DNA of 64,000 bases. It comes from Neolewinella litorea (GTDB lineage: Bacteria > Bacteroidota > Bacteroidia > Chitinophagales > Saprospiraceae). The stretch spans positions 744,501 through 808,500 of the forward strand of contig NZ_SRSF01000001.1 of the NCBI RefSeq assembly GCF_004803465.1, written 5' to 3'. Shown piece after piece: positions 1 through 64,000 of the stretch (the first letter of the stretch is position 1; each line of letters starts with the position of its first letter). Under the pieces are notes generated by a model. The model did not search any database. It was not told where the DNA came from and saw only the letters and a list, made by a program, of their open reading frames with translations. The position numbers and the translations under genes are program-made.

Positions 1-19
1 ACAGAAGGCAGGCAACCTA

Positions 20-1141
20 GTGTCAAGTGGGGGGGTTAACTTTGATGTAACTCAACTAAACTTTTTGCTCCCGCTCCTCCTCTCATCCCTCCTGGCTGTG
101 TCCGCGGATTCCCTCCCCCCCGACGGACCCTACCTCTTTTACGAGAGCGATTCTCTGGTGGCCCACTGGGCCGATACCGAAGAGCGGACGACCGGGAAAG
201 TGGTCTTTAGCCCCGATAATTTTGCGGCGCTTCCCGAGTTTGCCTCCTTCGATCCGGGTTACGTAGACCCCGACCGGAGTTTTATTCCGGAAACCACCGC
301 CCATTATTCCGGCGTGAGCAAGGTCGCGGCCATCAGCGACATCCACGGACAATTTGAAACCGGTCGCGAACTCCTGCGGGCCAACGGCATCATCGACAGT
401 GCCTCCAACTGGGCGTACGGCGACGGGCACCTCGTCATCGTCGGTGACATTTTCGACCGCGGTGACCAGGTGACCGAATTGCTTTGGTTGGTCTACAAGC
501 TCGAACAGCAAGCCGACCGGGCGGGTGGCCGCGTGCATTTCTTGCTGGGCAACCATGAGACAATGATCCTGGAGGGCGACGAACGCTACCTTAATGCCCG
601 CTACCGTACCACCAGTGGACTGATCGGGGAATTTTACAAGGACCTGTACGGACCGAACACCTACCTGGGGCGGTGGCTGCGGAGTCTGCCCTTGGCCGTG
701 GAAATTAACGATATCGTATTCATCCACGGTGGACTGAGCCGAAGCGTAGTGCGGGAAGTGCGCAGCATCGACCAGATCAATCAGCTCTACCGCGATTATC
801 TCATTGACGCCGAGGACCTATCCTCCGTAACTGATAAGAGCGCCCGCCTTGAGTTGCTTTACGGCCGCACGGGCCCCCTATGGTACCGGGGCTACTTTAG
901 CCGGGAAGGATTCTCGGAGCAGGACCTGAAGTTTGTGCTGCGCAAGATCGATGCGAAAGGTATCGTGGTCGGCCATACCAGCTTCACAGCCGTGAGCAGT
1001 TACTTCGATAATCGGGTGATCGCGGTCGACTCAAGCATCAAATTTGGCAGTGTCGGGGAGATTTTAATTATCGAAGATGGGTCGTATTTTAGGGGAACCA
1101 TCAGTGGGAAGCGAATCCCACTGAAGGGTTCGACTAAATGA
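20..1141 (+). CDS. Secreted calcineurin-like metallophosphatase
   Basis: A predicted metal-dependent phosphoesterase. The signature blocks are all present: D-I-H-G at residues 107-110, G-D-I-F-D-R-G at 142-148, G-N-H-E at 177-180 and a later H-G-G and G-H-T. This is the order of the PPP/Shewanella-like phosphatase group, with two metals held by Asp, His and Asn. A hydrophobic Leu-rich segment at about residues 15-28 looks like a signal peptide, so it probably works in the periplasm. The start is uncertain. The frame is open to the left edge, GTG at 20 is the first candidate, and a perfect Bacteroidota -7 box (TAACTTTG, 37-44) lies inside this frame, which favours the TTG at 65. It is followed 1 base later by the CotH-like gene, so the two are probably co-transcribed. 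The substrate cannot be read from the sequence. Confidence 0.85.
   Translation: MSSGGVNFDVTQLNFLLPLLLSSLLAVSADSLPPDGPYLFYESDSLVAHWADTEERTTGKVVFSPDNFAALPEFASFDPGYVDPDRSFIPETTAHYSGVSKVAAISDIHGQFETGRELLRANGIIDSASNWAYGDGHLVIVGDIFDRGDQVTELLWLVYKLEQQADRAGGRVHFLLGNHETMILEGDERYLNARYRTTSGLIGEFYKDLYGPNTYLGRWLRSLPLAVEINDIVFIHGGLSRSVVREVRSIDQINQLYRDYLIDAEDLSSVTDKSARLELLYGRTGPLWYRGYFSREGFSEQDLKFVLRKIDAKGIVVGHTSFTAVSSYFDNRVIAVDSSIKFGSVGEILIIEDGSYFRGTISGKRIPLKGSTK
37..44 (+). promoter_or_regulatory. -7 promoter element TAACTTTG
   Basis: A perfect match to the Bacteroidota -7 consensus TAnnTTTG. No clear TTG is seen at the -33 position. Its place inside the longest reading frame suggests that the phosphatase starts at TTG 65. 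Confidence 0.45.
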
Positions 1142-1142
1142 C

Positions 1143-2108
1143 ATGCGACTCACTACTCTCCTACTCCTCTTTTCGGCCGCGCTGACGGCCCAACCGTCAC
1201 TCTTCGATGCCCTGTACACCCAGGGTGATACGGCGGTAATCAGCCTGTCAACCGAATGGAAGCCCCTCGTCCGCAAGAAAAAGGACAAAGAATACCAACC
1301 GCTGACCCTCACCGTAAACGGGTACACCCTTCCGGGAGAGGTACGCACCCGCGGCCATATGCGCCTGGAAGTCTGTCGTTTGCCTTCTCTAAAGGTCAAA
1401 CTTGACAAGGAGATGCTGACCGGTCTTGGCTATAGCGCACTCAATGATCTGAAAGTGGTGTTGCAATGCACCAACAGCTCAACGGGTGAATCTTACCTGC
1501 GGCGCGAGAAGTTGATGTACGATCTGTACGCGCTGGTCAGCGATTTTCACCACCGTACGGTGCCCATTCGACTTATCAACTCCGAAGGCGATACGCTACA
1601 GGGTTTTCTGGTGGAAAGCGAGGAGCAACTCGAGCAACGGTACCAGGCACGTATCGTAGAGAGTGATCGCGTGAGCACAGGTTCCCTTGACAAGCAGACA
1701 TACATCAGCATGTGCCTGTTCAATTACCTGATTCTGAATACGGACTGGAGCGTGTACAACCGGCATAATGTCGAATGCCTGCGCCCGGACGAGGGAGTGG
1801 CCTATCTACCCATCCCCTACGATTTTGACTACAGCGGCCTGGTGGGCACCCACTACGCGGTGCCCCACGAATCGATGGAGATCCTTTCCGTGAACCATCC
1901 CAAATTCCTGGGTCGGGGCATAACCCTCCCAGAACTGACTACGGCCGCCAAATTGTTTTTGAGTCGGGAGGCGGAGATGCGGCGCCTGATTGAAAGTTAC
2001 CCCGAACTCGATCGCCGTCGCCGGAAATTCATGTTGGAGCGGCTGGATGATTTCCTCGAGGAGCTTTCCGACGAAAAGGCCCTCACCGACCTGGTGGATG
2101 CCCGCTGA
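1143..2108 (+). CDS. Secreted CotH-like protein
   Basis: A 321-aa protein with a signal peptide (residues 1-17, cleavage after T-A-Q). Its layout recalls CotH-type kinase-fold proteins. It has an R-T-R-G-H segment early, R-R-E-K-L-M-Y-D-L with a following V-P-I-R-L, G-F-L-V-E-S-E-E, then N-Y-L-I-L-N-T-D-W-S with N-V about eight residues on, and finally P-Y-D-F-D-Y-S-G. In CotH kinases the Asn/Asp of the D-W-x-x-x-N segment and the D-F-D motif hold metal and ATP, and both are recognisable here. It starts 1 base after the phosphatase stop and so is probably translated with it. CotH family membership is inferred from motif order only; the substrate is unknown. Confidence 0.6.
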   Translation: MRLTTLLLLFSAALTAQPSLFDALYTQGDTAVISLSTEWKPLVRKKKDKEYQPLTLTVNGYTLPGEVRTRGHMRLEVCRLPSLKVKLDKEMLTGLGYSALNDLKVVLQCTNSSTGESYLRREKLMYDLYALVSDFHHRTVPIRLINSEGDTLQGFLVESEEQLEQRYQARIVESDRVSTGSLDKQTYISMCLFNYLILNTDWSVYNRHNVECLRPDEGVAYLPIPYDFDYSGLVGTHYAVPHESMEILSVNHPKFLGRGITLPELTTAAKLFLSREAEMRRLIESYPELDRRRRKFMLERLDDFLEELSDEKALTDLVDAR

Positions 2109-2116
2109 GGATCGTC

Positions 2117-2779
2117 CTACTGCTTGAAAGCAAATTCAATTACGTTGGCCCCCATCTGCAGGGCGGCGGCCCGTACCTCGGGCGGGTCGTTGTGGACCGA
2201 TTCGTCCTCCCAACCGTCGCCCAGGTCGGAACTGAAGGTGTAAAAACACACCAGCCGGTCTTCCCAGAATAGGCCAAAGCCCTGCGCGGGTTGCCCGTCG
2301 TGCTCGTGTATTTTGGGAAGGCCACCCGTAAACGTATAGGTCTGACGGTATATGGGATGGTCGAACGGCAGTTCGATGAAGGAGAGTTCCGGAAAGACCT
2401 TTTCCATAGCTACCCTTACGTAGGGGTCCATGCCGTAATTATCGTCGATGTGCAGGAAGCCCCCGCCGATCAGGTAGTTCCGGAGGTTTTCGGCCTCGGC
2501 GGAGGAAAAGACCACGTTGCCGTGACCGGTCATGTGAACCCACGGATAGTTAAACAGCTCGGCACTGCCTACGTCTACCGTACCGTAATCGAGCGCGAAA
2601 TTGGTCCCCAGCGCCCGGTTGCAGAACGCGGCCAGGTTAGGCAGCGCGGTTGGGTTGGCGTACCAGTCGCCGCCCCCATTGTACTTCAGCAGGGCCAACT
2701 GCAGGCGGGCGCCGCTCTCGGTGACCGGAGCGGAAGAGGATAGAAAAGCCAGGGCAATCAGCAGGACAAGGGTTCGCAT
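2117..2779 (-). CDS. DUF4159 domain secreted protein
   Basis: A predicted 220-aa exported protein of the DUF4159 family. Recognisable features are the early L-L-K-Y-N-G-G-G-D-W-Y, the central P-W-V-H-M-T-G-H-G-N-V and G-G-F-L-H-I-D-D-N-Y-G-M-D, and a later F-D-H-P-I-Y block. These resemble the glutamine-amidotransferase-like fold given to this family. I chose the ATG at 2779 because it begins with a good signal peptide (M-R-T-L-V-L-L-I-A-L-A-F-L); a longer start at 2821 would overlap rsmE. It is the last gene of a probable rsmE/DUF4159 pair on -, 14 bases after rsmE, and converges with the CotH-like gene at only 8 bases distance. Function is unknown. Confidence 0.8.
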   Translation of the reverse strand: MRTLVLLIALAFLSSSAPVTESGARLQLALLKYNGGGDWYANPTALPNLAAFCNRALGTNFALDYGTVDVGSAELFNYPWVHMTGHGNVVFSSAEAENLRNYLIGGGFLHIDDNYGMDPYVRVAMEKVFPELSFIELPFDHPIYRQTYTFTGGLPKIHEHDGQPAQGFGLFWEDRLVCFYTFSSDLGDGWEDESVHNDPPEVRAAALQMGANVIEFAFKQ

Positions 2780-2793
2780 GTAGGGGTAACGCA

Positions 2794-3519
2794 TCAGCCG
2801 GGGGGCTGGATTATGCCCCAATTGGCGGATTCTATCGTATGTACGGCAGTAAGCGCCGCGGTTTCGGTACGCAACCGGTGAGGCCCAAGACTTACGAACC
2901 GAAAATCGCGGGTGCGTGCCGCTTCGGCTTCCGACGGACTGAAGCCCCCTTCGGGACCGATCGCGACGACCGTGTCGCGTCCGGGGCGCAGAGCGTGGGA
3001 CAGCAAAGGGACTTCCTCCTCCCCGAGGTAGGCCAGGAAGCGGTCTCCCCCTTCAGGAATAGCATCAAGGGCATCCTGCCAGGAGACCAAATCTCCCAGC
3101 GTGGGCAACCAGGCTCGCAGACTTTGCTTCATGGCGGATTGGAGGACGCGCTCCAATCGGTCGGCCCGCAGGCGTTGGCGCTCGGAGTGTTCGGTAATCA
3201 TGGGCTGGATGTGGTCTACGCCTATTTCCGTAGCCTTTTCCAGGACCCACTCGAAGCGATCAATATTCTTCGTCGGGGCGACCAATAGCGTCAGGGAATG
3301 TGGTGTCCGGTAGGGTTCCCGGCGGAGCAGCACGACGTCGAGTACACATGCGCGTTTGCTGATCTCCAGTACGCGGCCGCGGTACCAGCCGCCTCGACCA
3401 TCGACCAGGTCGAGTTCGTCGCCGACCCGCTTGCGCAGCACGCGAATGGCGTGGCGGGCTTCTTCTTCGGCAAGGTGATGCACCCCTTCACTAAGGTCGG
3501 AATCGTAAAAAAGCTGCAA
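2794..3519 (-). CDS. rsmE: 16S rRNA (uracil-1498-N3)-methyltransferase RsmE
   Basis: Methylates N3 of U1498 in 16S rRNA with S-adenosylmethionine. At 241 aa it has the usual length. The N-terminal PUA-like part covers residues 1-70 (Q-L-F-Y at the start, L-R-K-R-V-G-D at about 28-34). The SPOUT/trefoil-knot methyltransferase part holds E-K-A-T-E-I-G at 94-100, I-G-P-E-G-G-F-S at 187-194 and L-G-P-H-R-L-R-T-E-T-A at 211-221, the family's SAM-binding knot. It lies 8 bases downstream of the NifU-like gene and just upstream of the DUF4159 gene, so the three probably form one transcription unit. The assignment is secure. Confidence 0.95.
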   Translation of the reverse strand: MQLFYDSDLSEGVHHLAEEEARHAIRVLRKRVGDELDLVDGRGGWYRGRVLEISKRACVLDVVLLRREPYRTPHSLTLLVAPTKNIDRFEWVLEKATEIGVDHIQPMITEHSERQRLRADRLERVLQSAMKQSLRAWLPTLGDLVSWQDALDAIPEGGDRFLAYLGEEEVPLLSHALRPGRDTVVAIGPEGGFSPSEAEAARTRDFRFVSLGPHRLRTETAALTAVHTIESANWGIIQPPG

Positions 3520-3527
3520 GGGATGCT

Positions 3528-3794
3528 TTAATTAACGGCCACTACCCCATTGATCTGGGGAAGTTTACTCTTAATGGCTTGTTCGACCCCTGCCTTCATG
3601 GTCATGGCGGTCATAGAGCAGCCGTGGCAAGCACCGAGCCACTTGATCTCGACGATTCGGCTGTCGCTGACGTTCACCACTTCGATGTTGCCGCCGTCGA
3701 TGGCCAGGTGGGGGCGGACCTCATTAAGGGCAGCATCCACACGCGTGATCAGGCTACTTCTTTCCTCAGGCGTCATCGGGTAGGGGTTTGGCAC
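3528..3794 (-). CDS. NifU-like C-terminal domain Fe-S scaffold
   Basis: An 88-aa stand-alone NifU C-terminal domain protein (NfuA/Nfu type). It carries the C-x-x-C pair at Cys56 and Cys59 within G-A-C-H-G-C-S-M, which bridges two subunits to hold a 4Fe-4S cluster for delivery to target proteins. The preceding H-L-A-I-D-G-G-N-I-E motif is also typical. It is cytosolic and first in the unit with rsmE and the DUF4159 gene. No A-type scaffold domain is fused to it, as is usual for the short Bacteroidota form. Confidence 0.92.
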   Translation of the reverse strand: MPNPYPMTPEERSSLITRVDAALNEVRPHLAIDGGNIEVVNVSDSRIVEIKWLGACHGCSMTAMTMKAGVEQAIKSKLPQINGVVAVN

Positions 3795-4084
3795 GGAAGG
3801 TAAACAATGCGAAGCTAGGTTTTAGTTGTCTCTCCGGGTCTTACCCGCTGCAGAAGTCGTTCAGGCACCCTGGCCTGGGCGTGTGAAAGCCGAAAGATCC
3901 CCCGCCACCCGATTCAGGTATTGGTGGACAGCACCGATAGGAAGCAGGCTTATCCGCTACGCGCGAACCGTAGATGTAAAGACCCCGGTAATCCGCTCCC
4001 AGGGCAGAATGGTAGAAATGACGTCCGCCCAGCCGGAGATATTTGGCCCTGCAAACTATTTTACGGGATACCACTACTTTACGT
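3795..4084. other. Divergent intergenic region, possible leader RNA
   Basis: These 290 bases separate two divergent genes and contain no convincing coding sequence. Overlapping short frames on both strands have basic, low-complexity translations and no family motif. A run near 3880-3940 (G-T-G-A-A-A-G-C-C, then C-C-C-C-C-G-C-C-A-C-C, then A-G-G-A-A-G-C-A-G-G-C) faintly recalls a cobalamin riboswitch, but the GGGAA block is missing. A near -7 box GATATTTG (4038-4045, 7 of 8) would start transcription after that region; TAGGTTTT (7 of 8, about 3814-3821) would start before it. Confidence 0.3.
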
Positions 4085-4831
4085 ATGCTTCGTTTCCTCC
4101 TGCTCCTCTTTGCATTTGCCACCGTATACGGCACCCGCGCCCGCGCCCAGATCACCCACGGAACGATCGACTACCGCGAGCACCGTGAATTTCCGGTATG
4201 GGACGGGATGTCAATCGATCAACAGAAACGCATGGAGGAGATGAAAGCGGAGGGTGCCTTTGACCAGACGGGGCGCCTGACCTTCAACCAGGATGCATTT
4301 TCCTACCAGCAACTCGAGAAAGACAATCCGACGGAAGGCCGCAGGGGGTGGTGGGGCTCACGGACCGAAAACCCAGACGTATACTACACCAGTCTGCTCG
4401 ACAGCACGGTCACCGACAAGCGGCAGATCATGGACCGCTCCTTCATCATGCAGGACCGCTGGTTGGTACCGGAGTGGGAGATCCCGGCCAACCAACGCGC
4501 CAATATGGCCTATACCCTACCCAGCAAGGTGGCCTACGCCATCTCACCCGAGGGAGATACCCTGACGGCCTACTTCACCGAATCCATTCCGCTGGGCATC
4601 GGTCCGCGCGGATACGGCGGCCTGCCCGGGGCGATCGTATACCTGAAGGTGGAGAACGAGGGCGTCTTTACCGAGTACACCATGCAAACCATGCAACCCA
4701 ACCCTACGGATCTGGTACTGAAAAAGCCCGAAGACGGCGACATCATCACCCGAGAAAAGTTCCAGGAGGTAGCCGAAAAACGCCGCGAGGTGATGGAACG
4801 CCGCCGGCGGGGCTGGGAACGCCGCTATTAA
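4085..4831 (+). CDS. GLPGLI family secreted protein
   Basis: A 248-aa exported protein of the GLPGLI family, named for a conserved motif that appears here as G-Y-G-G-L-P-G-A-I-V in the second half. The ATG at 4085 gives a clean signal peptide (M-L-R-F-L-L-L-L-F-A-F-A) ending near A-R-A-Q; an upstream start at 4043 would only add a charged tail. These proteins are found in Bacteroidota, very often beside an outer-membrane barrel, as here: the barrel gene starts 30 bases downstream. Their molecular role is not established. The C-terminus is basic (R-R-R-R-G-W-E-R-R). Its signal-peptide end is encoded by an exact copy of the 18-base repeat (4130-4147). Confidence 0.88.
   Translation: MLRFLLLLFAFATVYGTRARAQITHGTIDYREHREFPVWDGMSIDQQKRMEEMKAEGAFDQTGRLTFNQDAFSYQQLEKDNPTEGRRGWWGSRTENPDVYYTSLLDSTVTDKRQIMDRSFIMQDRWLVPEWEIPANQRANMAYTLPSKVAYAISPEGDTLTAYFTESIPLGIGPRGYGGLPGAIVYLKVENEGVFTEYTMQTMQPNPTDLVLKKPEDGDIITREKFQEVAEKRREVMERRRRGWERRY
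4130..4147 (+). repeat. 18-base GC-rich repeat, exact copy 1
   Basis: GGCACCCGCGCCCGCGCC, identical to copies at 62951-62968 (+) and 55067-55084 (-). Read in frame it gives G-T-R-A-R-A at the signal-peptide end of the GLPGLI protein. The three preceding bases (TAC) are also shared with the 62951 copy. Confidence 0.75.
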
Positions 4832-4861
4832 CCCTATCACACTACCCAAGAACACCCCACT

Positions 4862-7564
4862 ATGAAAATCCTTTCCCTCCTGTGCCTCTGCTTCGTGGCG
4901 GCCGGCTTGCACGCCCAATCCGAGATCAGCGCAACGGTAGTTGATACTACGGGTACCACCCTGCCGGGTGCCAACGCCATTTTGCTGCGCACTTCGGACA
5001 CGCTGCTTACTTCCTTCGGTACCACCAACAATAAGGGCGTGTTCATCATGCAGAACGTCCCGGCCGGGGAGTACATCCTGCGGGTATCCTTTCTCGGCTT
5101 CGAGCGGCCGGATCAACCCCTCACGATTACCGCTTCCGATCAGTACCTCGGACTTGGCGAACTGCGGATGTACCCGGCGGGCTTCCAACTTACCGGAGTG
5201 GAGGTGACGGCCGACCGGATCCCGATACGGATGAAGGGGGACACCATGCTCTACGACGCCGAAGCCTTTGCGGTAGGTGAGAATGCCAAGGTGGAGGACC
5301 TGTTGCGGCGGCTGCCCGGCATGAGCATCGACGCCAACGGCCAGCTGACCTGGCGGGGCAAACCGGTGCAGGAGGTGATGATCAACGGTAAGCCCTTCTT
5401 CGCCGGGAATTCTACCCTGGTGACGCAAAATCTCGACGCCAAAGCCCTGAAGAACGTCGAGGTATTCGATCAGAAGTCGGACAACGAGGAGATCACCGGC
5501 ATCGACGACGGAGAGGAAAACACCACCGTCAACCTGGAAATGAAGGAGGAATTCAAAGCCAAGGTATTCGGTGAACTGTACGGCGGCGTGGGCACTTCCG
5601 GCAGCACCGACGACCAGCGGTACGATGCCGGGGGCAAGCTGTTCCGCATCAGCGACGCTACCCAGATCGGCGTACTGGCCACCATCAATAATGTCAATCG
5701 CGTGGGCTTCACCGGGGATGAACTCATGAACTTCAACCGCAGCTCCGGGCGGGGAAGCTGGTATTCCACGGGCGGGCAGGGCTCCCTACCCTACTACGAC
5801 GGCGGACAGACGCCCGGCCAGAACCGCAGTATCGCGGCAGGTGTAAACTTCGGGCGCACGGTGGGCGAGAACGGGCAACTGACGATGGACTACACCCTCT
5901 TCGACCGGAAACAGGCCCAGCTGGTCGTGGAACGACAGGCCTTTACGCGCGCCAACAACCGCCGCACGGTCAGCTCCGCGCAACGCGACGCCTCGACCAA
6001 CTATTCCCACCGGGTGAGTTTCGAATACGAGCACGAGTTGGATACCATTTCCCGTCTGACCGTGGAGGGAGCCGGCTACTTTTCCGGCAACGAGAACCGG
6101 GGGTTGGCCGTAACGGAGGTGACGAGCGATGACGTACCCAGCGATGAGTACACCGTAGAGGAATTGTCGGACGGCCTGTCGCCCGGGGGAAATGTCGGCA
6201 TGCGCTACAACACCCGCCTTGGCGGCAAACGGGGCCGCACGTTCGGTGCCAATGCCTCGGGCTCTTACGCCAAAAACCAGACTGACCTGGAGGTACTTAC
6301 CGAGGGGCTGGACGAAAACGGATCGGGCTCCCTGGCCATCGCGGGCAGTTTGCAGAACGGCCTGCAGTTGCAAAACCGGCGCACGAATTCAGTGAACTTG
6401 AACGGGGAGGTAAACTATACCGAACCCCTTACGGAGAAGCTTCGGCTCGAGACCGAGCTGGGCTATGGCTTCGACGAGGATGAGGGTGATTACCGCTTCC
6501 GGCTCGATGAGGAAAGTACCGTTAATCTGCTCACCCGCCGGTGGACTTCGCTGCGCGGCGGTACCGGACTCATATACCGCTACGGCGAACGCAACAACCT
6601 GCAGGCGGGACTCGACGTCCAAAGAAACAGCCTGCAGATCATGGGCGATACCGCGCGGCTTTCAAACTACACCTACCTGCTGCCGAACCTGGGCTACCGC
6701 GTCAACGCCGGAAAGGCGAACATCCGCTTCCGGTACAACAGCCGCGTACAGACGCCCTCAGTACAGCAGCTGCAAACCATCGCCCGACCCAGCCTTACCG
6801 GCCGCGTGACGGTGGGCAATCCCGACCTGGACCCCGCCGTGAACCACAATCTGAGCGCCAATTTCTGGTTTAACGACCAGTTCCGGGCCCTGAACTTCTA
6901 CGGTTCCTTCGGGGGTGGCTATACCGATAACGCCTTCGGCAACAGCCTGACCTTCACCTCCAATCAGCAGATCTACCAGACGGTTAACGTGAGTCACGCC
7001 TGGAACAACTACGCCTACGTGGGCTCCACCATCGGCATGGCCTTCATGAACGGGGAACTGCGGCTGAACGCCAACTCGAACGGGAGCCGCGGACAGGGTT
7101 TTGTGGAGGGGTTGGCCCGCACCAACATCTCCCGAAATCTTTCCGCCTCCGGTGACCTGACCACCGAATTCAACGAAAAGACCTTTTTGAAGGCCGGGTA
7201 CACCTACTCCCAGAACGTCAACAGCTTCGACGACGAGGAAAGCGTGGATATCGTGACGGTGACCCACGATCTGCTGGCCCAGTTCGAACTGGAGGTGAGT
7301 CCAAAATGGCGGTTGGAAACGCGTTTTCTCTACCGGATCTTCGAAGCCGCATCCTTTGCCGGTGCCACCAACATCCCCGACCTCCGGGCGCGCGTTGAAT
7401 TGCGCCCCTTCAAGAAGGCTGGCCACTACTTCGTGCTCGGCGGAGAAGACCTCCTCAACCAGAATACCGTGATCAACCGCCAGGCCCAGGCCTTCGTGAC
7501 CACCGAGACGATCAGCAACGGGCTGGGTCGCTATTTCCTGGCCACCTTCCACTACCAGCTATAG
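4862..7564 (+). CDS. Outer-membrane beta-barrel protein, GLPGLI partner
   Basis: A 900-aa outer-membrane protein. A signal peptide (residues 1-19, ending L-H-A-Q) is followed by a carboxypeptidase-regulatory-like Ig domain (about 20-105, with G-T-T-L-P-G-A-N-A and G-V-F-I-M-Q-N-V-P-A-G-E-Y). Next comes a short plug-like region (about 110-220, with V-E-D-L-L-R-R-L-P-G-M and a following I-N-G-K-P-F-F) and a long C-terminal barrel ending in F-H-Y-Q-L. It belongs to the TonB-dependent-like OMP_b-brl_3 type rather than to SusC, and no SusD follows. The GLPGLI gene just upstream is its usual partner. A transport or protein-export role is likely, but the substrate is unknown. The stretch after the stop leads to the tRNA-Gly promoter. 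Confidence 0.88.
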   Translation: MKILSLLCLCFVAAGLHAQSEISATVVDTTGTTLPGANAILLRTSDTLLTSFGTTNNKGVFIMQNVPAGEYILRVSFLGFERPDQPLTITASDQYLGLGELRMYPAGFQLTGVEVTADRIPIRMKGDTMLYDAEAFAVGENAKVEDLLRRLPGMSIDANGQLTWRGKPVQEVMINGKPFFAGNSTLVTQNLDAKALKNVEVFDQKSDNEEITGIDDGEENTTVNLEMKEEFKAKVFGELYGGVGTSGSTDDQRYDAGGKLFRISDATQIGVLATINNVNRVGFTGDELMNFNRSSGRGSWYSTGGQGSLPYYDGGQTPGQNRSIAAGVNFGRTVGENGQLTMDYTLFDRKQAQLVVERQAFTRANNRRTVSSAQRDASTNYSHRVSFEYEHELDTISRLTVEGAGYFSGNENRGLAVTEVTSDDVPSDEYTVEELSDGLSPGGNVGMRYNTRLGGKRGRTFGANASGSYAKNQTDLEVLTEGLDENGSGSLAIAGSLQNGLQLQNRRTNSVNLNGEVNYTEPLTEKLRLETELGYGFDEDEGDYRFRLDEESTVNLLTRRWTSLRGGTGLIYRYGERNNLQAGLDVQRNSLQIMGDTARLSNYTYLLPNLGYRVNAGKANIRFRYNSRVQTPSVQQLQTIARPSLTGRVTVGNPDLDPAVNHNLSANFWFNDQFRALNFYGSFGGGYTDNAFGNSLTFTSNQQIYQTVNVSHAWNNYAYVGSTIGMAFMNGELRLNANSNGSRGQGFVEGLARTNISRNLSASGDLTTEFNEKTFLKAGYTYSQNVNSFDDEESVDIVTVTHDLLAQFELEVSPKWRLETRFLYRIFEAASFAGATNIPDLRARVELRPFKKAGHYFVLGGEDLLNQNTVINRQAQAFVTTETISNGLGRYFLATFHYQL

Positions 7565-7604
7565 CGCGTGACGGACAAGTTTTTCAAAGTTTTCCGCCTA
7601 ATGC

Positions 7605-7636
7605 TTGCACACCTTTCACGGGTCGGCCTATATTTG
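7605..7636 (+). promoter_or_regulatory. Promoter of tRNA-Gly (TTG / TATATTTG)
   Basis: A TTG at 7605-7607 and a perfect -7 box TATATTTG at 7629-7636 with 21 bases between, matching the Bacteroidota housekeeping promoter. The expected start point is about 35 bases before the tRNA. The same -7 octamer precedes tRNA-Arg. Confidence 0.7.
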
Positions 7637-7677
7637 CAGCGCTTTAGAAATAAAGCATGGCTGAGCAGCCAGCAGAC

Positions 7678-7750
7678 GCGGATGTAGCTCAGTTGGTAGA
7701 GCGCAACCTTGCCAAGGTTGAGGTCGCCGGTTCGAACCTGGTCATCCGCT
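7678..7750 (+). tRNA. tRNA-Gly (anticodon GCC)
   Basis: A full cloverleaf folds by eye. Acceptor stem GCGGATG/CATCCGC, D arm GCTC/GAGC, anticodon stem CAACC/GGTTG with loop TTGCCAA (anticodon GCC at 7711-7713), T loop TTCGAAC and discriminator T. No CCA is encoded. Its own promoter lies upstream and a strong terminator follows. Confidence 0.96.
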
Positions 7751-7760
7751 CGAACGAGAC

Positions 7761-7791
7761 AAAGCCGCTTCTCTCCGGAGAAGCGGCTTTT
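7761..7791 (+). terminator. Intrinsic terminator after tRNA-Gly
   Basis: A perfect 13-bp stem, AAAGCCGCTTCTC (7761-7773) with GAGAAGCGGCTTT (7778-7790), loop TCCG, and T residues at the 3' end. A-rich on one flank and T-rich on the other, it ends the tRNA transcript just before the glycosyltransferase frame. Confidence 0.85.
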
Positions 7792-7799
7792 GTCGTTTA

Positions 7800-9209
7800 T
7801 TGCGTCCTCACCCAATCCTCGGAGCCATCCCACCCTACCCCAGCCGACGCGCTGTTCTGCTTTCCGTAACCGCCCTGGGCGGTATGCTCTGGCTGATCAA
7901 TTTGGGGTACAACCGCCCACTGTTCATCGACGAGGCCAACGTGGCGCGCAACCTCTTTGACCGCAGCTACGCCGAACTGTTCCAGCCACTCGATCACGCC
8001 CAGTACGCTCCCCCACTCTATCTGGTGCTGACGAAAATTCTGGGTGAGCTTTTCGGTTACCGCGAACTGGTGCTGCGCCTGCCAGCCTTTGCGGGTGGAC
8101 TGCTGGCGGTCTGCGCCCTTTGGCGGGCCGGAATCCACCTCCGTTTGGGTTACTTCACGGCCGTACCCCTGCTCTTGCTCTTCGTTAATCCCGCCGCCCT
8201 GCGCTACGTCACCGAACTCAAGCCGTACGGACTGGATTTGGGCGTTGGTGCCGGACTGCTGGTCCTGGGCATCGTCACGTCTATCGCAACCTCCCGCAGG
8301 CAATTAATCATGTGGACAATAGCAGGCATGGTTGCCCCCTGGCTGTCGTTGCCGGCCGTTTTCGTCCTGGCAGCGGTCGGCCTGCGCGGACTCTACCACG
8401 ATCGCCGGTGGGTGTTTCCGATCGTCGCCTGGCTGTTGTCCTTCGGCTTGCTGTACTTCACGGTGTTGCGGCCGTCCGTGGGCAGCGGCTACCTCAACAG
8501 TTTCCACCAGGACTATTTCCTGCCGTGGCCCGACACCCTGGCAGCCCTCGAGCAGTTTGGCCGCATCGGGTGGGGTTTAATGCGGCTGACTTTCGGGGTA
8601 ACGGCGGTGGCCCTAATCTGGGGAGCCTTGCTGTTGGTGGTCGGATGGCTCCCGCGGCCGCGCCACGCCTGGCTGCTTTTGCCGCTGGGCATTGTGCTGG
8701 TGGTATCCGGTTTAAGGTATTACAGCCTTATCGACCGGTTAATGCTCTTCGCTCTGCCGGGTTTATGGCTTATCGCAGGACTGGCAGCCCAACGACTTTG
8801 GCGAAAGAGTAGTCGCGTCACCCGGGCAGGTCTGGTGGTTTTGACGCTGATCGCATTGGATGGGAGCCACAGCCTCCGGTATTTCCGGCAGCCCATTACT
8901 TTCAGCGACGGTGCGAAACTGGCGGAGGCGGCAAAGGAGGGCGCGTACCGCGTTCACCCCCTCGCAGAACCGGTGGTCGATTATTACTTGCGCATCCATC
9001 CGGTAACGTCCGAAAAGGGTCAGGCGTCGGTACGGAAACCGTATGGCGTTTACGGGTCCGGAGAGGAACATTGGTTGTATGATGTATTGACGGCACCCCG
9101 ACCAAATCAGGACCTTCGGCGCGACAGTATCGGGGCGGCGGAGCGCGGGTGCCGGGTAGATTCCGAACCGCTGTACCGGGCCCGGATCCTGGTTATCAGA
9201 TGTCCCTGA
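7800..9209 (+). CDS. GT39-like membrane glycosyltransferase
   Basis: A 469-aa polytopic membrane protein resembling the ArnT/PMT (GT39) group, which use polyprenyl-phosphate sugars. The evidence is an acidic F-I-D-E-A motif in the first extracytoplasmic loop (residues 41-45), then Y-A-P-P-L-Y-L-V-L-T-K and Y-R-E-L-V-L-R-L-P-A-F, plus about ten hydrophobic helices. The start is unclear. TTG at 7800 keeps the whole first helix, while ATG at 7884 would cut into it, so I prefer TTG. The start sits only 9 bases after the tRNA terminator, and no promoter is obvious. The end overlaps the convergent Nudix-like gene by 14 bases. Substrate and acceptor are unknown. Confidence 0.75.
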   Translation: MRPHPILGAIPPYPSRRAVLLSVTALGGMLWLINLGYNRPLFIDEANVARNLFDRSYAELFQPLDHAQYAPPLYLVLTKILGELFGYRELVLRLPAFAGGLLAVCALWRAGIHLRLGYFTAVPLLLLFVNPAALRYVTELKPYGLDLGVGAGLLVLGIVTSIATSRRQLIMWTIAGMVAPWLSLPAVFVLAAVGLRGLYHDRRWVFPIVAWLLSFGLLYFTVLRPSVGSGYLNSFHQDYFLPWPDTLAALEQFGRIGWGLMRLTFGVTAVALIWGALLLVVGWLPRPRHAWLLLPLGIVLVVSGLRYYSLIDRLMLFALPGLWLIAGLAAQRLWRKSSRVTRAGLVVLTLIALDGSHSLRYFRQPITFSDGAKLAEAAKEGAYRVHPLAEPVVDYYLRIHPVTSEKGQASVRKPYGVYGSGEEHWLYDVLTAPRPNQDLRRDSIGAAERGCRVDSEPLYRARILVIRCP

Positions 9210-9579
9210 CGGAATTACGATCCGTAACGACCTCAAGTAACTCCCGCAAGAACTGTACCTGGCCGGGACTCAAATGGCTCTTCAGGGCTTCCTTGACGGT
9301 GAGAAAGGTACCGGATTCAATTTCCATCAGGCGGTCTTTCAACTCGCCGGCATCTTCGTAAAGCATCTGCTTCAAGCTAGGGATCTCGTGCCAGTCGCCC
9401 TCCACGGCAACGGCTTCCTCGCGGTCGTCAGCGGGTTCCAGCTCAATCAGGTCGGGATTATCCATGTTCAGATCGCCCCCGGGAAGCCCCCAGCGCTCGG
9501 ATTGCTGGGTAAGGAAGACCTCCAGGCCCCGCTCACGAAAACGATAGATGATGAGGCGGGCTTTTTTACGTAGTCCCAT
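9196..9579 (-). CDS. Nudix-like protein with degenerate Nudix box
   Basis: A 127-aa protein that begins M-G-L-R-K-K-A-R-L-I-I-Y-R-F and holds W-G-L-P-G-G-D-L, the entry into a Nudix box. The catalytic stretch G-x5-E-x7-R-E-U-x-E-E-x-G-U is only partly there: an R-E-E is present about twenty residues on, but the E-E-x-G part is not recognisable. It may bind rather than hydrolyse nucleotides, or have another role. The ATG at 9579 was preferred to one at 9678 because the added residues are not conserved-looking and would leave no room for a promoter. It converges with the glycosyltransferase. Confidence 0.6.
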   Translation of the reverse strand: MGLRKKARLIIYRFRERGLEVFLTQQSERWGLPGGDLNMDNPDLIELEPADDREEAVAVEGDWHEIPSLKQMLYEDAGELKDRLMEIESGTFLTVKEALKSHLSPGQVQFLRELLEVVTDRNSVRDI

Positions 9580-9721
9580 AGGTTTGGTAGGTAAAGAATG
9601 ACCGGAGTGTGCGGGATCGCGCGGCCGGTACAAGCTAAATAACGTATGCCGTATTATTGTTTGGCAACGAAGATACAACGAAGCCTACCCCGGTACCGTT
9701 CTGAGCCTACAAACTACCGCA

Positions 9722-10438
9722 ATGAAGTATTTCCTTTTTCTACTATTGCTAAATCCACTGTTGACCTTTGGACAGTCCGCTGACGGGGGCCTGGAAGGGG
9801 CCTGGCAGTCGGCCTTCGCCGGAGCCGAAGGGAAAACCAACGAACTATCCATGATCATCCAGGACGGCTATTTCGTCATGACCGCCTACAACCAGGAAGA
9901 CAAAGCTTTTCTGGCTACCCTGGGCGGGTCCTATGAGGTGGCCGGTGATACCCTCCACGTAACTTACGAATGGGACAGCTCGGTACCCGAGAATGTCGGG
10001 ATCACCCGCGCCATGCCGTACATGGTGAACGGAAGCCTGTTGGTCTTCAACAACGACAAGGTCTGGCAGCGTGTAGACGACGGAACAGGTCCACTCGCCG
10101 GTGCCTGGCAAATTACCGGACGCAAGCAGGATGGGGAAATGCGGCGCCGCGAACCCACCGGTCCACGGCGCACGATGAAGATTTTGTCCGGCAGCCGCTT
10201 TCAGTGGATCGCCTACAATACCGAAACGCGCGAAATGCTCGGCACTGGCGGAGGAACCTATTCGGCCGACGAACCCCAGTACATAGAACGGATCGAATTT
10301 TTCAGTCGCGACCCGCAGCGGGTCGGCGACCAGCTCAGCTTCGACTTCAAGATCCGCAATGACGAGTGGCACCACATGGGCCTCAGCAGTAAGGGCGACC
10401 CCATCTACGAAACCTGGGGCCACCGACCACCGCAGTAA
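9722..10438 (+). CDS. Secreted tandem lipocalin-like protein
   Basis: A 238-aa exported protein with a signal peptide (1-17, ending T-F-G-Q). Two similar halves each start with G-A-W-Q (about residues 26-29 and 124-127). The second half has F-Q-W-I-A-Y-N-T-E-T followed by G-T-G-G-G-T-Y, and the end reads W-H-H-M-G-L-S-S-K-G-D-P-I-Y. Similar proteins are widespread in Bacteroidota and usually named only as membrane or secreted protein. The repeated G-x-W openings suggest two small lipocalin-like barrels. Function and ligand are unknown. It converges with the T9SS protein downstream. Confidence 0.7.
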   Translation: MKYFLFLLLLNPLLTFGQSADGGLEGAWQSAFAGAEGKTNELSMIIQDGYFVMTAYNQEDKAFLATLGGSYEVAGDTLHVTYEWDSSVPENVGITRAMPYMVNGSLLVFNNDKVWQRVDDGTGPLAGAWQITGRKQDGEMRRREPTGPRRTMKILSGSRFQWIAYNTETREMLGTGGGTYSADEPQYIERIEFFSRDPQRVGDQLSFDFKIRNDEWHHMGLSSKGDPIYETWGHRPPQ

Positions 10439-10450
10439 TTCACGGCTTCC

Positions 10451-10478
10451 CACTGACCCCCAAGGGGACCATTCAGTG
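10451..10478. terminator. Possible bidirectional hairpin
   Basis: CACTGA (10451-10456) pairs with TCAGTG (10473-10478), and an inner CCCC can pair with GGGG around AA. It lies between the converging secreted-protein genes and overlaps the stop of the second. There is no T tract, so terminator function is uncertain. Confidence 0.3.
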
Positions 10479-11447
10479 CTGAATGAGCAGCCGCTGCGAT
10501 GCAGATGGCGCAGACCCCAGGGGCCGTACCAGGTACATTCCGACCGGCAGCATCTGGACATCGATGCCCCGACTGGCTTCCTCCGCCGTATACACACCCA
10601 CGCGCTGTCCGCTTGCCTGATAAAGGGCTACGGCCGAAGCTTGCTGGGGAAGAACGACGCGTACCGACGTATTGGCGGGATTGGGGAACAGGGCTAAGGA
10701 TTCCGCACCGGTCTGGCCGGGGACGAACACCATGTTGCTTAAGCTGAAGGTACCGGCGTAGTCCATTTGTTTCACGCGGTAGTAAGCCCCTTCACTTGGC
10801 CACGGCTGGACAGCGGAGTAATTTTTTTCCAGCAATCCATTGTCCAGGAAAGCGATCTCCGCTACCGATTCGAATCCATTGCCATGGTCGGCTTCAAGCA
10901 GGTAACCGCGTACGTCAACCTCATCGGCGACCGACCAGTCGAACACCACATTTTCCCCCGCGGGCCGGTAGGAAAGATCCTTTGTCCAGGTTACCGGGAA
11001 TGCCGAACTGGCAACGATGTTAATGGTGATGATATCGGTCTTAATTTGACCACTGTTGCCCTGCGGGCGCGAGTAAATCAACTGTACGCTTCCTACGGCA
11101 AACAGGTCGACGGTTATGCCGAAATCGCCCGAGGGAAGCGGGATGGGCGGGATAAAAGTTCCTTGTTCAATAGGGACAACAACGGGGGCACCGTCGATAC
11201 TAGGATAAACCGTAATGGTAGCCAGCGTACCTTCACCTTGCACCTGCTGGATGCCGAGGCTACCGGAATTATTTCCAGCAATCTTCACGCAGTCGGAGTA
11301 GGTTTCCCCGACTTCGACCGTCGTTTTGAAGTTGTTGAGATAGGACTGCAGCGCCTTGCTGGGGGAGGTCAGACATGGGTTCTGCGCCGCACCGATAAGG
11401 GGGAGCAGCATCAGCGCGAGGCTGATACGAAAGTAAAGGTGTTTCAT
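10473..11447 (-). CDS. Secreted protein with T9SS type A sorting tail
   Basis: A 324-aa exported protein with a signal peptide ending near G-A-A-Q (residues 1-22). The C-terminal 75 residues have the type A T9SS sorting pattern: L-F-P-N-P-A-N-T-S-V-R-V, then A-L-Y-Q-A-S-G-Q-R-V, and P-V-G-M-Y-L-V near the end. T9SS carries such proteins across the outer membrane and normally removes the tail. The preceding segment (Y-Y-R-V-K-Q-M-D-Y-A-G) resembles the fibronectin/Ig-like linker common just before these tails. The first 170 residues are not recognised. It is a single gene with its own upstream region. Confidence 0.82.
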   Translation of the reverse strand: MKHLYFRISLALMLLPLIGAAQNPCLTSPSKALQSYLNNFKTTVEVGETYSDCVKIAGNNSGSLGIQQVQGEGTLATITVYPSIDGAPVVVPIEQGTFIPPIPLPSGDFGITVDLFAVGSVQLIYSRPQGNSGQIKTDIITINIVASSAFPVTWTKDLSYRPAGENVVFDWSVADEVDVRGYLLEADHGNGFESVAEIAFLDNGLLEKNYSAVQPWPSEGAYYRVKQMDYAGTFSLSNMVFVPGQTGAESLALFPNPANTSVRVVLPQQASAVALYQASGQRVGVYTAEEASRGIDVQMLPVGMYLVRPLGSAPSASQRLLIQH

Positions 11448-11586
11448 GTTATTAGGTAGTTAGACGAAAGAGGAGACAAAGAATAGACTCGTAACCGTGG
11501 CCGAAAGGTTAAACCCTCTCGTCGGTACAATATCTGATGTAAACCCTTTCCTACCCAAATGTTCGGCGGATGGCAGCCAAACGGAG

Positions 11587-11658
11587 TAGCCCCAGCAAGA
11601 CTCGAACTTGCATTTTCGGTTTAGGAAACCAACGTTCTATCCCTTGAACTATGGGGCT
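11587..11658 (-). tRNA. tRNA-Arg (anticodon CCT)
   Basis: On the minus strand it folds as acceptor AGCCCCA/TGGGGCT, D arm GTTC/GAAC, anticodon stem TTGGT/ACCGA with loop TTCCTAA (anticodon CCT, + positions 11623-11625), T arm GCAAG/CTTGC with loop TTCGAGT, and discriminator A. No CCA is encoded. It reads AGG codons. Confidence 0.95.
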
Positions 11659-11685
11659 GCTTCCCGGCGCCCGGCGGCGGGGCGG

Positions 11686-11693
11686 CAAATATA
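11686..11693 (-). promoter_or_regulatory. -7 promoter element of tRNA-Arg
   Basis: CAAATATA on + is TATATTTG on -, the same octamer as in the tRNA-Gly promoter, 27 bases before the tRNA 5' end. It lies beside the 3' end of msrB, so the tRNA seems independently transcribed. Confidence 0.6.
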
Positions 11694-11697
11694 CGTT

Positions 11698-12246
11698 TTA
11701 CAGATCGGCTTCGGGCACAAAATTGAGCGCCGCGCCATTGATGCAGTAGCGTAAACCGGTGGGTTCCGGACCGTCGGGAAAGACGTGGCCCTGGTGCCCC
11801 CCACAGCGGGCGCAGCTTACCTCTACGCGCTCCATACCAAACTTGCGGTCCACATCCTGCTGGATATAGAGTGAATTGATCGGCTCGTAAAAACTTGGCC
11901 AACCTGTGCCGGACTCAAATTTTGTACTGCTGCTGAACAGCGGCAGTCCGCAAGCACGGCAGGCGAATACGCCGGCTTCCTTTACGTCATTAAGTGGACT
12001 GCTGAAGCTGGGCTCGGTCCCGTCTTCCCGCAGAACGTGAAACTCCTGGTCGGTTAGGATGCTCTTCCAGTATTTGGTGGTGGTGTCAATCCTGTTTATC
12101 TCGCCAGGCTGCGCCGGGGGGTCGTAGCGGTATTCGGGCAAATCCGGCGTAACCCCGGCCGCGACGTCGGAACTCGACGCGGTGGTCTGGGAAGTGGAGT
12201 TGCAGGCCAGTACGAAAAGCAGGGCCAGAGAAAGCAGGATACGCAT
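11698..12246 (-). CDS. msrB: Peptide-methionine (R)-S-oxide reductase, lipoprotein
   Basis: Reduces the R form of methionine sulfoxide in proteins. At 182 aa, a lipoprotein signal (L-F-V-L-A-C, Cys15) and a linker precede the MsrB domain (about 55-180). The zinc pairs are Cys96/Cys99 (C-R-A-C) and Cys145/Cys148 (C-A-R-C), with G-T-G-W-P-S-F at 113-119. The catalytic Cys168 lies in R-Y-C-I-N-G-A-A-L-N-F. The lipid anchor puts it in the periplasm, protecting envelope proteins from oxidation. No MsrA is adjacent. Confidence 0.95.
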   Translation of the reverse strand: MRILLSLALLFVLACNSTSQTTASSSDVAAGVTPDLPEYRYDPPAQPGEINRIDTTTKYWKSILTDQEFHVLREDGTEPSFSSPLNDVKEAGVFACRACGLPLFSSSTKFESGTGWPSFYEPINSLYIQQDVDRKFGMERVEVSCARCGGHQGHVFPDGPEPTGLRYCINGAALNFVPEADL

Positions 12247-12328
12247 GGTAGAAGATTTGTTGCTATAACGTCCGATTGGGGCGGGAGGGTTTAGGGGTTT
12301 CTATCCACTGTCGCCACCCCGGCTACCA

Positions 12329-13807
12329 TTACTCGGCTGCCCCCCCGATCCAGGTGGGTAAACTGGTGGCATTAAACTCCCACAGCCACGGCAGGGCGAA
12401 GTAGCACACCAGCGCTATGACCAGAATGGAAATCAGGTTGAGCCAAAGTCCGGCGCGCACCATGTCCGGTATCGTCAGGTACCCCGACCCGAATACCACC
12501 GCGTTGGGGGGCGTGGCTACCGGCAGCATGAAGGCACAGGTGCCGGCCAGGCAGGCCGGCACCATCAGGGTGAAGGGGTGAACGCCTAGGGGCAGTGCGG
12601 CCGCCGCTAATACCGGCATAAGCATCGAGGTGGTGGCCACGTTGCTCGTAATCTCCGTCATAAAGTTAACGGCCGCGGTGACCGCCAGGACCACCACTAG
12701 CAATCCCACGCCCTCCGGTATTCGCAGGGATGCTCCGATGTATTCCGCCAGTCCACTCACGCCAAAACCGGCCGCCAGGGCAAATCCGCTACCCAGCAGC
12801 AAAATGATACCCCAGGGCAACTTCACCGCCTCCGACCATTCGAGCAGGGCCCGGTCGTCGCCCCCGGGGCCAGGCACCAGAAAGAGGGCAATACCCCCTA
12901 TGATCGCGATGATCGGATCATCAAAGCCGGGCAGAAACCGTTCCAGTACGCTGGTCCGAAAGATCCAGGCCAGGGCCGTGACGCTGAAAACCGCCAGCAC
13001 CTTTTTTTCCTCGGCGGACATAGGCCCCAAAGCGGCCAACTGACGGCGCACCTCTTCCCGCCCGCCGCGAAAGGCCCGCTGCTCGAAGCGGAAAGCCACC
13101 CGTGTTAGATACCACCAACACATCAGCAGCAGTATCACGGCAATGGGAAAGCCCAACATGAACCAGCGCGCGAAACTGATCTCGACGCCAAATGCTTCCC
13201 GGACCACGCCCGCGAAAACCAGATTGACCGGGGTCCCGATAAGGGTAGCCATGCCCCCGATGGAGGCGCTATACGCCACGGCCAGCATCAGGGCCTTGCC
13301 GAATTGCTGGTTCTCGTTCACTTGCGTGGAGGGGTCGTCGCCCAGGTGGGCGGCGATGGCTGTGGCGATGGGGAGCATCATGACGGCAGTGGCCGTATTG
13401 GAGATCCACATGGAAAGCAGGGCGGTGGCCGCCATGGCCCCCAGGATGATCATGCGCACGTTGGAACCGATCAGGGCAATGACGCCCAGGGCGATACGCC
13501 GGTGCAGGTTCCACTTCTCGATGGCCATCGCAATGAGGAAGCCACCCAGGAAAAGGAACACGTAGCGGTGTCCGTAACCAGCCGTGGTAACATCCAGGTC
13601 GGCCGCTCCCGACAGCGGAAAAAGCACAATCGGCAGAAGGGCGGTAACCGCGATGGGCACCGCCTCCGTCACCCACCAGACTGCCATCCAGACCGTAGTG
13701 GCCAGTACGGCCGTGCCCGCCGGGGGAAGACCTTCGGGGCGCAGGAACAACTGGCAGGCGATAAACAGTAGCGGCCCGAGGAATAAGCCCAGTGTGCGGG
13801 TATTCAT
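12329..13807 (-). CDS. DASS (SLC13) sodium/anion symporter
   Basis: A 492-aa membrane protein of the divalent anion:Na+ symporter family, which carry dicarboxylates, sulfate or similar anions. About eleven to twelve helices are visible. The two family S-N-T motifs are represented by I-S-N-T-A-T-A (about 136-142) and T-S-N-V-A-T-T in the second half. The C-terminal signature P-V-A-T-P-P-N-A-V-V-F-G-S-G is intact. Its start codon overlaps the glycerate kinase stop by 4 bases (13804-13807), so translation is coupled. This context makes glycerate or a related hydroxy-acid a reasonable guess for the substrate; the sequence does not decide it. Confidence 0.9.
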   Translation of the reverse strand: MNTRTLGLFLGPLLFIACQLFLRPEGLPPAGTAVLATTVWMAVWWVTEAVPIAVTALLPIVLFPLSGAADLDVTTAGYGHRYVFLFLGGFLIAMAIEKWNLHRRIALGVIALIGSNVRMIILGAMAATALLSMWISNTATAVMMLPIATAIAAHLGDDPSTQVNENQQFGKALMLAVAYSASIGGMATLIGTPVNLVFAGVVREAFGVEISFARWFMLGFPIAVILLLMCWWYLTRVAFRFEQRAFRGGREEVRRQLAALGPMSAEEKKVLAVFSVTALAWIFRTSVLERFLPGFDDPIIAIIGGIALFLVPGPGGDDRALLEWSEAVKLPWGIILLLGSGFALAAGFGVSGLAEYIGASLRIPEGVGLLVVVLAVTAAVNFMTEITSNVATTSMLMPVLAAAALPLGVHPFTLMVPACLAGTCAFMLPVATPPNAVVFGSGYLTIPDMVRAGLWLNLISILVIALVCYFALPWLWEFNATSLPTWIGGAAE

Positions 13808-14937
13808 GTTCGGGGAGTTGTATCATCCCCGCCCACCTTTCCGTGGCGGTTGGCCAGGTAGTCGTAAACCGTTTCCTCGAGCAGTTCCGCGGCGCGCAAC
13901 ATACTTTCCTCCTTGCTCACGCCCTTTCGGTCCAGGGCGAGGATGGCTTCCGCGCCAAGCTCGGAAGCGGAGAGTTCCGAGGTGCCGCAAACCGCGACGG
14001 TTGGCCGGTGATGACGCAGGACTCCAGCAACTACTTTACCATGTAAGGTTTGGCTATCGATTTTTCCTTCCCCCGTCAGTATCAGGTCGGCATGCCGGGC
14101 CAGCTTTTCGAACCCTACAGCTGCGAACAGGCCGTCTACCCCGCTTTCCAGTCGCGCGCCGAGAAAGGCCACGGCTCCCGCCCCCAGGCCACCGGCGGCA
14201 CCCGCACCCTTGAGGTGGCGAACGTCAACCTTCAATTGGTCTGCTATGCAATCGGCAAAATGCGCCTGGTTGCTTTCCAGCGTAGGCAGATCGTCGTCCG
14301 TGGCGCCCTTCTGGCGGGCGTAGGTATAAGTGGCGCCCTCGGGGCCCAATAGTGGGTTATCGACGTCGCAGAGGGCCGTGATGGTGGCTTTGGCGAGCCC
14401 GGGGTGGCGACCCTCGGTAATGATCCGGTCAACGAATTTCAGACTGTCCGCCATGGGTACGAAATCGTAGCCCTGCTTGCTGATGAATCGATAGCCCAGG
14501 GCAGCCGCCATTCCGGCCCCGCAGTCGCTGGTGGAGCTACCACCCAACAGCAGGGTAATATCCGTGGCACCACGGGCCAGCGCGTCGTCAATCAAGGTTC
14601 CAACACCCACCGTAGTAGTGTTGCGCGGATCGCGGCGGGGCCCCGGTACCAGGTGCAGCCCGCAGGCGGTGGCTGATTCGATTACGGCCCGCCCGTTGCC
14701 GAGCAGGTATTCGGCATCGAGCGGACGGCGCAGGGGGCCGGCCACCGTCAGGCGACGGCGCTTCATCCCCGGCCGCCGGGCCAGCAGGGCAAGACTCCCT
14801 TCGCCCCCGTCGGCAAGGGGCTGCACGTTTATGTCTGCGTGGGGCAAGGCACGCCGCACCCCCCGGGACATTGCCCGGGCGGCAGCTTCGGCCGTAAGGC
14901 TTCCCTTGAATTTATCGGGGCAGATCAGAATATTCAC
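13804..14937 (-). CDS. Glycerate kinase (GarK/GlxK type)
   Basis: Phosphorylates D-glycerate with ATP, feeding it into lower glycolysis. At 377 aa it matches the type I family. It opens with I-L-I-C-P-D-K-F-K-G-S-L-T-A and has P-L-A-D-G-G-E-G at about 41-48. Further on it has L-L-L-G-G-S-S-T-S-D-C-G-A-G-M and G-A-G-A-A-G-G-L-G-A-G, and a late L-I-L-T-G-E-G-K-I-D. It sits between a DUF1080 protein (12-base gap upstream) and a DASS transporter (4-base overlap downstream), an arrangement for uptake and use of a sugar-derived acid. The 2- or 3-phosphate product cannot be told from the sequence. Confidence 0.92.
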   Translation of the reverse strand: MNILICPDKFKGSLTAEAAARAMSRGVRRALPHADINVQPLADGGEGSLALLARRPGMKRRRLTVAGPLRRPLDAEYLLGNGRAVIESATACGLHLVPGPRRDPRNTTTVGVGTLIDDALARGATDITLLLGGSSTSDCGAGMAAALGYRFISKQGYDFVPMADSLKFVDRIITEGRHPGLAKATITALCDVDNPLLGPEGATYTYARQKGATDDDLPTLESNQAHFADCIADQLKVDVRHLKGAGAAGGLGAGAVAFLGARLESGVDGLFAAVGFEKLARHADLILTGEGKIDSQTLHGKVVAGVLRHHRPTVAVCGTSELSASELGAEAILALDRKGVSKEESMLRAAELLEETVYDYLANRHGKVGGDDTTPRT

Positions 14938-14949
14938 CGGCGCGACGGG

Positions 14950-15684
14950 CTAAAGCTCCCGCACCCAGATGTTGCGGTAGGCGACCTTGTTGCTGTGGTC
15001 CTGTAGCTTGATCACGTCGTCGCCGTGGGCCACATAATGGGGTAAACCGATGTACTCGGTGGGGCCTTTGACCTCGAAGTGGTTCAGGACCACCACGCCG
15101 TTCATGAGCAGGGTGACGTAGGCGGGCCGGATTAGCATGCCGTCGTCGTTGAAGTGGGGCGCATTGTAGATGATGTCGTAGCTCTGCCACTCGCCCTGCG
15201 GCTTCAGCGCATTCACCAGCGGTGGCGTTTGCTTGTAGACCGATCCGGCCTGGCCGTTGGTGTAAGTATCGCTGCCTTCGCTTTCCAGCACCTGGATTTC
15301 GTAGCGGTTCTGTAGGAAGATACCGCTATTGCCGCGTTGCTGTCCTTCCTTATCGGGTTCGGCCGGCGACTTCCATTCCACGTGAAGTTGCATGTCGCCG
15401 AACTTGCGGCGGGTAGCAATATCGCCGGACCCGGGATTGACCACCAGGGTGTTACCTTCTTTCGTCCATTCGGCCGGGCCACCGCCGTTGGCGCTCACCC
15501 ATTCGCTGGCGTCGGCTCCTTCGCCAAGCAGCACGATCGCGTCGGCGGGGGGGTCACCGAGTTGATTGCCGGGCTTGACCTTCGGCGGTACCGGTTCGTA
15601 ATATTCCGTGGCTTTGGGGTCCGTAATTTGCCCGTAACACGATACGGCCACAAGGCAAAGCAGGAGAGAAAAGGTATGGCGCAT
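14950..15684 (-). CDS. DUF1080 (3-keto-disaccharide hydrolase-like) secreted protein
   Basis: A 244-aa exported protein with a signal peptide (M-R-H-T-F-S-L-L-L-C) from the ATG at 15684; the longer start at 15708 would add charged residues before it. The DUF1080 domain is a concanavalin-like beta-sandwich. It shows D-M-Q-L-H-V-E-W-K-S-P, then G-N-S-G-I-F-L-Q-N-R-Y-E-I-Q-V-L-E-S, G-E-W-Q-S-Y-D-I-I-Y and the closing I-W-V-R-E-L. Some members cleave 3-keto-glycosides. It is first in the operon with glycerate kinase and the DASS transporter, which suggests glycan or sugar-acid breakdown. The exact substrate is unknown. Confidence 0.87.
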   Translation of the reverse strand: MRHTFSLLLCLVAVSCYGQITDPKATEYYEPVPPKVKPGNQLGDPPADAIVLLGEGADASEWVSANGGGPAEWTKEGNTLVVNPGSGDIATRRKFGDMQLHVEWKSPAEPDKEGQQRGNSGIFLQNRYEIQVLESEGSDTYTNGQAGSVYKQTPPLVNALKPQGEWQSYDIIYNAPHFNDDGMLIRPAYVTLLMNGVVVLNHFEVKGPTEYIGLPHYVAHGDDVIKLQDHSNKVAYRNIWVREL

Positions 15685-15735
15685 GATTGATGTTCTAGTT
15701 CTCGCCAAGGTAGCAACTACCCATCAATTTGTTCC

Positions 15736-16671
15736 CTACTCACTATTCCGTTCGGTGAAGGGTACCGTGAAGCGGTACAGATCACGGGCGGCGGTGGATG
15801 CGGGGAACACCGCCCGTGCCTCGCGCTCGTGCTCATCCACGTTGCGGTACCGGGCGCTGAAGTGTCCCAGAATAAGCTGTCCGACGTCGGCGTTGCGGGC
15901 CACGAGCGCCGCCTGATGGGCCGTAGCGTGCCCCTTTTCCGCCGCCTCAACCGCCATGTCGTGCAAGAAGGTTGCTTCGTGGTACAGCAGGTCAACCCCT
16001 TGGACGTAATTGCTTAGCTCTGGAAAGTATAGAGTATCCGAACAGTAGGCGTAGCTGCGGGGCGGGGGCGCGGGTGCCGTGAGTTCTCCGTGCGGTATAA
16101 ACCGGCCTTCCGCGGTGGTATAGCCACTCCCCTGCTTGATAGTGGGAATTGCAGCATAGGGGATGGAGTGAGCCTCGATCATGTCCTTCAAAATTGTGGC
16201 GGGGCGGGGCTTTTCCCGGAGAAGGTACCCGTTGGTCACAATGCGGTGGCGTAGCGGGAAAGCGTAGACCTCGAGTTCGCCTACTTCCGCGACGAGCGTC
16301 ATGTCGTCGGCCGCATGCTCGATAAATTCCAGCGGGAAAGGCATTCCGTAGCGATCCAGTTCCAGCAACGGGGCAAGGCGGTCACGCAGTCCGGGTGGAC
16401 TCAGGATGCGCAATGGTGCTGTACGCCCGGAGAGGGCCAGGCTGGTCAGTAGCCCCGGCAGCCCGAAGTAGTGGTCGCCGTGCAAATGCGAAATCAGGAT
16501 AAGGCTGATGCGGCCCACGGACGCCCCCGCGGCCTGTAGCCGGAGTTGGGTTCCCTCCCCGCAGTCTACCAGTACGTCGGTCGATTCACTGTGCAGGAGG
16601 TGCCCTGAAGCATAACGACTCGCGCTTGGTACAGCTCCGTTCGAGCCCAGGATAGTAAGTCCGAAGCGCAA
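15736..16671 (-). CDS. rnz: Ribonuclease Z
   Basis: A 311-aa metallo-beta-lactamase-fold endonuclease that trims tRNA 3' trailers. This matters here because neither tRNA in the window encodes CCA. The zinc motif H-L-H-G-D-H is at residues 62-67, after V-D-C-G-E-G-T-Q at 35-42. The later H-E-A-T-F and L-G-H-F-S-A-R-Y blocks complete the site. The frame is open far upstream into the STAS gene, but conservation begins at L-R-F-G-L-T-I-L-G-S. I therefore take the TTG at 16671, 5 bases after the STAS stop, giving the family's usual length. A near-copy of the 18-base repeat (16061-16078) encodes A-P-A-P-P-P here. Confidence 0.92.
   Translation of the reverse strand: MRFGLTILGSNGAVPSASRYASGHLLHSESTDVLVDCGEGTQLRLQAAGASVGRISLILISHLHGDHYFGLPGLLTSLALSGRTAPLRILSPPGLRDRLAPLLELDRYGMPFPLEFIEHAADDMTLVAEVGELEVYAFPLRHRIVTNGYLLREKPRPATILKDMIEAHSIPYAAIPTIKQGSGYTTAEGRFIPHGELTAPAPPPRSYAYCSDTLYFPELSNYVQGVDLLYHEATFLHDMAVEAAEKGHATAHQAALVARNADVGQLILGHFSARYRNVDEHEREARAVFPASTAARDLYRFTVPFTERNSE
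16061..16078 (-). repeat. 18-base GC-rich repeat, 17 of 18 match
   Basis: On the minus strand GGCACCCGCGCCCCCGCC, one mismatch from the consensus. It falls in a different codon phase from the other coding copies and encodes A-P-A-P-P in RNase Z. Confidence 0.65.
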
Positions 16672-16676
16672 TCCGG

Positions 16677-17060
16677 CTATTCGTCGCCGGGTTCGGCCTG
16701 CATATCGCGCTGCAGTTCCTCCATGAAAATGAAGTCCACTGCTTCGCTCTTTGTCGGCAGAATGGTCAGCACGGTGTCGACCTTGCTGATTTCGACCAAC
16801 CGCTTGACGGCGGCGTGCTCTATACCTGTCACCACGAAGGTGCCGAGGTTGCTCCACAGGCGACGCGCCGTAAGGATGGCACTCAGGCCGGAGGAGTCAA
16901 CGTACTTGACGAGGCTCAAGTCCAGGATAAGGTTCGTGATCCCTTCGTTGGCGAGAATGACGAATTCGGATTTGAGCTGCGGCGCAACGGCGGAGTTGAG
17001 ATTTTCATCCTCGGGCTTGATGACGCTGTAGCGTTCCTGCTTGTCAATACTGAATTTCAT
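16677..17060 (-). CDS. STAS domain (anti-sigma factor antagonist-like) protein
   Basis: A 127-aa stand-alone STAS protein, starting M-K-F-S-I-D-K-Q-E-R-Y-S. The diagnostic loop D-L-S-L-V-K-Y-V-D-S-S-G-L-S-A-I-L is intact, with the Ser pair that can be phosphorylated in SpoIIAA-like partner-switching proteins. A perfect -7 box (17090-17097) supports the ATG at 17060 over one at 17102. The acidic tail ends Q-A-E-P-G-D-E. It is translated just upstream of RNase Z. No anti-sigma kinase or phosphatase lies nearby, so its partner is unknown. Confidence 0.85.
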   Translation of the reverse strand: MKFSIDKQERYSVIKPEDENLNSAVAPQLKSEFVILANEGITNLILDLSLVKYVDSSGLSAILTARRLWSNLGTFVVTGIEHAAVKRLVEISKVDTVLTILPTKSEAVDFIFMEELQRDMQAEPGDE

Positions 17061-17089
17061 CGGTTTTGATTTTTGTACGTTATCCGGCG

Positions 17090-17097
17090 CAAATGTA
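17090..17097 (-). promoter_or_regulatory. -7 promoter element of STAS-rnz unit
   Basis: CAAATGTA on + reads TACATTTG on -, a perfect TAnnTTTG, placing transcription start about 22 bases before the STAS ATG. No -33 TTG stands out. Confidence 0.6.
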
Positions 17098-17128
17098 GCC
17101 AAAAGGTAAGGAATGTCGGTGCTTGCGC

Positions 17129-18331
17129 TTAATCTTCCACCCGCAGGTAAAAAGTAGTAATGACCACCAGCACCAACATCAGCAGAGCTACTACGCCCAG
17201 GCCCACCCGTAACCCTTCTACTCCCGGAAGCAGCGGCAGGCCCTCCGGCAGCCGACTGCTCTGGAAGTCCGAGACGAAGCCGATCACGGGCGGTCCGAAC
17301 AGAAAGGCTGCGTATCCGATCGTGCTGACCGAACTGATGCCCACGCCGGGTCGCAGCCCCGGAACCTTGCTGGCCTGACTGAACACCACCGGTACAATAT
17401 TTGACAAGCCCAGGCCCACCAGTCCAAATCCGGCAATCGCCACGCCCGGAAGCGGAATCAGGATGGCCAGGCTGACCCCGATCAGTGCCAGGGCCGCACC
17501 GCTGACCACGATAGTCCGCGACCCCAGGCGGCTGCGGCCAAAATCCCCGAAGGCCCTGCCCAGGAACATGGCACCACTGAAGGAAGCCTGCGCCAGCGGG
17601 GCGAGGACCTCAGGACTGCCCGTTACCCGGGTCATGTAGAGCGGCGTCCAATCTGCCATGGCCCCCTCCCCCACCATGGTACAAAGGGAGGCCAGTCCGA
17701 GCAACACGATGGCGAAGGTGAACTTGCTACCCGAATTGCCCCCTGCGTCGGCCACCGGACCGGGGCGATCCTGCAGAAAATGGCGCAAGGCGTATACCGA
17801 CACCAGCATACTGATCAGGCTGACCGTCAAAAGATGAGGACCCAGATCGAGACCCAGCGATATAAACCCGGCCGCGGATCCGGCCCCCACGAACATGCCC
17901 CCCGAAAAGCACGCGTGAAAGGAAGAAGTGATGGGCTTACCCCACAGCTTCTCCACCTCTACCGATTGCGCGTTCACCGCGACGTCCATCACGCCGGTGG
18001 AAATCCCGATCAGGGGCACTACCGCCAATAAGGCCCAGTAGTTGGGCATGTACGCCATCAGGGGCACGCTCAGCACGAATACAAGGGTGGAAATGATGGC
18101 CAATCGACGACTGCCGCTACGCACGATCAGAAAACCCGCCAGCGGCATCGCCACGAGCGCTCCCAGGGCGAGGGACGTAAGGACGAAACCCGTCTCCCCG
18201 TTATCGATTCCGTACAATTCCTGCAGCCTCGGCAGCCGGCTCGTCCAGTTGGCGTACACCAGCCCATTGATGGCGAAAGCCAGGGAAACCCCGATACGGG
18301 TGCGGAGAAGGGAAGCCGAACGTTGGATCAT
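17129..18331 (-). CDS. MFS transporter (YbjJ-like)
   Basis: A 400-aa major facilitator with about twelve helices. Family features include N-W-T-S-R-L-P near the first helix, G-V-M-D-V-A-V-N-A-Q-S-V-E-V in the fourth to fifth helix region, and S-S-F-H-A-C-F-S-G-G-M. This pattern resembles the uncharacterised YbjJ group rather than drug exporters. I chose ATG 18331 (M-I-Q-R-S-A-S), which avoids overlap with the upstream gene; a start at 18376 would overlap it. It follows the VCBS lipoprotein operon after 20 bases and may be its last gene. Substrate unknown. Confidence 0.85.
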   Translation of the reverse strand: MIQRSASLLRTRIGVSLAFAINGLVYANWTSRLPRLQELYGIDNGETGFVLTSLALGALVAMPLAGFLIVRSGSRRLAIISTLVFVLSVPLMAYMPNYWALLAVVPLIGISTGVMDVAVNAQSVEVEKLWGKPITSSFHACFSGGMFVGAGSAAGFISLGLDLGPHLLTVSLISMLVSVYALRHFLQDRPGPVADAGGNSGSKFTFAIVLLGLASLCTMVGEGAMADWTPLYMTRVTGSPEVLAPLAQASFSGAMFLGRAFGDFGRSRLGSRTIVVSGAALALIGVSLAILIPLPGVAIAGFGLVGLGLSNIVPVVFSQASKVPGLRPGVGISSVSTIGYAAFLFGPPVIGFVSDFQSSRLPEGLPLLPGVEGLRVGLGVVALLMLVLVVITTFYLRVED

Positions 18332-18351
18332 ATTGTATGGAGGCCACGAAA

Positions 18352-20925
18352 CTACGGCAGCCGCAGCACTACCCACGCGCCGTCCGCGAAATCGATCCGG
18401 TACCGGTCCCGGCCGGCGATCCGGATATGGCGGGCCTCGCGATGATTGTAGCCGGGACCAAGATCAATAAACTCCACCCTGCCGTCCGGCCGCAGGAGCT
18501 GCAGGGCTGCCGCATCCTGCCGACCTACCCGCGGCAGTACGTCGAGCTTGTTGCCCGCCAGGAGGTAACCGGAGGGCGTCGGCAAAATTGAATTAATTGG
18601 CGTGAGCTGGGTAGCTACCGGTAAGGATTGCGCTGCCCATTCGCCCTCCGTATTCCGCACGATCCGCACGTGAGCCAGGTTTTCCGCCTGCAGCGGCTCC
18701 ACCTCCAGGTTGGGGAAGTTCTCGCGGAAGCCCCGGCGACTGAAGTCGGCGTAACTGAGGTTATTGCGCCGCCAGGCGGGGAATTGACCGGCCAGCTCGT
18801 CCTTGTCTGCCAGGGTGTATTCCTTCCCTCCCCGCACGTAGGTGATCAACGGATCCCTTCGCCCGTTGCCATCCACGTCTACGAGGTAAAGACGCAGGGG
18901 CTCCGCGCTGGTTGGCTCCCCCAGTGAACTGTTCCACCCCCAATTTCCCGCCAGAATTTCTTCCCGGCCCGCTTCCCCGACAATCGCCAGCGACTGCCAC
19001 CAACCGCGCGTACCCTCCACTACTTCGTACGCCCACTGTCCGTCTACCCTTCGGCCGATGCGAATCGGTAGCCACATGCCGGCCTCTACCCGAAGGTCCG
19101 CAGTCTCCACCTGCAGGGTGTACTCCGGTTTACCATCAGGCACGGCGCCAGGGAAGGGTTGCAGCGGGTCGCGGTCGAAAGTGTTGTCCGCGCCCGGTAC
19201 TGATATCGGGGCGTCACTGCCGTATTCCACGATTGCGTAGGCCGTAGAGTCTGCCGTTGTAGCTGGAACGCCACGGGCCCGGGTGCCCGGCCCGGCATAA
19301 TCCGACTGGGAGAGGAACCCGCGCTGCCGCGCCATCATAAAGGGGGCTCGAGTGACCGCATCCCGCGCACCCGGTGCCCGCAGGCCCCCTTTCAGCCCTT
19401 GAGTATTGTTTGAAGCCGCGCTGTCGGGCTGCTTCCGGTGGCCATCCCGCACCGTATTCTCGTACAGGATTGCCGGGGCGTTGACGTTATTGATCACCAG
19501 ATCGGGATCACCATCGCCGTCAAAGTCCGCCGTGGCCGCCCCCGTGGTGCTGCCGTGGAAGCTGAGCCCCCACTCGACCGGTCGGTAGCGCAGAGCAGTA
19601 TCGCGCTTGAAGACCACGTTGGGGACGTGCCCCGAAGGCATCATCTCGGCTACGGCCAAATTGCTGCTTTTGCGGGCCACAGCGCTGCTGATAAATTTCA
19701 GGTAATCCAGGTCATTCGGACGCCGCTCAATGCCGTTGGCCACGAATATTTCGTCGGTGCCGTCAAGGTCGAAATCCTCGATGAGCACCGACCAGCTCCA
19801 GTCGGTGGCGGCCAGTCCGGACATTTCGCCGATTTCAGAGAAATTCCCTCCCCCGCGGTTCCACTGCACGTTATTGCGCGGCAACTGGTCGTGGTAACCC
19901 GCCCGCCGCTTCAGCCGGTAAAGGTTATACGGCTCGGCGCTGACCGTAGCTTTTAGCACTTCTTCATTTTCGGGGCGCATGTCGAGCGTCACGAGGTCGG
20001 GCCGTCCGTCGTTGTCCAGGTCCCCCACGTCGCTTCCCATGCTGAAATTCGAGGTGTGACCGGTGCGCTCCCGAATCACTTCTTCAAAGGTCTCACCCGC
20101 CCGGTTAAGGTAGTAGTAGTCATTCTCGGAGAAATCGTTGCAGACGTAGATATCCGGGTACCCATTGCCATCGAAATCCGCCACCGCCGCACTCAGTCCG
20201 TAACCGATGCGGGAGGAGTAGAGGCCCATTTGCCGGGTCACATCCCGAAAGCTCTCTCCCTCGTTGCGCAGCAAACGGTCCCCAGCCAGAGAATCCGGCA
20301 CCTCGCGCTCCGCCGCATCGCGGTAGGTCGCGTCGTTGTGCACGGAATGCCGCAGCAGGTAGACGTCCTCGTCTCCATCCAGGTCATAATCGAACCAGTA
20401 CGCCTGGGTGTTGAAACCCCCGAAGTCCAGTCCATAATTCGCTGCCCGGTCCTGGAAGGTACCGTCGGACTGCTGCACGAAAAGTTCGTTCTTGCCGCTC
20501 AGGCCCTTGTAGCCATCGACGTTGCAGACGTAGATATCGGGCAGGCCGTCTGCATTGACGTCGGTGACGCTTACGCCGGTCGACCACTGCCCGGCACCAG
20601 CGACGCCGGCTTCTTCGGTAGCATCGCGGAAGCGCCAGTTCCCCTCGTTGATAAAGTAGGCGTTGGGGCGTTGATTATTGGTAAAATAAAGATCCGGAAG
20701 CCCGTCGCCGCTGATGTCGGTAGCGGCTACCCCGCCCCCGTTGTAGTAGTAGAGGTATTCCACGATGTTGAGCGATTCCGTGGGACGCAGTTCGTTGATG
20801 TTGTTCACGCCGGTGCCCTGGCGCACTTTAAACAGGGGAGCCGGGGCCTCTTCTGCTGCACGGTCGCAGGTGCAAAGCACCGAGATCAGGGACAGTGCAA
20901 CGATGGTTCCGCTCCCCCACCTCAT
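18352..20925 (-). CDS. VCBS/FG-GAP repeat lipoprotein I, no ASPIC/UnbV domain
   Basis: An 857-aa exported protein, probably a lipoprotein (Cys near residues 18-20). Many calcium-type repeats, such as D-I-S-G-D-G-L-P-D-L-Y and D-F-D-G-D-G-D-P-D-L, are spread over residues 60-510, the pattern of a beta-propeller. It aligns by eye with its two operon paralogues up to P-A-I-L-Y-E-N-T. There they continue into an ASPIC/UnbV domain, but this one changes to about 130 low-complexity residues. The last 250 residues regain W-Q-S-L-A-I-V and V-D-V-D-G-N-G-R-R-D-P. Its start overlaps the previous gene's stop by 4 bases (20922-20925). Confidence 0.85.
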   Translation of the reverse strand: MRWGSGTIVALSLISVLCTCDRAAEEAPAPLFKVRQGTGVNNINELRPTESLNIVEYLYYYNGGGVAATDISGDGLPDLYFTNNQRPNAYFINEGNWRFRDATEEAGVAGAGQWSTGVSVTDVNADGLPDIYVCNVDGYKGLSGKNELFVQQSDGTFQDRAANYGLDFGGFNTQAYWFDYDLDGDEDVYLLRHSVHNDATYRDAAEREVPDSLAGDRLLRNEGESFRDVTRQMGLYSSRIGYGLSAAVADFDGNGYPDIYVCNDFSENDYYYLNRAGETFEEVIRERTGHTSNFSMGSDVGDLDNDGRPDLVTLDMRPENEEVLKATVSAEPYNLYRLKRRAGYHDQLPRNNVQWNRGGGNFSEIGEMSGLAATDWSWSVLIEDFDLDGTDEIFVANGIERRPNDLDYLKFISSAVARKSSNLAVAEMMPSGHVPNVVFKRDTALRYRPVEWGLSFHGSTTGAATADFDGDGDPDLVINNVNAPAILYENTVRDGHRKQPDSAASNNTQGLKGGLRAPGARDAVTRAPFMMARQRGFLSQSDYAGPGTRARGVPATTADSTAYAIVEYGSDAPISVPGADNTFDRDPLQPFPGAVPDGKPEYTLQVETADLRVEAGMWLPIRIGRRVDGQWAYEVVEGTRGWWQSLAIVGEAGREEILAGNWGWNSSLGEPTSAEPLRLYLVDVDGNGRRDPLITYVRGGKEYTLADKDELAGQFPAWRRNNLSYADFSRRGFRENFPNLEVEPLQAENLAHVRIVRNTEGEWAAQSLPVATQLTPINSILPTPSGYLLAGNKLDVLPRVGRQDAAALQLLRPDGRVEFIDLGPGYNHREARHIRIAGRDRYRIDFADGAWVVLRLP
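19270..19287 (-). repeat. 18-base GC-rich repeat, 15 of 18 match
   Basis: On the minus strand GGCACCCGGGCCCGTGGC, three mismatches from the consensus. It encodes G-T-R-A-R-G inside the segment of VCBS protein I that replaces the ASPIC/UnbV domain. Confidence 0.4.
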
Positions 20926-23900
20926 CGTTCCAGTAGTGCCGGGGCGGCGTTATTTCTTGCAAATACATACCGGCCGTCACTAAGCACGGCGATACCGCGG
21001 ATTTCGCCGGGGATCTTGAGGCCACTCTCCGCGGCGTCCACGGCCGTAAAGTTGCCCTGCCCGTCGTTGCGCAGCAACAGTCCGCGGCCGGCGTCGTAGC
21101 GACCCATTTCGGGTTTGACGTAGTAAAAGTTGCCGCCGAGAATCAGGTCAGGATCCCCATCCGCATCTACGTCATCCACCGCAATGGCGTAAACGGGGGT
21201 TTCCTGCGCGGCGTGGGGTAGGAAGCGCACGGCCAGCTCCCCTTCCCCGTGGTTCATCAGCACGAGTGAGCGAAATTCCGTGGCCGCGTAGTAAACGCTC
21301 TTGCCCAGCAGTTCGGCTCCAAAAATGTCTTCCATGGTTTCGTCTCCGAAGTCGGTGTATTTCAGGTACCGTTTCCGCAGACCCGGCATTTGCTTCACGA
21401 GGTCGTGGAGCAGCGGCGTGGGGTACGCCCGGTCGCCTTCGTACATGGAGACGACCTGCTCGGCCGACCCGTTACCGTCGAAGTCGTTGACGTGCATCAT
21501 CACGGGGCGGTCGGCCGTGGCGCGGAACCGGCTGTTCAGCCCGTGATTGCCCAGCACGACGTCCTCGCGGCCGTCCCCATCCAGGTCGGCAATCTCCAGG
21601 GCGGTGTACCAGCCGGTTAGTTCAGCTATCTCCTCGGGTAGTTCGATTTTCGACAACTGTCCGTCAGCATAGGCAAAGGCCGTCGGGGCCATGAATTCTC
21701 CTACCACCAGCAATTCCTTGCGGCTATCACCCGTCAGGTCCACCCAACCGGCGGCGGTCACCATTCCCAGGTTCTCAACCGTTTGCTCCTCAAATTTGCC
21801 GTCGCCGTCGTTCAGCAAAAGGTAGCTGTCGGCCGGTACCCCATATACGCCGGAGCGCAGGCGGCTGCCGACAAACAGGTCCAGGTCGCCGTCGCCGTCG
21901 ATGTCATACGGCGCCACCGCCCCTCCGGCAGAGGTCTGGCGGGCGGAGGGCAGCAGCTGCGTGCTTTTCGTCCACCCCCCGGGTCCGTTGAGGTACAGTC
22001 GGTCAAACAGCGCGGTGGAGGCGTTACCGAATTCACTGCTCCCGCTGACGACGTACAGGTCCTCGTCGCCGTCGCCGTCCGCATCAAAGCAGGCACAGGC
22101 TACATCCTCGCTCACTTTATCTGCTTCCAGCATTGCCGTGGCCCGGCTGCGGTACCCTTCCCCGGCGGAGACGTAAAGTCCTCCACTCTGGTCTCGCGCA
22201 CCCCCAAGGTAGAAATCCTCTCGACCGTCGCGGTTGAAATCACCGGCACAGAGCGCGGGTCCGTCGGCGCTCAGCATGTGGTAGATAAGTGGGTCGCGGT
22301 CAAAGTCGCTGTAGCGGTTCTCCCGGTGCACGAAGTCGATGCCGCGGAGGGCGGGTGCCACGTCCCGCAGCAGGGCCGGGGGCGGTGGTGGGGGGCTTTC
22401 CGCGGGGGAGGTAGCCGACTGTGCCTCCGAAACGATGAGCAATTGATCTACGGCCGGCCCCGGCAGGGAGGACTGTTTGCCGTTAGGCCATACGATATCT
22501 ACGCGGTCGATGTAATCGATGTCCCCCAGTCCAAAGTGCAGCCGATACTGCATGCTGGATTCAAAGCCGCGCATGGGCATGTGCTCCAGGTAAAATTCCC
22601 GATCGCCGGATACGACCGTGGCCTTGGCCCCCACGGCAAAGGGGTTATTGCCCTTCCCCCGCAGTTCAAGTTGCAGCCAGTGATTACCGGAGCTGTGGTT
22701 GCGGTAGACTAGCGCGGCGGCGTTGGTATTGTTGATCACCAGATCCAGGTCGCCGTCGTTGTCCAGGTCACCGTAGGCGGCGCCATTGCTAAAACCTTTC
22801 AGGTCAAGACCCCATTCCTGCGCCATGTTCCGGAAGCGGTAGTCTCCCGCAGGTCCCAGGTTCTGAAAGGCAAAGTTGCGCACGGGATTGGACGGGATGG
22901 CATCGACCAACACACTGAAGTCGACCTTGCCGGTGGCCGTCACCTTTCGCTTGAATTCATCGTCGGCGATGTAGTCCAGGAAGTCCCGGTTGGTCAGGTC
23001 CTGGTAGATCCCGTTCGCTACGAACAGGTCTTTGTAGCCATCGTTGTCCATGTCAAAAATCAGCGCGCCCCAGCTCCAATCGGTAGCCTCCACGCCGCTT
23101 AGCCGCCCGATTTCGGTGAACGTTCCGTCGCGGTTGTTGCGCTGCAGCACATTGCGGGTAAACTGGTGGAAGTAGTCGTTCTTCAGGTTGTACTGGTAGC
23201 GGTTCCAGTTTTCGAAGGTGGTGGCCTCCTTCATCCGCTGATTGGAGGCCGGCAGCATTTCGGTGACGAAGAGCTCGCTGTATCCATCGTTGTCGATATC
23301 CGCCAGATCGGCCCCCATGCTGGCGGCACTGATCGACTGCATGGCTTCAGTGAGGGTTTCCCGGAAGGTTCCGTCGCCGTTGTTCATATACAGGTAGTCG
23401 CGCTCGAAGAAGTCGTTGCTCACGAAGATGTCCGGCCAGCCGTCCTTGTCGACGTCGCCCACCGTAACCCCCAGTCCGAAGCCGATGATGGAGCCGTAGA
23501 TACCCGCTTCCTCACTCACGTCGTAGAAGAAGCCATCACGGTTCTGGTACAGACGATCACCCCCGATGGAGTCCCGGACAGGGCGTACGTTGCGCTCCAG
23601 ATTAAAGGATCCGATAGCCTGGTAACTGTTGTTGAGGAGGTAAAAATCGAGGTCACCGTCCTGGTCGTAATCGAAGAAAACCCCGTGGGTACTCAGGCCT
23701 TCGTTGTCCAGACCGAATTCGGCGGCGGCTTCCCGGAAGGTGCCGTCCTGCTGGTTGATAAACAGTTCGTTGCGGCGGTTGTCGCCGTCGATGTCACCGG
23801 AGTTGCATACGTACAGGTCCAGAAAACCGTCGGCATTTACGTCCGCCATGGTTACGCCCGTACTCCAGGCAGCCCGTCCCCCTACCCCGGCGGTTTCGGT

Positions 23901-24242
23901 TACGTCTTCAAAACGCATGTCCCCCCGGTTGAGGAACAGTCGATTGGCTACCCGGTTGCCGCTCAGGTAGATGTCCGTAAGTCCGTCGTTGTTGACGTCG
24001 CCCAGGGCTACCCCACCCCCGTTGTAGAAATTACGGTAAGTGTATATGTTGAAGTCCTCGTCGAAGTCCAGGGTATTGGCAAAGAGAACCCCCGAAACCT
24101 CCGGGGCCAGGGCCTCGAACCTTCGCTGACCATCCCAGGGCGGAGCATTGTTTTCGATAACCGGATCGGCCTGGCATCCTGCCCACAGGTACAGCACCAG
24201 CGCACCCGCCAAAACCTTCGTGAAATGGAATACACGCATCAC
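20922..24242 (-). CDS. VCBS repeat lipoprotein II with ASPIC/UnbV domain
   Basis: A 1106-aa lipoprotein (signal ending L-W-A-G-C). The first half has at least six VCBS/FG-GAP repeats, for example D-V-N-N-D-G-L-T-D-I-Y, D-V-D-K-D-G-W-P-D-I-F and D-L-D-N-D-G-D-L-D-L-V. An ASPIC/UnbV domain follows at about 560-645 (L-Q-L-E-L-R-G-K, then V-G-A-K-A-T-V, H-M-P-M-R-G-F-E-S-S, V-D-I-V-W-P-N-G-K). A Pro-rich linker leads to a second set of repeats up to the end. It is surface- or periplasm-facing and the repeats probably bind calcium. The binding partner is unknown. It overlaps the gene before and after by 4 bases each. Confidence 0.88.
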   Translation of the reverse strand: MMRVFHFTKVLAGALVLYLWAGCQADPVIENNAPPWDGQRRFEALAPEVSGVLFANTLDFDEDFNIYTYRNFYNGGGVALGDVNNDGLTDIYLSGNRVANRLFLNRGDMRFEDVTETAGVGGRAAWSTGVTMADVNADGFLDLYVCNSGDIDGDNRRNELFINQQDGTFREAAAEFGLDNEGLSTHGVFFDYDQDGDLDFYLLNNSYQAIGSFNLERNVRPVRDSIGGDRLYQNRDGFFYDVSEEAGIYGSIIGFGLGVTVGDVDKDGWPDIFVSNDFFERDYLYMNNGDGTFRETLTEAMQSISAASMGADLADIDNDGYSELFVTEMLPASNQRMKEATTFENWNRYQYNLKNDYFHQFTRNVLQRNNRDGTFTEIGRLSGVEATDWSWGALIFDMDNDGYKDLFVANGIYQDLTNRDFLDYIADDEFKRKVTATGKVDFSVLVDAIPSNPVRNFAFQNLGPAGDYRFRNMAQEWGLDLKGFSNGAAYGDLDNDGDLDLVINNTNAAALVYRNHSSGNHWLQLELRGKGNNPFAVGAKATVVSGDREFYLEHMPMRGFESSMQYRLHFGLGDIDYIDRVDIVWPNGKQSSLPGPAVDQLLIVSEAQSATSPAESPPPPPPALLRDVAPALRGIDFVHRENRYSDFDRDPLIYHMLSADGPALCAGDFNRDGREDFYLGGARDQSGGLYVSAGEGYRSRATAMLEADKVSEDVACACFDADGDGDEDLYVVSGSSEFGNASTALFDRLYLNGPGGWTKSTQLLPSARQTSAGGAVAPYDIDGDGDLDLFVGSRLRSGVYGVPADSYLLLNDGDGKFEEQTVENLGMVTAAGWVDLTGDSRKELLVVGEFMAPTAFAYADGQLSKIELPEEIAELTGWYTALEIADLDGDGREDVVLGNHGLNSRFRATADRPVMMHVNDFDGNGSAEQVVSMYEGDRAYPTPLLHDLVKQMPGLRKRYLKYTDFGDETMEDIFGAELLGKSVYYAATEFRSLVLMNHGEGELAVRFLPHAAQETPVYAIAVDDVDADGDPDLILGGNFYYVKPEMGRYDAGRGLLLRNDGQGNFTAVDAAESGLKIPGEIRGIAVLSDGRYVFARNNAAPALLER

Positions 24243-24841
24243 TGTACCAACCCGAGCGGGTCGCGTTTCAGGGAAGACAAATCAACGATCATGGCCGTCA
24301 CACTCGTGTCGTCCACTTTCCAGAGGGCCACCAGGCGACTGCCGTCAACGGATGCGAAGGTGCGGCCGTGCTGGGGATGCTCCAGTTCAATGAATTCGGT
24401 GGACAGGGTCCGGCTGAGGTAATCGGCCACGTCCGGCAGCAGGTTCTCGGCGTACGCGGCCTTGTTCCAGGGCGACCAGTCCTGGTAAATAAATTCCGTC
24501 TGCATAGCCTGGACGATGCGCGGGTTCTGCTGGGTGAAGATGGGGCGGAACGACAATTTCGCCGGGCGGTCAAGGTCGTTTTCCATCAGGTGATCCGCCT
24601 CGGTGCCCCCGCGGCCCATGGTGATCAATTGCTGACGGTTCAATTCGGTGCAGCGGTCGAAGTAGGCCGTGTCGGTGATTCCGAGGTTAAGGCCGAGCAC
24701 CGTTTCCCTGGCTTCCAGATCGGCGTTCAGCCCCTCAGTAACGGCAGACCGGTAGCGACCGACGGGGCTTTCGTCCTTGGGCTGGCACGACCAGCAAAAG
24801 CCGAGGAGCATGAGGCAGCAGAGAAAAAGGGTTGGCTTCAT
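24239..24841 (-). CDS. Uncharacterised 200-aa lipoprotein in VCBS operon
   Basis: A 200-aa lipoprotein (signal M-K-P-T-L-F-L-C-C, lipobox near F-C-W-S-C, Cys19). I do not recognise the family. Visible features are a likely helical stretch with E-A-R-E-T-V-L-G-L-N-L-G-I, the segment R-G-G-T-E-A-D-H-L-M-E-N-D-L, an aromatic patch F-I-Y-Q-D-W-S-P-W-N-K, and a C-terminal beta-like half (L-V-A-L-W-K-V-D-D, then T-A-M-I-V-D-L). No catalytic motif stands out. It lies between two VCBS paralogues with 4-base stop/start overlaps on both sides, so it is almost certainly made in fixed proportion with them and may be a structural partner. Confidence 0.8.
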   Translation of the reverse strand: MKPTLFLCCLMLLGFCWSCQPKDESPVGRYRSAVTEGLNADLEARETVLGLNLGITDTAYFDRCTELNRQQLITMGRGGTEADHLMENDLDRPAKLSFRPIFTQQNPRIVQAMQTEFIYQDWSPWNKAAYAENLLPDVADYLSRTLSTEFIELEHPQHGRTFASVDGSRLVALWKVDDTSVTAMIVDLSSLKRDPLGLVQ

Positions 24842-27800
24842 TTGGTGATGGTTTGCAATTTCGATAGCGGGCCATTCGAACGCGCGATCAGAAAGGCCGG
24901 CGGGGCAGTCTCACGTCCGGGTAGTACGGCGATCGCCCGCACGTCGCCCGCAAGGTACAGGGCTGCGCTTTGGGGCTCTACGGTTATGAACGTTCCATCC
25001 CCCCGGCCAAGCAGCATGGCACCGAATCCGGCGGCGTAAATTCCCACTTCCGGTCGTCCGACCGACTGGTTGCCGGCCAGTAGCAGGTCGGGTACGTCAT
25101 CACCGTTGATATCGGCGGCAGCAATGGCGTATACGGGTGCGAACTGGACCTCGGTGGGCAGGGGGTGAACGTCCGGCGCCGAACCCCTATTCAGCACAAC
25201 TACTGAGCGCAGTTCCTCGGCTCGGTTGATGATGGATCTTTCCAGCAGGCTCGCCCCGAACAGATCATGCAACGTCTTGCCGGGGTAGTCAGCGTAGCGT
25301 TGCAGTTGTTTGCGTAGGCCGGGGAGTTGCTTGACCAGGTCGTCGCGCAATACGAGCGGCAATGGTATTCCCTCCGGGCCGTAGTGGGTCAGAATCTGTT
25401 CCGGCTTTCCGTTGCCGTCGAAATCGTTCACGTAAAGTTCCAGGGGCCGTTCCGCGGTGGCGGTCAGCCGGGAGTTCAGGCCGTGGTTACCCGCCACTAC
25501 GTCCTCGCGCCCGTCGCCGTCTAGGTCAGTAGCCACTACGGCGTGCCACAATCCGGACGTTCCCGCTACGACCTGCAGTTCGCGGTATTCACCGTCTGGT
25601 GAAAAGTGCAGGTAACGGATGGGGCTCCATTCGCCGACCACCACCAGCTCCAGTTCCGGGTCGTCGTCGACATTGGCCCATACGGCATCCGTGATCATGC
25701 CCAGGTGGTCGAGCGCCGAGAGATCGGCAGGGCGGAACTGGCCGTCGCCTTCGTTAAGCAAGAGGTAGCTGGTGGCGGGGACGCCATAGGTGCCGGGGCG
25801 CAGGCGGCCGCCTACAAACAGGTCCGTATCTCCGTCGCCATCCACATCGTGCGCGGCTACGCATCCGCTCGCCACAAACTGTGAGCCCAGCGGCAGCAGC
25901 TGTTCGTTGCGGCGCCACCGACCGCCGCCGAGGTTGAAGTACAAGTCATCCAGTAAATTGGCTGAGGCCGGTCCGAACTGATTACTCCCGTTGGCAACGT
26001 AGAGGTCCTGATCACCGTCACCGTCCGCGTCGAAGAAGGCAGCAGCCACGTTCTCCGCGGCGGACCGTTCAGCAAATATCTCCGGCGCTACCGCTTCGAA
26101 GGTTCCGTCTGCAAGGCCTCGCAGAAGCCGGCCAGCTTCACCGGCCGCTCCTCCGAGGTACACATACCGGCGACCGTCTGATTCCAAATCACTTACCGCC
26201 AGGGCCGGACCTTCGTTGTTAAGGCCGATAAACAGCAGGGGATCGCGGTCGAAATCCACGGCAGGGTCTTCGCGGTGTACGATAGCCGCCCCGCCAGCCG
26301 TCGCGTCCGTGAGTTGCCATTGGGGAACCATGGGGGCTTCCGTTTTTACCGGGCGGGCGATCTGCGCCTGGTCAGAAATCGTCCTGCCCTCCCCCTGCAC
26401 GACTGCCGCGACCGATCCGGTATCGAAGCGCGAAAAACTTTCCGCTTGGCCGTCCGACCAGTACACCGTGACCGAATCAAGGGGGCCGGGGGCGTGAATC
26501 CGTTTGTCCACCGTACTCTGAAATCCGCGCATGGGGTGCAGTTCAGCGTAACCGGCCAGGCTGTCGCTGCGGTGTAATATCAGGCGGGCACCGATGCCAT
26601 CCGGATTACCCGGTATCGAGGAACGAAGATGGAGCATCTTGCCGGCCCGCTTACTGTTGTTGCGGTAGAGGCCGGCTACGGCATCGACGTTGTTGATCAC
26701 GAGGTCGAGGTCGCCGTCGTTGTCCAGGTCCGCATAGGCGGATCCGTTGCTGAAGCCGGGCTGATCGAGCCCCCAGGCTTGCGCGGTTTCTTCAAAGGTC
26801 AGGTCGCCCCGGTTACGGAAGATGGCATTCGGTAGCGGTTCCGAAGGAATCAGGTCGATCAGATCGGTCATCCCTTTACCTTCTTCGTGGATCATCCGGC
26901 GCACGGCGGCGGGGTTGCCGTTGAAGTTGATGTAATCCTGGTCAAGCAGGTCCTTGCCGGTGCCGTTCGCCACGAATATGTCGCGCCATCCGTCGTTGTC
27001 AAAATCGGCCAACAGCGCTCCCCAGCTCCAATCGGTGGCCTCGACCCCCGAAAGACGACCGACTTCCGAAAAGTATCCGTTTCCGCGATTGAGTTGCAGT
27101 ACGTTACGACTGAACTGCTGGTGGTAGCCTTTATCCCGGTACAGCTGGTAGCGGTTCCAACCGTCGAAGGCGGCCTTGGTCTTGTATCGCCGGTCGTCGG
27201 CCGGCAGCATCTCGGTTACGAAAAGGTCAGGCAGGCCGTCGTTGTTGATATCGGCCAGATCGGCGCCCATGCTGCCCTTACTGATCTCCGCCAGGTGGCC
27301 GGGGAGGGTTTCCACAAATGTGCCGTTGCCCTGGTTGACGTAGAGGTAGTCGCGCTCGAAGTAATCGTTGCTGATGAAGAGATCGGAAAAGCCGTCAAGG
27401 TTGATATCGCCCACCGTGACGCCAAGACCGAAGCCGATGTTGGATGAGTAGATGCCCGCCTCCTGCGTGACGTCCGTAAAACGGTTTTCTCCGCTTTCAA
27501 CCAGTTGGTTGCGGTACAGTCGATTGCCGCCCTCCTGATCCGGGATGTCGCGCAGCCCCTCCTTCAGGTCATAACCGGTGGTCGCTCGGGTGGAGTTATT
27601 GAGGAGGTAGCAGTCGAGATCACCGTCTCCGTCGTAGTCGAAGAAGGCGGAGTGTACCGAAAGGCCCACGACGTCTAGTCCGTAGGCGGTCGCGGATTCG
27701 GTGAAGGTTCCGTCGCCGTTATTGATGAATAGCTCGTTGTGGCGTACTCCCGTCATGCCAGGAATTGCTTCCCCGGCGGGCGGGCCGGCCTTGCAGACGT

Positions 27801-28212
27801 AGATATCCTGCCAGCCGTCGGCGTTGATGTCCGCTACGGCCACCCCGGTGCTCCAGCTGTCGGGCGCACCTACGCCGGCTGCGGCGGTGACGTCCTCGAA
27901 CTGCCAGTCGCCGCGGTTGAGGTACAGGCGGTTTTGTACCAGGTTTCCGGTGAAGTACAGATCCGCCAGCCCGTCGTTGTTAAAGTCGCCAATGCCCACC
28001 CCGCCTCCGTTGTAGAAGTTGCGGTAGGTATAGGGGTTGAGTTGGTCAGTATAGTCCAGGTCGTTGCTGAATTCTACTCCGGTTGTCGCGGCACCCGGCG
28101 CGGTCATCCAGGAAAACAGTTTGTCCGCAGGCACGTCGAGGGCGTCCGTTCGCTCGGACGAGCAGCCGAGCACCAGTCCACAACAACAAAGTATAAAGGT
28201 TAGCGTACGCAC
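24838..28212 (-). CDS. VCBS repeat lipoprotein III with ASPIC/UnbV domain
   Basis: A 1124-aa lipoprotein, first gene of the overlapping operon. I take the GTG at 28212 because it begins the lipoprotein signal V-R-T-L-T-F-I-L-C-C-C-G-L-V-L-G-C; the frame upstream runs into the exonuclease gene without signal character. VCBS repeats fill the first half (D-F-N-N-D-G-L-A-D-L-Y, D-I-N-L-D-G-F-S-D-L-F). The ASPIC/UnbV domain covers about 570-650 (G-I-G-A-R-L-I-L, H-P-M-R-G-F-Q-S-T, V-Y-W-S-D-G-Q). A second repeat set follows, with L-D-G-D-G-R-E-D-V-V-A-G-N-H-G-L-N shared with protein II. A near -7 box (TATCTTCG on -, + 28219-28226) would give almost no leader. Confidence 0.88.
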   Translation of the reverse strand: MRTLTFILCCCGLVLGCSSERTDALDVPADKLFSWMTAPGAATTGVEFSNDLDYTDQLNPYTYRNFYNGGGVGIGDFNNDGLADLYFTGNLVQNRLYLNRGDWQFEDVTAAAGVGAPDSWSTGVAVADINADGWQDIYVCKAGPPAGEAIPGMTGVRHNELFINNGDGTFTESATAYGLDVVGLSVHSAFFDYDGDGDLDCYLLNNSTRATTGYDLKEGLRDIPDQEGGNRLYRNQLVESGENRFTDVTQEAGIYSSNIGFGLGVTVGDINLDGFSDLFISNDYFERDYLYVNQGNGTFVETLPGHLAEISKGSMGADLADINNDGLPDLFVTEMLPADDRRYKTKAAFDGWNRYQLYRDKGYHQQFSRNVLQLNRGNGYFSEVGRLSGVEATDWSWGALLADFDNDGWRDIFVANGTGKDLLDQDYINFNGNPAAVRRMIHEEGKGMTDLIDLIPSEPLPNAIFRNRGDLTFEETAQAWGLDQPGFSNGSAYADLDNDGDLDLVINNVDAVAGLYRNNSKRAGKMLHLRSSIPGNPDGIGARLILHRSDSLAGYAELHPMRGFQSTVDKRIHAPGPLDSVTVYWSDGQAESFSRFDTGSVAAVVQGEGRTISDQAQIARPVKTEAPMVPQWQLTDATAGGAAIVHREDPAVDFDRDPLLFIGLNNEGPALAVSDLESDGRRYVYLGGAAGEAGRLLRGLADGTFEAVAPEIFAERSAAENVAAAFFDADGDGDQDLYVANGSNQFGPASANLLDDLYFNLGGGRWRRNEQLLPLGSQFVASGCVAAHDVDGDGDTDLFVGGRLRPGTYGVPATSYLLLNEGDGQFRPADLSALDHLGMITDAVWANVDDDPELELVVVGEWSPIRYLHFSPDGEYRELQVVAGTSGLWHAVVATDLDGDGREDVVAGNHGLNSRLTATAERPLELYVNDFDGNGKPEQILTHYGPEGIPLPLVLRDDLVKQLPGLRKQLQRYADYPGKTLHDLFGASLLERSIINRAEELRSVVVLNRGSAPDVHPLPTEVQFAPVYAIAAADINGDDVPDLLLAGNQSVGRPEVGIYAAGFGAMLLGRGDGTFITVEPQSAALYLAGDVRAIAVLPGRETAPPAFLIARSNGPLSKLQTITK

Positions 28213-28270
28213 GGGCTGCGAAGATAGCGTGCCGTCGGGGGCCGTCGTAGCGTGCGGGCGGGGGTATGTC

Positions 28271-28813
28271 TTAGTACCGCCACATATCGAGCAGCTTGCA
28301 GAATATCTTGACGGTGTTCTCCGCGTCGTCCAGGGCGCGATGCTGCTCGCCCGTCCACTCAAACCCCTCGTGGCGTATGGCCGAGGCTAATCCACGCTTT
28401 TTGGGCAGGCTGCGGATGTCCCGGTACTGTGCCTTGAGATTGATGTGGGGATCAAGCCAGTAATCGTCCATGCGGTGCAGGTCACAATCTTGGCGCAGCT
28501 GTCGTTCGTCAAAACTGCCCCAGGCCGCCAGGGCGTAGGGCTCACCATCGACGTCGATCCAGTCCTGGAAAGCCTGAATCACCCGTGAAAAGTCACGGGA
28601 ACGGTTGATGTCGGATTGGTCGATATTGGTCAGTTGCCGGCAGAAATGACTGAGCTGAGGGTGCAGGATGGGCTTGATCAGGCGGCTGAAAGCCGCACCG
28701 ACCTCGCCGTAAGCATTGACCTCGAAGGCTCCGATTTCAATCGTTTCCTGGACCATTCCGGGGGGACGGCCTTCCCAGCAGGTAGCCTCAATGTCGTAGA
28801 TGATGAATCGCAC
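28271..28813 (-). CDS. DEDDh 3'-5' exonuclease family protein
   Basis: A 180-aa exonuclease of the RNase T/DnaQ fold, closest in look to the ERI-1/KapD-like group. Exo I is I-Y-D-I-E-A-T-C-W-E (Asp7, Glu9). Then come I-E-I-G-A-F-E-V-N, a central A-A-W-G-S-F-D with Asp, and the final E-Q-H-R-A-L-D-D-A-E-N-T carrying the His and Asp of the DEDDh set. All four acidic residues and the His are present, so it should be active on single-stranded RNA or DNA ends. It lies 58 bases upstream of VCBS protein III on the same strand and could share its transcript. Confidence 0.88.
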   Translation of the reverse strand: MRFIIYDIEATCWEGRPPGMVQETIEIGAFEVNAYGEVGAAFSRLIKPILHPQLSHFCRQLTNIDQSDINRSRDFSRVIQAFQDWIDVDGEPYALAAWGSFDERQLRQDCDLHRMDDYWLDPHINLKAQYRDIRSLPKKRGLASAIRHEGFEWTGEQHRALDDAENTVKIFCKLLDMWRY

Positions 28814-28870
28814 GGAGAGAGAACCCTCGTGCCGCCACTACGTTCATTGACCGAACGCCCGGAGCCGCTC

Positions 28871-29212
28871 CTATAGCCTGGGCATTCGGGCCTTGATGTC
28901 GGAATGGTACGCCTTGCCCAGCTTCAGTTGGTGATTGTTCAATTCGAGAACACCTTCGGCAAAACTGATCCGGCTCACCTGCGTGAAATTCACCAGCAGG
29001 CCCCGGCTTACCCGGACGAAGTCGCCTCCGTCCAGCTCTTCGGCGATCGCCGCCAGGCTCCGCTTGATGGCAAAACGCTTGTCGGTGGTCTGGATGTGGG
29101 CGTAGTTTCCGTCTGCCTCGATGTACTGGATGTCGCTGAGAGGGATTTTGAGGTAATCGGTGCCGTCGCGCAGGAAGAGGTGGTCCAGTTTCGGGCGGTT
29201 GTAAGAATTCAT
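28871..29212 (-). CDS. LytTR DNA-binding domain protein
   Basis: A 113-aa protein made almost entirely of a LytTR DNA-binding domain: L-K-I-P-L-S-D-I-Q-Y-I-E-A-D-G-N-Y, then K-R-S-L-A-A-I, and F-V-R-V-S-R-G-L-L-V-N. There is no receiver domain, so it is not a classical response regulator and may be controlled by its level or a partner. The ATG at 29212 (M-N-S-Y-N-R-P) is preferred to one at 29299, which would reach into the divergent promoter region of phzF. A near -7 box (CATATTTG on -) lies upstream. Confidence 0.88.
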   Translation of the reverse strand: MNSYNRPKLDHLFLRDGTDYLKIPLSDIQYIEADGNYAHIQTTDKRFAIKRSLAAIAEELDGGDFVRVSRGLLVNFTQVSRISFAEGVLELNNHQLKLGKAYHSDIKARMPRL

Positions 29213-29375
29213 ACGTGGAAGTTGGATTGAGATTTGGTTAGGGGTAGGGTTAACCGGATTTTCGCGGATGCGGTCATATGGCAAATATGCGCAAACCACA
29301 CAATTCTTTACGAAGTCACCTGAACCCTCGGTTTTTTACTTCATCACATTTATCAGTCGCAATAAACGTTATTAC

Positions 29376-30185
29376 ATGCATAATCTCCCCCTTTACCAAG
29401 TAGACGCCTTTACCAATCGCCTCTTCGGCGGCAACCCCGCCGCCGTGGTGCCGGTCCCGGAATTTCCTTCCGACAAGCTTATGCAGCAGATTGCGACGGA
29501 GAACAACCTGTCCGAAACCGCCTTCGTGGTGATCCGTGGCAAGGGTAAATTTGACATCCGCTGGTTCACCCCCACTACCGAAGTGCGGCTGTGCGGTCAC
29601 GCTACCCTGGCGGCCGCGCACGTGCTCTACCGCTCCGGGGGCAACGACCTGCAAAAACTCAGGTTCAAAACGCGGGAAGCCGGCAACATCACCGTATCCC
29701 CCACGGATGAAGACGGTACGTACCAACTTGACTTCCCGGTAGACAAACCCAAAAAAACCCGGTCTTCGAAAAAGCTGCGCGGGGCACTAGCCGGTCTCAA
29801 GCCCGTGGAAGTATACGAGGGGCAGGACGATCTGGTCGCCGTGCTGAAAAATCAGGATCAACTGGAAAGTCTGGACCCCAATTACCACGTCATCGCCCGA
29901 CTGAAGCGGCGGGGATTGATCGTCACCGCCCCCGGAAAAAAAGTGGACTTCGTCAGTCGGTGTTTCTATCCCGCCTACGGCATTAACGAAGATCCGGTCA
30001 CCGGATCGGCACACACCCTCCTTACGCCGCTTTGGGCCAAGCGATTGAATAAAAAGAAGCTTACCGCCCGACAACTCTCCACCCGGGGCGGAAGCATGAC
30101 CTGCGAGTTGCGGGGCAAAAAAGTGCGCCTAACCGGACAGGCCATCACTTTCCTGGCCGGGCAGATTTTGCTGGATCGTCTGTAG
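29376..30185 (+). CDS. PhzF family isomerase/epimerase
   Basis: A 269-aa protein of the PhzF fold, two similar diaminopimelate-epimerase-like halves. It opens L-Y-Q-V-D-A-F-T-N-R-L-F-G-G-N-P-A-A-V-V. The catalytic Glu lies in N-N-L-S-E-T-A-F-V. The first-half glycine loop reads T-E-V-R-L-C-G-H-A-T-L-A-A-A-H, and the second has N-E-D-P-V-T-G-S-A-H-T. No phenazine genes are near, so this is one of the many PhzF proteins of unknown substrate. The ATG at 29376 matches the family start. Its last 41 bases overlap the convergent Lrp-family gene. Confidence 0.9.
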   Translation: MHNLPLYQVDAFTNRLFGGNPAAVVPVPEFPSDKLMQQIATENNLSETAFVVIRGKGKFDIRWFTPTTEVRLCGHATLAAAHVLYRSGGNDLQKLRFKTREAGNITVSPTDEDGTYQLDFPVDKPKKTRSSKKLRGALAGLKPVEVYEGQDDLVAVLKNQDQLESLDPNYHVIARLKRRGLIVTAPGKKVDFVSRCFYPAYGINEDPVTGSAHTLLTPLWAKRLNKKKLTARQLSTRGGSMTCELRGKKVRLTGQAITFLAGQILLDRL

Positions 30186-30672
30186 ACCGAAGGTCCGCCA
30201 GTTCTTCGGGACTGGCCACCTGAATCGGCCGGTCGATCGTCTCCTCCAGGGAGATGAAGGTTTCCGTACGCTGGATGCCCTCGAAGGCCTGGATCCGCTG
30301 CAGGACGTCACGCAAATGGTCCGTATCCCGGCACACCACGCGGGCGAAAATGCTGTACACTCCCGTAGTGTAGTGGGCGGAAACGATCTCCTGGATACCC
30401 TTGAGGTATTCGGCGGCCTGGTTGTACAATCCACTGCCTTTCAGGTATATACCTAAAAAGGCGGATACGTCGTAGCCCAGCTTGGTGTGATCGACCACCA
30501 GAGTCTGGCCCTTCACCACGCCGGCGGCGATGAGCTTGTTCATCCGTACGTGAATGGTGCCGCCGGAAACGAATAGTTTGGCCCCCAGTTCCGTGTAGGG
30601 CCGTTTGGCATTTTCCATCAGGAGGGCCAGAATCTTCCGGTCCAGATCGTCCAGTTCGTAGGCTGCAGCCAT
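30145..30672 (-). CDS. Lrp/AsnC family transcriptional regulator
   Basis: A 175-aa regulator. An N-terminal winged helix-turn-helix (about 6-65: L-D-D-L-D-R-K-I-L-A-L-L, then G-G-T-I-H-V-R-M-N-K-L) precedes a RAM/AsnC ligand-binding domain (about 70-150: A-F-L-G-I-Y-L-K, Y-S-I-F-A-R-V-V-C-R-D-T). Such proteins form dimers to octamers and sense amino acids or related metabolites. It follows the PD-(D/E)XK-like gene by 2 bases, so the two are co-transcribed. About 20 residues after the RAM domain are poorly conserved-looking and lie over the end of phzF. Confidence 0.93.
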   Translation of the reverse strand: MAAAYELDDLDRKILALLMENAKRPYTELGAKLFVSGGTIHVRMNKLIAAGVVKGQTLVVDHTKLGYDVSAFLGIYLKGSGLYNQAAEYLKGIQEIVSAHYTTGVYSIFARVVCRDTDHLRDVLQRIQAFEGIQRTETFISLEETIDRPIQVASPEELADLRSTDDPAKSARPGK

Positions 30673-30674
30673 AG

Positions 30675-31250
30675 TCAGTTTTGCTTGCGGATTACCGTAA
30701 CCGGAACGCCCGCGGGTCGCTGGGTTTCGGCGAGTTTAAGTTCATTGCCCGGCTCCAACCATTCTTCCAGCGCCTCGGCGGTCGCCGCTTCGTAGTCCGG
30801 ATTCAATTCGGGGGTTTCCAACCACAGCAGACATACGAGTTTGCGCGGATTGGCCAGCCGCCGTTCGGCTTCCGCCCAGAACCAATAGTGCGAGCGCGGG
30901 CGGTCGATCTTTCGGAGGTCGTACCAGAGCAGCTGAAGGCCGATCCACCAGTTGCGGCGCATGGCCCTGTTGACGACCCGGATAAGTCGTTTGGTATCTA
31001 CGAACTTGCGTCCTACGTGTTCGGCGAGGGCCTCGGGATTTCTGCGGTGCGTTTTGTGGCGCTCCTCCCGCCGGCGATAATTCTTTACCTCCACCAACCA
31101 GAGCCGGCCGTCCGGCGCCAGGCAAAGAAAGTCCACGCCTTTCAGCCCGTGGCCGCTGACGCTGTGGTAAGCGGTGGTTTCATCGTACTTGCGGACCAAC
31201 CACGATTCCGGGAAGGTGATTTGTAAGTCGCTTTCTTCAAAGGTATTCAC
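30675..31250 (-). CDS. PD-(D/E)XK nuclease-like protein
   Basis: A 191-aa protein with a core resembling restriction-endonuclease-fold nucleases: G-V-D-F-L-C-L-A then W-L-V-E-V-K-N-Y-R, matching the D-x(n)-E-x-K metal site. A basic region with R-R-E-E-R-H-K-T-H-R-R-N follows, and a later helix has R-V-V-N-R-A-M-R-R-N-W-W. I chose GTG 31250 (V-N-T-F-E-E-S) because a start at 31292 would overlap the end of leuS. A near -7 box (TATTTTCG on -, + 31256-31263) fits this start. No methylase is present, so it is not an ordinary restriction system; repair or RNA cleavage are possible. Confidence 0.6.
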   Translation of the reverse strand: MNTFEESDLQITFPESWLVRKYDETTAYHSVSGHGLKGVDFLCLAPDGRLWLVEVKNYRRREERHKTHRRNPEALAEHVGRKFVDTKRLIRVVNRAMRRNWWIGLQLLWYDLRKIDRPRSHYWFWAEAERRLANPRKLVCLLWLETPELNPDYEAATAEALEEWLEPGNELKLAETQRPAGVPVTVIRKQN

Positions 31251-31281
31251 TAAAGCGAAAATAGTACATCGCCGGTTATGG

Positions 31282-34188
31282 CTAGCCGACAACGAAATTG
31301 ACCATCCGTTTCGGCACTACGATCACCTTACGCACCGATTTGCCCGACAGGTGGCCCTGTACTTGTTCGTCGGCACGCACCGCCTGTTCGATCTCCTGCC
31401 GGCTCGCCGCGGCGGGTAGCTCAAGCGTCAAACGGGTTTTGCCGTTAAAGGCGATGGGGTAAGTGATGCTCTCCTCCACGAGGTAGCGTTCTTCCCAATC
31501 CGGCCAGACGGCATGGTGTACACTACCGCTTCCGCCCAGGGCCGCGAAGAGTTCTTCGGAAAGGTGCGGGGCGAAGGGGGCAATTAGGCGTACCATAGGC
31601 TCCAGGACTTCCCGCTTGCGGCATCCCGATTTGGTCAGTTCGTTGGTCGCTACCATGAAGGCACTGACGCAGGTATTGAAACTCAACTTGTCAATGTCCT
31701 CCGTGACTTTCCGGATCAGGGTATGCAATACCTTCATCTCATCCTTCGTGCCACTTTCGTCGCTTACGTTGAGCCGGTCGCCCTCACCCACGAACAGGTT
31801 CCAGAACCGACGCAGGAAACGGTATACCCCGTCGATGCCGGACACGCTCCAGGGCTTGGCCTGATCGATTGGACCGAGAAACATCTCGTACATCCGGAAG
31901 CAGTCCGCGCCGTACCGCTCACAGATGTCATCCGGGTTCACGGCATTGTATTTACGCTTCGACATCTTGCCCTGCTCCACGCTGAGTTCCAGGTACTGAC
32001 GTCCTTCGCGGTCGGTGACCCAGGCAAAAGCCGAAGCCTGCTGAAGTATCGTCCGGAAATAGGAAGCATCCTGGTGCTCCAGCCGCTGGGCTTCGTCCAC
32101 CGAAGACCGATACAGTCGGTAACTGCTCTCGTTGTTGACGGAGGTTTCCGTCACGAAGCGCAGGGGGGTCAGTCGCGTACCCGTACTTTCATCGAGCACG
32201 AGATATCCACTGCCCACGCCTTCCACGGTCAGGGGAGTTCCTTCGGCAACGTCGCTGCTTACCCACACGGGGTGGCGCTGTCCGTCGTCCGTCAGCAATA
32301 TGCCCAGGTGGATGTAGCTGATGGGACCGCCGATCATGCCCTGGTTGAGCAGTTTCTTGTACGGCTCCCTGGTTGGCACCTGGCCGATGTCGAACAAAAA
32401 CTTATGGATGAGGCGGCTGTAGAGGATATGGCTCACCGCATGCTCCGCTCCGCCCACGTACAGGTCGACGTCGCGCCAGTAATTGACCGCTTCCTGGCCC
32501 ACGAACGCTTCTTCGTTACGCGGATCCATGTACCGCAGGTAGTACCAGTTCGAGCCGGCGGTGGCGGGCATGGTGTCGGTTTCCCGACGCCCCTTCGGGG
32601 TGGCTACCCATTCTTTGGCCCGCTCCAGCGGCGAGGCACCGCTCACGGCGCGGAAGTCTTCCATCTCCGGCAGGGTCACCGGCAGTTCGTCCAGCGGCAC
32701 CAGGTGGGGTACGTCGTTTTCGTCGTAGATGATGGGCCAGGGTTCTCCCCAGTAGCGTTGGCGACTAAAGACGAGGTCGCGGATGCGGTAATTGACCTGC
32801 CGCTTGCCCCGGCCCAGGGATTCAATGCGCTCGGTGGCAGCCTCTATGGCTTCCGGCACTTCCATCCCGTTCATGAAATCGGAATTGATGATGCGCCCGA
32901 CTTTATCTTTCAGGGTTGCTCCCGGGTAGTCGGACTTATCGACCACGTCAATGATCTTGATCCCGAATTTTTCGGCAAACCGCTTGTCGCGATCATCGTC
33001 GCTGGGCACCGCCATGATTGCGCCCGTACCGTAATCCCGCAGTACGTATTCCGCGATGTAGATCGGCACCCGCTCCCCGTTCAGCGGGTGAATGGCGTAG
33101 GCACCGGTGAAGGCACCGGTCACCCGGTTTTCACTTACCCGGTCCAGTTCACTGCGGCGGCCTACGTAGTCGAGGTATTCATCTATCTCGGTGCGCTGTT
33201 CGGCCGTGGTCAGGCGGTCCACAAGTTCGTGTTCGGGAGCGATCACCATAAAGGTGGTGCCGTAGATGGTATCCGGACGGGTAGTAAAGATGTTCAGTTT
33301 TTCGTCGTGGCCCTCAATGTCGAAATGCACCAGCGCGCCGGTGGATTTACCGATCCAGTTCACCTGCTGGGCTTTCAGTCCCTCGCTGTAGTCGACCTCC
33401 TCGAGTCCGGCAAGCAGGCGCTCGGCGTAGGCGGTGATCCGCAGGCTCCACTGCAGCATCGGGCGCTGCTCGACGGGGTGGTTGCCCCGTTCGCTCCGTC
33501 CGTCCTTCACCTCGTCGTTCGCCAGTACCGTGCCCAGTGCCTCGCACCAGTTTACGTAGCTCACGCTGCGGAAAGCCAGTCGGTAGTTCATCAACAGGTC
33601 GCTGCGCTCCTTGTCGCTCAAGGCATTGAATGCATCGGCCGTCAGCTCCAGGGCTTCGGTTTCGGCCGCTTCCAGTCCTTCGGTTCCGTGAGCCGCCAGA
33701 TGGTCGATCAACTCCTGGATTGGCCGTGCGCGGTCTTCCTTACAGTCGTACCAATGCTCGAATACCCGCCCGATGATCCACTGCGTCCATTTAAAATAGT
33801 CAGGGTCCGATGTGTTTACGCTGCGGTCCCAGTCGAAACTGAGGCCCAGCCGCTCCATCTGTTCCCGGTAGCGCGCGGTGTTCAGGGCTGTGGATTCGGA
33901 AGGATGGACCCCCGTATCGATCGCGTATTGCTCGGCGGGCAGTCCAAAAGCGTCAAAACCCATGGGGTGGAGTACATTGTACCCCGCCTGCCGCTTGTGC
34001 CTGGCCACGATGTCCGATCCGATGTAGCCAAGGGGGTGACCTACGTGCAGGCCGGACCCCGAGGGGTAGGGAAACATGTCCAGTACGTAGTACTTCGGGC
34101 GGTCCGTATCGTTGCTCGTCCGGTAGGTCTTTTGCTCCTGCCAGTACTTCTGCCACTTGCGGTCAATGGCCTGTACATCAAATTTCAT
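31282..34188 (-). CDS. leuS: Leucyl-tRNA synthetase
   Basis: Charges tRNA-Leu with leucine. It is 968 aa, somewhat longer than many bacterial LeuRS, as is common in Bacteroidota. The HIGH motif appears as H-V-G-H-P-L-G-Y in P-Y-P-S-G-S-G-L, near residues 38-53, and the KMSKS motif as G-K-M-S-K-R-K-Y in the last third. The CP1 editing domain lies between, with F-T-T-R-P-D-T-I-Y-G-T-T-F. A long segment before KMSKS (about residues 615-745, with R-H-P-V-W-V-S and G-S-G-Y-L-V-L-D-E) seems to be a Bacteroidota-type insertion. It has its own -7 box at 34213-34220. Confidence 0.97.
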   Translation of the reverse strand: MKFDVQAIDRKWQKYWQEQKTYRTSNDTDRPKYYVLDMFPYPSGSGLHVGHPLGYIGSDIVARHKRQAGYNVLHPMGFDAFGLPAEQYAIDTGVHPSESTALNTARYREQMERLGLSFDWDRSVNTSDPDYFKWTQWIIGRVFEHWYDCKEDRARPIQELIDHLAAHGTEGLEAAETEALELTADAFNALSDKERSDLLMNYRLAFRSVSYVNWCEALGTVLANDEVKDGRSERGNHPVEQRPMLQWSLRITAYAERLLAGLEEVDYSEGLKAQQVNWIGKSTGALVHFDIEGHDEKLNIFTTRPDTIYGTTFMVIAPEHELVDRLTTAEQRTEIDEYLDYVGRRSELDRVSENRVTGAFTGAYAIHPLNGERVPIYIAEYVLRDYGTGAIMAVPSDDDRDKRFAEKFGIKIIDVVDKSDYPGATLKDKVGRIINSDFMNGMEVPEAIEAATERIESLGRGKRQVNYRIRDLVFSRQRYWGEPWPIIYDENDVPHLVPLDELPVTLPEMEDFRAVSGASPLERAKEWVATPKGRRETDTMPATAGSNWYYLRYMDPRNEEAFVGQEAVNYWRDVDLYVGGAEHAVSHILYSRLIHKFLFDIGQVPTREPYKKLLNQGMIGGPISYIHLGILLTDDGQRHPVWVSSDVAEGTPLTVEGVGSGYLVLDESTGTRLTPLRFVTETSVNNESSYRLYRSSVDEAQRLEHQDASYFRTILQQASAFAWVTDREGRQYLELSVEQGKMSKRKYNAVNPDDICERYGADCFRMYEMFLGPIDQAKPWSVSGIDGVYRFLRRFWNLFVGEGDRLNVSDESGTKDEMKVLHTLIRKVTEDIDKLSFNTCVSAFMVATNELTKSGCRKREVLEPMVRLIAPFAPHLSEELFAALGGSGSVHHAVWPDWEERYLVEESITYPIAFNGKTRLTLELPAAASRQEIEQAVRADEQVQGHLSGKSVRKVIVVPKRMVNFVVG

Positions 34189-34212
34189 CGGGGCTAATAC
34201 TTAGTGAGGGCG

Positions 34213-34220
34213 CAAAGGTA
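34213..34220 (-). promoter_or_regulatory. -7 promoter element of leuS
   Basis: CAAAGGTA on + reads TACCTTTG on -, a perfect TAnnTTTG. It lies 25 bases before the leuS ATG. A near copy of the 18-base repeat begins 9 bases upstream of it. Confidence 0.6.
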
Positions 34221-34228
34221 GTGTATTG

Positions 34229-34246
34229 GGCGGGTGCGCGGGTGCC
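34229..34246 (-). repeat. 18-base GC-rich repeat, 16 of 18, intergenic
   Basis: On the minus strand GGCACCCGCGCACCCGCC, two mismatches from the consensus. This copy is outside any gene, immediately upstream of the leuS -7 box, so coding constraint cannot explain it. Confidence 0.55.
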
Positions 34247-34322
34247 ATGTTGGGCAATCGCCGGGGCTAGCGCGTGCGGGAACCACAATGTTGCGAATGA
34301 CCCGGCACCGGGCAAGGTGGTA

Positions 34323-35267
34323 TTACCAGAGGTAGATCTTCCGCCGACGGTAATCAATACCCACGGTGTAGCGACTAAGGAAGGAAGAGCCCAGGATCCC
34401 GGCCAGTGGCGGGGCACCCGGCTCCTGCAGGTGAGTAAGGTCGGTAGTGACCAATTGCAGCGGCTCGTCACCCGGGAAATATTCCGGCAGGGTGATGCTG
34501 AGGGCAGGACAATCCACCTCTCGGCCATCTAATCCCTGTACGTTAACCGAACTACCGGCCCGTTCCGCCGGCAACTTTTCTGCCGCCCATTCGGCGAGCA
34601 GGTTCAGCCCCGCCCCGGTATCGATGGCGAAGCGGTAGCGCTTACCGTCAATTTTTAACTCCACTATGGGCAGGTGGTCCACCAGGGCAAACCGCAGTTC
34701 GGTATGGGGCGATTTACCCATATGCTTGGGGCGCCGCTCGGAGGCCAGCAACTGGAAGGTCTGACGGTCGTAATCGATGCGCAGTTCTCCGTCATTCAGC
34801 AGGTCGTAACCCACGAATCCATCGATGCGCTTGCCGGTCCGGGCTTCCATGTCGCGCAGGTCCAGGCCGATAGCCCAGTAGTTGTCGACCGAGCGGTCGA
34901 GCATTTCAAAGTGGTCCACCCGGTGATCCGACAGCGAGACCTGTCCACCAGAGCCGAATCCGGTGAAGCGACTGTCGCTGTCACCTTCCCCCCGGTTGTT
35001 GACTACAAGACTGGGGACACCGGTATCCAGGATAAAACTTCCCGGCGTGCCGTTTACGGAGGCTTCGAAAAAAATAAGATTCCGATCCAGGATAAACGCC
35101 TCGCTGGCCGCGGTGGCGCGGGGATTCGTCGCTGCGTTGACCGATCGCTCCCCCACCCCGCCCAAAAGGTTAACGCTGCGTTGCCCGGTCAAGGACATAG
35201 CCCACAGCAAACCCACTACCGCCAGTAGGCAGGTAAAGCAGGAGGTGATGAAAGGGCGTGCTTGCAC
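34323..35267 (-). CDS. Exported two-lobed retropepsin-like aspartyl protease
   Basis: A 314-aa protein with an N-terminal membrane or signal segment (residues 8-28). Two retropepsin-like lobes follow. The first has F-I-L-D-T-G-V at 78-84 and the hydrophobic-hydrophobic-Gly partner motif G-F-V-G-Y-D-L-L at 150-157. The second has F-A-I-D-T-G-A-G at 213-220 and G-I-L-G-S-S-F-L-S-R-Y near the end. Retroviral-type proteases need two D-T-G lobes; here both are in one chain, so it could form a full active site alone. Location is probably periplasmic. It is a single gene between leuS and pyrG, with substrate unknown. Confidence 0.8.
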   Translation of the reverse strand: MQARPFITSCFTCLLAVVGLLWAMSLTGQRSVNLLGGVGERSVNAATNPRATAASEAFILDRNLIFFEASVNGTPGSFILDTGVPSLVVNNRGEGDSDSRFTGFGSGGQVSLSDHRVDHFEMLDRSVDNYWAIGLDLRDMEARTGKRIDGFVGYDLLNDGELRIDYDRQTFQLLASERRPKHMGKSPHTELRFALVDHLPIVELKIDGKRYRFAIDTGAGLNLLAEWAAEKLPAERAGSSVNVQGLDGREVDCPALSITLPEYFPGDEPLQLVTTDLTHLQEPGAPPLAGILGSSFLSRYTVGIDYRRRKIYLW

Positions 35268-35391
35268 GGGGGTGGTGGTTTGTCCAGCTAAAGTTAACCA
35301 TTAATTTACACACAGTTAACATTGATTGTTGGCCTTACCCCCGACTTATTCAGAATTAATTCACGGGCCACCCTGGTTGCCCCCCGTTGTG

Positions 35392-35399
35392 TACCTTTG
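35392..35399 (+). promoter_or_regulatory. -7 promoter element of pyrG
   Basis: TACCTTTG, a perfect TAnnTTTG, 19 bases before the pyrG ATG; the expected leader is about a dozen bases. The nearest TTG is too close to serve as a standard -33 element. Confidence 0.6.
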
Positions 35400-35409
35400 T
35401 GTCCCGTAA

Positions 35410-37038
<1,629 letters not shown>

Positions 37039-37039
37039 C

Positions 37040-38296
<1,257 letters not shown>

Positions 38297-38525
38297 GTAC
38301 TGCGGTTTTACGGAAAGTGGCGCAAGGTAGGTATTTTGACCTAATACAGTATGCGCCCTACGCGCAGTCAGCTGACCCTTCCGCCGGCTCGAAACTCGGC
38401 ACGGTGGTGGCGGCTTGTACCACACTCATCTACCGGCGGGAGTACGCAAAAGCAGGCCGCTGACCGAATCAGAGCCCGCCGGCTCGTTGCAAAGGAAGTA
38501 TCATTGCGTCAAAATATATCAAACC

Positions 38526-39716
38526 GTGTCTCAACTCTATCCCTTCGACGGAATCATTCAGCATTATGCCTGGGGAGGCTACGAATACCTGCCCCGCCTC
38601 CTGCAACGTGAAAACCCGCAACATGAACCATGGGCAGAGCTCTGGATGGGTGCCCACGAAAAAGGACCCGGGAATTTGCGGGACGACGATCGCACCCTGG
38701 CCGATCTGATCGCGGCCAATCCGCGTGCCATGCTGGGTGCGGCGGTAGCCGGACGGTTCGACAGTCGACTACCCTTTCTGTTCAAGATTCTCGACGTTCG
38801 GGAAATGTTATCCATACAGGTCCACCCCACAAAAGCTGCCGCGGAAAAAGGGTTTGCGGCCGAGGAAAGGGACGGTCCCGCGCGCGACGCACCCGACCGA
38901 AATTACCGCGACGACAACCATAAGCCCGAACTAGGTGTGGCCCTTACCGATTTTTACCTGCTTCACGGCTTCCGCCCACTGGAAGCCATCCGCACCACAC
39001 TGGCCGATGTTCCGGGCTGGCAAACACTACGGCCTACTCTTGATAAACGAGGAATCGACGGACTCTATGAGCGCGTGATGGCGGCCGATCAAAATGAGAT
39101 CGACGCCCTGCTGTCCCCTTTGGTTGAGGAGGTAAGCGACGGTACGTACGACCGCGACCAACCCCGCTTCTGGGCTAAGCGTGCTGTCGAACAGTATACC
39201 CAAGATGGTCACCACGACCGCGGCATGTTCTCCATCTTCTGGTTCAATCTCGTTAAACTGACGCCGGGCCAGGGTATTTTTCAGGCGGCGGGTATCCCCC
39301 ACGCTTACCTCGAAGGCTGCTGTATTGAATTAATGGCCAACAGCGATAACGTCTTGCGCGGCGGGCTGACCCCCAAGCACATCGACGTGGAAGAACTGCT
39401 GCGGCATACCACTTTCGAGTCTGTCGATCCGGAGCTCCTCCTGCCGGTACCCGCTGACAACCCATGGCGGGAGTACCCTACCCCGGCTCCGGATTTTTCC
39501 CTTTCGGTGGCCAAGGTGCCGACAGGATATCCGATCACCGTGGACGCCAGGAAAGCACCAGGAATTCTGTTGTTGCTATCTGGGATCTTGGAATCGGGAC
39601 AGTACCGTCTGAACGAGGAGCACCGTACCATATTCATTCCGGCGGGTGAGACCGTGGAATGGTCCTGCATCTCGGATGCTGAGATATACTGGTCAACGGT
39701 GGGTGAAATAAAATAA
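38526..39716 (+). CDS. manA: Mannose-6-phosphate isomerase, class I
   Basis: Interconverts mannose-6-phosphate and fructose-6-phosphate, supplying GDP-mannose precursors. I take the GTG at 38526 (V-S-Q-L-Y-P-F-D-G-I-I-Q-H-Y-A-W-G-G), giving 396 aa. The zinc ligands lie in S-I-Q-V-H-P-T-K and in D-N-H-K-P-E-L. The family block G-I-P-H-A-Y-L-E-G-C-C-I-E-L-M-A-N-S-D-N-V-L is present with R-G-G-L-T-P-K-H just after it. The upstream open frame up to 38415 overlaps the metK promoter region and shows no conservation. A terminator-like hairpin overlaps the stop. Confidence 0.95.
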   Translation: MSQLYPFDGIIQHYAWGGYEYLPRLLQRENPQHEPWAELWMGAHEKGPGNLRDDDRTLADLIAANPRAMLGAAVAGRFDSRLPFLFKILDVREMLSIQVHPTKAAAEKGFAAEERDGPARDAPDRNYRDDNHKPELGVALTDFYLLHGFRPLEAIRTTLADVPGWQTLRPTLDKRGIDGLYERVMAADQNEIDALLSPLVEEVSDGTYDRDQPRFWAKRAVEQYTQDGHHDRGMFSIFWFNLVKLTPGQGIFQAAGIPHAYLEGCCIELMANSDNVLRGGLTPKHIDVEELLRHTTFESVDPELLLPVPADNPWREYPTPAPDFSLSVAKVPTGYPITVDARKAPGILLLLSGILESGQYRLNEEHRTIFIPAGETVEWSCISDAEIYWSTVGEIK

Positions 39717-39746
39717 AGGCCCGCCGGAACCAACCGACGAGCCTTT
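39715..39746 (+). terminator. Terminator-like hairpin after manA
   Basis: AAAGGC (39715-39720) pairs with GCCTTT (39741-39746), continued inward by CCGCCGG against CCGACGA with two mismatches. It ends in TTT and sits between the convergent manA and the T9SS surface protein, so it may serve both. Confidence 0.55.
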
Positions 39747-39779
39747 CAACAGGGATAGACCTACTCTGTGGCCCTGGAT

Positions 39780-42700
39780 CTAGCGCAATAGCGCTATATC
39801 GCCAGTAAAAATCTGACTGCTTCCGTCGACAAATTCGACTTCCGCTGCCCAGAGATAGACGCTGCTCTGTAGGGGCTTGCCGCCCAATGTTCCGTCCCAA
39901 CCGGTACCCACGGTCCCGGTGTTGCAGTCCGTACATTCATATACAAGCGCTCCGTAGCGTGACATCACGCGCAGCGCGCGGATGGAGCGGACGGTATTGC
40001 TCTTTACTTCGAGGCCGAAGGTTTCATTGTACCCATCACCGTTGGGGCTGAAGGCATTCGGGGCGTAGATGCGGTCCTCGTAGTTCTTGCGCACGCTCAC
40101 ACGCAATGAATCGCTGGCCGTGCAACCGTGCTCATCCGTTAGGTTGATAGTATAGAATCCATCATCCAGTGGCAGGGCCGTAGTATAGGGTGAGGAAGCA
40201 TTCTGGATGCTGTCGCCATACCACTGCACCTTAGTGATATTCCGGGGGGGATAGACCTGCACACGTAGATCCAGTTCGTCGCCCAGTTCTACCAGGGTGT
40301 CGCGGTTGGCCGTGCGGATCGTAGCATCGAAGGAGGGAAATACCTTCACGGTGGTGGTGCTGTCGATCTGACAGCCGTTGGCTGAGGTAGCCGTAAGTTT
40401 CATCACGTAAGTCCCCTCGTCAAAGTAAGGACGCTCAATGGGGGTCTCTGCAATCATTCCGTTTCCGTAGTCAATTGTCCATCCGGTGAGCGGCGCACTC
40501 AATTCCAGTTCGAAGGGGGAATCCATACAGGTCGTGGAAGGCAGGCTGAAAGACATCGGTGCCCCATCGTACGTGCCGATGGAAAGATCGAAGCTGTCGA
40601 CCGCCGTGCAGCCATTTTCGCTAACGGCTTCGGCGTATACCGTATAGGTACCGGCTTGTTCGTAAGCATAGACCGGGTTTCTCTCCTGAGAGTTCTGTCC
40701 GTCGCCGAAGTCCCAGTTCAGTCCAAACGGTGCGGTTTCCGCGGTGGAAGAGAAGACCATATCCTTACCCTCGCAATTGGCATCAACCGCGGTGATTTCG
40801 AAGGATGGATCCGGGGAAGGCCGGACCGTGATCTCGTTGCGGAACGTATCGATGCCACAGAGCTGGGCCGAAAGGCTGATTTGGTATTCGGTATCCTCTT
40901 TAACCCGGTAGGTGTGCGTGATAGACTCCAGTTCGTCAATCAGTTGGGGGGAAGAATTATCGCCCCAGTGAACGAAAGTAAGGGCACCCGGGGTGGAGGC
41001 ATTTGTCAGGGTTACCTCCGTGGAGGAGCAGATGTTGTCGTAGTCGAGGCTGAAAGCAGCATCGGTAGTAATGGGGAGTACGTAGATGGTATCGGTCACC
41101 TCCTCATCCGGACAGCTGATGTTCGAGCCTTGTAGGGTGATGGGGTACTTCAGGACTTTCTTTTCTTCATTGCGTAGCACCAGTTCGGAAGGCAGGAAAG
41201 TAGCCTGGCGTCCATCAGGGTAAGATACCCGGAAGTTATCCGCATTGACGGATGTATTGGCCAGGAAGATCGTATCGTCCGAGCAAACGGTATTGTTATC
41301 GTTGAGGACGTCGAAGGACACCCGAAAACGTAGTGGCAGGACCACACCGAAGGTATCGGCGGTAGTGTAACAGCTGTTCATAACGCTGACGTCTACTCCT
41401 AGTACTTCCGGTGCGAGTGGCCGAAGCAGGTGGACCCGCGGTGCGGCCTCTTCGCTGCGGTCGGTGCTGCTGAACGCCCAGCGGTAGGAAACGCCCGGGG
41501 GTTGATTGCCAGCGGAAAAGTCAATGGTGAGGGAATCACACACGGTACTGTCCATTACGTAGGAGAAGTTGACCGTAGGAGGGAAGAGGACTTCGATGGA
41601 GCGGGTTATCGTATCCGTACACACACCACCCGGGAATGCAACCACCTGTTCGATGGTGTACACACCCGGTTCCAGGAAAGTAAACTTGGCTTTTTCACGA
41701 TTCTGGGCGGTTTGCCCGGTTTCGAGCACCGTGAAACTGCGCGTCTGAGCCGAAGAACGGTTCTCGATCAGGATCGACTCCAGGCCTGCATACATGGCAC
41801 CTGCGGCCCCGCCCCCGCAGCTGTCGGTAACGATTTCAAAAGCGGCCGTAGGATATTCCTGGACCTTGATGTAAAGCGTATCTTCCCCACCGCAGTAACT
41901 GAGGCTGGTGTAGGTGATCTCATAGGTACCAATGGCCAGTCCGGCGGATTCGAAGACGTTGTTGGTGACCCCGGTACCGCTGTAATTACCCGCTTGCAGG
42001 GCGGCCAGGTCCACGGTTCCTCCCACACATACCTCGGGCTGGATGCCGCTGTACTTCTCCTGGGGGATGACGAGGAATTCGAGTGGGTAAACCGCACCGC
42101 AACTGTCGACCACGGTAACTTCGGTTTTACCTTCTACCACGGAAGGGTCGAAGATATTGTCAACTACGCCCGGTCCGGTGATTCGGCTGACCTTGAAGGA
42201 AGGTTGGATGTAATCGAGCAAGGCGATGGGTGCCTCGGTGGTACATAGGGTATCGATGCTCGATATATCGATCTCGAGGCGGGCTCCGTCGCGGACGCGG
42301 ACGTCGACCGGGATGGCGAAAGATTCACCACATGCATCGGTGCCGGAGGCGGTAAGGACCACTTCACCTACGTCCTGGAAGGTCACCAGGGGGCAAAGGG
42401 CCGTGGAATCGCTGAAGCTTACGTTGGGCACGTTGGCCGACCACCGGATATTGTCGGGGGTAGGCGTGAACTCCAGGTAGGAACACAAGTCCAGTACGTA
42501 TCCGGTACAGGTGATTATTTCTTCCAGTACAGCGATGCGCTGTCCGCGGGAAGTGGTGATCTCGATCGTCTGCGGTTTGGCGGAGCAGTTTTGGTTGGAG
42601 GCAAGAACGGTGATCGTCTTGGTGCCCGCCTGGTTGTTCTGGATGGTGATGACGGGGTTTGGCGCGCTCGGATCCGAGAAGGAGACGTCTTCGGAATCGG

Positions 42701-43496
42701 AAGACCACTTGAAGGAGGTGGCGTACTTATAGGTACTGTTCGGGAAAACCTGGATGGTTTCGTTACAAAGCTGGGTGGTGTCTACCATATAGGAGAGCTC
42801 CACCTGGGGCATCGGCTGAATGACGATCGTCTTTTCGTAATAGTACTTATCGCACCCTTTGTAGGGCGTAACCTCCAATTTTACGACGTAGGTACCGGGC
42901 TCACCAAACTCGTAGCCGCTGAATTTCTTTTGGGTTGCCCCCTCGATCAACTCGCCGTCGATGTACCACTGGTAGGATTCCACCAGTTTGTCGCTGCACA
43001 TTTTTCCCTCGAAGTTCACCTTGAAGGGCTCCTCGATACATTTGAGGTTGCTGTGCTTGATGTTGACGATGGGGTTGGGTACGACACGGAAATCGTAGGT
43101 ACCCTTCTGGTTGTCTCCCCGCTCATCGACGCAATCTTCGCGTACAACGGTAAGCGCGCCGGCGTACTCGAAGTACAGCGCGCCGTCACTCGGCGGAGTG
43201 GGCTTGCCGGGAGGCGCGCCGCAGTCGAAGAGAAAGCGCTTGGAAACGTCGACGGTGTTTACCACGCCGGTGTATAGGGTATCGCTGCCGTCGGGGAATT
43301 TGACGCGGTAGGTACCGGGGTCGCCGTTGTTGTAAATTTTAAAATTTACGGTGACCATACCCACGCTATCGGCACAGAAGGTGCTGGTAGGTGGAAGGAG
43401 GAAGGGTTCTTCCTGGCCGCAGCTCGTTTGGGCCAAAAGGCCGATCGAAAATGCGTTTAGGGTAATTAGGAGAACAAGCTTTGTAAAATTCGACAT
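39780..43496 (-). CDS. Giant T9SS surface protein A (PKD, gliding C-terminal domain)
   Basis: A 1238-aa exported protein. Signal peptide 1-22 (ending L-L-A-Q) and a Cys-containing N-terminal module with E-P-F-L-L-P-P come first. A chain of Ig/PKD-like domains follows; one clear PKD (about 925-965) reads W-D-F-G-D-G-Q-N-S with a following Y-A-Y-E-Q-A-G-T-Y. The last 100 residues are the gliding-motility-associated C-terminal (type B) T9SS domain: I-Y-A-P-N-A-F-S-P-N-G-D-G-Y-N-E, then S-R-Y-G-A-L-V-Y-E-C, ending G-D-I-A-L-L-R. It should be secreted and stay on the surface. It is the downstream member of a tandem pair with protein B, similar along the whole length. Confidence 0.88.
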   Translation of the reverse strand: MSNFTKLVLLITLNAFSIGLLAQTSCGQEEPFLLPPTSTFCADSVGMVTVNFKIYNNGDPGTYRVKFPDGSDTLYTGVVNTVDVSKRFLFDCGAPPGKPTPPSDGALYFEYAGALTVVREDCVDERGDNQKGTYDFRVVPNPIVNIKHSNLKCIEEPFKVNFEGKMCSDKLVESYQWYIDGELIEGATQKKFSGYEFGEPGTYVVKLEVTPYKGCDKYYYEKTIVIQPMPQVELSYMVDTTQLCNETIQVFPNSTYKYATSFKWSSDSEDVSFSDPSAPNPVITIQNNQAGTKTITVLASNQNCSAKPQTIEITTSRGQRIAVLEEIITCTGYVLDLCSYLEFTPTPDNIRWSANVPNVSFSDSTALCPLVTFQDVGEVVLTASGTDACGESFAIPVDVRVRDGARLEIDISSIDTLCTTEAPIALLDYIQPSFKVSRITGPGVVDNIFDPSVVEGKTEVTVVDSCGAVYPLEFLVIPQEKYSGIQPEVCVGGTVDLAALQAGNYSGTGVTNNVFESAGLAIGTYEITYTSLSYCGGEDTLYIKVQEYPTAAFEIVTDSCGGGAAGAMYAGLESILIENRSSAQTRSFTVLETGQTAQNREKAKFTFLEPGVYTIEQVVAFPGGVCTDTITRSIEVLFPPTVNFSYVMDSTVCDSLTIDFSAGNQPPGVSYRWAFSSTDRSEEAAPRVHLLRPLAPEVLGVDVSVMNSCYTTADTFGVVLPLRFRVSFDVLNDNNTVCSDDTIFLANTSVNADNFRVSYPDGRQATFLPSELVLRNEEKKVLKYPITLQGSNISCPDEEVTDTIYVLPITTDAAFSLDYDNICSSTEVTLTNASTPGALTFVHWGDNSSPQLIDELESITHTYRVKEDTEYQISLSAQLCGIDTFRNEITVRPSPDPSFEITAVDANCEGKDMVFSSTAETAPFGLNWDFGDGQNSQERNPVYAYEQAGTYTVYAEAVSENGCTAVDSFDLSIGTYDGAPMSFSLPSTTCMDSPFELELSAPLTGWTIDYGNGMIAETPIERPYFDEGTYVMKLTATSANGCQIDSTTTVKVFPSFDATIRTANRDTLVELGDELDLRVQVYPPRNITKVQWYGDSIQNASSPYTTALPLDDGFYTINLTDEHGCTASDSLRVSVRKNYEDRIYAPNAFSPNGDGYNETFGLEVKSNTVRSIRALRVMSRYGALVYECTDCNTGTVGTGWDGTLGGKPLQSSVYLWAAEVEFVDGSSQIFTGDIALLR

Positions 43497-43837
43497 GCAA
43501 GACTAGGATTATAGTCAATGCTGCCATGGCCCTACTAAAAGTGTACGACATAAGTGCCAGCCACCGACAACGGTAGCAGTCACGAAATCAGGCGAAATAC
43601 GTTTGCCCGACTATGTAATTTTCTTTTGAGAGAGACGCTGGCTAGTAATTGACCAGGAAGTAAAAAAATCCAAATCAAACCCCGAAGGGTAAAAAGAGCA
43701 ACACAACAGCCAGGACCGGCTGCCTTACAGACATATCGGTGTCGGAGCCGGATATATTGTAGTTCGTGGGAAAAGTTTTCCCCTTCCGCCAAAAAAATGA
43801 ATCATCACGGGTGCCCTTACCCGCAGGTTGATTTCGC
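43497..43837. other. 341-base gap between giant T9SS genes
   Basis: There is no convincing gene, tRNA or strong hairpin. The stretch is visibly richer in A and T than its surroundings, with several A runs (near 43671 and 43791). It must carry the 3' end of protein B's transcript upstream and the promoter of protein A downstream, but no perfect TAnnTTTG is seen on the minus strand. Confidence 0.5.
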
Positions 43838-46800
43838 TCAGCGGAGCAGGGTCACGTCACCGGTAAAGGTCTCCTCCGTTCCGTCCACGAACTCCACCTT
43901 CGCCGCCCAGATGTATACGCCGGTTTTGGCTGGATTGCCTCCGATGTTACCGTCCCAGCCGTGCGCGAGGTCATCGGTGCCGCAGTTGCTGCACTCGTAG
44001 ACAACCGTCCCCCACCGGGAGATAACCTTCAGCGACTCGATAGCGCGTACCGTATTCGGTTTGATGAAGAGGGCAAACGATTCATTGTAGCCATCTCCAT
44101 TTGGGGTAAACACATTGGGGGTATAGATGCGATCACGATAATCGGTACGGATCCGCACCATGAGTGAATCGGCGGCCCGGCAGCCAAATTCGTCCATCAC
44201 CTGCAGACGGTACAGGTTATCGGTGGTTGGCATGGCCAGCACCTTTTTATTCAGGGGGTCATCAATACCTTCCCCGAACCAAGATATGCTGTCCAACGAG
44301 CGCTGGGGCGACACGCTGAAGGTGAGGTCCAGACTATTTCCTAGATCGAGCGTGGTATCCCGACGGTCGGGCTCAATCTTTACTGATAACTTGGGGTGTA
44401 CCGTTACCAGTACCGTAGTGTCGATCTGGCAACCCTGCGCGTCGGTCGCGGTAAGGGTGAAGGGGTGTACACCTACCGTTTGAAAGGGCCTGGACATTGC
44501 CCCGGCGGTTTGGGTGCCGGCTCCGTAGGAATAACTAAGCCCCGTACCGGGTGAGCCTACATCAACCGTAAAATCTCCCCCAACACAGGTTTCCTCCGGG
44601 ATGGCGGCGCTCAGATTCTTACCATTATACGTATCCACCGTTACCATCACCGTATCGGAGGTGACACAACCTGAGGTAGTGGTGACTTCCAGAATTACCG
44701 GATATTGACCCGGGCGGTCGTAAACATGGGTAGGCCGGTGGTGCTGACTAAAGTTGCCGTCGCCAAAATCCCAATCGAAGCCTTCCGCTCCCCCGGCGAT
44801 ATTCGGGACGAACACCAAGGAATCGCCCACGCAGGACGATTGTGGCGTCTGCACGGTGAAGGTGGCATTGGGGGCTGCCCGGACCCGGAAGTCTGTTTGA
44901 TAAGTATGGGTGCCGCACAGCGTGGCTTCCAGGGAAATTGTAAAGGTGGTATCACGATTGACATTGTACCGATGCCGGAGTGTATCTCCGGCGACGGTCC
45001 ACTGGGGAGTGGAACCATCGCCCCAGAACACGCGCCCGCGGCTGCCACTGGTAGAGAGGTTGACCAAAGACACTTCTCTTACGGCGCAGTTGTCTGCATA
45101 GACAAGGTTAAATCCGGCGCGGGTGGTGGTAGGCAGCACGAACACTGTATCGGTAGCCGTCTCGACCCCACAGGAAGAATTCATTCCGGTCATGGTTATT
45201 GGATACGCCATGATTTTATCGCCGGGATTGGAGAGAATCAGGTGCCCCGGCAGGGTGGTCGAAGTTTTACCGTCTGGATAAGTTACCGTAAGCCGCTCGG
45301 CATTGAATGAATTGTTCTTCAGCAGGACGGTATCTCCGGAACAGACGGTCCGGTTGTCATTCAGGATTCCGAACCCGACCTGGAAGCGGCGGGGCACTTC
45401 TAGGTTGAAGGTGTCCTGGTACTTAAAGCATCCGTTGGAAGCCGTGACCGCTACCGTCATCCACTGTTCATTTCTCGGCCTAGCCACACGAATGGTATGG
45501 GATTTAGCTTTCAGCACCTTTCCGGTGGATAAGGTCCAGCCAGGCACTACCGCCTCCGGCAGCCCACCCGAAGAGAGCGTAATCGAAACGGAGTCGCAGC
45601 CGTCTTCCAGGATCTCGTAACTGAAATTGGGGTTAAAGGCACTCCTTACTTCAATCTGCCGGCGCAGGGTATCGGTACAATCGGTGCCCCGCGAGCCTAC
45701 AACCTGCTGGATGGTATAAGTTCCCGGTGATGAGATGGTGAAGTCTGCCGCATTGGTGTCACACTGCCGCTGCCCGGTTTCTTCCACGGTATAGCATAGC
45801 ACTTGCGACGTGGACAGGTTGACGACCTGAATGGGCTGTCCCGCCCGAAAGATCGTACCGGCTTCCCCGCCTACACAACTCGGTGTTGCAATGGAAAAGT
45901 CGGCATGTGGAGGATTCTGCAAGGTGAGGTTGAAGGACCCCGCCCCTCCGCAGTACGCGTCGCTCACGAAACTGATCTGGTATGATCCGGCTTCCAGTTC
46001 ATCGGAGTTGAACACATTATCGGTGACGCCTTCCCCGGTATACGTTCCTGGCTGAAGGGTAGTCAAATCTAGGGTCTCACCGAGACACAGGACGGGATTA
46101 ATTCCTGTAAAACCTCCTTCACGCAGTACGAAGACAGGTACCGGATAAAGTGCTCCGCAGCTGTCGGTGACGGATAGATTGACCTTCCCGTAGAGCCCGG
46201 ATGGATCGAAGCGCTTTCCAACCACCCCGGGTCCAGATATTGCGGCCACATTGCGGAAGGGCTTTATGTAATCCGATAAATCAAGGGGTGGTTCCTGATC
46301 GCAGATGGTGTCCAGTTCATTGAACTGGATCGACAAGGGTAAATTGTCGCGAACCCGAACGGTCATGGAATAAGCAAAAGGTTGTCCGCATACGTCGGTT
46401 CCCTCCGCACGTAGCGTGTGTACCCCGGCAGTGGCAAAGTTTACCACTGGGCAACTGCGGTTACCGTTTTTGAAAATTGTTGTTTCGTCTGTATCGGACC
46501 AGGTTATGGTTTCCACCGTGAGGGGTTCCGAGATAAAATCACAAACCTCGAACGTCTCACTAACACAGGTTGATGGTGAACCTATAACATTGAACTCCTG
46601 GTCGTTGTAGGTGGTCAGGGTGAAGGATTCCTGTACGGTACCGCAGGCGTCACTGTTAGCGGTAAGCGTAATTACGCGGGTGCCCCCCTGGCGATTGTCT
46701 ACGGTAATGAGCGGAGTGGCTGCCTTGGGGTCGGAAAAGGTAACATCGGGGGAGTCCGACGTCCATTTGAAGGAGGAAACGTGGGCAGCGGTGGTAATGG

Positions 46801-47560
46801 TAGCGATGGTAACTACCGGCGAGCACAAAGCTGCCGAATCAACCTGAAATTCCACGTCCAGCACGGGACCTTCGGTTACCTCGATCTCCTTCTCCAGAAA
46901 GAATGGACCGCATCCATCTTTGGCGGTGGTAGCCTCAACGCGGATCTTGTGTTTTCCAGCCTTGGTGATGAGCAGTGACTTCACTTCGGCAGCATTCGAG
47001 TTCGTTATAGGGGAACCGTCCAGGTACCATTGGTAAGTATCAACCAGGTCGTCCTGGCAGAGCAACACATCCAGATCAAGGAGGTAGGGGGCTTCCAGAC
47101 AGGTCAACTGACTGGTTTCAATCCTTTCCAAAGGATTGGGAATGATGTTAAAATCATAACTTCCACGTTGGGCATCTCCCTGGCTGTCAACGCAATCCGT
47201 GCGCACAATTGAAAGTTCACCCTGATAGGCGTAGAAAGGAGATTCGGCGTTGGGTAGTGACGGGGATCCGGGAGGATTGCTGCACAAGAATTCAAGTTCG
47301 TGAATTACAGTCACCGTATCCGCAATACCTTTATAGTCCGCCGTGGCGCCGTCGGGAAAGCTCACCGTATAGTTGCCGGGAGCGCCCAGGTTTAGCAATT
47401 TAAATGAAACGGTAGCAATACCGTTAGAATCCACGCAGAAGGTCCTGGAAGGGGGTAGCCAGAACGGATCCTGCTCTCCACAAAGCGACTGCGCGAAAGC
47501 GGAGGAAAATCCAAAGAAAAGCGGTAGAGCTACTATTATAAATTTTAGTATGTGTGCCAT
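43838..47560 (-). CDS. Giant T9SS surface protein B (PKD, gliding C-terminal domain)
   Basis: A 1240-aa paralogue of protein A. The ATG at 47560 starts a good signal peptide (M-A-H-I-L-K-F-I-I-V-A-L, cleavage after A-F-A-Q). The N-terminal Cys module matches A position by position (Q-D-P-F-W-L-P-P, then T-F-C-V-D-S, T-D-C-V-D-S-Q-G-D). A PKD near residue 970 reads F-D-W-D-F-G-D-G-N-F-S. The type B tail has I-Y-T-P-N-V-F-T-P-N-G-D-G-Y-N-E and ends G-D-V-T-L-L-R. Many Cys pairs suggest disulfide-stabilised Ig domains. It is probably a large adhesin or gliding-related surface protein secreted by T9SS. No porP/sprF partner gene is adjacent. Confidence 0.88.
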   Translation of the reverse strand: MAHILKFIIVALPLFFGFSSAFAQSLCGEQDPFWLPPSRTFCVDSNGIATVSFKLLNLGAPGNYTVSFPDGATADYKGIADTVTVIHELEFLCSNPPGSPSLPNAESPFYAYQGELSIVRTDCVDSQGDAQRGSYDFNIIPNPLERIETSQLTCLEAPYLLDLDVLLCQDDLVDTYQWYLDGSPITNSNAAEVKSLLITKAGKHKIRVEATTAKDGCGPFFLEKEIEVTEGPVLDVEFQVDSAALCSPVVTIATITTAAHVSSFKWTSDSPDVTFSDPKAATPLITVDNRQGGTRVITLTANSDACGTVQESFTLTTYNDQEFNVIGSPSTCVSETFEVCDFISEPLTVETITWSDTDETTIFKNGNRSCPVVNFATAGVHTLRAEGTDVCGQPFAYSMTVRVRDNLPLSIQFNELDTICDQEPPLDLSDYIKPFRNVAAISGPGVVGKRFDPSGLYGKVNLSVTDSCGALYPVPVFVLREGGFTGINPVLCLGETLDLTTLQPGTYTGEGVTDNVFNSDELEAGSYQISFVSDAYCGGAGSFNLTLQNPPHADFSIATPSCVGGEAGTIFRAGQPIQVVNLSTSQVLCYTVEETGQRQCDTNAADFTISSPGTYTIQQVVGSRGTDCTDTLRRQIEVRSAFNPNFSYEILEDGCDSVSITLSSGGLPEAVVPGWTLSTGKVLKAKSHTIRVARPRNEQWMTVAVTASNGCFKYQDTFNLEVPRRFQVGFGILNDNRTVCSGDTVLLKNNSFNAERLTVTYPDGKTSTTLPGHLILSNPGDKIMAYPITMTGMNSSCGVETATDTVFVLPTTTRAGFNLVYADNCAVREVSLVNLSTSGSRGRVFWGDGSTPQWTVAGDTLRHRYNVNRDTTFTISLEATLCGTHTYQTDFRVRAAPNATFTVQTPQSSCVGDSLVFVPNIAGGAEGFDWDFGDGNFSQHHRPTHVYDRPGQYPVILEVTTTSGCVTSDTVMVTVDTYNGKNLSAAIPEETCVGGDFTVDVGSPGTGLSYSYGAGTQTAGAMSRPFQTVGVHPFTLTATDAQGCQIDTTVLVTVHPKLSVKIEPDRRDTTLDLGNSLDLTFSVSPQRSLDSISWFGEGIDDPLNKKVLAMPTTDNLYRLQVMDEFGCRAADSLMVRIRTDYRDRIYTPNVFTPNGDGYNESFALFIKPNTVRAIESLKVISRWGTVVYECSNCGTDDLAHGWDGNIGGNPAKTGVYIWAAKVEFVDGTEETFTGDVTLLR

Positions 47561-47804
47561 CAGTGTTCTTGAGTAGACGAAATCATCCGTCAAAATCTGA
47601 CACCAGGGGACACACCTAAGCCAGTCGGTGCAACAACTGGCAACGTGTTTGAATGAAGTAGATCAGCGCCGTAAAAAAACGGAGCAAAATCAGCCAACCT
47701 AGTTTTTCATTATCCAGGCCCAATGGGGGCAAACCTGTGTCAAACCTTAACCTTGTTATCTACGAAGATACACTATCTACTTTACACTGTCAATACCTTA
47801 ACAC

Positions 47805-48896
47805 TCAGTACCGGGAAAAGGCGATTCTAAGACGGTCTGGCAGTTTGCCTTCCTGACTTATTTGCAGATAATCTTCGTAACTGCAGGATACCAGTCGGTT
47901 ACGTTCTTCTCCTTCTTCGTCGGGAACCGGTACCTGTACCCACCATCGGTTGCTGCGGTCCGACCGCCAGAAGGTCAACCGGTCGGTAACTTTGCTGTCA
48001 ACCACGTATTCGTGCAGGCCCGCCGTCGTGACCGGGAAGTCCCCCTTTCGCTGACTGACCCCATAGAGGAAATACCAGATCAGCTGTGCCTGGGCCGCCT
48101 GGGTGACTTTCTGTTCGTGGTGCGAGCAATTACCCGGCTCATAACCGTACAGCCCGAAGGAGGAGAGGCGGTCGCTACTGCCCGCATAAAATGCGAGCTG
48201 CCCGGCCTCTTGCACCGAAAACCCCGACGGATGAAAGCCGCGCCTCGCCGGGGCTTCCCCGGCCGCAAGAGCTGCCAGATCAAATGCGAATACGTCGGCG
48301 TCGCGGATGGTAGGCTCCAGGTCGCTGAGCTTGCCGCGGCTCTGACCCAGGGTGTACCTCTCGAAGTGACGGCGCAGGAACAGAGCATCCAGACGAGGGC
48401 CTACCAACTGACGCTGGGACCCCAGATGCGCCAGGTGGTATACCGGAGAACGGTCACGGTAAATCGCAGCATCAAGGTTGCCCGCCGATTCAGTAGAGGT
48501 GCCCGGTGAATCCGACAGATGCATGTCGCTGTCGGCTACGCAAATCCCTACCTGCCGGTTCAGCTCTCCGAACGCGAGATATTGCGCCGTGAGGAGCGTG
48601 GGATGCCGCCCCACCAGAACCGGCAGAATACCGGCACCGTGCAGTTCCTTCAGCAGCGGAACCGCGAAGTTGACGGTCTGTTTTCGGAAATTCCCCAGGT
48701 CGGACAGCGTGAGACCGTCAAAGTCCCAGGCCAGCGGGTACAAATGTTCGCGCACCGCATCGGCGGTCGCCGCGTCCCATCCCAATAGTGCTACCCGGGG
48801 GGTGGCATCGGGAGAGGCCATTAGCCGAGTGCCTATAGCGTGCGCGGAGAACCCGGAGGGTAATTGTCGGGGGGGAAGTAGCCAGTGTTTGTACAT
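47805..48896 (-). CDS. Arginase/formimidoylglutamase-fold protein, degenerate site
   Basis: A 363-aa protein with the order of an arginase-superfamily fold. Where active enzymes have G-G-x-H, this has V-L-V-G-R-H-P-T. Where they have D-A-H-x-D, this has A-D-S-D-M-H-L-S-D. The last metal site D-x-D reads F-A-F-D-L-A-A-L. So several of the Mn ligands are absent or displaced, and hydrolase activity is doubtful. Bacteroidota carry such proteins near gliding/T9SS genes, from general knowledge of the phylum, and here it follows two T9SS cargo genes. The C-terminus is rich in charged and Arg residues. A near -7 box (TACCTTCG on -) lies at 48911-48918. Confidence 0.65.
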   Translation of the reverse strand: MYKHWLLPPRQLPSGFSAHAIGTRLMASPDATPRVALLGWDAATADAVREHLYPLAWDFDGLTLSDLGNFRKQTVNFAVPLLKELHGAGILPVLVGRHPTLLTAQYLAFGELNRQVGICVADSDMHLSDSPGTSTESAGNLDAAIYRDRSPVYHLAHLGSQRQLVGPRLDALFLRRHFERYTLGQSRGKLSDLEPTIRDADVFAFDLAALAAGEAPARRGFHPSGFSVQEAGQLAFYAGSSDRLSSFGLYGYEPGNCSHHEQKVTQAAQAQLIWYFLYGVSQRKGDFPVTTAGLHEYVVDSKVTDRLTFWRSDRSNRWWVQVPVPDEEGEERNRLVSCSYEDYLQISQEGKLPDRLRIAFSRY

Positions 48897-48947
48897 ATTT
48901 GCGGTGCCGCGAAGGTAAAGAAAGCGTGCGCTTTTACGAACAACTAC

Positions 48948-48955
48948 TACCTTTG
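48948..48955 (+). promoter_or_regulatory. -7 promoter element of OmpA-family gene
   Basis: TACCTTTG, a perfect TAnnTTTG, 62 bases before the ATG at 49018, in the divergent region shared with the arginase-fold gene. No -33 TTG is clear. Confidence 0.55.
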
Positions 48956-49017
48956 ACCGATATACACAGGATTGTGAAAGAAACCCCTATTCACCAAACC
49001 TTGCTAGATCCACCTCT

Positions 49018-50568
49018 ATGAAATTAATTAAGACTTCTCTGACCGGCCTGTTGCTCTGCATTTGTGGAGCGCTTTCCGCTCAAGGCACCCCTTTACCTAC
49101 AACCACCAGCCCGGATTCCACCATGGCGGTCGGCATGGCCGAAGAAGGCGCCCTGAACAAGCGAGACCAGCCTTCCATGCTGGAAATCGGCATCTCGCCC
49201 TACTATTCATGGCTATCCGGCGACGTTACCTCCAAGGGGGGCTTCGGTGGTGGTATACACCTGCGTAAATCGCTGGATCACCTCTTCTCCCTACGAGTCG
49301 ATGGTGTATTCGCCGTGAGTAAGGGTGACGACGAGACTGGTGACAACTCCAACAACCGGCGCTTCGAAACCAATTGGCTCAGCGGCACGGGATACGGGGT
49401 AGTCACGCTCAACAACTTCACCTTCAAGGGCGACATCCGCAACATGAACCTGTTCATGATGGCGGGTGCCGGCGGTAACTTCTACGCCACCGAGTTTCAG
49501 TGCAACGGCAATGTTCGTGGTAACGGATGCGCAAGCAACCCCAATGGTTCTCCCTTCGAAGAAGGCCGCAACGGTGAGATCGACCAGTCTTTCCGCACCC
49601 ACGCTGCCTTCGGTACCGGCATTAACTTCCGCATCAACGAGCGGTTTAATATCGGCGCCGAATACCAAGTATACGTGCCTTTCGGCAACCGTGCCGACCT
49701 GGTAGACGGTTACGATGACGGCGACTTCCGCGACGTTCAGCACGTTGCTGGGATTGCGCTGAACTTCAACATCGGCAACCCCAATACTCACACCGAACCC
49801 CGCTACTGGACCAACGCCTTCACCCCCGTGAAGGAAGACATCGCCACCCTGAACCGTCGCGTGGATGAGGTTACTACCGATACCGACAACGACGGTATCG
49901 CCGACGCCGTAGACCAGGAGCCCAACACGCCCGCCGGCGCCACCGTAGACAGCCGCGGTCGTACCCTTGACAGCGACTCTGACGGCGTGCCCGATTTCCG
50001 CGACAAGGAGCCCTTCTTCCCCCCCCGCGTTGGTGAGGTAGTCGACGCCGACGGTGTCGTCGTAGAGCGCATCGACGCCCCACTTAGTGAGGATGAGGTA
50101 CAGACCATGATCGACAACAGCCTCAGCACGGCTATGTCGGAAAGGGATCAGAAAGACATTACCCGCATCAACACCCCCGGCGGTGCCATCTACCTGCCGA
50201 TGCTGTACTTCCCGCTCAATGGTTCGAATATCCAGTACGAGGATTACGGTATGCTGGCCAGCATCGCCCGTGTATTGGATGCCAACCCCGGAATGCGTCT
50301 GATCGTCCGCGGATACACCGACCGCACCGGTGACATGGAATACAACCAGAAACTTTCCTACCGCCGCGCCCTTAACGTGATCAATCACCTGGTAGACAAC
50401 TTCAGCATCGCTCGCGATCGCCTGATCCTGCAGTACCGTGGTGAAGATGAAGCCATCGTTCCCCTGGATCGTAGCCGCGTCAACCGTCGTGTAGAGTTCC
50501 TCACCGGCGTACCCGATGCACAGGAAGACCCCGCTCCGGAGGGTGTCGAAGTGCCTGAAGGAAACTAA
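49018..50568 (+). CDS. OmpA family outer-membrane protein with TSP3 repeats
   Basis: A 516-aa protein. A signal peptide (1-21, ending L-S-A-Q) is followed by a beta-barrel region (about 50-260, ending near F-T-P-V-K-E-D). Next come thrombospondin type 3-like calcium repeats at about 285-330 (D-T-D-N-D-G-I-A-D-A-V-D and D-S-D-S-D-G-V-P-D-F-R-D). The OmpA peptidoglycan-binding domain (about 385-500) has V-R-G-Y-T-D-R-T-G-D, then Y-R-R-A-L-N-V, and ends N-R-R-V-E-F-L. It links outer membrane and cell wall, and similar proteins are often abundant. A strong terminator follows. Confidence 0.93.
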   Translation: MKLIKTSLTGLLLCICGALSAQGTPLPTTTSPDSTMAVGMAEEGALNKRDQPSMLEIGISPYYSWLSGDVTSKGGFGGGIHLRKSLDHLFSLRVDGVFAVSKGDDETGDNSNNRRFETNWLSGTGYGVVTLNNFTFKGDIRNMNLFMMAGAGGNFYATEFQCNGNVRGNGCASNPNGSPFEEGRNGEIDQSFRTHAAFGTGINFRINERFNIGAEYQVYVPFGNRADLVDGYDDGDFRDVQHVAGIALNFNIGNPNTHTEPRYWTNAFTPVKEDIATLNRRVDEVTTDTDNDGIADAVDQEPNTPAGATVDSRGRTLDSDSDGVPDFRDKEPFFPPRVGEVVDADGVVVERIDAPLSEDEVQTMIDNSLSTAMSERDQKDITRINTPGGAIYLPMLYFPLNGSNIQYEDYGMLASIARVLDANPGMRLIVRGYTDRTGDMEYNQKLSYRRALNVINHLVDNFSIARDRLILQYRGEDEAIVPLDRSRVNRRVEFLTGVPDAQEDPAPEGVEVPEGN

Positions 50569-50588
50569 TTTTTCCTAAGCTTAATTAC

Positions 50589-50629
50589 GCAGAAGAGCCA
50601 GTCGGGACTTTCCCGACTGGCTCTTCTGC
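50589..50629 (+). terminator. Strong hairpin terminator after OmpA-family gene
   Basis: A perfect 19-bp inverted repeat: left arm 50589-50607, loop CTT, right arm 50611-50629 (core GAGCCAGTCGGGA with TCCCGACTGGCTC). It lies 21 bases after the stop. The T tract is broken (TCTTCTGCTTCTG), but the stem is exceptionally stable. Confidence 0.85.
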
Positions 50630-50781
50630 TTCTGCGAAAGGTGACGCCCGCAAGACTATTGTCTCCGGGCGCCCTAACATTCGCTCTAAATCAACGCGGT
50701 AATCACTCACTTGATACCGCTTGGCCGAAAAACGTGGCTACCCCCGACCAATCTTTTCCCCACACCCCCTTTCTTTGCCCT

Positions 50782-51270
50782 ATGAAACGCTTATTCACCC
50801 TCACGCTTCTGCTGCTACCCATATTGGCCTTCGGCCAGTGGAGGTCGGATATATCGGGTAGCTGGACCGGATTGCTTCTTCAGAATGAGGGCGGATTTGC
50901 CGAACAGTTCGAACTGTATATGAACCTGGAACAGATCGGCCTCAGCGTGAAGGGCACCGCCTACGTCCGTCTGGGAGAACTACAGGCAGAAATGAAAGTG
51001 AGCGGCTTTCAAACCCCGGACGGGAGCTGGCGCATCTCGGAATTGGAAATTCTTCGGAATAATAAGGCCGGACTGACGGTGGCCTGGTGCCTGAAGGAGT
51101 ACGACCTGAGGGCGGATTATCGCGATGGTGAACTCGTACTGACCGGCCCATGGTGGGGAAACAGCGAATACGGTCCCTGTGTCCCCGGCTCAATCACCCT
51201 TCGCAAGCGAATAAAGGTTGCCTCACTCTTCCGCGGCGAGAACCCCGTTGATGTCGAACCGCATGGCTAG
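50782..51270 (+). CDS. Small secreted protein, lipocalin-like
   Basis: A 162-aa exported protein. The ATG at 50782 starts a textbook signal peptide (M-K-R-L-F-T-L-T-L-L-L-L-P-I-L-A-F-G-Q); the frame open back to 50641 crosses a region without coding character. The mature part opens with I-S-G-S-W-T-G and is beta-rich, ending G-P-W-W-G-N-S-E-Y-G-P-C and a basic tail. This hints at a small lipocalin-like barrel; family not recognised. Its last 48 bases overlap the end of the convergent exbD gene, so the C-terminus is partly antisense to another protein. Confidence 0.7.
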   Translation: MKRLFTLTLLLLPILAFGQWRSDISGSWTGLLLQNEGGFAEQFELYMNLEQIGLSVKGTAYVRLGELQAEMKVSGFQTPDGSWRISELEILRNNKAGLTVAWCLKEYDLRADYRDGELVLTGPWWGNSEYGPCVPGSITLRKRIKVASLFRGENPVDVEPHG

Positions 51271-51615
51271 GTCCATAACGGTGACCACTCCCTCTACCGG
51301 CGCTTCCTTGTCTGGTGAGATTAGCATGCTGTAACCTCTTCCGGCACTGGGCTGCAATTGCAGTTCCAGCTCCTCGGCGCTAATCCGGCGATCGTTGAAG
51401 TAAAGCGCACCGGCATCGTCGATGCGCACCTCATCCAGACGGTCCGTGGAAGGACTGGCGGGCGTATCTGATCGGCCCGGCAGTTTGAGATTGAGGGCGT
51501 TGGGGGCCACCACCGTGGAGGTCAACATGAAAAAGATCAGGAGCAGGAAAATGATGTCCGTTAGGGACGACATATTGAATTCCGCACTGACTTTAGATCG
51601 CTTCTTGAGGGCCAT
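51223..51615 (-). CDS. exbD: ExbD/TolR family protein, second copy
   Basis: A 130-aa protein with one transmembrane helix (about 17-36, S-L-T-D-I-I-F-L-L-L-I-F-F-M-L-T-S) holding the Asp needed for proton flow, and a periplasmic domain. With ExbB it forms the motor that energises TonB or a similar partner. It follows the first exbD by 12 bases. The two ExbD proteins share the helix but differ in the periplasmic part, so they may form a mixed complex. No tonB gene is in the window. Confidence 0.92.
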   Translation of the reverse strand: MALKKRSKVSAEFNMSSLTDIIFLLLIFFMLTSTVVAPNALNLKLPGRSDTPASPSTDRLDEVRIDDAGALYFNDRRISAEELELQLQPSAGRGYSMLISPDKEAPVEGVVTVMDLAMRFDINGVLAAEE

Positions 51616-51627
51616 GGCTTTAGGTGT

Positions 51628-52029
51628 TTAACCCCGACGGGGTTGGGTCGCGATGATGGCGCGGGCTCGATGCTGAGCGGCCAGGTTCATGATGGGCGTA
51701 ATTCGGTTGAACGGTACCCCAGTCTCAGCCACAATCGTCACAGTAGCATCCTCCTGATTGTCGGCCTGGTCCAGGGCGTCGTTGAGGGCCTGCGCAACCG
51801 CTGCACCCCGTACCTCAAGATTATTGACGCGGACTACCCCACCCTTTTCCAGTTCGACCACGATATTCGTGGGGGCCACGGTCTGACTGTCCGACTCCGG
51901 AAGATCGAAGGGGCGGATCTGCACGAAGTTGGACGTAAGCATAAAGAAGATCAGCAACAGGAAGATAATGTCCGTCAGAGAGGACATATTGAATTGGGCG
52001 TTCGCCCGATTTGATCGTTTTAGACCCAT
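51628..52029 (-). CDS. exbD: ExbD/TolR family protein, first copy
   Basis: A 133-aa protein. It opens M-G-L-K-R-S-N-R-A-N-A-Q-F-N-M-S-S, followed by the transmembrane helix with its key Asp (L-T-D-I-I-F-L-L-L-I-F-F-M-L-T-S-N). The periplasmic domain has V-V-E-L-E-K-G-G-V-V-R-V-N-N and ends with R-A-I-I-A-T-Q-P-R-R-G. It lies 39 bases downstream of exbB. The exbB-exbD-exbD order is common in Bacteroidota and drives TonB-dependent uptake or a related envelope process. Confidence 0.93.
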   Translation of the reverse strand: MGLKRSNRANAQFNMSSLTDIIFLLLIFFMLTSNFVQIRPFDLPESDSQTVAPTNIVVELEKGGVVRVNNLEVRGAAVAQALNDALDQADNQEDATVTIVAETGVPFNRITPIMNLAAQHRARAIIATQPRRG

Positions 52030-52068
52030 GTTGCTTGCGAATGATACTACCGTGAAAGGGAAGATCTG

Positions 52069-52773
52069 TTATCCAGGCTCCTGGAGCAGGTCCATAAACT
52101 CGGTAGTTGACCGTTCCATCTTGTAAACGACCCGCTCGACCTGCGCCACCAGTAGGTTATAGCCTACGAAGGCCAGGATGCCAATGAAGAGCCCGGCTGC
52201 CGTAGTCAGCAGGGCGGAATAGATGCCGCCGGCCAGTACGTCGGGAGTGATGTTCTGGGCGTTGGACATTTCGTAGAATGCATTGATCATGCCCGTAACG
52301 GTGCCGAAGAATCCGATCATGGGGGCGGCACCGGCAATGCTGGCCAGGGTACTGAGTCCTTTCTCAAGGCGGAAGACCTCCAGGTTGCCAACATTCTCGA
52401 CCGCGGCGTCGATGTCCCGCAGAGGCCGTCCAATACGTTGCAGCCCCTTGTCAACCATTCGGGCTACCGGGCTATCGGTGGTCGTACACAAGGCCCGGGC
52501 GTTGGCCATGTTTCCGGTCGAGATTTCCCGCCGGATCCGCTCCATGAACCCCTCGTCGTCCGCACCGGCGGCCTTGATGGTGATGTACCGCTCGGAAAAA
52601 ATGTACAACCCGATGATGAACAGCAGCAACAGGATGCCAACAATAATCATGGTGAGGATGCCGGACTGCAGGAGTACGTCCAGCAAGCTTTCGCTTTCCA
52701 CGACGGGTTCCGGTGTATCAAGGTTGAGGTCACCCTGCGCTTGCAGGAGTAAATGAAAGAGGTTCAGAAACAT
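52069..52773 (-). CDS. exbB: MotA/TolQ/ExbB proton channel protein
   Basis: A 234-aa membrane protein with three helices: about 37-58 (I-L-T-M-I-I-V-G-I-L-L-L-L-F-I), about 142-165 (A-P-M-I-G-F-F-G-T-V-T-G-M-I) and about 185-208. The G-F-F-G-T-V-T-G-M signature and the Thr/Gly-rich third helix (S-A-L-L-T-T-A-A-G-L) are diagnostic of ExbB. It forms the proton channel with ExbD. It is the first gene of the unit, with a perfect -7 box at 52836-52843. The N-terminal 30 residues before the first helix form an acidic stretch. Confidence 0.94.
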   Translation of the reverse strand: MFLNLFHLLLQAQGDLNLDTPEPVVESESLLDVLLQSGILTMIIVGILLLLFIIGLYIFSERYITIKAAGADDEGFMERIRREISTGNMANARALCTTTDSPVARMVDKGLQRIGRPLRDIDAAVENVGNLEVFRLEKGLSTLASIAGAAPMIGFFGTVTGMINAFYEMSNAQNITPDVLAGGIYSALLTTAAGLFIGILAFVGYNLLVAQVERVVYKMERSTTEFMDLLQEPG

Positions 52774-52835
52774 TCGGGTTGCTTTAGCGCTTGCTTAACG
52801 TCGCCCACCGCCGGGATATGTTTGGGGGCCGGCCA

Positions 52836-52843
52836 CAAATGTA
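52836..52843 (-). promoter_or_regulatory. -7 promoter element of exbBDD unit
   Basis: CAAATGTA on + reads TACATTTG on -, a perfect TAnnTTTG, 62 bases before the exbB ATG. A CAA at 52869-52871 (TTG on -) lies 25 bases upstream, slightly far for a -33 element. Confidence 0.55.
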
Positions 52844-52908
52844 AAAAATTTGCCGGGCCGGTCGGACGCAACCTTCTGATGACGCTGCCGCATCCCCGGG
52901 GGCCGGGG

Positions 52909-52916
52909 TATCTTTG
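52909..52916 (+). promoter_or_regulatory. -7 promoter element of lipoprotein-DUF368 unit
   Basis: TATCTTTG, a perfect TAnnTTTG. It ends only 8 bases before the first ATG (52925), implying a nearly leaderless transcript or use of the ATG at 52934. Confidence 0.55.
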
Positions 52917-52924
52917 CGCCCTAA

Positions 52925-53419
52925 ATGATGACTATGCGATTGCTTTTTTCCGTACTTTTTCTTGCCCTTCTCCTTGTGGGCTGCGAATCCGACGGCCGGG
53001 CCGGCTACCGGGATCTCGACCTCACCCAGTACAACATTCCAGTCGTCATCCAGGCACCCGACAGTGCCAAGGTGGTGGTCTCCAATCTCTCCGGCGTGAT
53101 GGACGACGTGACAATCAACAGTCCGGCCGACCGTTACGCCGTACAGGTTTTGGCCAGTGACGCTACCACCAACGATATGGCCCGCCTCAAGGCCGAAGAA
53201 CTGGAGTACGTACGCGACAACCGCTACTTCGAACAGATCGTGCGGGAGGAACCCCAGGGCTTCATTTTTGAAAATAAGATCGACACCACCAGCGCCTACG
53301 GTTTCCGCTACATCATCTACCGCGGCGACCGGGAATTCGTTTTTCAAAACTCCTTCGACGGCGTCTTCACCCTGCCGGAGGTGGAAGCGATGTACGAAAG
53401 CGTAAAATTTGCCGAATAA
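52925..53419 (+). CDS. Uncharacterised lipoprotein upstream of DUF368 gene
   Basis: A 164-aa lipoprotein (signal M-R-L-L-F-S-V-L-F-L-A-L-L-L-V-G-C from the third Met). The mature part has two recognisable stretches: I-P-V-V-I-Q-A-P-D-S-A-K-V and a C-terminal F-R-Y-I-I-Y-R-G-D-R-E-F-V-F-Q-N. No family name is certain. The ATG positions 52925, 52928 and 52934 are all possible; the closeness of the promoter favours a later one. Its stop is directly followed by the DUF368 ATG with no gap, so the two products are probably linked in function, perhaps in cell-envelope lipid handling. Confidence 0.8.
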   Translation: MMTMRLLFSVLFLALLLVGCESDGRAGYRDLDLTQYNIPVVIQAPDSAKVVVSNLSGVMDDVTINSPADRYAVQVLASDATTNDMARLKAEELEYVRDNRYFEQIVREEPQGFIFENKIDTTSAYGFRYIIYRGDREFVFQNSFDGVFTLPEVEAMYESVKFAE

Positions 53420-54388
53420 ATGAATATTTCCTTGATTCTCAAAGGGATGGCCATGGGCATTGCCGAAGCCATCCCCGGCGTCAGCGGCGGTACGATCGCC
53501 TTCATCACGGGCATTTACGAGCGGCTGTTGGAAGCCATCGGGGCCATTCTCGGCACCCGCGTAGCCGGCACCTTCCGACGCGAAGGCTTCCGACCCGCCT
53601 GGCACGTCGCCGACGGCGCTTTCTTGCTTCAACTCGGGTTGGGCATGGTCGTCGGTCTCGGTTTTGCTGTGGTGGCGATCACGTGGCTGCTCGAGAACTA
53701 TCCTCCCGTCGTCTGGGCCTTCTTCTTCGGCCTTATTGTCAGTTCGGCCATTTACGTAGCTCGGCAAATCCGTCACTGGGGCAAATCTGCGGTCACCCTC
53801 CTGATCGTCGGGGCCGTCTTTGCGTACTTCCTGACCACGATCAATCCGCTCGCCGGAAGCACCTCTCCCCTGCTCGTTTTCTTTTCCGGAGTGGTGGCCA
53901 TCTCCGCCCTGATTCTGCCGGGCGTTTCCGGCAGTTTTATCCTGGTGCTCCTGGGAATGTATACGGTCGTGTTTGGTGCAGTGCGTGGTCTGGCCAGCGG
54001 GGAAGATGGATCCCTTTTGATTGTTGCGTGTTTCGCGGCGGGCTGCATCGTCGGACTGGCCGCCTTCGCCAGGGTACTCACCTGGACCTTTAAAACTTAC
54101 CCGGACCGCACCTTTGCCCTGCTCACGGGCTTCATGCTAGGTTCTCTCAACCAACTCTGGCCCTGGCGCAATGCCCTCACCACCCGCATCGACAGCAGCG
54201 GAGAGATCGTACCCGTTCTGGAAGCCCGGGTAATGCCTGCGCAGTACCTGGGCGGCGAACCCTACGTCCTGGCGGTGGTACTTTCCATGGCCGCGGGACT
54301 GGCCATCGTATTTGTGCTTGAAGCCTTTGCCACCAACAAGCAGGCCGAAACCGAGTTGGGCAACACCCCATCTCCGGACAAAACCTAG
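53420..54388 (+). CDS. DUF368 polyprenyl-phosphate translocase-like protein
   Basis: A 322-aa membrane protein of the DUF368 family, opening with the diagnostic M-G-I-A-E-A-I-P-G-V-S-G-G-T-I-A-F-I-T-G. A second related motif is S-A-L-I-L-P-G-V-S-G-S-F-I-L-V-L-L-G-M-Y, giving the inverted-repeat pattern of the family. Members move undecaprenyl phosphate back across the inner membrane for reuse in wall and surface-glycan synthesis (published for DUF368 proteins). About nine helices are visible. It begins right after the upstream lipoprotein stop and is 3 bases before aroE. Confidence 0.92.
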   Translation: MNISLILKGMAMGIAEAIPGVSGGTIAFITGIYERLLEAIGAILGTRVAGTFRREGFRPAWHVADGAFLLQLGLGMVVGLGFAVVAITWLLENYPPVVWAFFFGLIVSSAIYVARQIRHWGKSAVTLLIVGAVFAYFLTTINPLAGSTSPLLVFFSGVVAISALILPGVSGSFILVLLGMYTVVFGAVRGLASGEDGSLLIVACFAAGCIVGLAAFARVLTWTFKTYPDRTFALLTGFMLGSLNQLWPWRNALTTRIDSSGEIVPVLEARVMPAQYLGGEPYVLAVVLSMAAGLAIVFVLEAFATNKQAETELGNTPSPDKT

Positions 54389-54391
54389 CCT

Positions 54392-55150
54392 ATGCCCACT
54401 TTCGGACTCCTGGGGTTCCCCCTGTCTCATTCTTTCAGTCGCGGATACTTCACGGCCAAGTTCGTAGATCTCGGAATCGACCACACCCATCGCTACCTGA
54501 ACTTCGAGTACCGGTCCGCTGACCAATTTCGGAAAATTCTGAATGAGTATCCTGACCTCCGCGGCGTCAACGTTACCATCCCCCACAAACAGGCGATACT
54601 TTCTCTACTGGACGAGGTAGACCCGGTCGCCAAGAGGATAGGGGCCGTAAATACTATTCTGGTCAAGGGAGGCAGAACCAGTGGATTCAACACCGACTAC
54701 CAGGGGTTTAGCCAGGACTTGATCCGCCAGTTGGCCGCTCAACAACGATTCACCAACCTGCGTGGCGAATCGGCCCTCATACTCGGGACCGGCGGGGCGG
54801 CCCGCGCCGTTTGGGAAGCATTAGTGGGGATGGGCGTAAAGCCTAAGATGGTCAGTCGTACTCCCTCTCCGGAGGGATATTCCTACGACCACCTGGATAA
54901 ACAGACGATTAAAGATCATCGGCTGATAGTAAATACTACCCCTCTGGGCATGCACCCTAATACGGACGCCTCCCCGAATATCCCCTATCAGCACCTCTCA
55001 CCAGCGCATTTTTGCTACGACCTGGTGTATAACCCCTCCGAAACCTCCTTTATGAAGCGTGCCCGGGGCGCGGGCGCGGGTGCCTCGAATGGCCTGGGAA
55101 TGCTGTACGCGCAGGCTGAAGCCGCCTGGGAAATCTGGAATCGCGAATAA
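54392..55150 (+). CDS. aroE: Shikimate dehydrogenase
   Basis: Reduces 3-dehydroshikimate with NADPH in aromatic amino-acid synthesis. At 252 aa it is near the short end of the family. Substrate-site motifs are F-P-L-S-H-S-F-S near the start and N-V-T-I-P-H-K with its Lys. Others are G-A-V-N-T-I-L, G-F-N-T-D-Y-Q-G-F, the nucleotide loop L-G-T-G-G-A-A-R-A-V, N-T-T-P-L-G-M-H-P, and N-G-L-G-M-L at the end. The stretch before N-G-L-G-M-L (residues 226-231) is G-A-G-A-G-A, encoded exactly by the 18-base repeat. No length change from the family pattern is evident there. Confidence 0.95.
   Translation: MPTFGLLGFPLSHSFSRGYFTAKFVDLGIDHTHRYLNFEYRSADQFRKILNEYPDLRGVNVTIPHKQAILSLLDEVDPVAKRIGAVNTILVKGGRTSGFNTDYQGFSQDLIRQLAAQQRFTNLRGESALILGTGGAARAVWEALVGMGVKPKMVSRTPSPEGYSYDHLDKQTIKDHRLIVNTTPLGMHPNTDASPNIPYQHLSPAHFCYDLVYNPSETSFMKRARGAGAGASNGLGMLYAQAEAAWEIWNRE
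55067..55084 (-). repeat. 18-base GC-rich repeat, exact copy 2
   Basis: On + GGCGCGGGCGCGGGTGCC, the exact reverse complement of the copies at 4130 and 62951. In aroE it encodes G-A-G-A-G-A, the same peptide and phase as the atpB copy. Confidence 0.75.
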
Positions 55151-55184
55151 ACACGATCTTCCACGACCACCAATCCGTTCAGTC

Positions 55185-57137
55185 GTGCGCCTGCTCCTGT
55201 CTCTCCTTCCATTTCTTATTGGTTCCGTACTCGTGGCCCAGGACCTTTCGTTTTTCGCGGTCTTCACCGACCACGCGGTGCTACAGCGTAATGTTCCGCA
55301 TCCGGTTTGGGGCGAGAATAGCCCCAATCGGAAAGTGACCCTGAGCCTGGATGACCAATCCTTTACGGTTCGTACCGATCGCAACGGGAAATGGAGCATC
55401 ACCCTGCCGCCCACGCCCGCCGGCGGCCCCCACACCCTTACCGTTTCCGATGGCTCAAGCACCATTGCTTTGCGAGACATCTACTTCGGAGATGTATATC
55501 TGCTGTCCGGTCAGTCGAATATGGAATGGCGACTAGCACAGTCGGATCCCGACAGCGCCCGCGCCCGCACCATCGCCGATCCGCTGATCCGGCAGATCCT
55601 GGTGGCAAAATCAAGCAGCGATAGTCCGGCCGAGACCCTCGCACTGGACGAAAAATGGGTACCCGGCACCCCCGAGGAGATGGCTGACTTCAGCGGTGTC
55701 GGAGCCTACTTTGCCCATTATTTACGTGAATCTGGCGTGCGGGTGCCAATCGGGCTGCTGCACTCTTCCTGGGGTGGTAGCCGTATCGAAGCGTGGCTCC
55801 CGGATGCTGCCCTTACTCTAAACGACCGGAACGCAGCTTCCGGTCAAAGGGCCCGGCTGGAAGCCGCCGCCTTAACCACTTTGCAAACCTACCGCAACAC
55901 CTTCGGTAGTACGGACCCTCCCCCCACGGAAGACCGTGGCCGGGAAGAAGGCTTCCTGGCCGACGATACGGATTTGTCCGATTGGGGTACCATGAGCCTT
56001 CCCGCGCACTGGGAGTCCCAGGGCTATCCTGACGTAGACGGGGTGTTCTACTTCCGAAAAACCTTTTCCCTTACCGCCGAGCAGGCGAGCGGGGAGGCCA
56101 CACTCCACCTCGGTGCCATCGACGATGGGGACCTGACGTACATCAACGGAGAAGTCATCGGGACCACCCCCAATGCCTACGCCCAACCGCGGCATTACTC
56201 CGTACCCGCCACCACCCTGCGGGCGGGCCGTAATTCGCTAGCAATCCGGGTGTCAGACACGGGCGGCAACGGTGGGTTCGCCGATCCCGCGGAAGCGCTA
56301 TATCTGGAAACGGAAAGCAGTGACAAAATCCCCCTGCATGGGGACTACCACTACCGGATTGGTGTCCTCAAAATGGCGGACGCCCGTGCCAACCACACCC
56401 CTACCCTGCTTTATAATGCCATGATTGCCCCCCTCCAAAATCTGCCAGTATCGGCTGTGCTTTGGTACCAGGGGGAATCCAACGCCGGCGCGGATGATGC
56501 CCCGCGGTATGCACACCAACTGCGGGCGCTGGTAAGTTCATGGCGCCGACAGCTCCAATCCGACACCCTGCCATTCTACTGGGTCCAGCTGGCCGACTAC
56601 CAGGCACCTCCACAACAACCCGACGAGCCGGGATGGGCAGTCATACGGGAACAGCAAAGCCGTGCACTCGACCTACCGCGTACCGGGCAGGCAGTTATCA
56701 CCGATATCGGAGATGCCGATGACATCCACCCCTTGAACAAGTGGGAAGTGGGGCGACGCCTCTCGCTGCACGCCCGCAAAGACATCTACGGACATGACGT
56801 GCAGGCCCGCAGCCCGATTGCCACCATGCTTGAAGTCTTCGACCGGTATTCCGTGGTGCATTTTTCCGAAGTCGGCGAGGGTCTAACGCTACGGCAAACC
56901 CCGGCCCAGCGCTATCCCCTGGTTGGATCGCTGACGGTGGAGGACGACGCCGGCGCATGGCATTGGGCGGTAAGCACCCTCGATGCAGAATCGAATACCT
57001 TAATCATTCTCAACCCGGGCGGGAGGCCAATCCGCCGGGTCCGGTACGCCTGGTTCAACAATCCGGACGACGCCAATCTCTTCTCTCGGCAGGGACTCCC
57101 CGTAACGCCCTTTGAAATCGGACCGGACGGCAAATAG
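55185..57137 (+). CDS. Secreted sialate O-acetylesterase
   Basis: Removes O-acetyl groups from sialic acid or related sugars. I take the GTG at 55185 (V-R-L-L-L-S-L-L-P-F-L-I-G, cleavage after V-A-Q), giving 650 aa. The SGNH catalytic Ser lies in L-L-S-G-Q-S-N-M-E-W (about 105-115). S-W-G-G-S-R-I-E-A-W and W-Y-Q-G-E-S-N-A follow, and the Asp/His pair is in D-D-I-H-P-L-N-K. A jelly-roll insert (about 245-355, F-R-K-T-F-S then I-N-G-E-V-I-G) is typical. It lies 34 bases after aroE and 21 before the MATE gene. A 15-of-18 copy of the repeat is at 55554-55571. Confidence 0.92.
   Translation: MRLLLSLLPFLIGSVLVAQDLSFFAVFTDHAVLQRNVPHPVWGENSPNRKVTLSLDDQSFTVRTDRNGKWSITLPPTPAGGPHTLTVSDGSSTIALRDIYFGDVYLLSGQSNMEWRLAQSDPDSARARTIADPLIRQILVAKSSSDSPAETLALDEKWVPGTPEEMADFSGVGAYFAHYLRESGVRVPIGLLHSSWGGSRIEAWLPDAALTLNDRNAASGQRARLEAAALTTLQTYRNTFGSTDPPPTEDRGREEGFLADDTDLSDWGTMSLPAHWESQGYPDVDGVFYFRKTFSLTAEQASGEATLHLGAIDDGDLTYINGEVIGTTPNAYAQPRHYSVPATTLRAGRNSLAIRVSDTGGNGGFADPAEALYLETESSDKIPLHGDYHYRIGVLKMADARANHTPTLLYNAMIAPLQNLPVSAVLWYQGESNAGADDAPRYAHQLRALVSSWRRQLQSDTLPFYWVQLADYQAPPQQPDEPGWAVIREQQSRALDLPRTGQAVITDIGDADDIHPLNKWEVGRRLSLHARKDIYGHDVQARSPIATMLEVFDRYSVVHFSEVGEGLTLRQTPAQRYPLVGSLTVEDDAGAWHWAVSTLDAESNTLIILNPGGRPIRRVRYAWFNNPDDANLFSRQGLPVTPFEIGPDGK
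55554..55571 (+). repeat. 18-base GC-rich repeat, 15 of 18 match
   Basis: AGCGCCCGCGCCCGCACC, three mismatches from the consensus, encoding S-A-R-A-R-T in the acetylesterase. It is the second copy within 500 bases, in the opposite orientation to the aroE copy. Confidence 0.4.
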
Positions 57138-57158
57138 TACTCGGATAGTGTCGTAGAT

Positions 57159-58568
57159 TTGGCACCCTTGAAACTGAGTACCTCATACCGGAGCATCTGG
57201 AATATTAGTCTTCCGATCATCATCGGAAGCGCGGCCCAGAACGTGGTGGCCATGACCGACTCCATATTCCTGTATTACCGGAGCGAAGAAGATTTTGCCG
57301 CTATTGGCTTCGTCGCGGCCTTCTATATCATCGTGGCCGCCATCGGATTCGGATTCAGCAGGGGCGGTCAGATCCTGATTGCCCACTACACGGGCCGCGA
57401 CGATTCCCGCGCCGTGGGTCGGGCCTTCTTTAGTACCGTTTATTTTGAGTTGGTCCTGTCTTTCGTAGTGTTTCTGTTCATGACCTACGGCGCGTATTGG
57501 TTGTTTGCCCTTTTGGTGGACTCAGACGTGATATTCTATAAGTCACTTGAGTACCTGGAAACCCGCAAATGGGGCGTTTTCGCCAGCTACCTGGGCGTTG
57601 CCTGCATCGCGCTGTATACGGGCATTGCGCGACCGGTATTTATCGTAGTCGACACGGTAATCCTTGCGGTGACGAATATCTTTCTGGACCGCGCCCTCAT
57701 CTTCGGGATGTACGGCTTTCCGGAAATGGGCATAGCCGGCGCGGGGCTGGCCAGTACCATCGCGGAATTCGTAGCATTGGTGGTCTTCCTGATTTACATG
57801 TTCTTCGACCGCAAGAACCGCCAGTACCTTGCGGGCAAGCTGCCCCGCTGGGACAAACGACTGATTCGCGAAATTGTCGGTTTGTCCGTCCCGATCGTAG
57901 CCATGTCGATCGTAGGACTTGGTAGCGCTTTCTTCTTTTTCGGCATCGTAGAAAACTTTGGGGAGCGCGACCTGGCCGTAACCAATATCGTACGCATTGC
58001 CTACCTGATCCTTAGCATCCCCGCCTGGGGATTCTGTACGGGTGTGAATACTTTGGTCAGCTACTTCATCGGTCGTGGCGAGCGGTACAACGTCAAGGTG
58101 GTGTTGTGGAAGACGGCTTACCTCTGCCTAGGGGTTTCCCTGGTTATGGGCCTGCCCATCATCTTGTTCCCCCGAGAGGTCTTATACCCCATTTTAGGTG
58201 ATGAGCGGGCCTATTTGATCGAGGCGGCCTATCCGATATTTTGGGTACTGCTCGGCATCCTGACCACCTTCAGCTTTGGCAGCATTTTCTTCAACGGGCT
58301 TATCGGTGCCGGACAAACGAAGAAAGCGCTCATCTACCAGACCTTTTGCGCCGGAGTGTATATGTTGCTCGTCTTCGCGGTGGTCAGGAGCGGATGGGGA
58401 AACCTTACGGCGGCCTGGAGCACGGAGATCGTCTACTGGGTACTCATGTTTGGCCTGAGTTGGCGGTACTTCCGGAAACCCCGCTGGAGATCGTTGCGTG
58501 CTCAGCATTCGGCCGCTGCATCCAGTGTCGCCCCGGCTTCCAACGAGGAGATCGAGCAGCTGCCCTAA
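57159..58568 (+). CDS. MATE family efflux transporter
   Basis: A 469-aa membrane protein with about twelve helices in two similar halves. It opens (after a short tail) S-I-W-N-I-S-L-P-I-I-I-G-S-A-A-Q-N, a MATE N-terminal pattern, with F-G-F-S-R-G-G-Q-I-L-I-A in helix 2 and Y-I-V-A-A-like helices later. It exports cationic or other small molecules using Na+ or H+. The start is TTG at 57159 (or TTG 57168), with no ATG that keeps the first helix. It follows the acetylesterase by 21 bases and ends an apparent five-gene unit. The substrate cannot be told. Confidence 0.88.
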   Translation: MAPLKLSTSYRSIWNISLPIIIGSAAQNVVAMTDSIFLYYRSEEDFAAIGFVAAFYIIVAAIGFGFSRGGQILIAHYTGRDDSRAVGRAFFSTVYFELVLSFVVFLFMTYGAYWLFALLVDSDVIFYKSLEYLETRKWGVFASYLGVACIALYTGIARPVFIVVDTVILAVTNIFLDRALIFGMYGFPEMGIAGAGLASTIAEFVALVVFLIYMFFDRKNRQYLAGKLPRWDKRLIREIVGLSVPIVAMSIVGLGSAFFFFGIVENFGERDLAVTNIVRIAYLILSIPAWGFCTGVNTLVSYFIGRGERYNVKVVLWKTAYLCLGVSLVMGLPIILFPREVLYPILGDERAYLIEAAYPIFWVLLGILTTFSFGSIFFNGLIGAGQTKKALIYQTFCAGVYMLLVFAVVRSGWGNLTAAWSTEIVYWVLMFGLSWRYFRKPRWRSLRAQHSAAASSVAPASNEEIEQLP

Positions 58569-58573
58569 ACACA

Positions 58574-58607
58574 ACCGTCGCTGCCACCCGGAGGCGACAG
58601 CGACGGT
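58574..58607. terminator. Bidirectional terminator hairpin
   Basis: ACCGTCGCTG (58574-58583) and CAGCGACGGT (58598-58607) form a perfect 10-bp stem with a 14-base loop. It lies between the convergent ends of the MATE gene and atpG. No long T tract is present on either side. Confidence 0.65.
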
Positions 58608-58647
58608 ATTTGATCTGAATCGCGGTAGTAGTCAAAAGCGAGCCCTC

Positions 58648-59556
58648 CTAGCTTGCTTCGAGGGCAGCAGCTCCGCCAACGATCTCGAGGATTTCGTTGG
58701 TGATGGCTTCCTGACGGGCCTTATTGTAGCTGATCTTGAGCTCGCGCAGCAGTTCTTGTGCGTTCTCCGTAGCCTTGTCCATGGCTGTCATACGGGCACC
58801 GTGCTCGGAAGCGTGGGTATCCAGCAGAGCGGCTTGAAACTTGGTTTCGAGAATGCTCGGCACCAGGTAGTGCAGCAGCTCTTCCTTGTCCGGCTCGAAG
58901 ATGTAATCCGCGCGATACCGGGACTCGGGCTTCGTGGTGCCTTGCTGGTTGGTGGTTACGTCCTCCACGGGCAAAAACTGCTCACTGGTGGCAAACTGTA
59001 CGGCGGCGTTCTTGAAGCGGGCGTAGGCGATGTACACCTTGTCGTAGCGTCCTACCCGGAAACGGTCCATCAGCAGTTCGGGCACCTCACGGGTGTTGTC
59101 AAAGCTCAGGTCGTCGAACAACTTCTGGAAATCGGTAACAACCTTGACGTTCTCCCGCTTGCCGTAGTGCTTGCGAAAATATTCCGCGCCTTTGCGACCG
59201 ATGCAGATGATGTCGAGGGGGCCGGAGAGGGGTCCCATTTCCCGGATACTGGCTTCTGCGGCCTTGATCACGTTGGTGTTGAAGGCCCCGGCGAGTCCTC
59301 GATTCGAAGTGACCACCACCACGGCGGCGCCTACAACGGGTCGTACCTTGTTGAAGGTGGTATCGGCGTCCCCTTCCAGGTTGGTGAGGATGTTGCGCAG
59401 CATTTCATCGAGCTTGTCGGCGTAGGGCCGCAGTTCGGTGATGGCCTGCTGTGCACGTCGCAACTTGGCGGCGGATACCATCTTCATGGCGCTGGTGATC
59501 TGCTGGGTGTTCTTGACCGAGCGGATCCGTTCGCGTACTTCCTTGAGGTTTGCCAT
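58648..59556 (-). CDS. atpG: ATP synthase subunit gamma
   Basis: The rotating central stalk of F1. At 302 aa it opens with M-A-N-L-K-E-V-R-E-R-I-R-S-V-K-N-T-Q-Q-I-T and has the long N- and C-terminal helices (K-M-V-S-A-A-K-L-R-R-A-Q and N-K-A-R-Q-E-A-I-T-N-E-I-L-E-I-V-G-G). V-V-V-T-S-N-R-G-L-A-G-A-F-N is the usual nucleotide-fold segment. It is last in the cluster; the beta and epsilon genes that often follow are absent here. Confidence 0.97.
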   Translation of the reverse strand: MANLKEVRERIRSVKNTQQITSAMKMVSAAKLRRAQQAITELRPYADKLDEMLRNILTNLEGDADTTFNKVRPVVGAAVVVVTSNRGLAGAFNTNVIKAAEASIREMGPLSGPLDIICIGRKGAEYFRKHYGKRENVKVVTDFQKLFDDLSFDNTREVPELLMDRFRVGRYDKVYIAYARFKNAAVQFATSEQFLPVEDVTTNQQGTTKPESRYRADYIFEPDKEELLHYLVPSILETKFQAALLDTHASEHGARMTAMDKATENAQELLRELKISYNKARQEAITNEILEIVGGAAALEAS

Positions 59557-59629
59557 GGGGTATTATTGCGGGGTTGGGGGTTGGGGCCGCGGGGAGGCCT
59601 GCTGAACAGGCCACCCCGCGGGGCGCAAC

Positions 59630-61216
59630 TTACTTTTTGAACTGGGGAGTAAGTTCCTTCGACAGGGTTTCGAGCTTCTGCAGGTCCTCGTCCTGGTATT
59701 TCCGGTCGCGGAAGTTCTGCAGTACCTCGGGGTACTTGCGACCGAGTTCGCCCAGGAAAAGCTTCTCAAACTCCTTGACACGGATGACGGGTACGTCGCG
59801 CATTAGGTTCTTGGTACCCAGGTAGATGATGGCCACCTGCTGCTCGACCGGTACGGGACTGTACTGGGGCTGCTTGAGGATCTCCACGTTCCGCTGACCC
59901 TTGTCCAGGATGCTCATGGTAGAAGCGTCGAGGTCAGAGCCGAACTTGGCAAATGCTTCCAGCTCGCGGTAGGAAGCCTGGTCAAGCTTCAACGTACCGG
60001 ATACCTTCTTCATGGGTTTGATCTGCGCCGAGCCGCCTACCCGCGATACCGAAACTCCGACGTTGATGGCCGGGCGAATACCGTTGTTGAAGAGACTGGA
60101 CTCCAGGAAGATCTGTCCGTCGGTGATCGAAATTACGTTGGTAGGAATGTAGGCAGAAACGTCACCGGCCTGCGTCTCGATGATGGGCAGGGCGGTAAGT
60201 GAACCACCACCCTTTACGATACCGGCCTCGCTGAGGCTGGTGGGCAGGTCGTTCATATTCTGTGCCAGTGCGTCGTCGTTGATAACCTTGGCGGCACGCT
60301 CGAGAAGACGGCTGTGCAGGTAGAAAACGTCACCGGGGTAAGCCTCACGTCCCGGGGGGCGGCGCAGCAGCAGCGACACCTCACGGTAGGCTACGGCCTG
60401 CTTGGAGAGGTCGTCGTAGATGATTAGGGCGGGACGGCCCGTATCGCGGAAGTACTCCCCGATGGCCGCACCGGCGAAGGGTGCGTAAAACTGAAGCGGG
60501 GCCGGCTCGGAAGCGGAAGCGGCAACGATGATGGAGTAATCCATGGCACCGTTATCCTCCAAGGTCTTGGCCACCTGCGCTACCGTCGAGGCCTTCTGGC
60601 CACAGGCTACGTAGATGCAGTAGACGGGTTCGCCGCGTTCGTAGAACTCACGCTGGTTGAGGATGGTATCGATGGCGATGGCCGACTTTCCGGTCTGGCG
60701 GTCACCGATAATGAGTTCCCGCTGTCCACGACCGATGGGGATCATGGCGTCGATGGCCTTTACACCGGTCTGCAGCGGCTCGTTTACCGGCTGGCGGTAG
60801 ATTACCCCGGGGGCCTTACGCTCCAGCGGCATATTGTAGGTGGTGCCGGTAATGTCACCTTTGCCGTCGATGGGCTGACCGAGCGAGTTTACCACGCGGC
60901 CGACCATACCTTCACCTACGTTGATGGAGGCGATACGTCCGGTACGCGAAACGCGGCTTCCCTCGTGGATGCCGGCGGCGCTCCCCATCAGTACTACACC
61001 GACGTTATCTTCTTCCAGGTTCAGGACGATTGCCTCCGTACCCGTTTCAAAGGTTACGAGTTCTCCGGCCTGGGCATTGTTAAGTCCGTACACGCGGGCG
61101 ATACCGTCGCCGACCTGCAGTACGGTGCCGTACTCCTCGAGTTCGGTAGCCGTATCGAATCCGGAAAGCTGCTGCTTGAGGATTGCGGAGATTTCGTCAG
61201 GTTTTACGTCAGCCAT
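59630..61216 (-). CDS. atpA: ATP synthase subunit alpha
   Basis: The non-catalytic nucleotide-binding subunit of F1. At 528 aa the P-loop is G-D-R-Q-T-G-K-S-A (about 170-178), followed by the family's [11 protein letters not shown] and, near the end, the V-S-R-V-G-G-S-A-Q motif with its Arg finger. It begins [10 protein letters not shown]. It follows atpH by 73 bases and precedes atpG by 73 bases. Confidence 0.98.
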
Positions 61217-61289
61217 GGTTGTTTATTCTTGATAATTGATTTAGGCCCTGCTATGCGGGCCGACTATATGGGGTGCCGGCGGCGTGCCG

Positions 61290-61862
61290 CTAACTGGCCA
61301 GTTGGGTTTGGTAAAGATTGGGTTTGCGGAGTTCATCCTTCATATTCTTCAGCTTGTGGGCAACACTGGCGTCGTACACTTTGCCGTCGAATTCCAGGAT
61401 GATGCCCCCGATCAGGTCCGGATCGATCTTGGTGTGCAGTTCGATACGGTCCTCGGTCATGCCACTGGAGATCAGTTGCTGCTTGATGGCCTCCAGCGTA
61501 GCGGCGGTCAGGGGGGCGGCACTGGTCAGTTGGACCGTGGAGATATTCTTGAGCCGCTTGTACTGCTCATTAAATTCCTTAAGAATACCCAGCATGTCGA
61601 CCTCACGACCCTTGTCGATCAGCAACTTCACGTACAGTCGGGTAAGCTTGTCCGCTTTGGCTTTTTCCAGCAATTGCGTAAGCACGGCCTGCTTCTTGCT
61701 GGGCGGAACGACCGGGCTGCTCAGCAGCAGCGCGAAATCGCGGTTGCGGCCCATTGCCAGCAGGGTGTCCACGTCGGCCTTGATCACTTCCAGTTGGTTG
61801 CGTTCCTGGGCGAGTTCGATGAGGGACTGGGCGTAGCGGGCGGCTACTCTGGAATTGGTCAT
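61290..61862 (-). CDS. atpH: ATP synthase subunit delta
   Basis: The peripheral-stalk cap that ties F1 to subunit b. At 190 aa the opening is S-R-V-A-A-R-Y-A-Q-S-L-I-E-L-A and the C-terminal half has I-G-G-I-I-L-E-F-D-G-K-V-Y-D-A-S-V, the family's most conserved stretch. It starts 6 bases after the atpF stop. Confidence 0.95.
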   Translation of the reverse strand: MTNSRVAARYAQSLIELAQERNQLEVIKADVDTLLAMGRNRDFALLLSSPVVPPSKKQAVLTQLLEKAKADKLTRLYVKLLIDKGREVDMLGILKEFNEQYKRLKNISTVQLTSAAPLTAATLEAIKQQLISSGMTEDRIELHTKIDPDLIGGIILEFDGKVYDASVAHKLKNMKDELRKPNLYQTQLAS

Positions 61863-61868
61863 GGGGGC

Positions 61869-62381
61869 TTAGTTTAGGTCGCGTACCAGCTCCCGAACGA
61901 AAGCTTCCTGGTTGGCGTCGCTTTTCAGGTCCTTCTGCAGGATCTTTTCGGCGATCTCGATGGCCATGGACCCTACCTCTTTCTTCAGGTCGACCATGGC
62001 GGCTTTGCGCATGTTGTCGATGTCGCGGCGGGCGTCGCTGGCCACTTTCTGGGCCGCTTCGCGGGCTTCGTTCTTGGCGGCGGCAATCATCTCCTTGCTT
62101 TGGCGCTCGGCCTCGGTGATGATACGGGTGCGCTCTTCGCGGGCTTCGATCAGCAAACGCTGGTTCTCGTCGGCCTGGGCCTGCATTTCCGCACGGGCAC
62201 GCTTGGCCTCGTCAATGCTGGTCTGAATCTCGTCGTCACGACGGCGCAGGGCACGCTGGATGGGTTTCCAGGCCAGCTTGCCCAGAATAGCGTAGAGAAC
62301 GAGGAAGATGATGACGGTCCAGAAAATCAGACCGAAGTCGGGTTTAATGACACTGAAATCAGCAAGGAAGAGCGTAGTCAT
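61869..62381 (-). CDS. atpF: ATP synthase subunit b
   Basis: The peripheral stalk. At 170 aa, a single N-terminal transmembrane helix (about 12-33, L-I-F-W-T-V-I-I-F-L-V-L-Y) is followed by a long charged helix rich in Ala, Glu, Arg and Lys that forms the coiled-coil stator. It is one gene copy, so two identical b chains are expected. It is separated from atpE by 107 bases that hold a hairpin. Confidence 0.95.
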   Translation of the reverse strand: MTTLFLADFSVIKPDFGLIFWTVIIFLVLYAILGKLAWKPIQRALRRRDDEIQTSIDEAKRARAEMQAQADENQRLLIEAREERTRIITEAERQSKEMIAAAKNEAREAAQKVASDARRDIDNMRKAAMVDLKKEVGSMAIEIAEKILQKDLKSDANQEAFVRELVRDLN

Positions 62382-62423
62382 TATATATAGGTTGTTTTAC
62401 AACTCGACAGTCGAAGGTAAAGT

Positions 62424-62462
62424 AAGCCGGCAGCGCTGCCAAGCGCAGTTCGCTGCCGGCTT
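62424..62462 (-). promoter_or_regulatory. Hairpin between atpE and atpF
   Basis: A perfect 12-bp inverted repeat, AAGCCGGCAGCG (62424-62435) with CGCTGCCGGCTT (62451-62462), loop 15 bases. It lies downstream of atpE within the cluster. On the minus strand it is followed by CTTACTTTACC rather than a T run, so it looks more like an mRNA-stabilising or partial-termination element than a full terminator. A -7-like TACCTTCG (+ 62412-62419) follows and could start extra atpF transcripts. Confidence 0.55.
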
Positions 62463-62488
62463 GTGGTGTGGCCTGGACGGCGCCGCTG

Positions 62489-62731
<243 letters not shown>

Positions 62732-64000
62732 TTAGTTCGCCGGGGTGTGCATGCCGGTGACCGCGCCACCCATTACACCGCCTTCCGCGATTTTCTCTTC
62801 TCCGTGGTGACCTGCCTCGTCGTGGTGGTGGGCATCTTCTACGGCCGCACCGATGTAGCTGGCCGACAGGATCGCAAAAATGAAGGCCTGCACAAAGGCA
62901 ACCAGCAGTTCAATGCAGTTCATGAAAAGGGTGAAGGCAGCCCCGACTACGGCACCCGCGCCCGCGCCAATCACATTTTCACCGTTGTTGCCGAAGATGA
63001 AGATGAGGCTGATGAGACTCAGGATAATGATGTGGCCCGCCGTAATGTTGGCGAACAAACGCACCATGAGCGAGAATGGCTTGATGACCAATCCGAGGAT
63101 CTCAACGGGCGTCAGGATGAATATCTTGATGGCGGCCGGTACGCCGGGCATCCACAGGGTGTGCTCCCAGTAGTGGCGGTTGCCGTGGATGTAGGCCACT
63201 ATGGCCGAGATGACGGCCAGGGCCATGGTCACCGCGATGTTGCCGGTTACGTTGGAGCTGCCGGGGAAAATCGGAATGAGGCCCAGCAGGTTGCAGAACA
63301 GAACGAAGAAAAAGATCGTCATGATGAAGGGCTGGAAGCGCTCGTAATGCTTCTCGCCGATCATGGGAATCGAAATTTCATCGCGCAGAAAGACAAAGAA
63401 GGGTTCCATCAGGCTCTGGATGCCGGTGGGCGCCTTTCCTTCGTTCTTCTTGTATCCCCGGGCCACGGCCGACCAGAGCAGAATCAGCAACAGCGCCGCC
63501 AGCAACATCGTAAAGACGTTCTTGGTGATGCTGAAGTCGTAGAAGCTGGTAATGCCGCCACCCAGAAGTCCGCCGTCGCCCACGCTGGGGGCGTCGAGCA
63601 GGTATGACTCGCCGTTGATGCGGGCGGCGTAGATGTCGCGCGTCTTGCCATCCACCATTTCAGTGGTGTGGGCGATACACTCCACCGCGTGCTCACCTTC
63701 CATGAGTTCGGCGGGGGCGCCGGACAGGCGATTGATCCGGCCGTGGTTCATCACGTAGCCGTCGACGGCCGTTTCACCGTGGTGGAACATGCTGCTGAGC
63801 CCGGTGGTCAGTCCCTCACCCGGAGCATACAGGAAAACCGGCAGTGGAATGGTAAGGTCACCTACGACATGGAATTCATTGGCGTCGGCAATGTGGTGCA
63901 GGATCACGCCGGCGGGATCGTAGTCATCACCGTGAGCGTCGCAGCTCTGGTGGACGTCCGTTTCGTCGCCCGCCGTGCCATGGTCGCCGGCAGTCCCGTG
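62732..64000 (-). CDS. atpB: ATP synthase subunit a, 5' end beyond window
   Basis: The proton channel subunit. The frame stays open to the right edge, so at least 422 residues are visible and the start lies outside; the GTG at 63907 is an internal Val (in P-A-G-V-I-L-H-H). The first 200 or so visible residues are an extracytoplasmic domain, rich in His and Asp at its beginning. The helical core then holds the essential Arg in S-L-M-V-R-L-F-A-N-I-T-A-G-H. The C-terminus is His-rich (D-A-H-H-H-D-E-A-G-H-H). An exact copy of the 18-base repeat encodes G-A-G-A-G-A in the core. Confidence 0.93.
   Translation of the reverse strand, partial: HGTAGDHGTAGDETDVHQSCDAHGDDYDPAGVILHHIADANEFHVVGDLTIPLPVFLYAPGEGLTTGLSSMFHHGETAVDGYVMNHGRINRLSGAPAELMEGEHAVECIAHTTEMVDGKTRDIYAARINGESYLLDAPSVGDGGLLGGGITSFYDFSITKNVFTMLLAALLLILLWSAVARGYKKNEGKAPTGIQSLMEPFFVFLRDEISIPMIGEKHYERFQPFIMTIFFFVLFCNLLGLIPIFPGSSNVTGNIAVTMALAVISAIVAYIHGNRHYWEHTLWMPGVPAAIKIFILTPVEILGLVIKPFSLMVRLFANITAGHIIILSLISLIFIFGNNGENVIGAGAGAVVGAAFTLFMNCIELLVAFVQAFIFAILSASYIGAAVEDAHHHDEAGHHGEEKIAEGGVMGGAVTGMHTPAN
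62951..62968 (+). repeat. 18-base GC-rich repeat, exact copy 3
   Basis: GGCACCCGCGCCCGCGCC on +, identical to 4130-4147 with TAC before it in both. On the minus strand it encodes G-A-G-A-G-A in atpB, the same peptide and phase as in aroE. Confidence 0.75.

Follow-up and report, generated by a model that had tools for sequence, protein, structure and literature searches.

A VCBS lipoprotein operon of Neolewinella litorea as a probable partner module of a SusCD-type importer

Introduction

SusCD importers are a main nutrient entry route of Bacteroidota. In the available text of two reports, their accessory parts are found on the cell surface (PMC7618045, PMC10404256). The levan and dextran utilisomes of Bacteroides thetaiotaomicron consist of a SusCD core and further outer-membrane lipoproteins of the same locus, namely a surface glycoside hydrolase and a glycan-binding protein, as far as the accessible part of the report describes them (PMC7618045). 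The vitamin B12 transporter BtuBG combines a TonB-dependent barrel with a propeller lipoprotein, BtuG, which is presented in the available excerpt as a single seven-bladed propeller serving as the lid (PMC10404256). A third related group is the CRTAC1 family, which is characterized by FG-GAP repeats followed by UnbV_ASPIC. No paper joining SusCD with VCBS or FG-GAP lipoproteins is among the matches listed in a literature search that for the most part did not extend to subscription papers and preprints. Roles linked to BAM were considered and set aside, the accessible portion of PMC12611786 containing no VCBS, FG-GAP or propeller protein.

The operon described here lies in a 64,000-nucleotide stretch of the Neolewinella litorea genome (the window; contig NZ_SRSF01000001.1, positions 744,501 to 808,500). 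It encodes three VCBS lipoproteins and a 200-aa lipoprotein, for which the working name SMALL is used.

Results and Discussion

The genes of the operon and its neighbours in the window are as follows.

VCBS III, 24838..28212, minus strand: 1124-aa lipoprotein, GTG start at 28212, with FG-GAP repeats and UnbV_ASPIC, directly before SMALL
SMALL, 24239..24841, minus strand: 200-aa lipoprotein of an unnamed family, ATG start at 24841
VCBS II, 20922..24242, minus strand: 1106-aa lipoprotein with FG-GAP repeats and UnbV_ASPIC, GTG start at 24242 or ATG start at 24239
VCBS I, 18352..20925, minus strand: 857-aa lipoprotein, ATG start at 20925, with FG-GAP repeats and without UnbV_ASPIC
MFS transporter, 17129..18331, minus strand: ATG start at 18331, of doubtful membership in the operon
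3-keto-disaccharide hydrolase (PF06439/DUF1080), 14950..15708, minus strand: signal-peptide-like start

The coordinates confirm the initial annotation in that VCBS III, SMALL, VCBS II and VCBS I run in one direction with tight overlaps, and that the MFS gene begins 20 bases beyond VCBS I (18352 and 18331). The overlap of four bases that had been assigned to every junction is present as ATGA at VCBS III/SMALL (AAATGAAG) and at VCBS II/VCBS I (CGATGAGG), but at SMALL/VCBS II (CAGTGATGCG) it exists only with the GTG start at 24242 and is reduced to one base with the ATG start at 24239. In all six of the nearest relatives (L019-L024) the called VCBS II reading frame starts close to the SMALL stop, from 1 base ahead of it to 3 bases past it, so that the 1-base overlap is at least as likely. 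Overlaps of the ATGA type are frequent in bacterial operons and are therefore weak proof by themselves; the evidence is the conserved order. All four N-termini are those of lipoproteins by inspection, and the lipid-cysteine column is occupied in 73 of 74 SMALL rows and in 60 of 60 aligned VCBS II rows. A promoter of the form TTTG...TAnnTTTG was not found in the window.

FG-GAP repeats were found in all three VCBS proteins, and UnbV_ASPIC is limited to VCBS II and VCBS III (Pfam, above the cut-offs). VCBS II and VCBS III thus have the feature of the CRTAC1 family, which VCBS I lacks. The XAC2610-like NCBIfam matches of the VCBS proteins fall below the cut-off. The model of VCBS II (pLDDT 85.9) has its best PDB match in murine CRTAC1, 9etn_A (Foldseek E 8e-25, TM by target 0.71), and VCBS III matches the same chain by sequence with E 3.4e-12. 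Both halves of VCBS II contain FG-GAP repeats (Pfam) and regions rich in strands (model).

SMALL is present in a single copy in the window genome. No Pfam family was found at E 0.01 in any of its 74 members, and PDB sequence searches with SMALL alone and with the 74-row profile gave no match. The structure model has a pLDDT of 95.5. Its Foldseek search against the PDB gave no match reaching E 0.001, and all 50 top matches shown have TM < 0.4. Chains of beta-lactamase inhibitor protein recur among these 50, but with these values no likeness is claimed. The match to Sec15_C (E 0.015, below the family cut-off) was regarded as noise since all 74 members are without a Pfam match at E 0.01, and NCBIfam matches of two single members were treated likewise.

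The gene order is well conserved in the genus (Neolewinella/Lewinella). In each of 12 other genus loci (L019-L030) VCBS III immediately precedes SMALL, with an overlap of -4 in eleven and of -1 in L030, where the SMALL reading frame was called too long. VCBS II follows SMALL directly in eleven, the twelfth contig stopping at SMALL. VCBS I is more variable: it follows VCBS II in seven loci, is absent there in four (in one of which, L028, a homologue lies about 5 kb further on), and one contig is cut. Among the 71 named loci outside the genus, SMALL has a VCBS gene as its immediate upstream neighbour in 46, as its immediate downstream neighbour in 59 and on both sides in 38; four have no same-strand VCBS gene adjoining SMALL, and two of these are at contig ends. 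Thus the order VCBS-SMALL-VCBS is kept in relatives beyond the genus and SMALL is no chance passenger; neither a loss of the order nor an absence of SMALL wherever VCBS genes occur, the findings named beforehand as refuting the initial annotation, was seen for the present set. Yet three loci of the window genome (L035, L036, L037) combine SusCD with a VCBS lipoprotein and have no SMALL. In the VCBS tree the position labels need 16 changes, compared with 91.7 in shuffles, and the proteins following SMALL fall inside the main VCBS II clade in only 56 of 84 cases; this tree and the SusD tree below were made with FastTree only and gave long-branch warnings.

The set is not self-contained: the usual partner of these genes elsewhere is a SusC-SusD pair, which the initial annotation had overlooked. 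SusD is found no more than two genes upstream of SMALL in 51 of the 71 named loci outside the genus, with SusC beyond it in 48; in 15 of the 20 others the examined stretch of contig ends less than 4 kb from SMALL. A fixed VCBS trio is not the rule, as shown by the variability of VCBS I noted above and by 20 of 80 named loci in which SusD directly precedes SMALL with no intervening VCBS gene. Eleven of these 20 belong to Algoriphagus/Aquiflexum/Cognataquiflexum, and their sole VCBS gene, directly after SMALL, encodes a protein which groups in the tree with the third-position protein, VCBS I.

In the window genome the matching SusC-SusD pair stands alone about 197 kb from the operon. The SMALL-bearing genus genomes examined are split in this way in 12 of 13 cases, and one has the linked order. 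In all 12 genus stretches examined, SusC and SusD stand as a pair, and neither a VCBS gene nor SMALL occurs in the stretch. The SusDs of the 12 split genomes branch together in the SusD tree as one group (99) within the SMALL-linked clade (84 rows, 99), beside the linked G011; the four other SusDs of the window genome included in the tree lie outside this clade.

The two halves also occur together in genomes. Among 395 genomes of the phylum, with no correction for kinship, 27 have SMALL and 29 have the SusD class: both are present in 25, SMALL only in 2, SusD only in 4 and neither in 364. These counts depend on a class line of at least 570 bits (the next score being 519) that was set after the gap was known, on a 12-row profile built from SMALL-linked SusDs, seven of these rows coming from the 395 genomes themselves, and on the scoring of three candidates per genome only. 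In each of the four SusD-only genomes the contig breaks off at or after SusD, and in three the break falls within a VCBS gene. In the two exceptions with SMALL, G264 and G327, no SusD of the class was found among the three candidates; G029 (best SusD 408 bits) is one further exception with SMALL in 37 genomes of the genus and family. The 13 SMALL-bearing genus genomes all have SusD scores of 753-811 bits, the weak case G007 apart (552); in the seven that lack SMALL the score does not exceed 294 bits or there is no match. This co-occurrence in the genus could be due to a single gain or loss.

These results, namely the gene order, the co-occurrence, the common SusD clade, the split operon and the folds of the SMALL and VCBS II models, lead us to propose that the operon probably encodes a module of lipoproteins that partner one particular class of SusCD-type TonB-dependent importer, separated from the SusC-SusD pair in the genus, and that these lipoproteins would bind or relay the substrate. 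It is important to compare this with the suggestion that the operon has acquired a function of its own in the genus together with its MFS neighbour, the link to SusCD being an ancestral relic. The distance of about 197 kb, the closeness of the MFS gene and the shortening of VCBS I in the window (857 aa against counterparts of about 1100 aa elsewhere) would agree with such a relic. However, SMALL and SusD are both kept in the 12 split genus genomes and both missing in seven (kinship uncorrected), and outside the genus SMALL and SusD are both retained about 92 kb apart in G095 and about 13-17 kb apart in G225, G303 and G449, which makes an independent function improbable. G272 and G425 were not accepted as further separated halves, because SMALL lies there on short contigs (about 12 and 11 kb) and the separation may be fragmentation. 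As for the MFS gene, only half of the other genus loci (6 of 12) have it after the operon; it was rejected as a general part of the system and is best described as a local neighbour in part of the genus, with doubtful membership.

The neighbouring genes give some hints on the substrate. Glycan enzymes (GH32, GH130, GH5-like, GH78-like) and 3-keto-glycoside enzymes occur near several loci, none of them constantly, and locus L036 of the window genome has the order SusC-SusD-VCBS-GH43. The 3-keto-disaccharide hydrolase of the window is a possible pathway partner only, on the grounds that other members of its family are found near some of the SMALL loci elsewhere. The most frequent neighbour clusters, DUF5686 (8 loci) and the M19 dipeptidase (6 loci), are uninformative on carbohydrates. 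From these varied neighbours, the substrate is perhaps a small carbohydrate or glycoside. The glycan enzymes and L036 would also fit an ordinary polysaccharide utilization locus, in which VCBS proteins take the place of SusE/SusF and SMALL would be one minor lipoprotein without a particular function. This is unlikely, as SMALL remains beside SusCD in the 20 loci that have no intervening VCBS gene, and the neighbour clusters that recur include no CAZyme family.

The side of the membrane was assessed by the acidic surface-export motif, which in the available text of PMC5080379 is a predictor only; a protein was counted as having it when at least two of the residues at +2 to +6 from the cysteine are acidic. 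L038 and one of the two L144 SusDs, wrongly labelled LINK in the SusD tree, were left out of the counts. Outside the genus the motif is rare in SMALL (3/59), VCBS III (2/32) and VCBS II (8/52) and present in 8/22 of VCBS I, compared with 68/70 SusDs of the linked clade, 15/18 other SusDs, 5/6 SusE-family ORFs and 1/29 of the periplasmic BamD. The genus rows give 9/9 for SMALL, 4/9 for VCBS III, 1/8 for VCBS II and 2/5 for VCBS I; in the window proteins, by eye, VCBS I has two acidic residues at these positions, and VCBS II and VCBS III have one each. The surface location allowed for in the initial annotation is thus doubtful outside the genus, where SMALL, VCBS II and VCBS III are mostly without the motif, like BamD, and their signal sequences hint at a periplasmic rather than a surface location.

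These counts bear on the idea that SMALL and the VCBS proteins act as surface substrate-binding proteins, placed at the lip of SusC on the outside of the cell, in the manner of the levan and dextran utilisomes and BtuG. Such an arrangement has precedents, in the accessible text, in a propeller lipoprotein on a TonB-dependent transporter (PMC10404256) and in PUL lipoproteins assembling on SusC (PMC7618045), and the acidic SMALL rows of the genus agree with it. Set against the linked SusDs, the rarity of the motif outside the genus speaks the other way, although a motif only predicts, and we consider a surface complex possible but rather doubtful.

The proposed importer module may work as follows. 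The layout in much of the phylum is SusC-SusD-VCBS III-SMALL-VCBS II-VCBS I, or a shorter form, and in the genus the SusC-SusD pair has parted from the lipoprotein genes with both halves retained. SusC and its SusD lid would capture the substrate and move it across the outer membrane. The propeller lipoproteins and SMALL, presumably in physical contact with the importer, would bind or relay it, and SMALL could be the adaptor that links SusCD to the VCBS proteins. A more specific version is offered tentatively, with somewhat more doubt than conviction: SMALL and the VCBS proteins may form an acceptor complex on the periplasmic face beneath SusCD, the lipid-anchored double propellers receiving cargo from the barrel. 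SMALL would then found a new lipoprotein family marking this class of importer, and the module of the Neolewinella group would have left the SusCD operon, its SMALL being acidic there unlike elsewhere.

If this is correct, a phylum-wide class of SusCD with an unnamed lipoprotein family and periplasmic-looking propellers would be a candidate for the fate of cargo after SusC. SMALL could serve as a marker for finding and sorting such importers, including those with split operons, the halves of which annotation based on neighbourhood would fail to connect.

Comparison with known systems

The loci L035-L037 are similar to the SMALL-linked loci in having SusC, SusD and a VCBS lipoprotein of about 1100-1200 aa. 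However, they have neither SMALL nor the VCBS trio, and their SusDs lie outside the SMALL-linked clade. The likeness to CRTAC1 concerns VCBS II by its model and VCBS III by sequence; VCBS II differs in being a bacterial lipoprotein with a second strand-rich, FG-GAP-bearing half, encoded in an importer locus.

BtuBG, as the available excerpt describes it, shares with the present system the pairing of a propeller lipoprotein with a TonB-dependent barrel (PMC10404256). Here SusD is present as the lid, so that this feature of BtuBG is missing, and VCBS II and VCBS III are each longer than 1100 residues and carry FG-GAP repeats in both halves.

The utilisomes for levan and dextran resemble the present system in the SusCD core with further lipoproteins of the same locus. 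In place of the hydrolase and glycan-binding protein given in the accessible text (PMC7618045), the further lipoproteins here are FG-GAP propellers and a small protein of an unnamed family. Outside the genus most of them do not have the surface-export motif, and no glycoside hydrolase was found to be constant near the loci. An acceptor complex on the inner face would be the mirror image of the surface utilisomes.

Genes of the operon

The operon lies on contig C1 of the window genome (G000), a 4.4 Mb draft in 39 contigs from which C1:744501-808500 was taken. It probably encodes a partner module of lipoproteins for a distinct class of SusC-SusD importer, and the importer pair has been split off from it in most members of the genus that carry SMALL, the 200-residue lipoprotein. 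The genes, with their Pfam domains, are:

28212-24838, minus strand: VCBS III, FG-GAP repeats and UnbV_ASPIC
24841-24239, minus strand: SMALL
24242-20922, minus strand: VCBS II, FG-GAP repeats and UnbV_ASPIC
20925-18352, minus strand: VCBS I, FG-GAP repeats, without UnbV_ASPIC
18331-17129, minus strand: MFS transporter, 20 bases past VCBS I

The coordinates bear out the MFS spacing (18352 against 18331) given in the initial annotation. Its three 4-base overlaps are all real, although that between SMALL and VCBS II is of 4 bases only with a GTG start of VCBS II and of 1 base with the next codon, ATG. SMALL is a single copy in its own genome (search at E 1), and sequence searches gave no match above the Pfam or NCBIfam cut-offs and none in the PDB. 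The closest named relative of the locus is that of Neolewinella marina, with a SMALL identity of 80%. VCBS I is 824-905 residues long in seven genus loci including the window, 1027 in L030 (the G011 locus) and about 1100 in most loci elsewhere. Upstream of the operon, at 28871-29299 on the minus strand, is a protein with a LytTR DNA-binding domain and no receiver domain, a possible candidate for the regulator; homologues lie upstream of the operon in L019, L022, L023, L028 and L029, five further loci of the genus.

The model of SMALL, made from 74 sequences (mean pLDDT 95.5, pTM 0.87), has a helical segment and then strands, twice over (H57-69, E82-119; H131-146, E151-187) and has no Foldseek match in the PDB at E 0.001 or better. 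The invariant or nearly invariant residues in the 74 rows include Cys19, Phe48, Gly50, Gly54, Phe60, Leu67, Asn68, Pro100, Phe102, Tyr119, Trp122-Pro124-Trp125-Asn126, Leu134, Arg169 and Asp187. In G011 SMALL is duplicated in tandem (L030 9577-10846), and the second copy has lost the W-P-W-N motif, nearly invariant in other members. The model of VCBS II (42 sequences, mean pLDDT 85.9) has murine CRTAC1 as its top PDB match (E 8e-25); the strands and FG-GAP repeats of its other half suggest a second propeller there.

Conservation of gene order

SMALL is present in 17 of 60 surveyed genomes (the window genome and 59 relatives): the window genome itself, 13/20 others of the genus, 3/16 others of the family and 0/23 others of the order, the match in G007 being weak (E 5e-5 only). 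In the 12 fetched genus loci, counted with that of G007 left out, the order VCBS III, SMALL, VCBS II is kept: III is directly before SMALL in 12/12 and II directly after it in 11/12, the contig stopping at SMALL in the remaining one. The rest of the row holds for a part of the genus, with VCBS I after II in 7/12 and the MFS gene after VCBS I in 6/12.

Of 395 genomes sampled across the phylum, 27 have SMALL according to a profile search, and these belong to more than one class. Named genomes yielded 212 confirmed stretches, and the best 80 of these belong to the Lewinella group, Saprospiraceae, Cyclobacteriaceae (Algoriphagus, Aquiflexum, Cognataquiflexum), Chitinophagaceae, Xanthocytophaga, Bacteroidales MAGs, Rhodohalobacter and a Rhodothermaeota MAG, with one contig filed as Neomarinimicrobiota. 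With L091-L098 and L102 left out, 71 of the 80 lie outside the genus. A VCBS gene is directly upstream of SMALL in 46/71, directly downstream in 59/71 and on both sides in 38/71; SMALL has no same-strand VCBS neighbour in four loci, of which two are at contig ends. SusD occurs within two genes upstream of SMALL in 51/71. In 15 of the other 20 the fetched stretch ends within 4 kb of SMALL, and the remaining five are L124, L155, L159, L166 and L169. The fullest order found is SusC-SusD-VCBS III-SMALL-VCBS II-VCBS I. In 20 of the best 80 loci SusD is directly before SMALL; 11 of these come from Algoriphagus, Aquiflexum or Cognataquiflexum, where the gene immediately after SMALL encodes a VCBS I-like protein.

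Mapping the labels of position relative to SMALL (before, after, third, none) onto a FastTree of 201 VCBS proteins takes 16 changes, against 91.7 for shuffled labels. Of 84 "after" proteins, 56, including window VCBS II, make up nearly all of a single 58-row clade (99); the remaining 28, to which the 11 VCBS I-like ones belong, lie outside it. The before and after copies are close sisters in L158, L075, L147 and L090, which suggests local or recent duplication or gene conversion; for L090, where they are nearly identical, an assembly artefact is suggested as a further option.

The separate SusC-SusD pair

No SusC-SusD pair adjoins the window operon. In G011, which belongs to the genus, the linked order persists (L030). 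Its SusD, used as a query, has an orthologue in all 13 SMALL-bearing genomes of the genus that were searched: G011 itself and 12 more at 53-60% identity, among them the window genome (C1:560979-562538). Seven SMALL-less genus genomes gave matches of 31-38% or none, and G007 47%. Because a 38% match also occurs in SMALL-bearing G029, the search was repeated with a class profile. The 13 genomes then scored 753-811 bits, G007 552, and the seven SMALL-less ones (among them G010, 55% complete) at most 294 or nothing. Elsewhere in the family SMALL-bearing G034 and G033 scored 815 and 671 bits, while SMALL-bearing G029 reached only 408 against at most 368 for SMALL-less genomes.

In each of the 12 fetched stretches (L201-L212, the window genome and 11 others) SusC and SusD form a pair, and no VCBS or SMALL match was found in any of these. 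In the window genome the pair (C1:560976-565734; L201 9977-14735) is outside the window, about 197 kb from the operon:

about C1:560976-562574, L201 minus strand: SusD (Pfam SusD)
C1:562654-565734, L201 minus strand: SusC (Pfam TonB-dependent receptor, plug and carboxypeptidase-regulatory-like domains)

By SusD phylogeny this stand-alone pair is predicted to belong to the window operon. In a FastTree of 102 SusDs, which gave long-branch warnings and in which L038 and one L144 row were wrongly labelled as linked, all 12 split SusDs group together (99) beside L030, nested in the SMALL-linked clade (84 rows, 99). The other SusDs of the window genome included in this tree (L035, L036, L037, L038) fall outside that clade. 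At L035 (C1:500000-519900, 836-12364) the window genome also has a sister arrangement that lacks SMALL: SusC, SusD and VCBS genes are followed by one whose product matches PAP2 and vanadium-chloroperoxidase weakly, and then by another VCBS gene.

Among the 395 genomes 29 score at least 570 bits with the SusD-class profile and the next best 519, a line set after the gap was seen, with three candidates scored per genome; the profile was built from 12 SMALL-linked SusDs, 7 of which come from genomes within the 395. SMALL is also present in 25 of the 29, and G264 and G327 have SMALL only. A contig end interrupts the locus in each of the four SusD-only genomes, falling inside a VCBS gene that directly follows SusD in three and at SusD itself in the fourth. 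The Fisher p of 3e-33 ignores kinship, as relatives are not independent. Outside the genus, G095 retains both SMALL and SusD at a distance of about 92 kb, and G225, G303 and G449 retain them at about 13-17 kb.

Neighbours and possible substrate

Neighbours of SMALL loci vary (224 genes clustered, with genus loci L091-L098 left out and a part of the cluster members scanned themselves). The commonest clusters, DUF5686 (8 loci) and M19 dipeptidase (6 loci), are no pointer to carbohydrates. They are followed by PF06439 3-keto-disaccharide hydrolase (6 loci), nucleoside/H+ symporter-type MFS (5) and GMC oxidoreductase (3). PAP2/vanadium-haloperoxidase-like proteins end several operons, and GH32, GH130, GH5-like and GH78-like enzymes occur in single loci. 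Downstream of the window operon are:

14950-15708, minus strand: PF06439 protein
within 12329-15708, minus strand, with the PF06439 protein: glycerate kinase and sodium:sulfate-symporter-family transporter

A similar row, its genes matched by eye, is a few kb upstream of the split pair in G002 (L210 1-3530). PF06439 proteins have been proposed as 3-keto-disaccharide hydrolases, one case being periplasmic (PMC9007349). Our best guess for the substrate is a small glycoside or disaccharide.

Side of the outer membrane and earlier literature

The surface lipoproteins that have been studied in this phylum bear acidic residues immediately behind their lipid cysteine (PMC5080379). The motif was counted as at least two Asp/Glu at +2 to +6 by a single lipobox rule, for which a few cysteines picked in BamD and other proteins fall within the signal peptide. 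It is present in 68/70 linked-clade SusDs (that of G011 included; one dropped, lipobox not found), 15/18 other SusDs (none dropped) and, in controls from other genomes of the class, 5/6 SusE-family ORFs (two dropped) and 1/29 periplasmic BamDs (one dropped). Outside the genus the counts are 3/59 for SMALL (six dropped), 2/32 for VCBS III (five), 8/52 for VCBS II and 8/22 for VCBS I (none for either). Counting acidic residues by alignment column gave the same picture. On these counts SMALL, VCBS II and VCBS III look periplasm-facing outside the genus; VCBS I is less clear. The genus rows have acidic residues in 9/9 SMALL, 4/9 VCBS III, 1/8 VCBS II and 2/5 VCBS I; the window's VCBS proteins, which are not among these rows, have one (III), one (II) and two (I) by eye.

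No report of SusC-SusD joined with VCBS or FG-GAP lipoproteins was found among the literature matches listed, in a library with few subscription papers or preprints. On the boldest reading, which we hold at somewhat below even chances, the operon would encode a version of the partner module that acts as an acceptor at the inner face.
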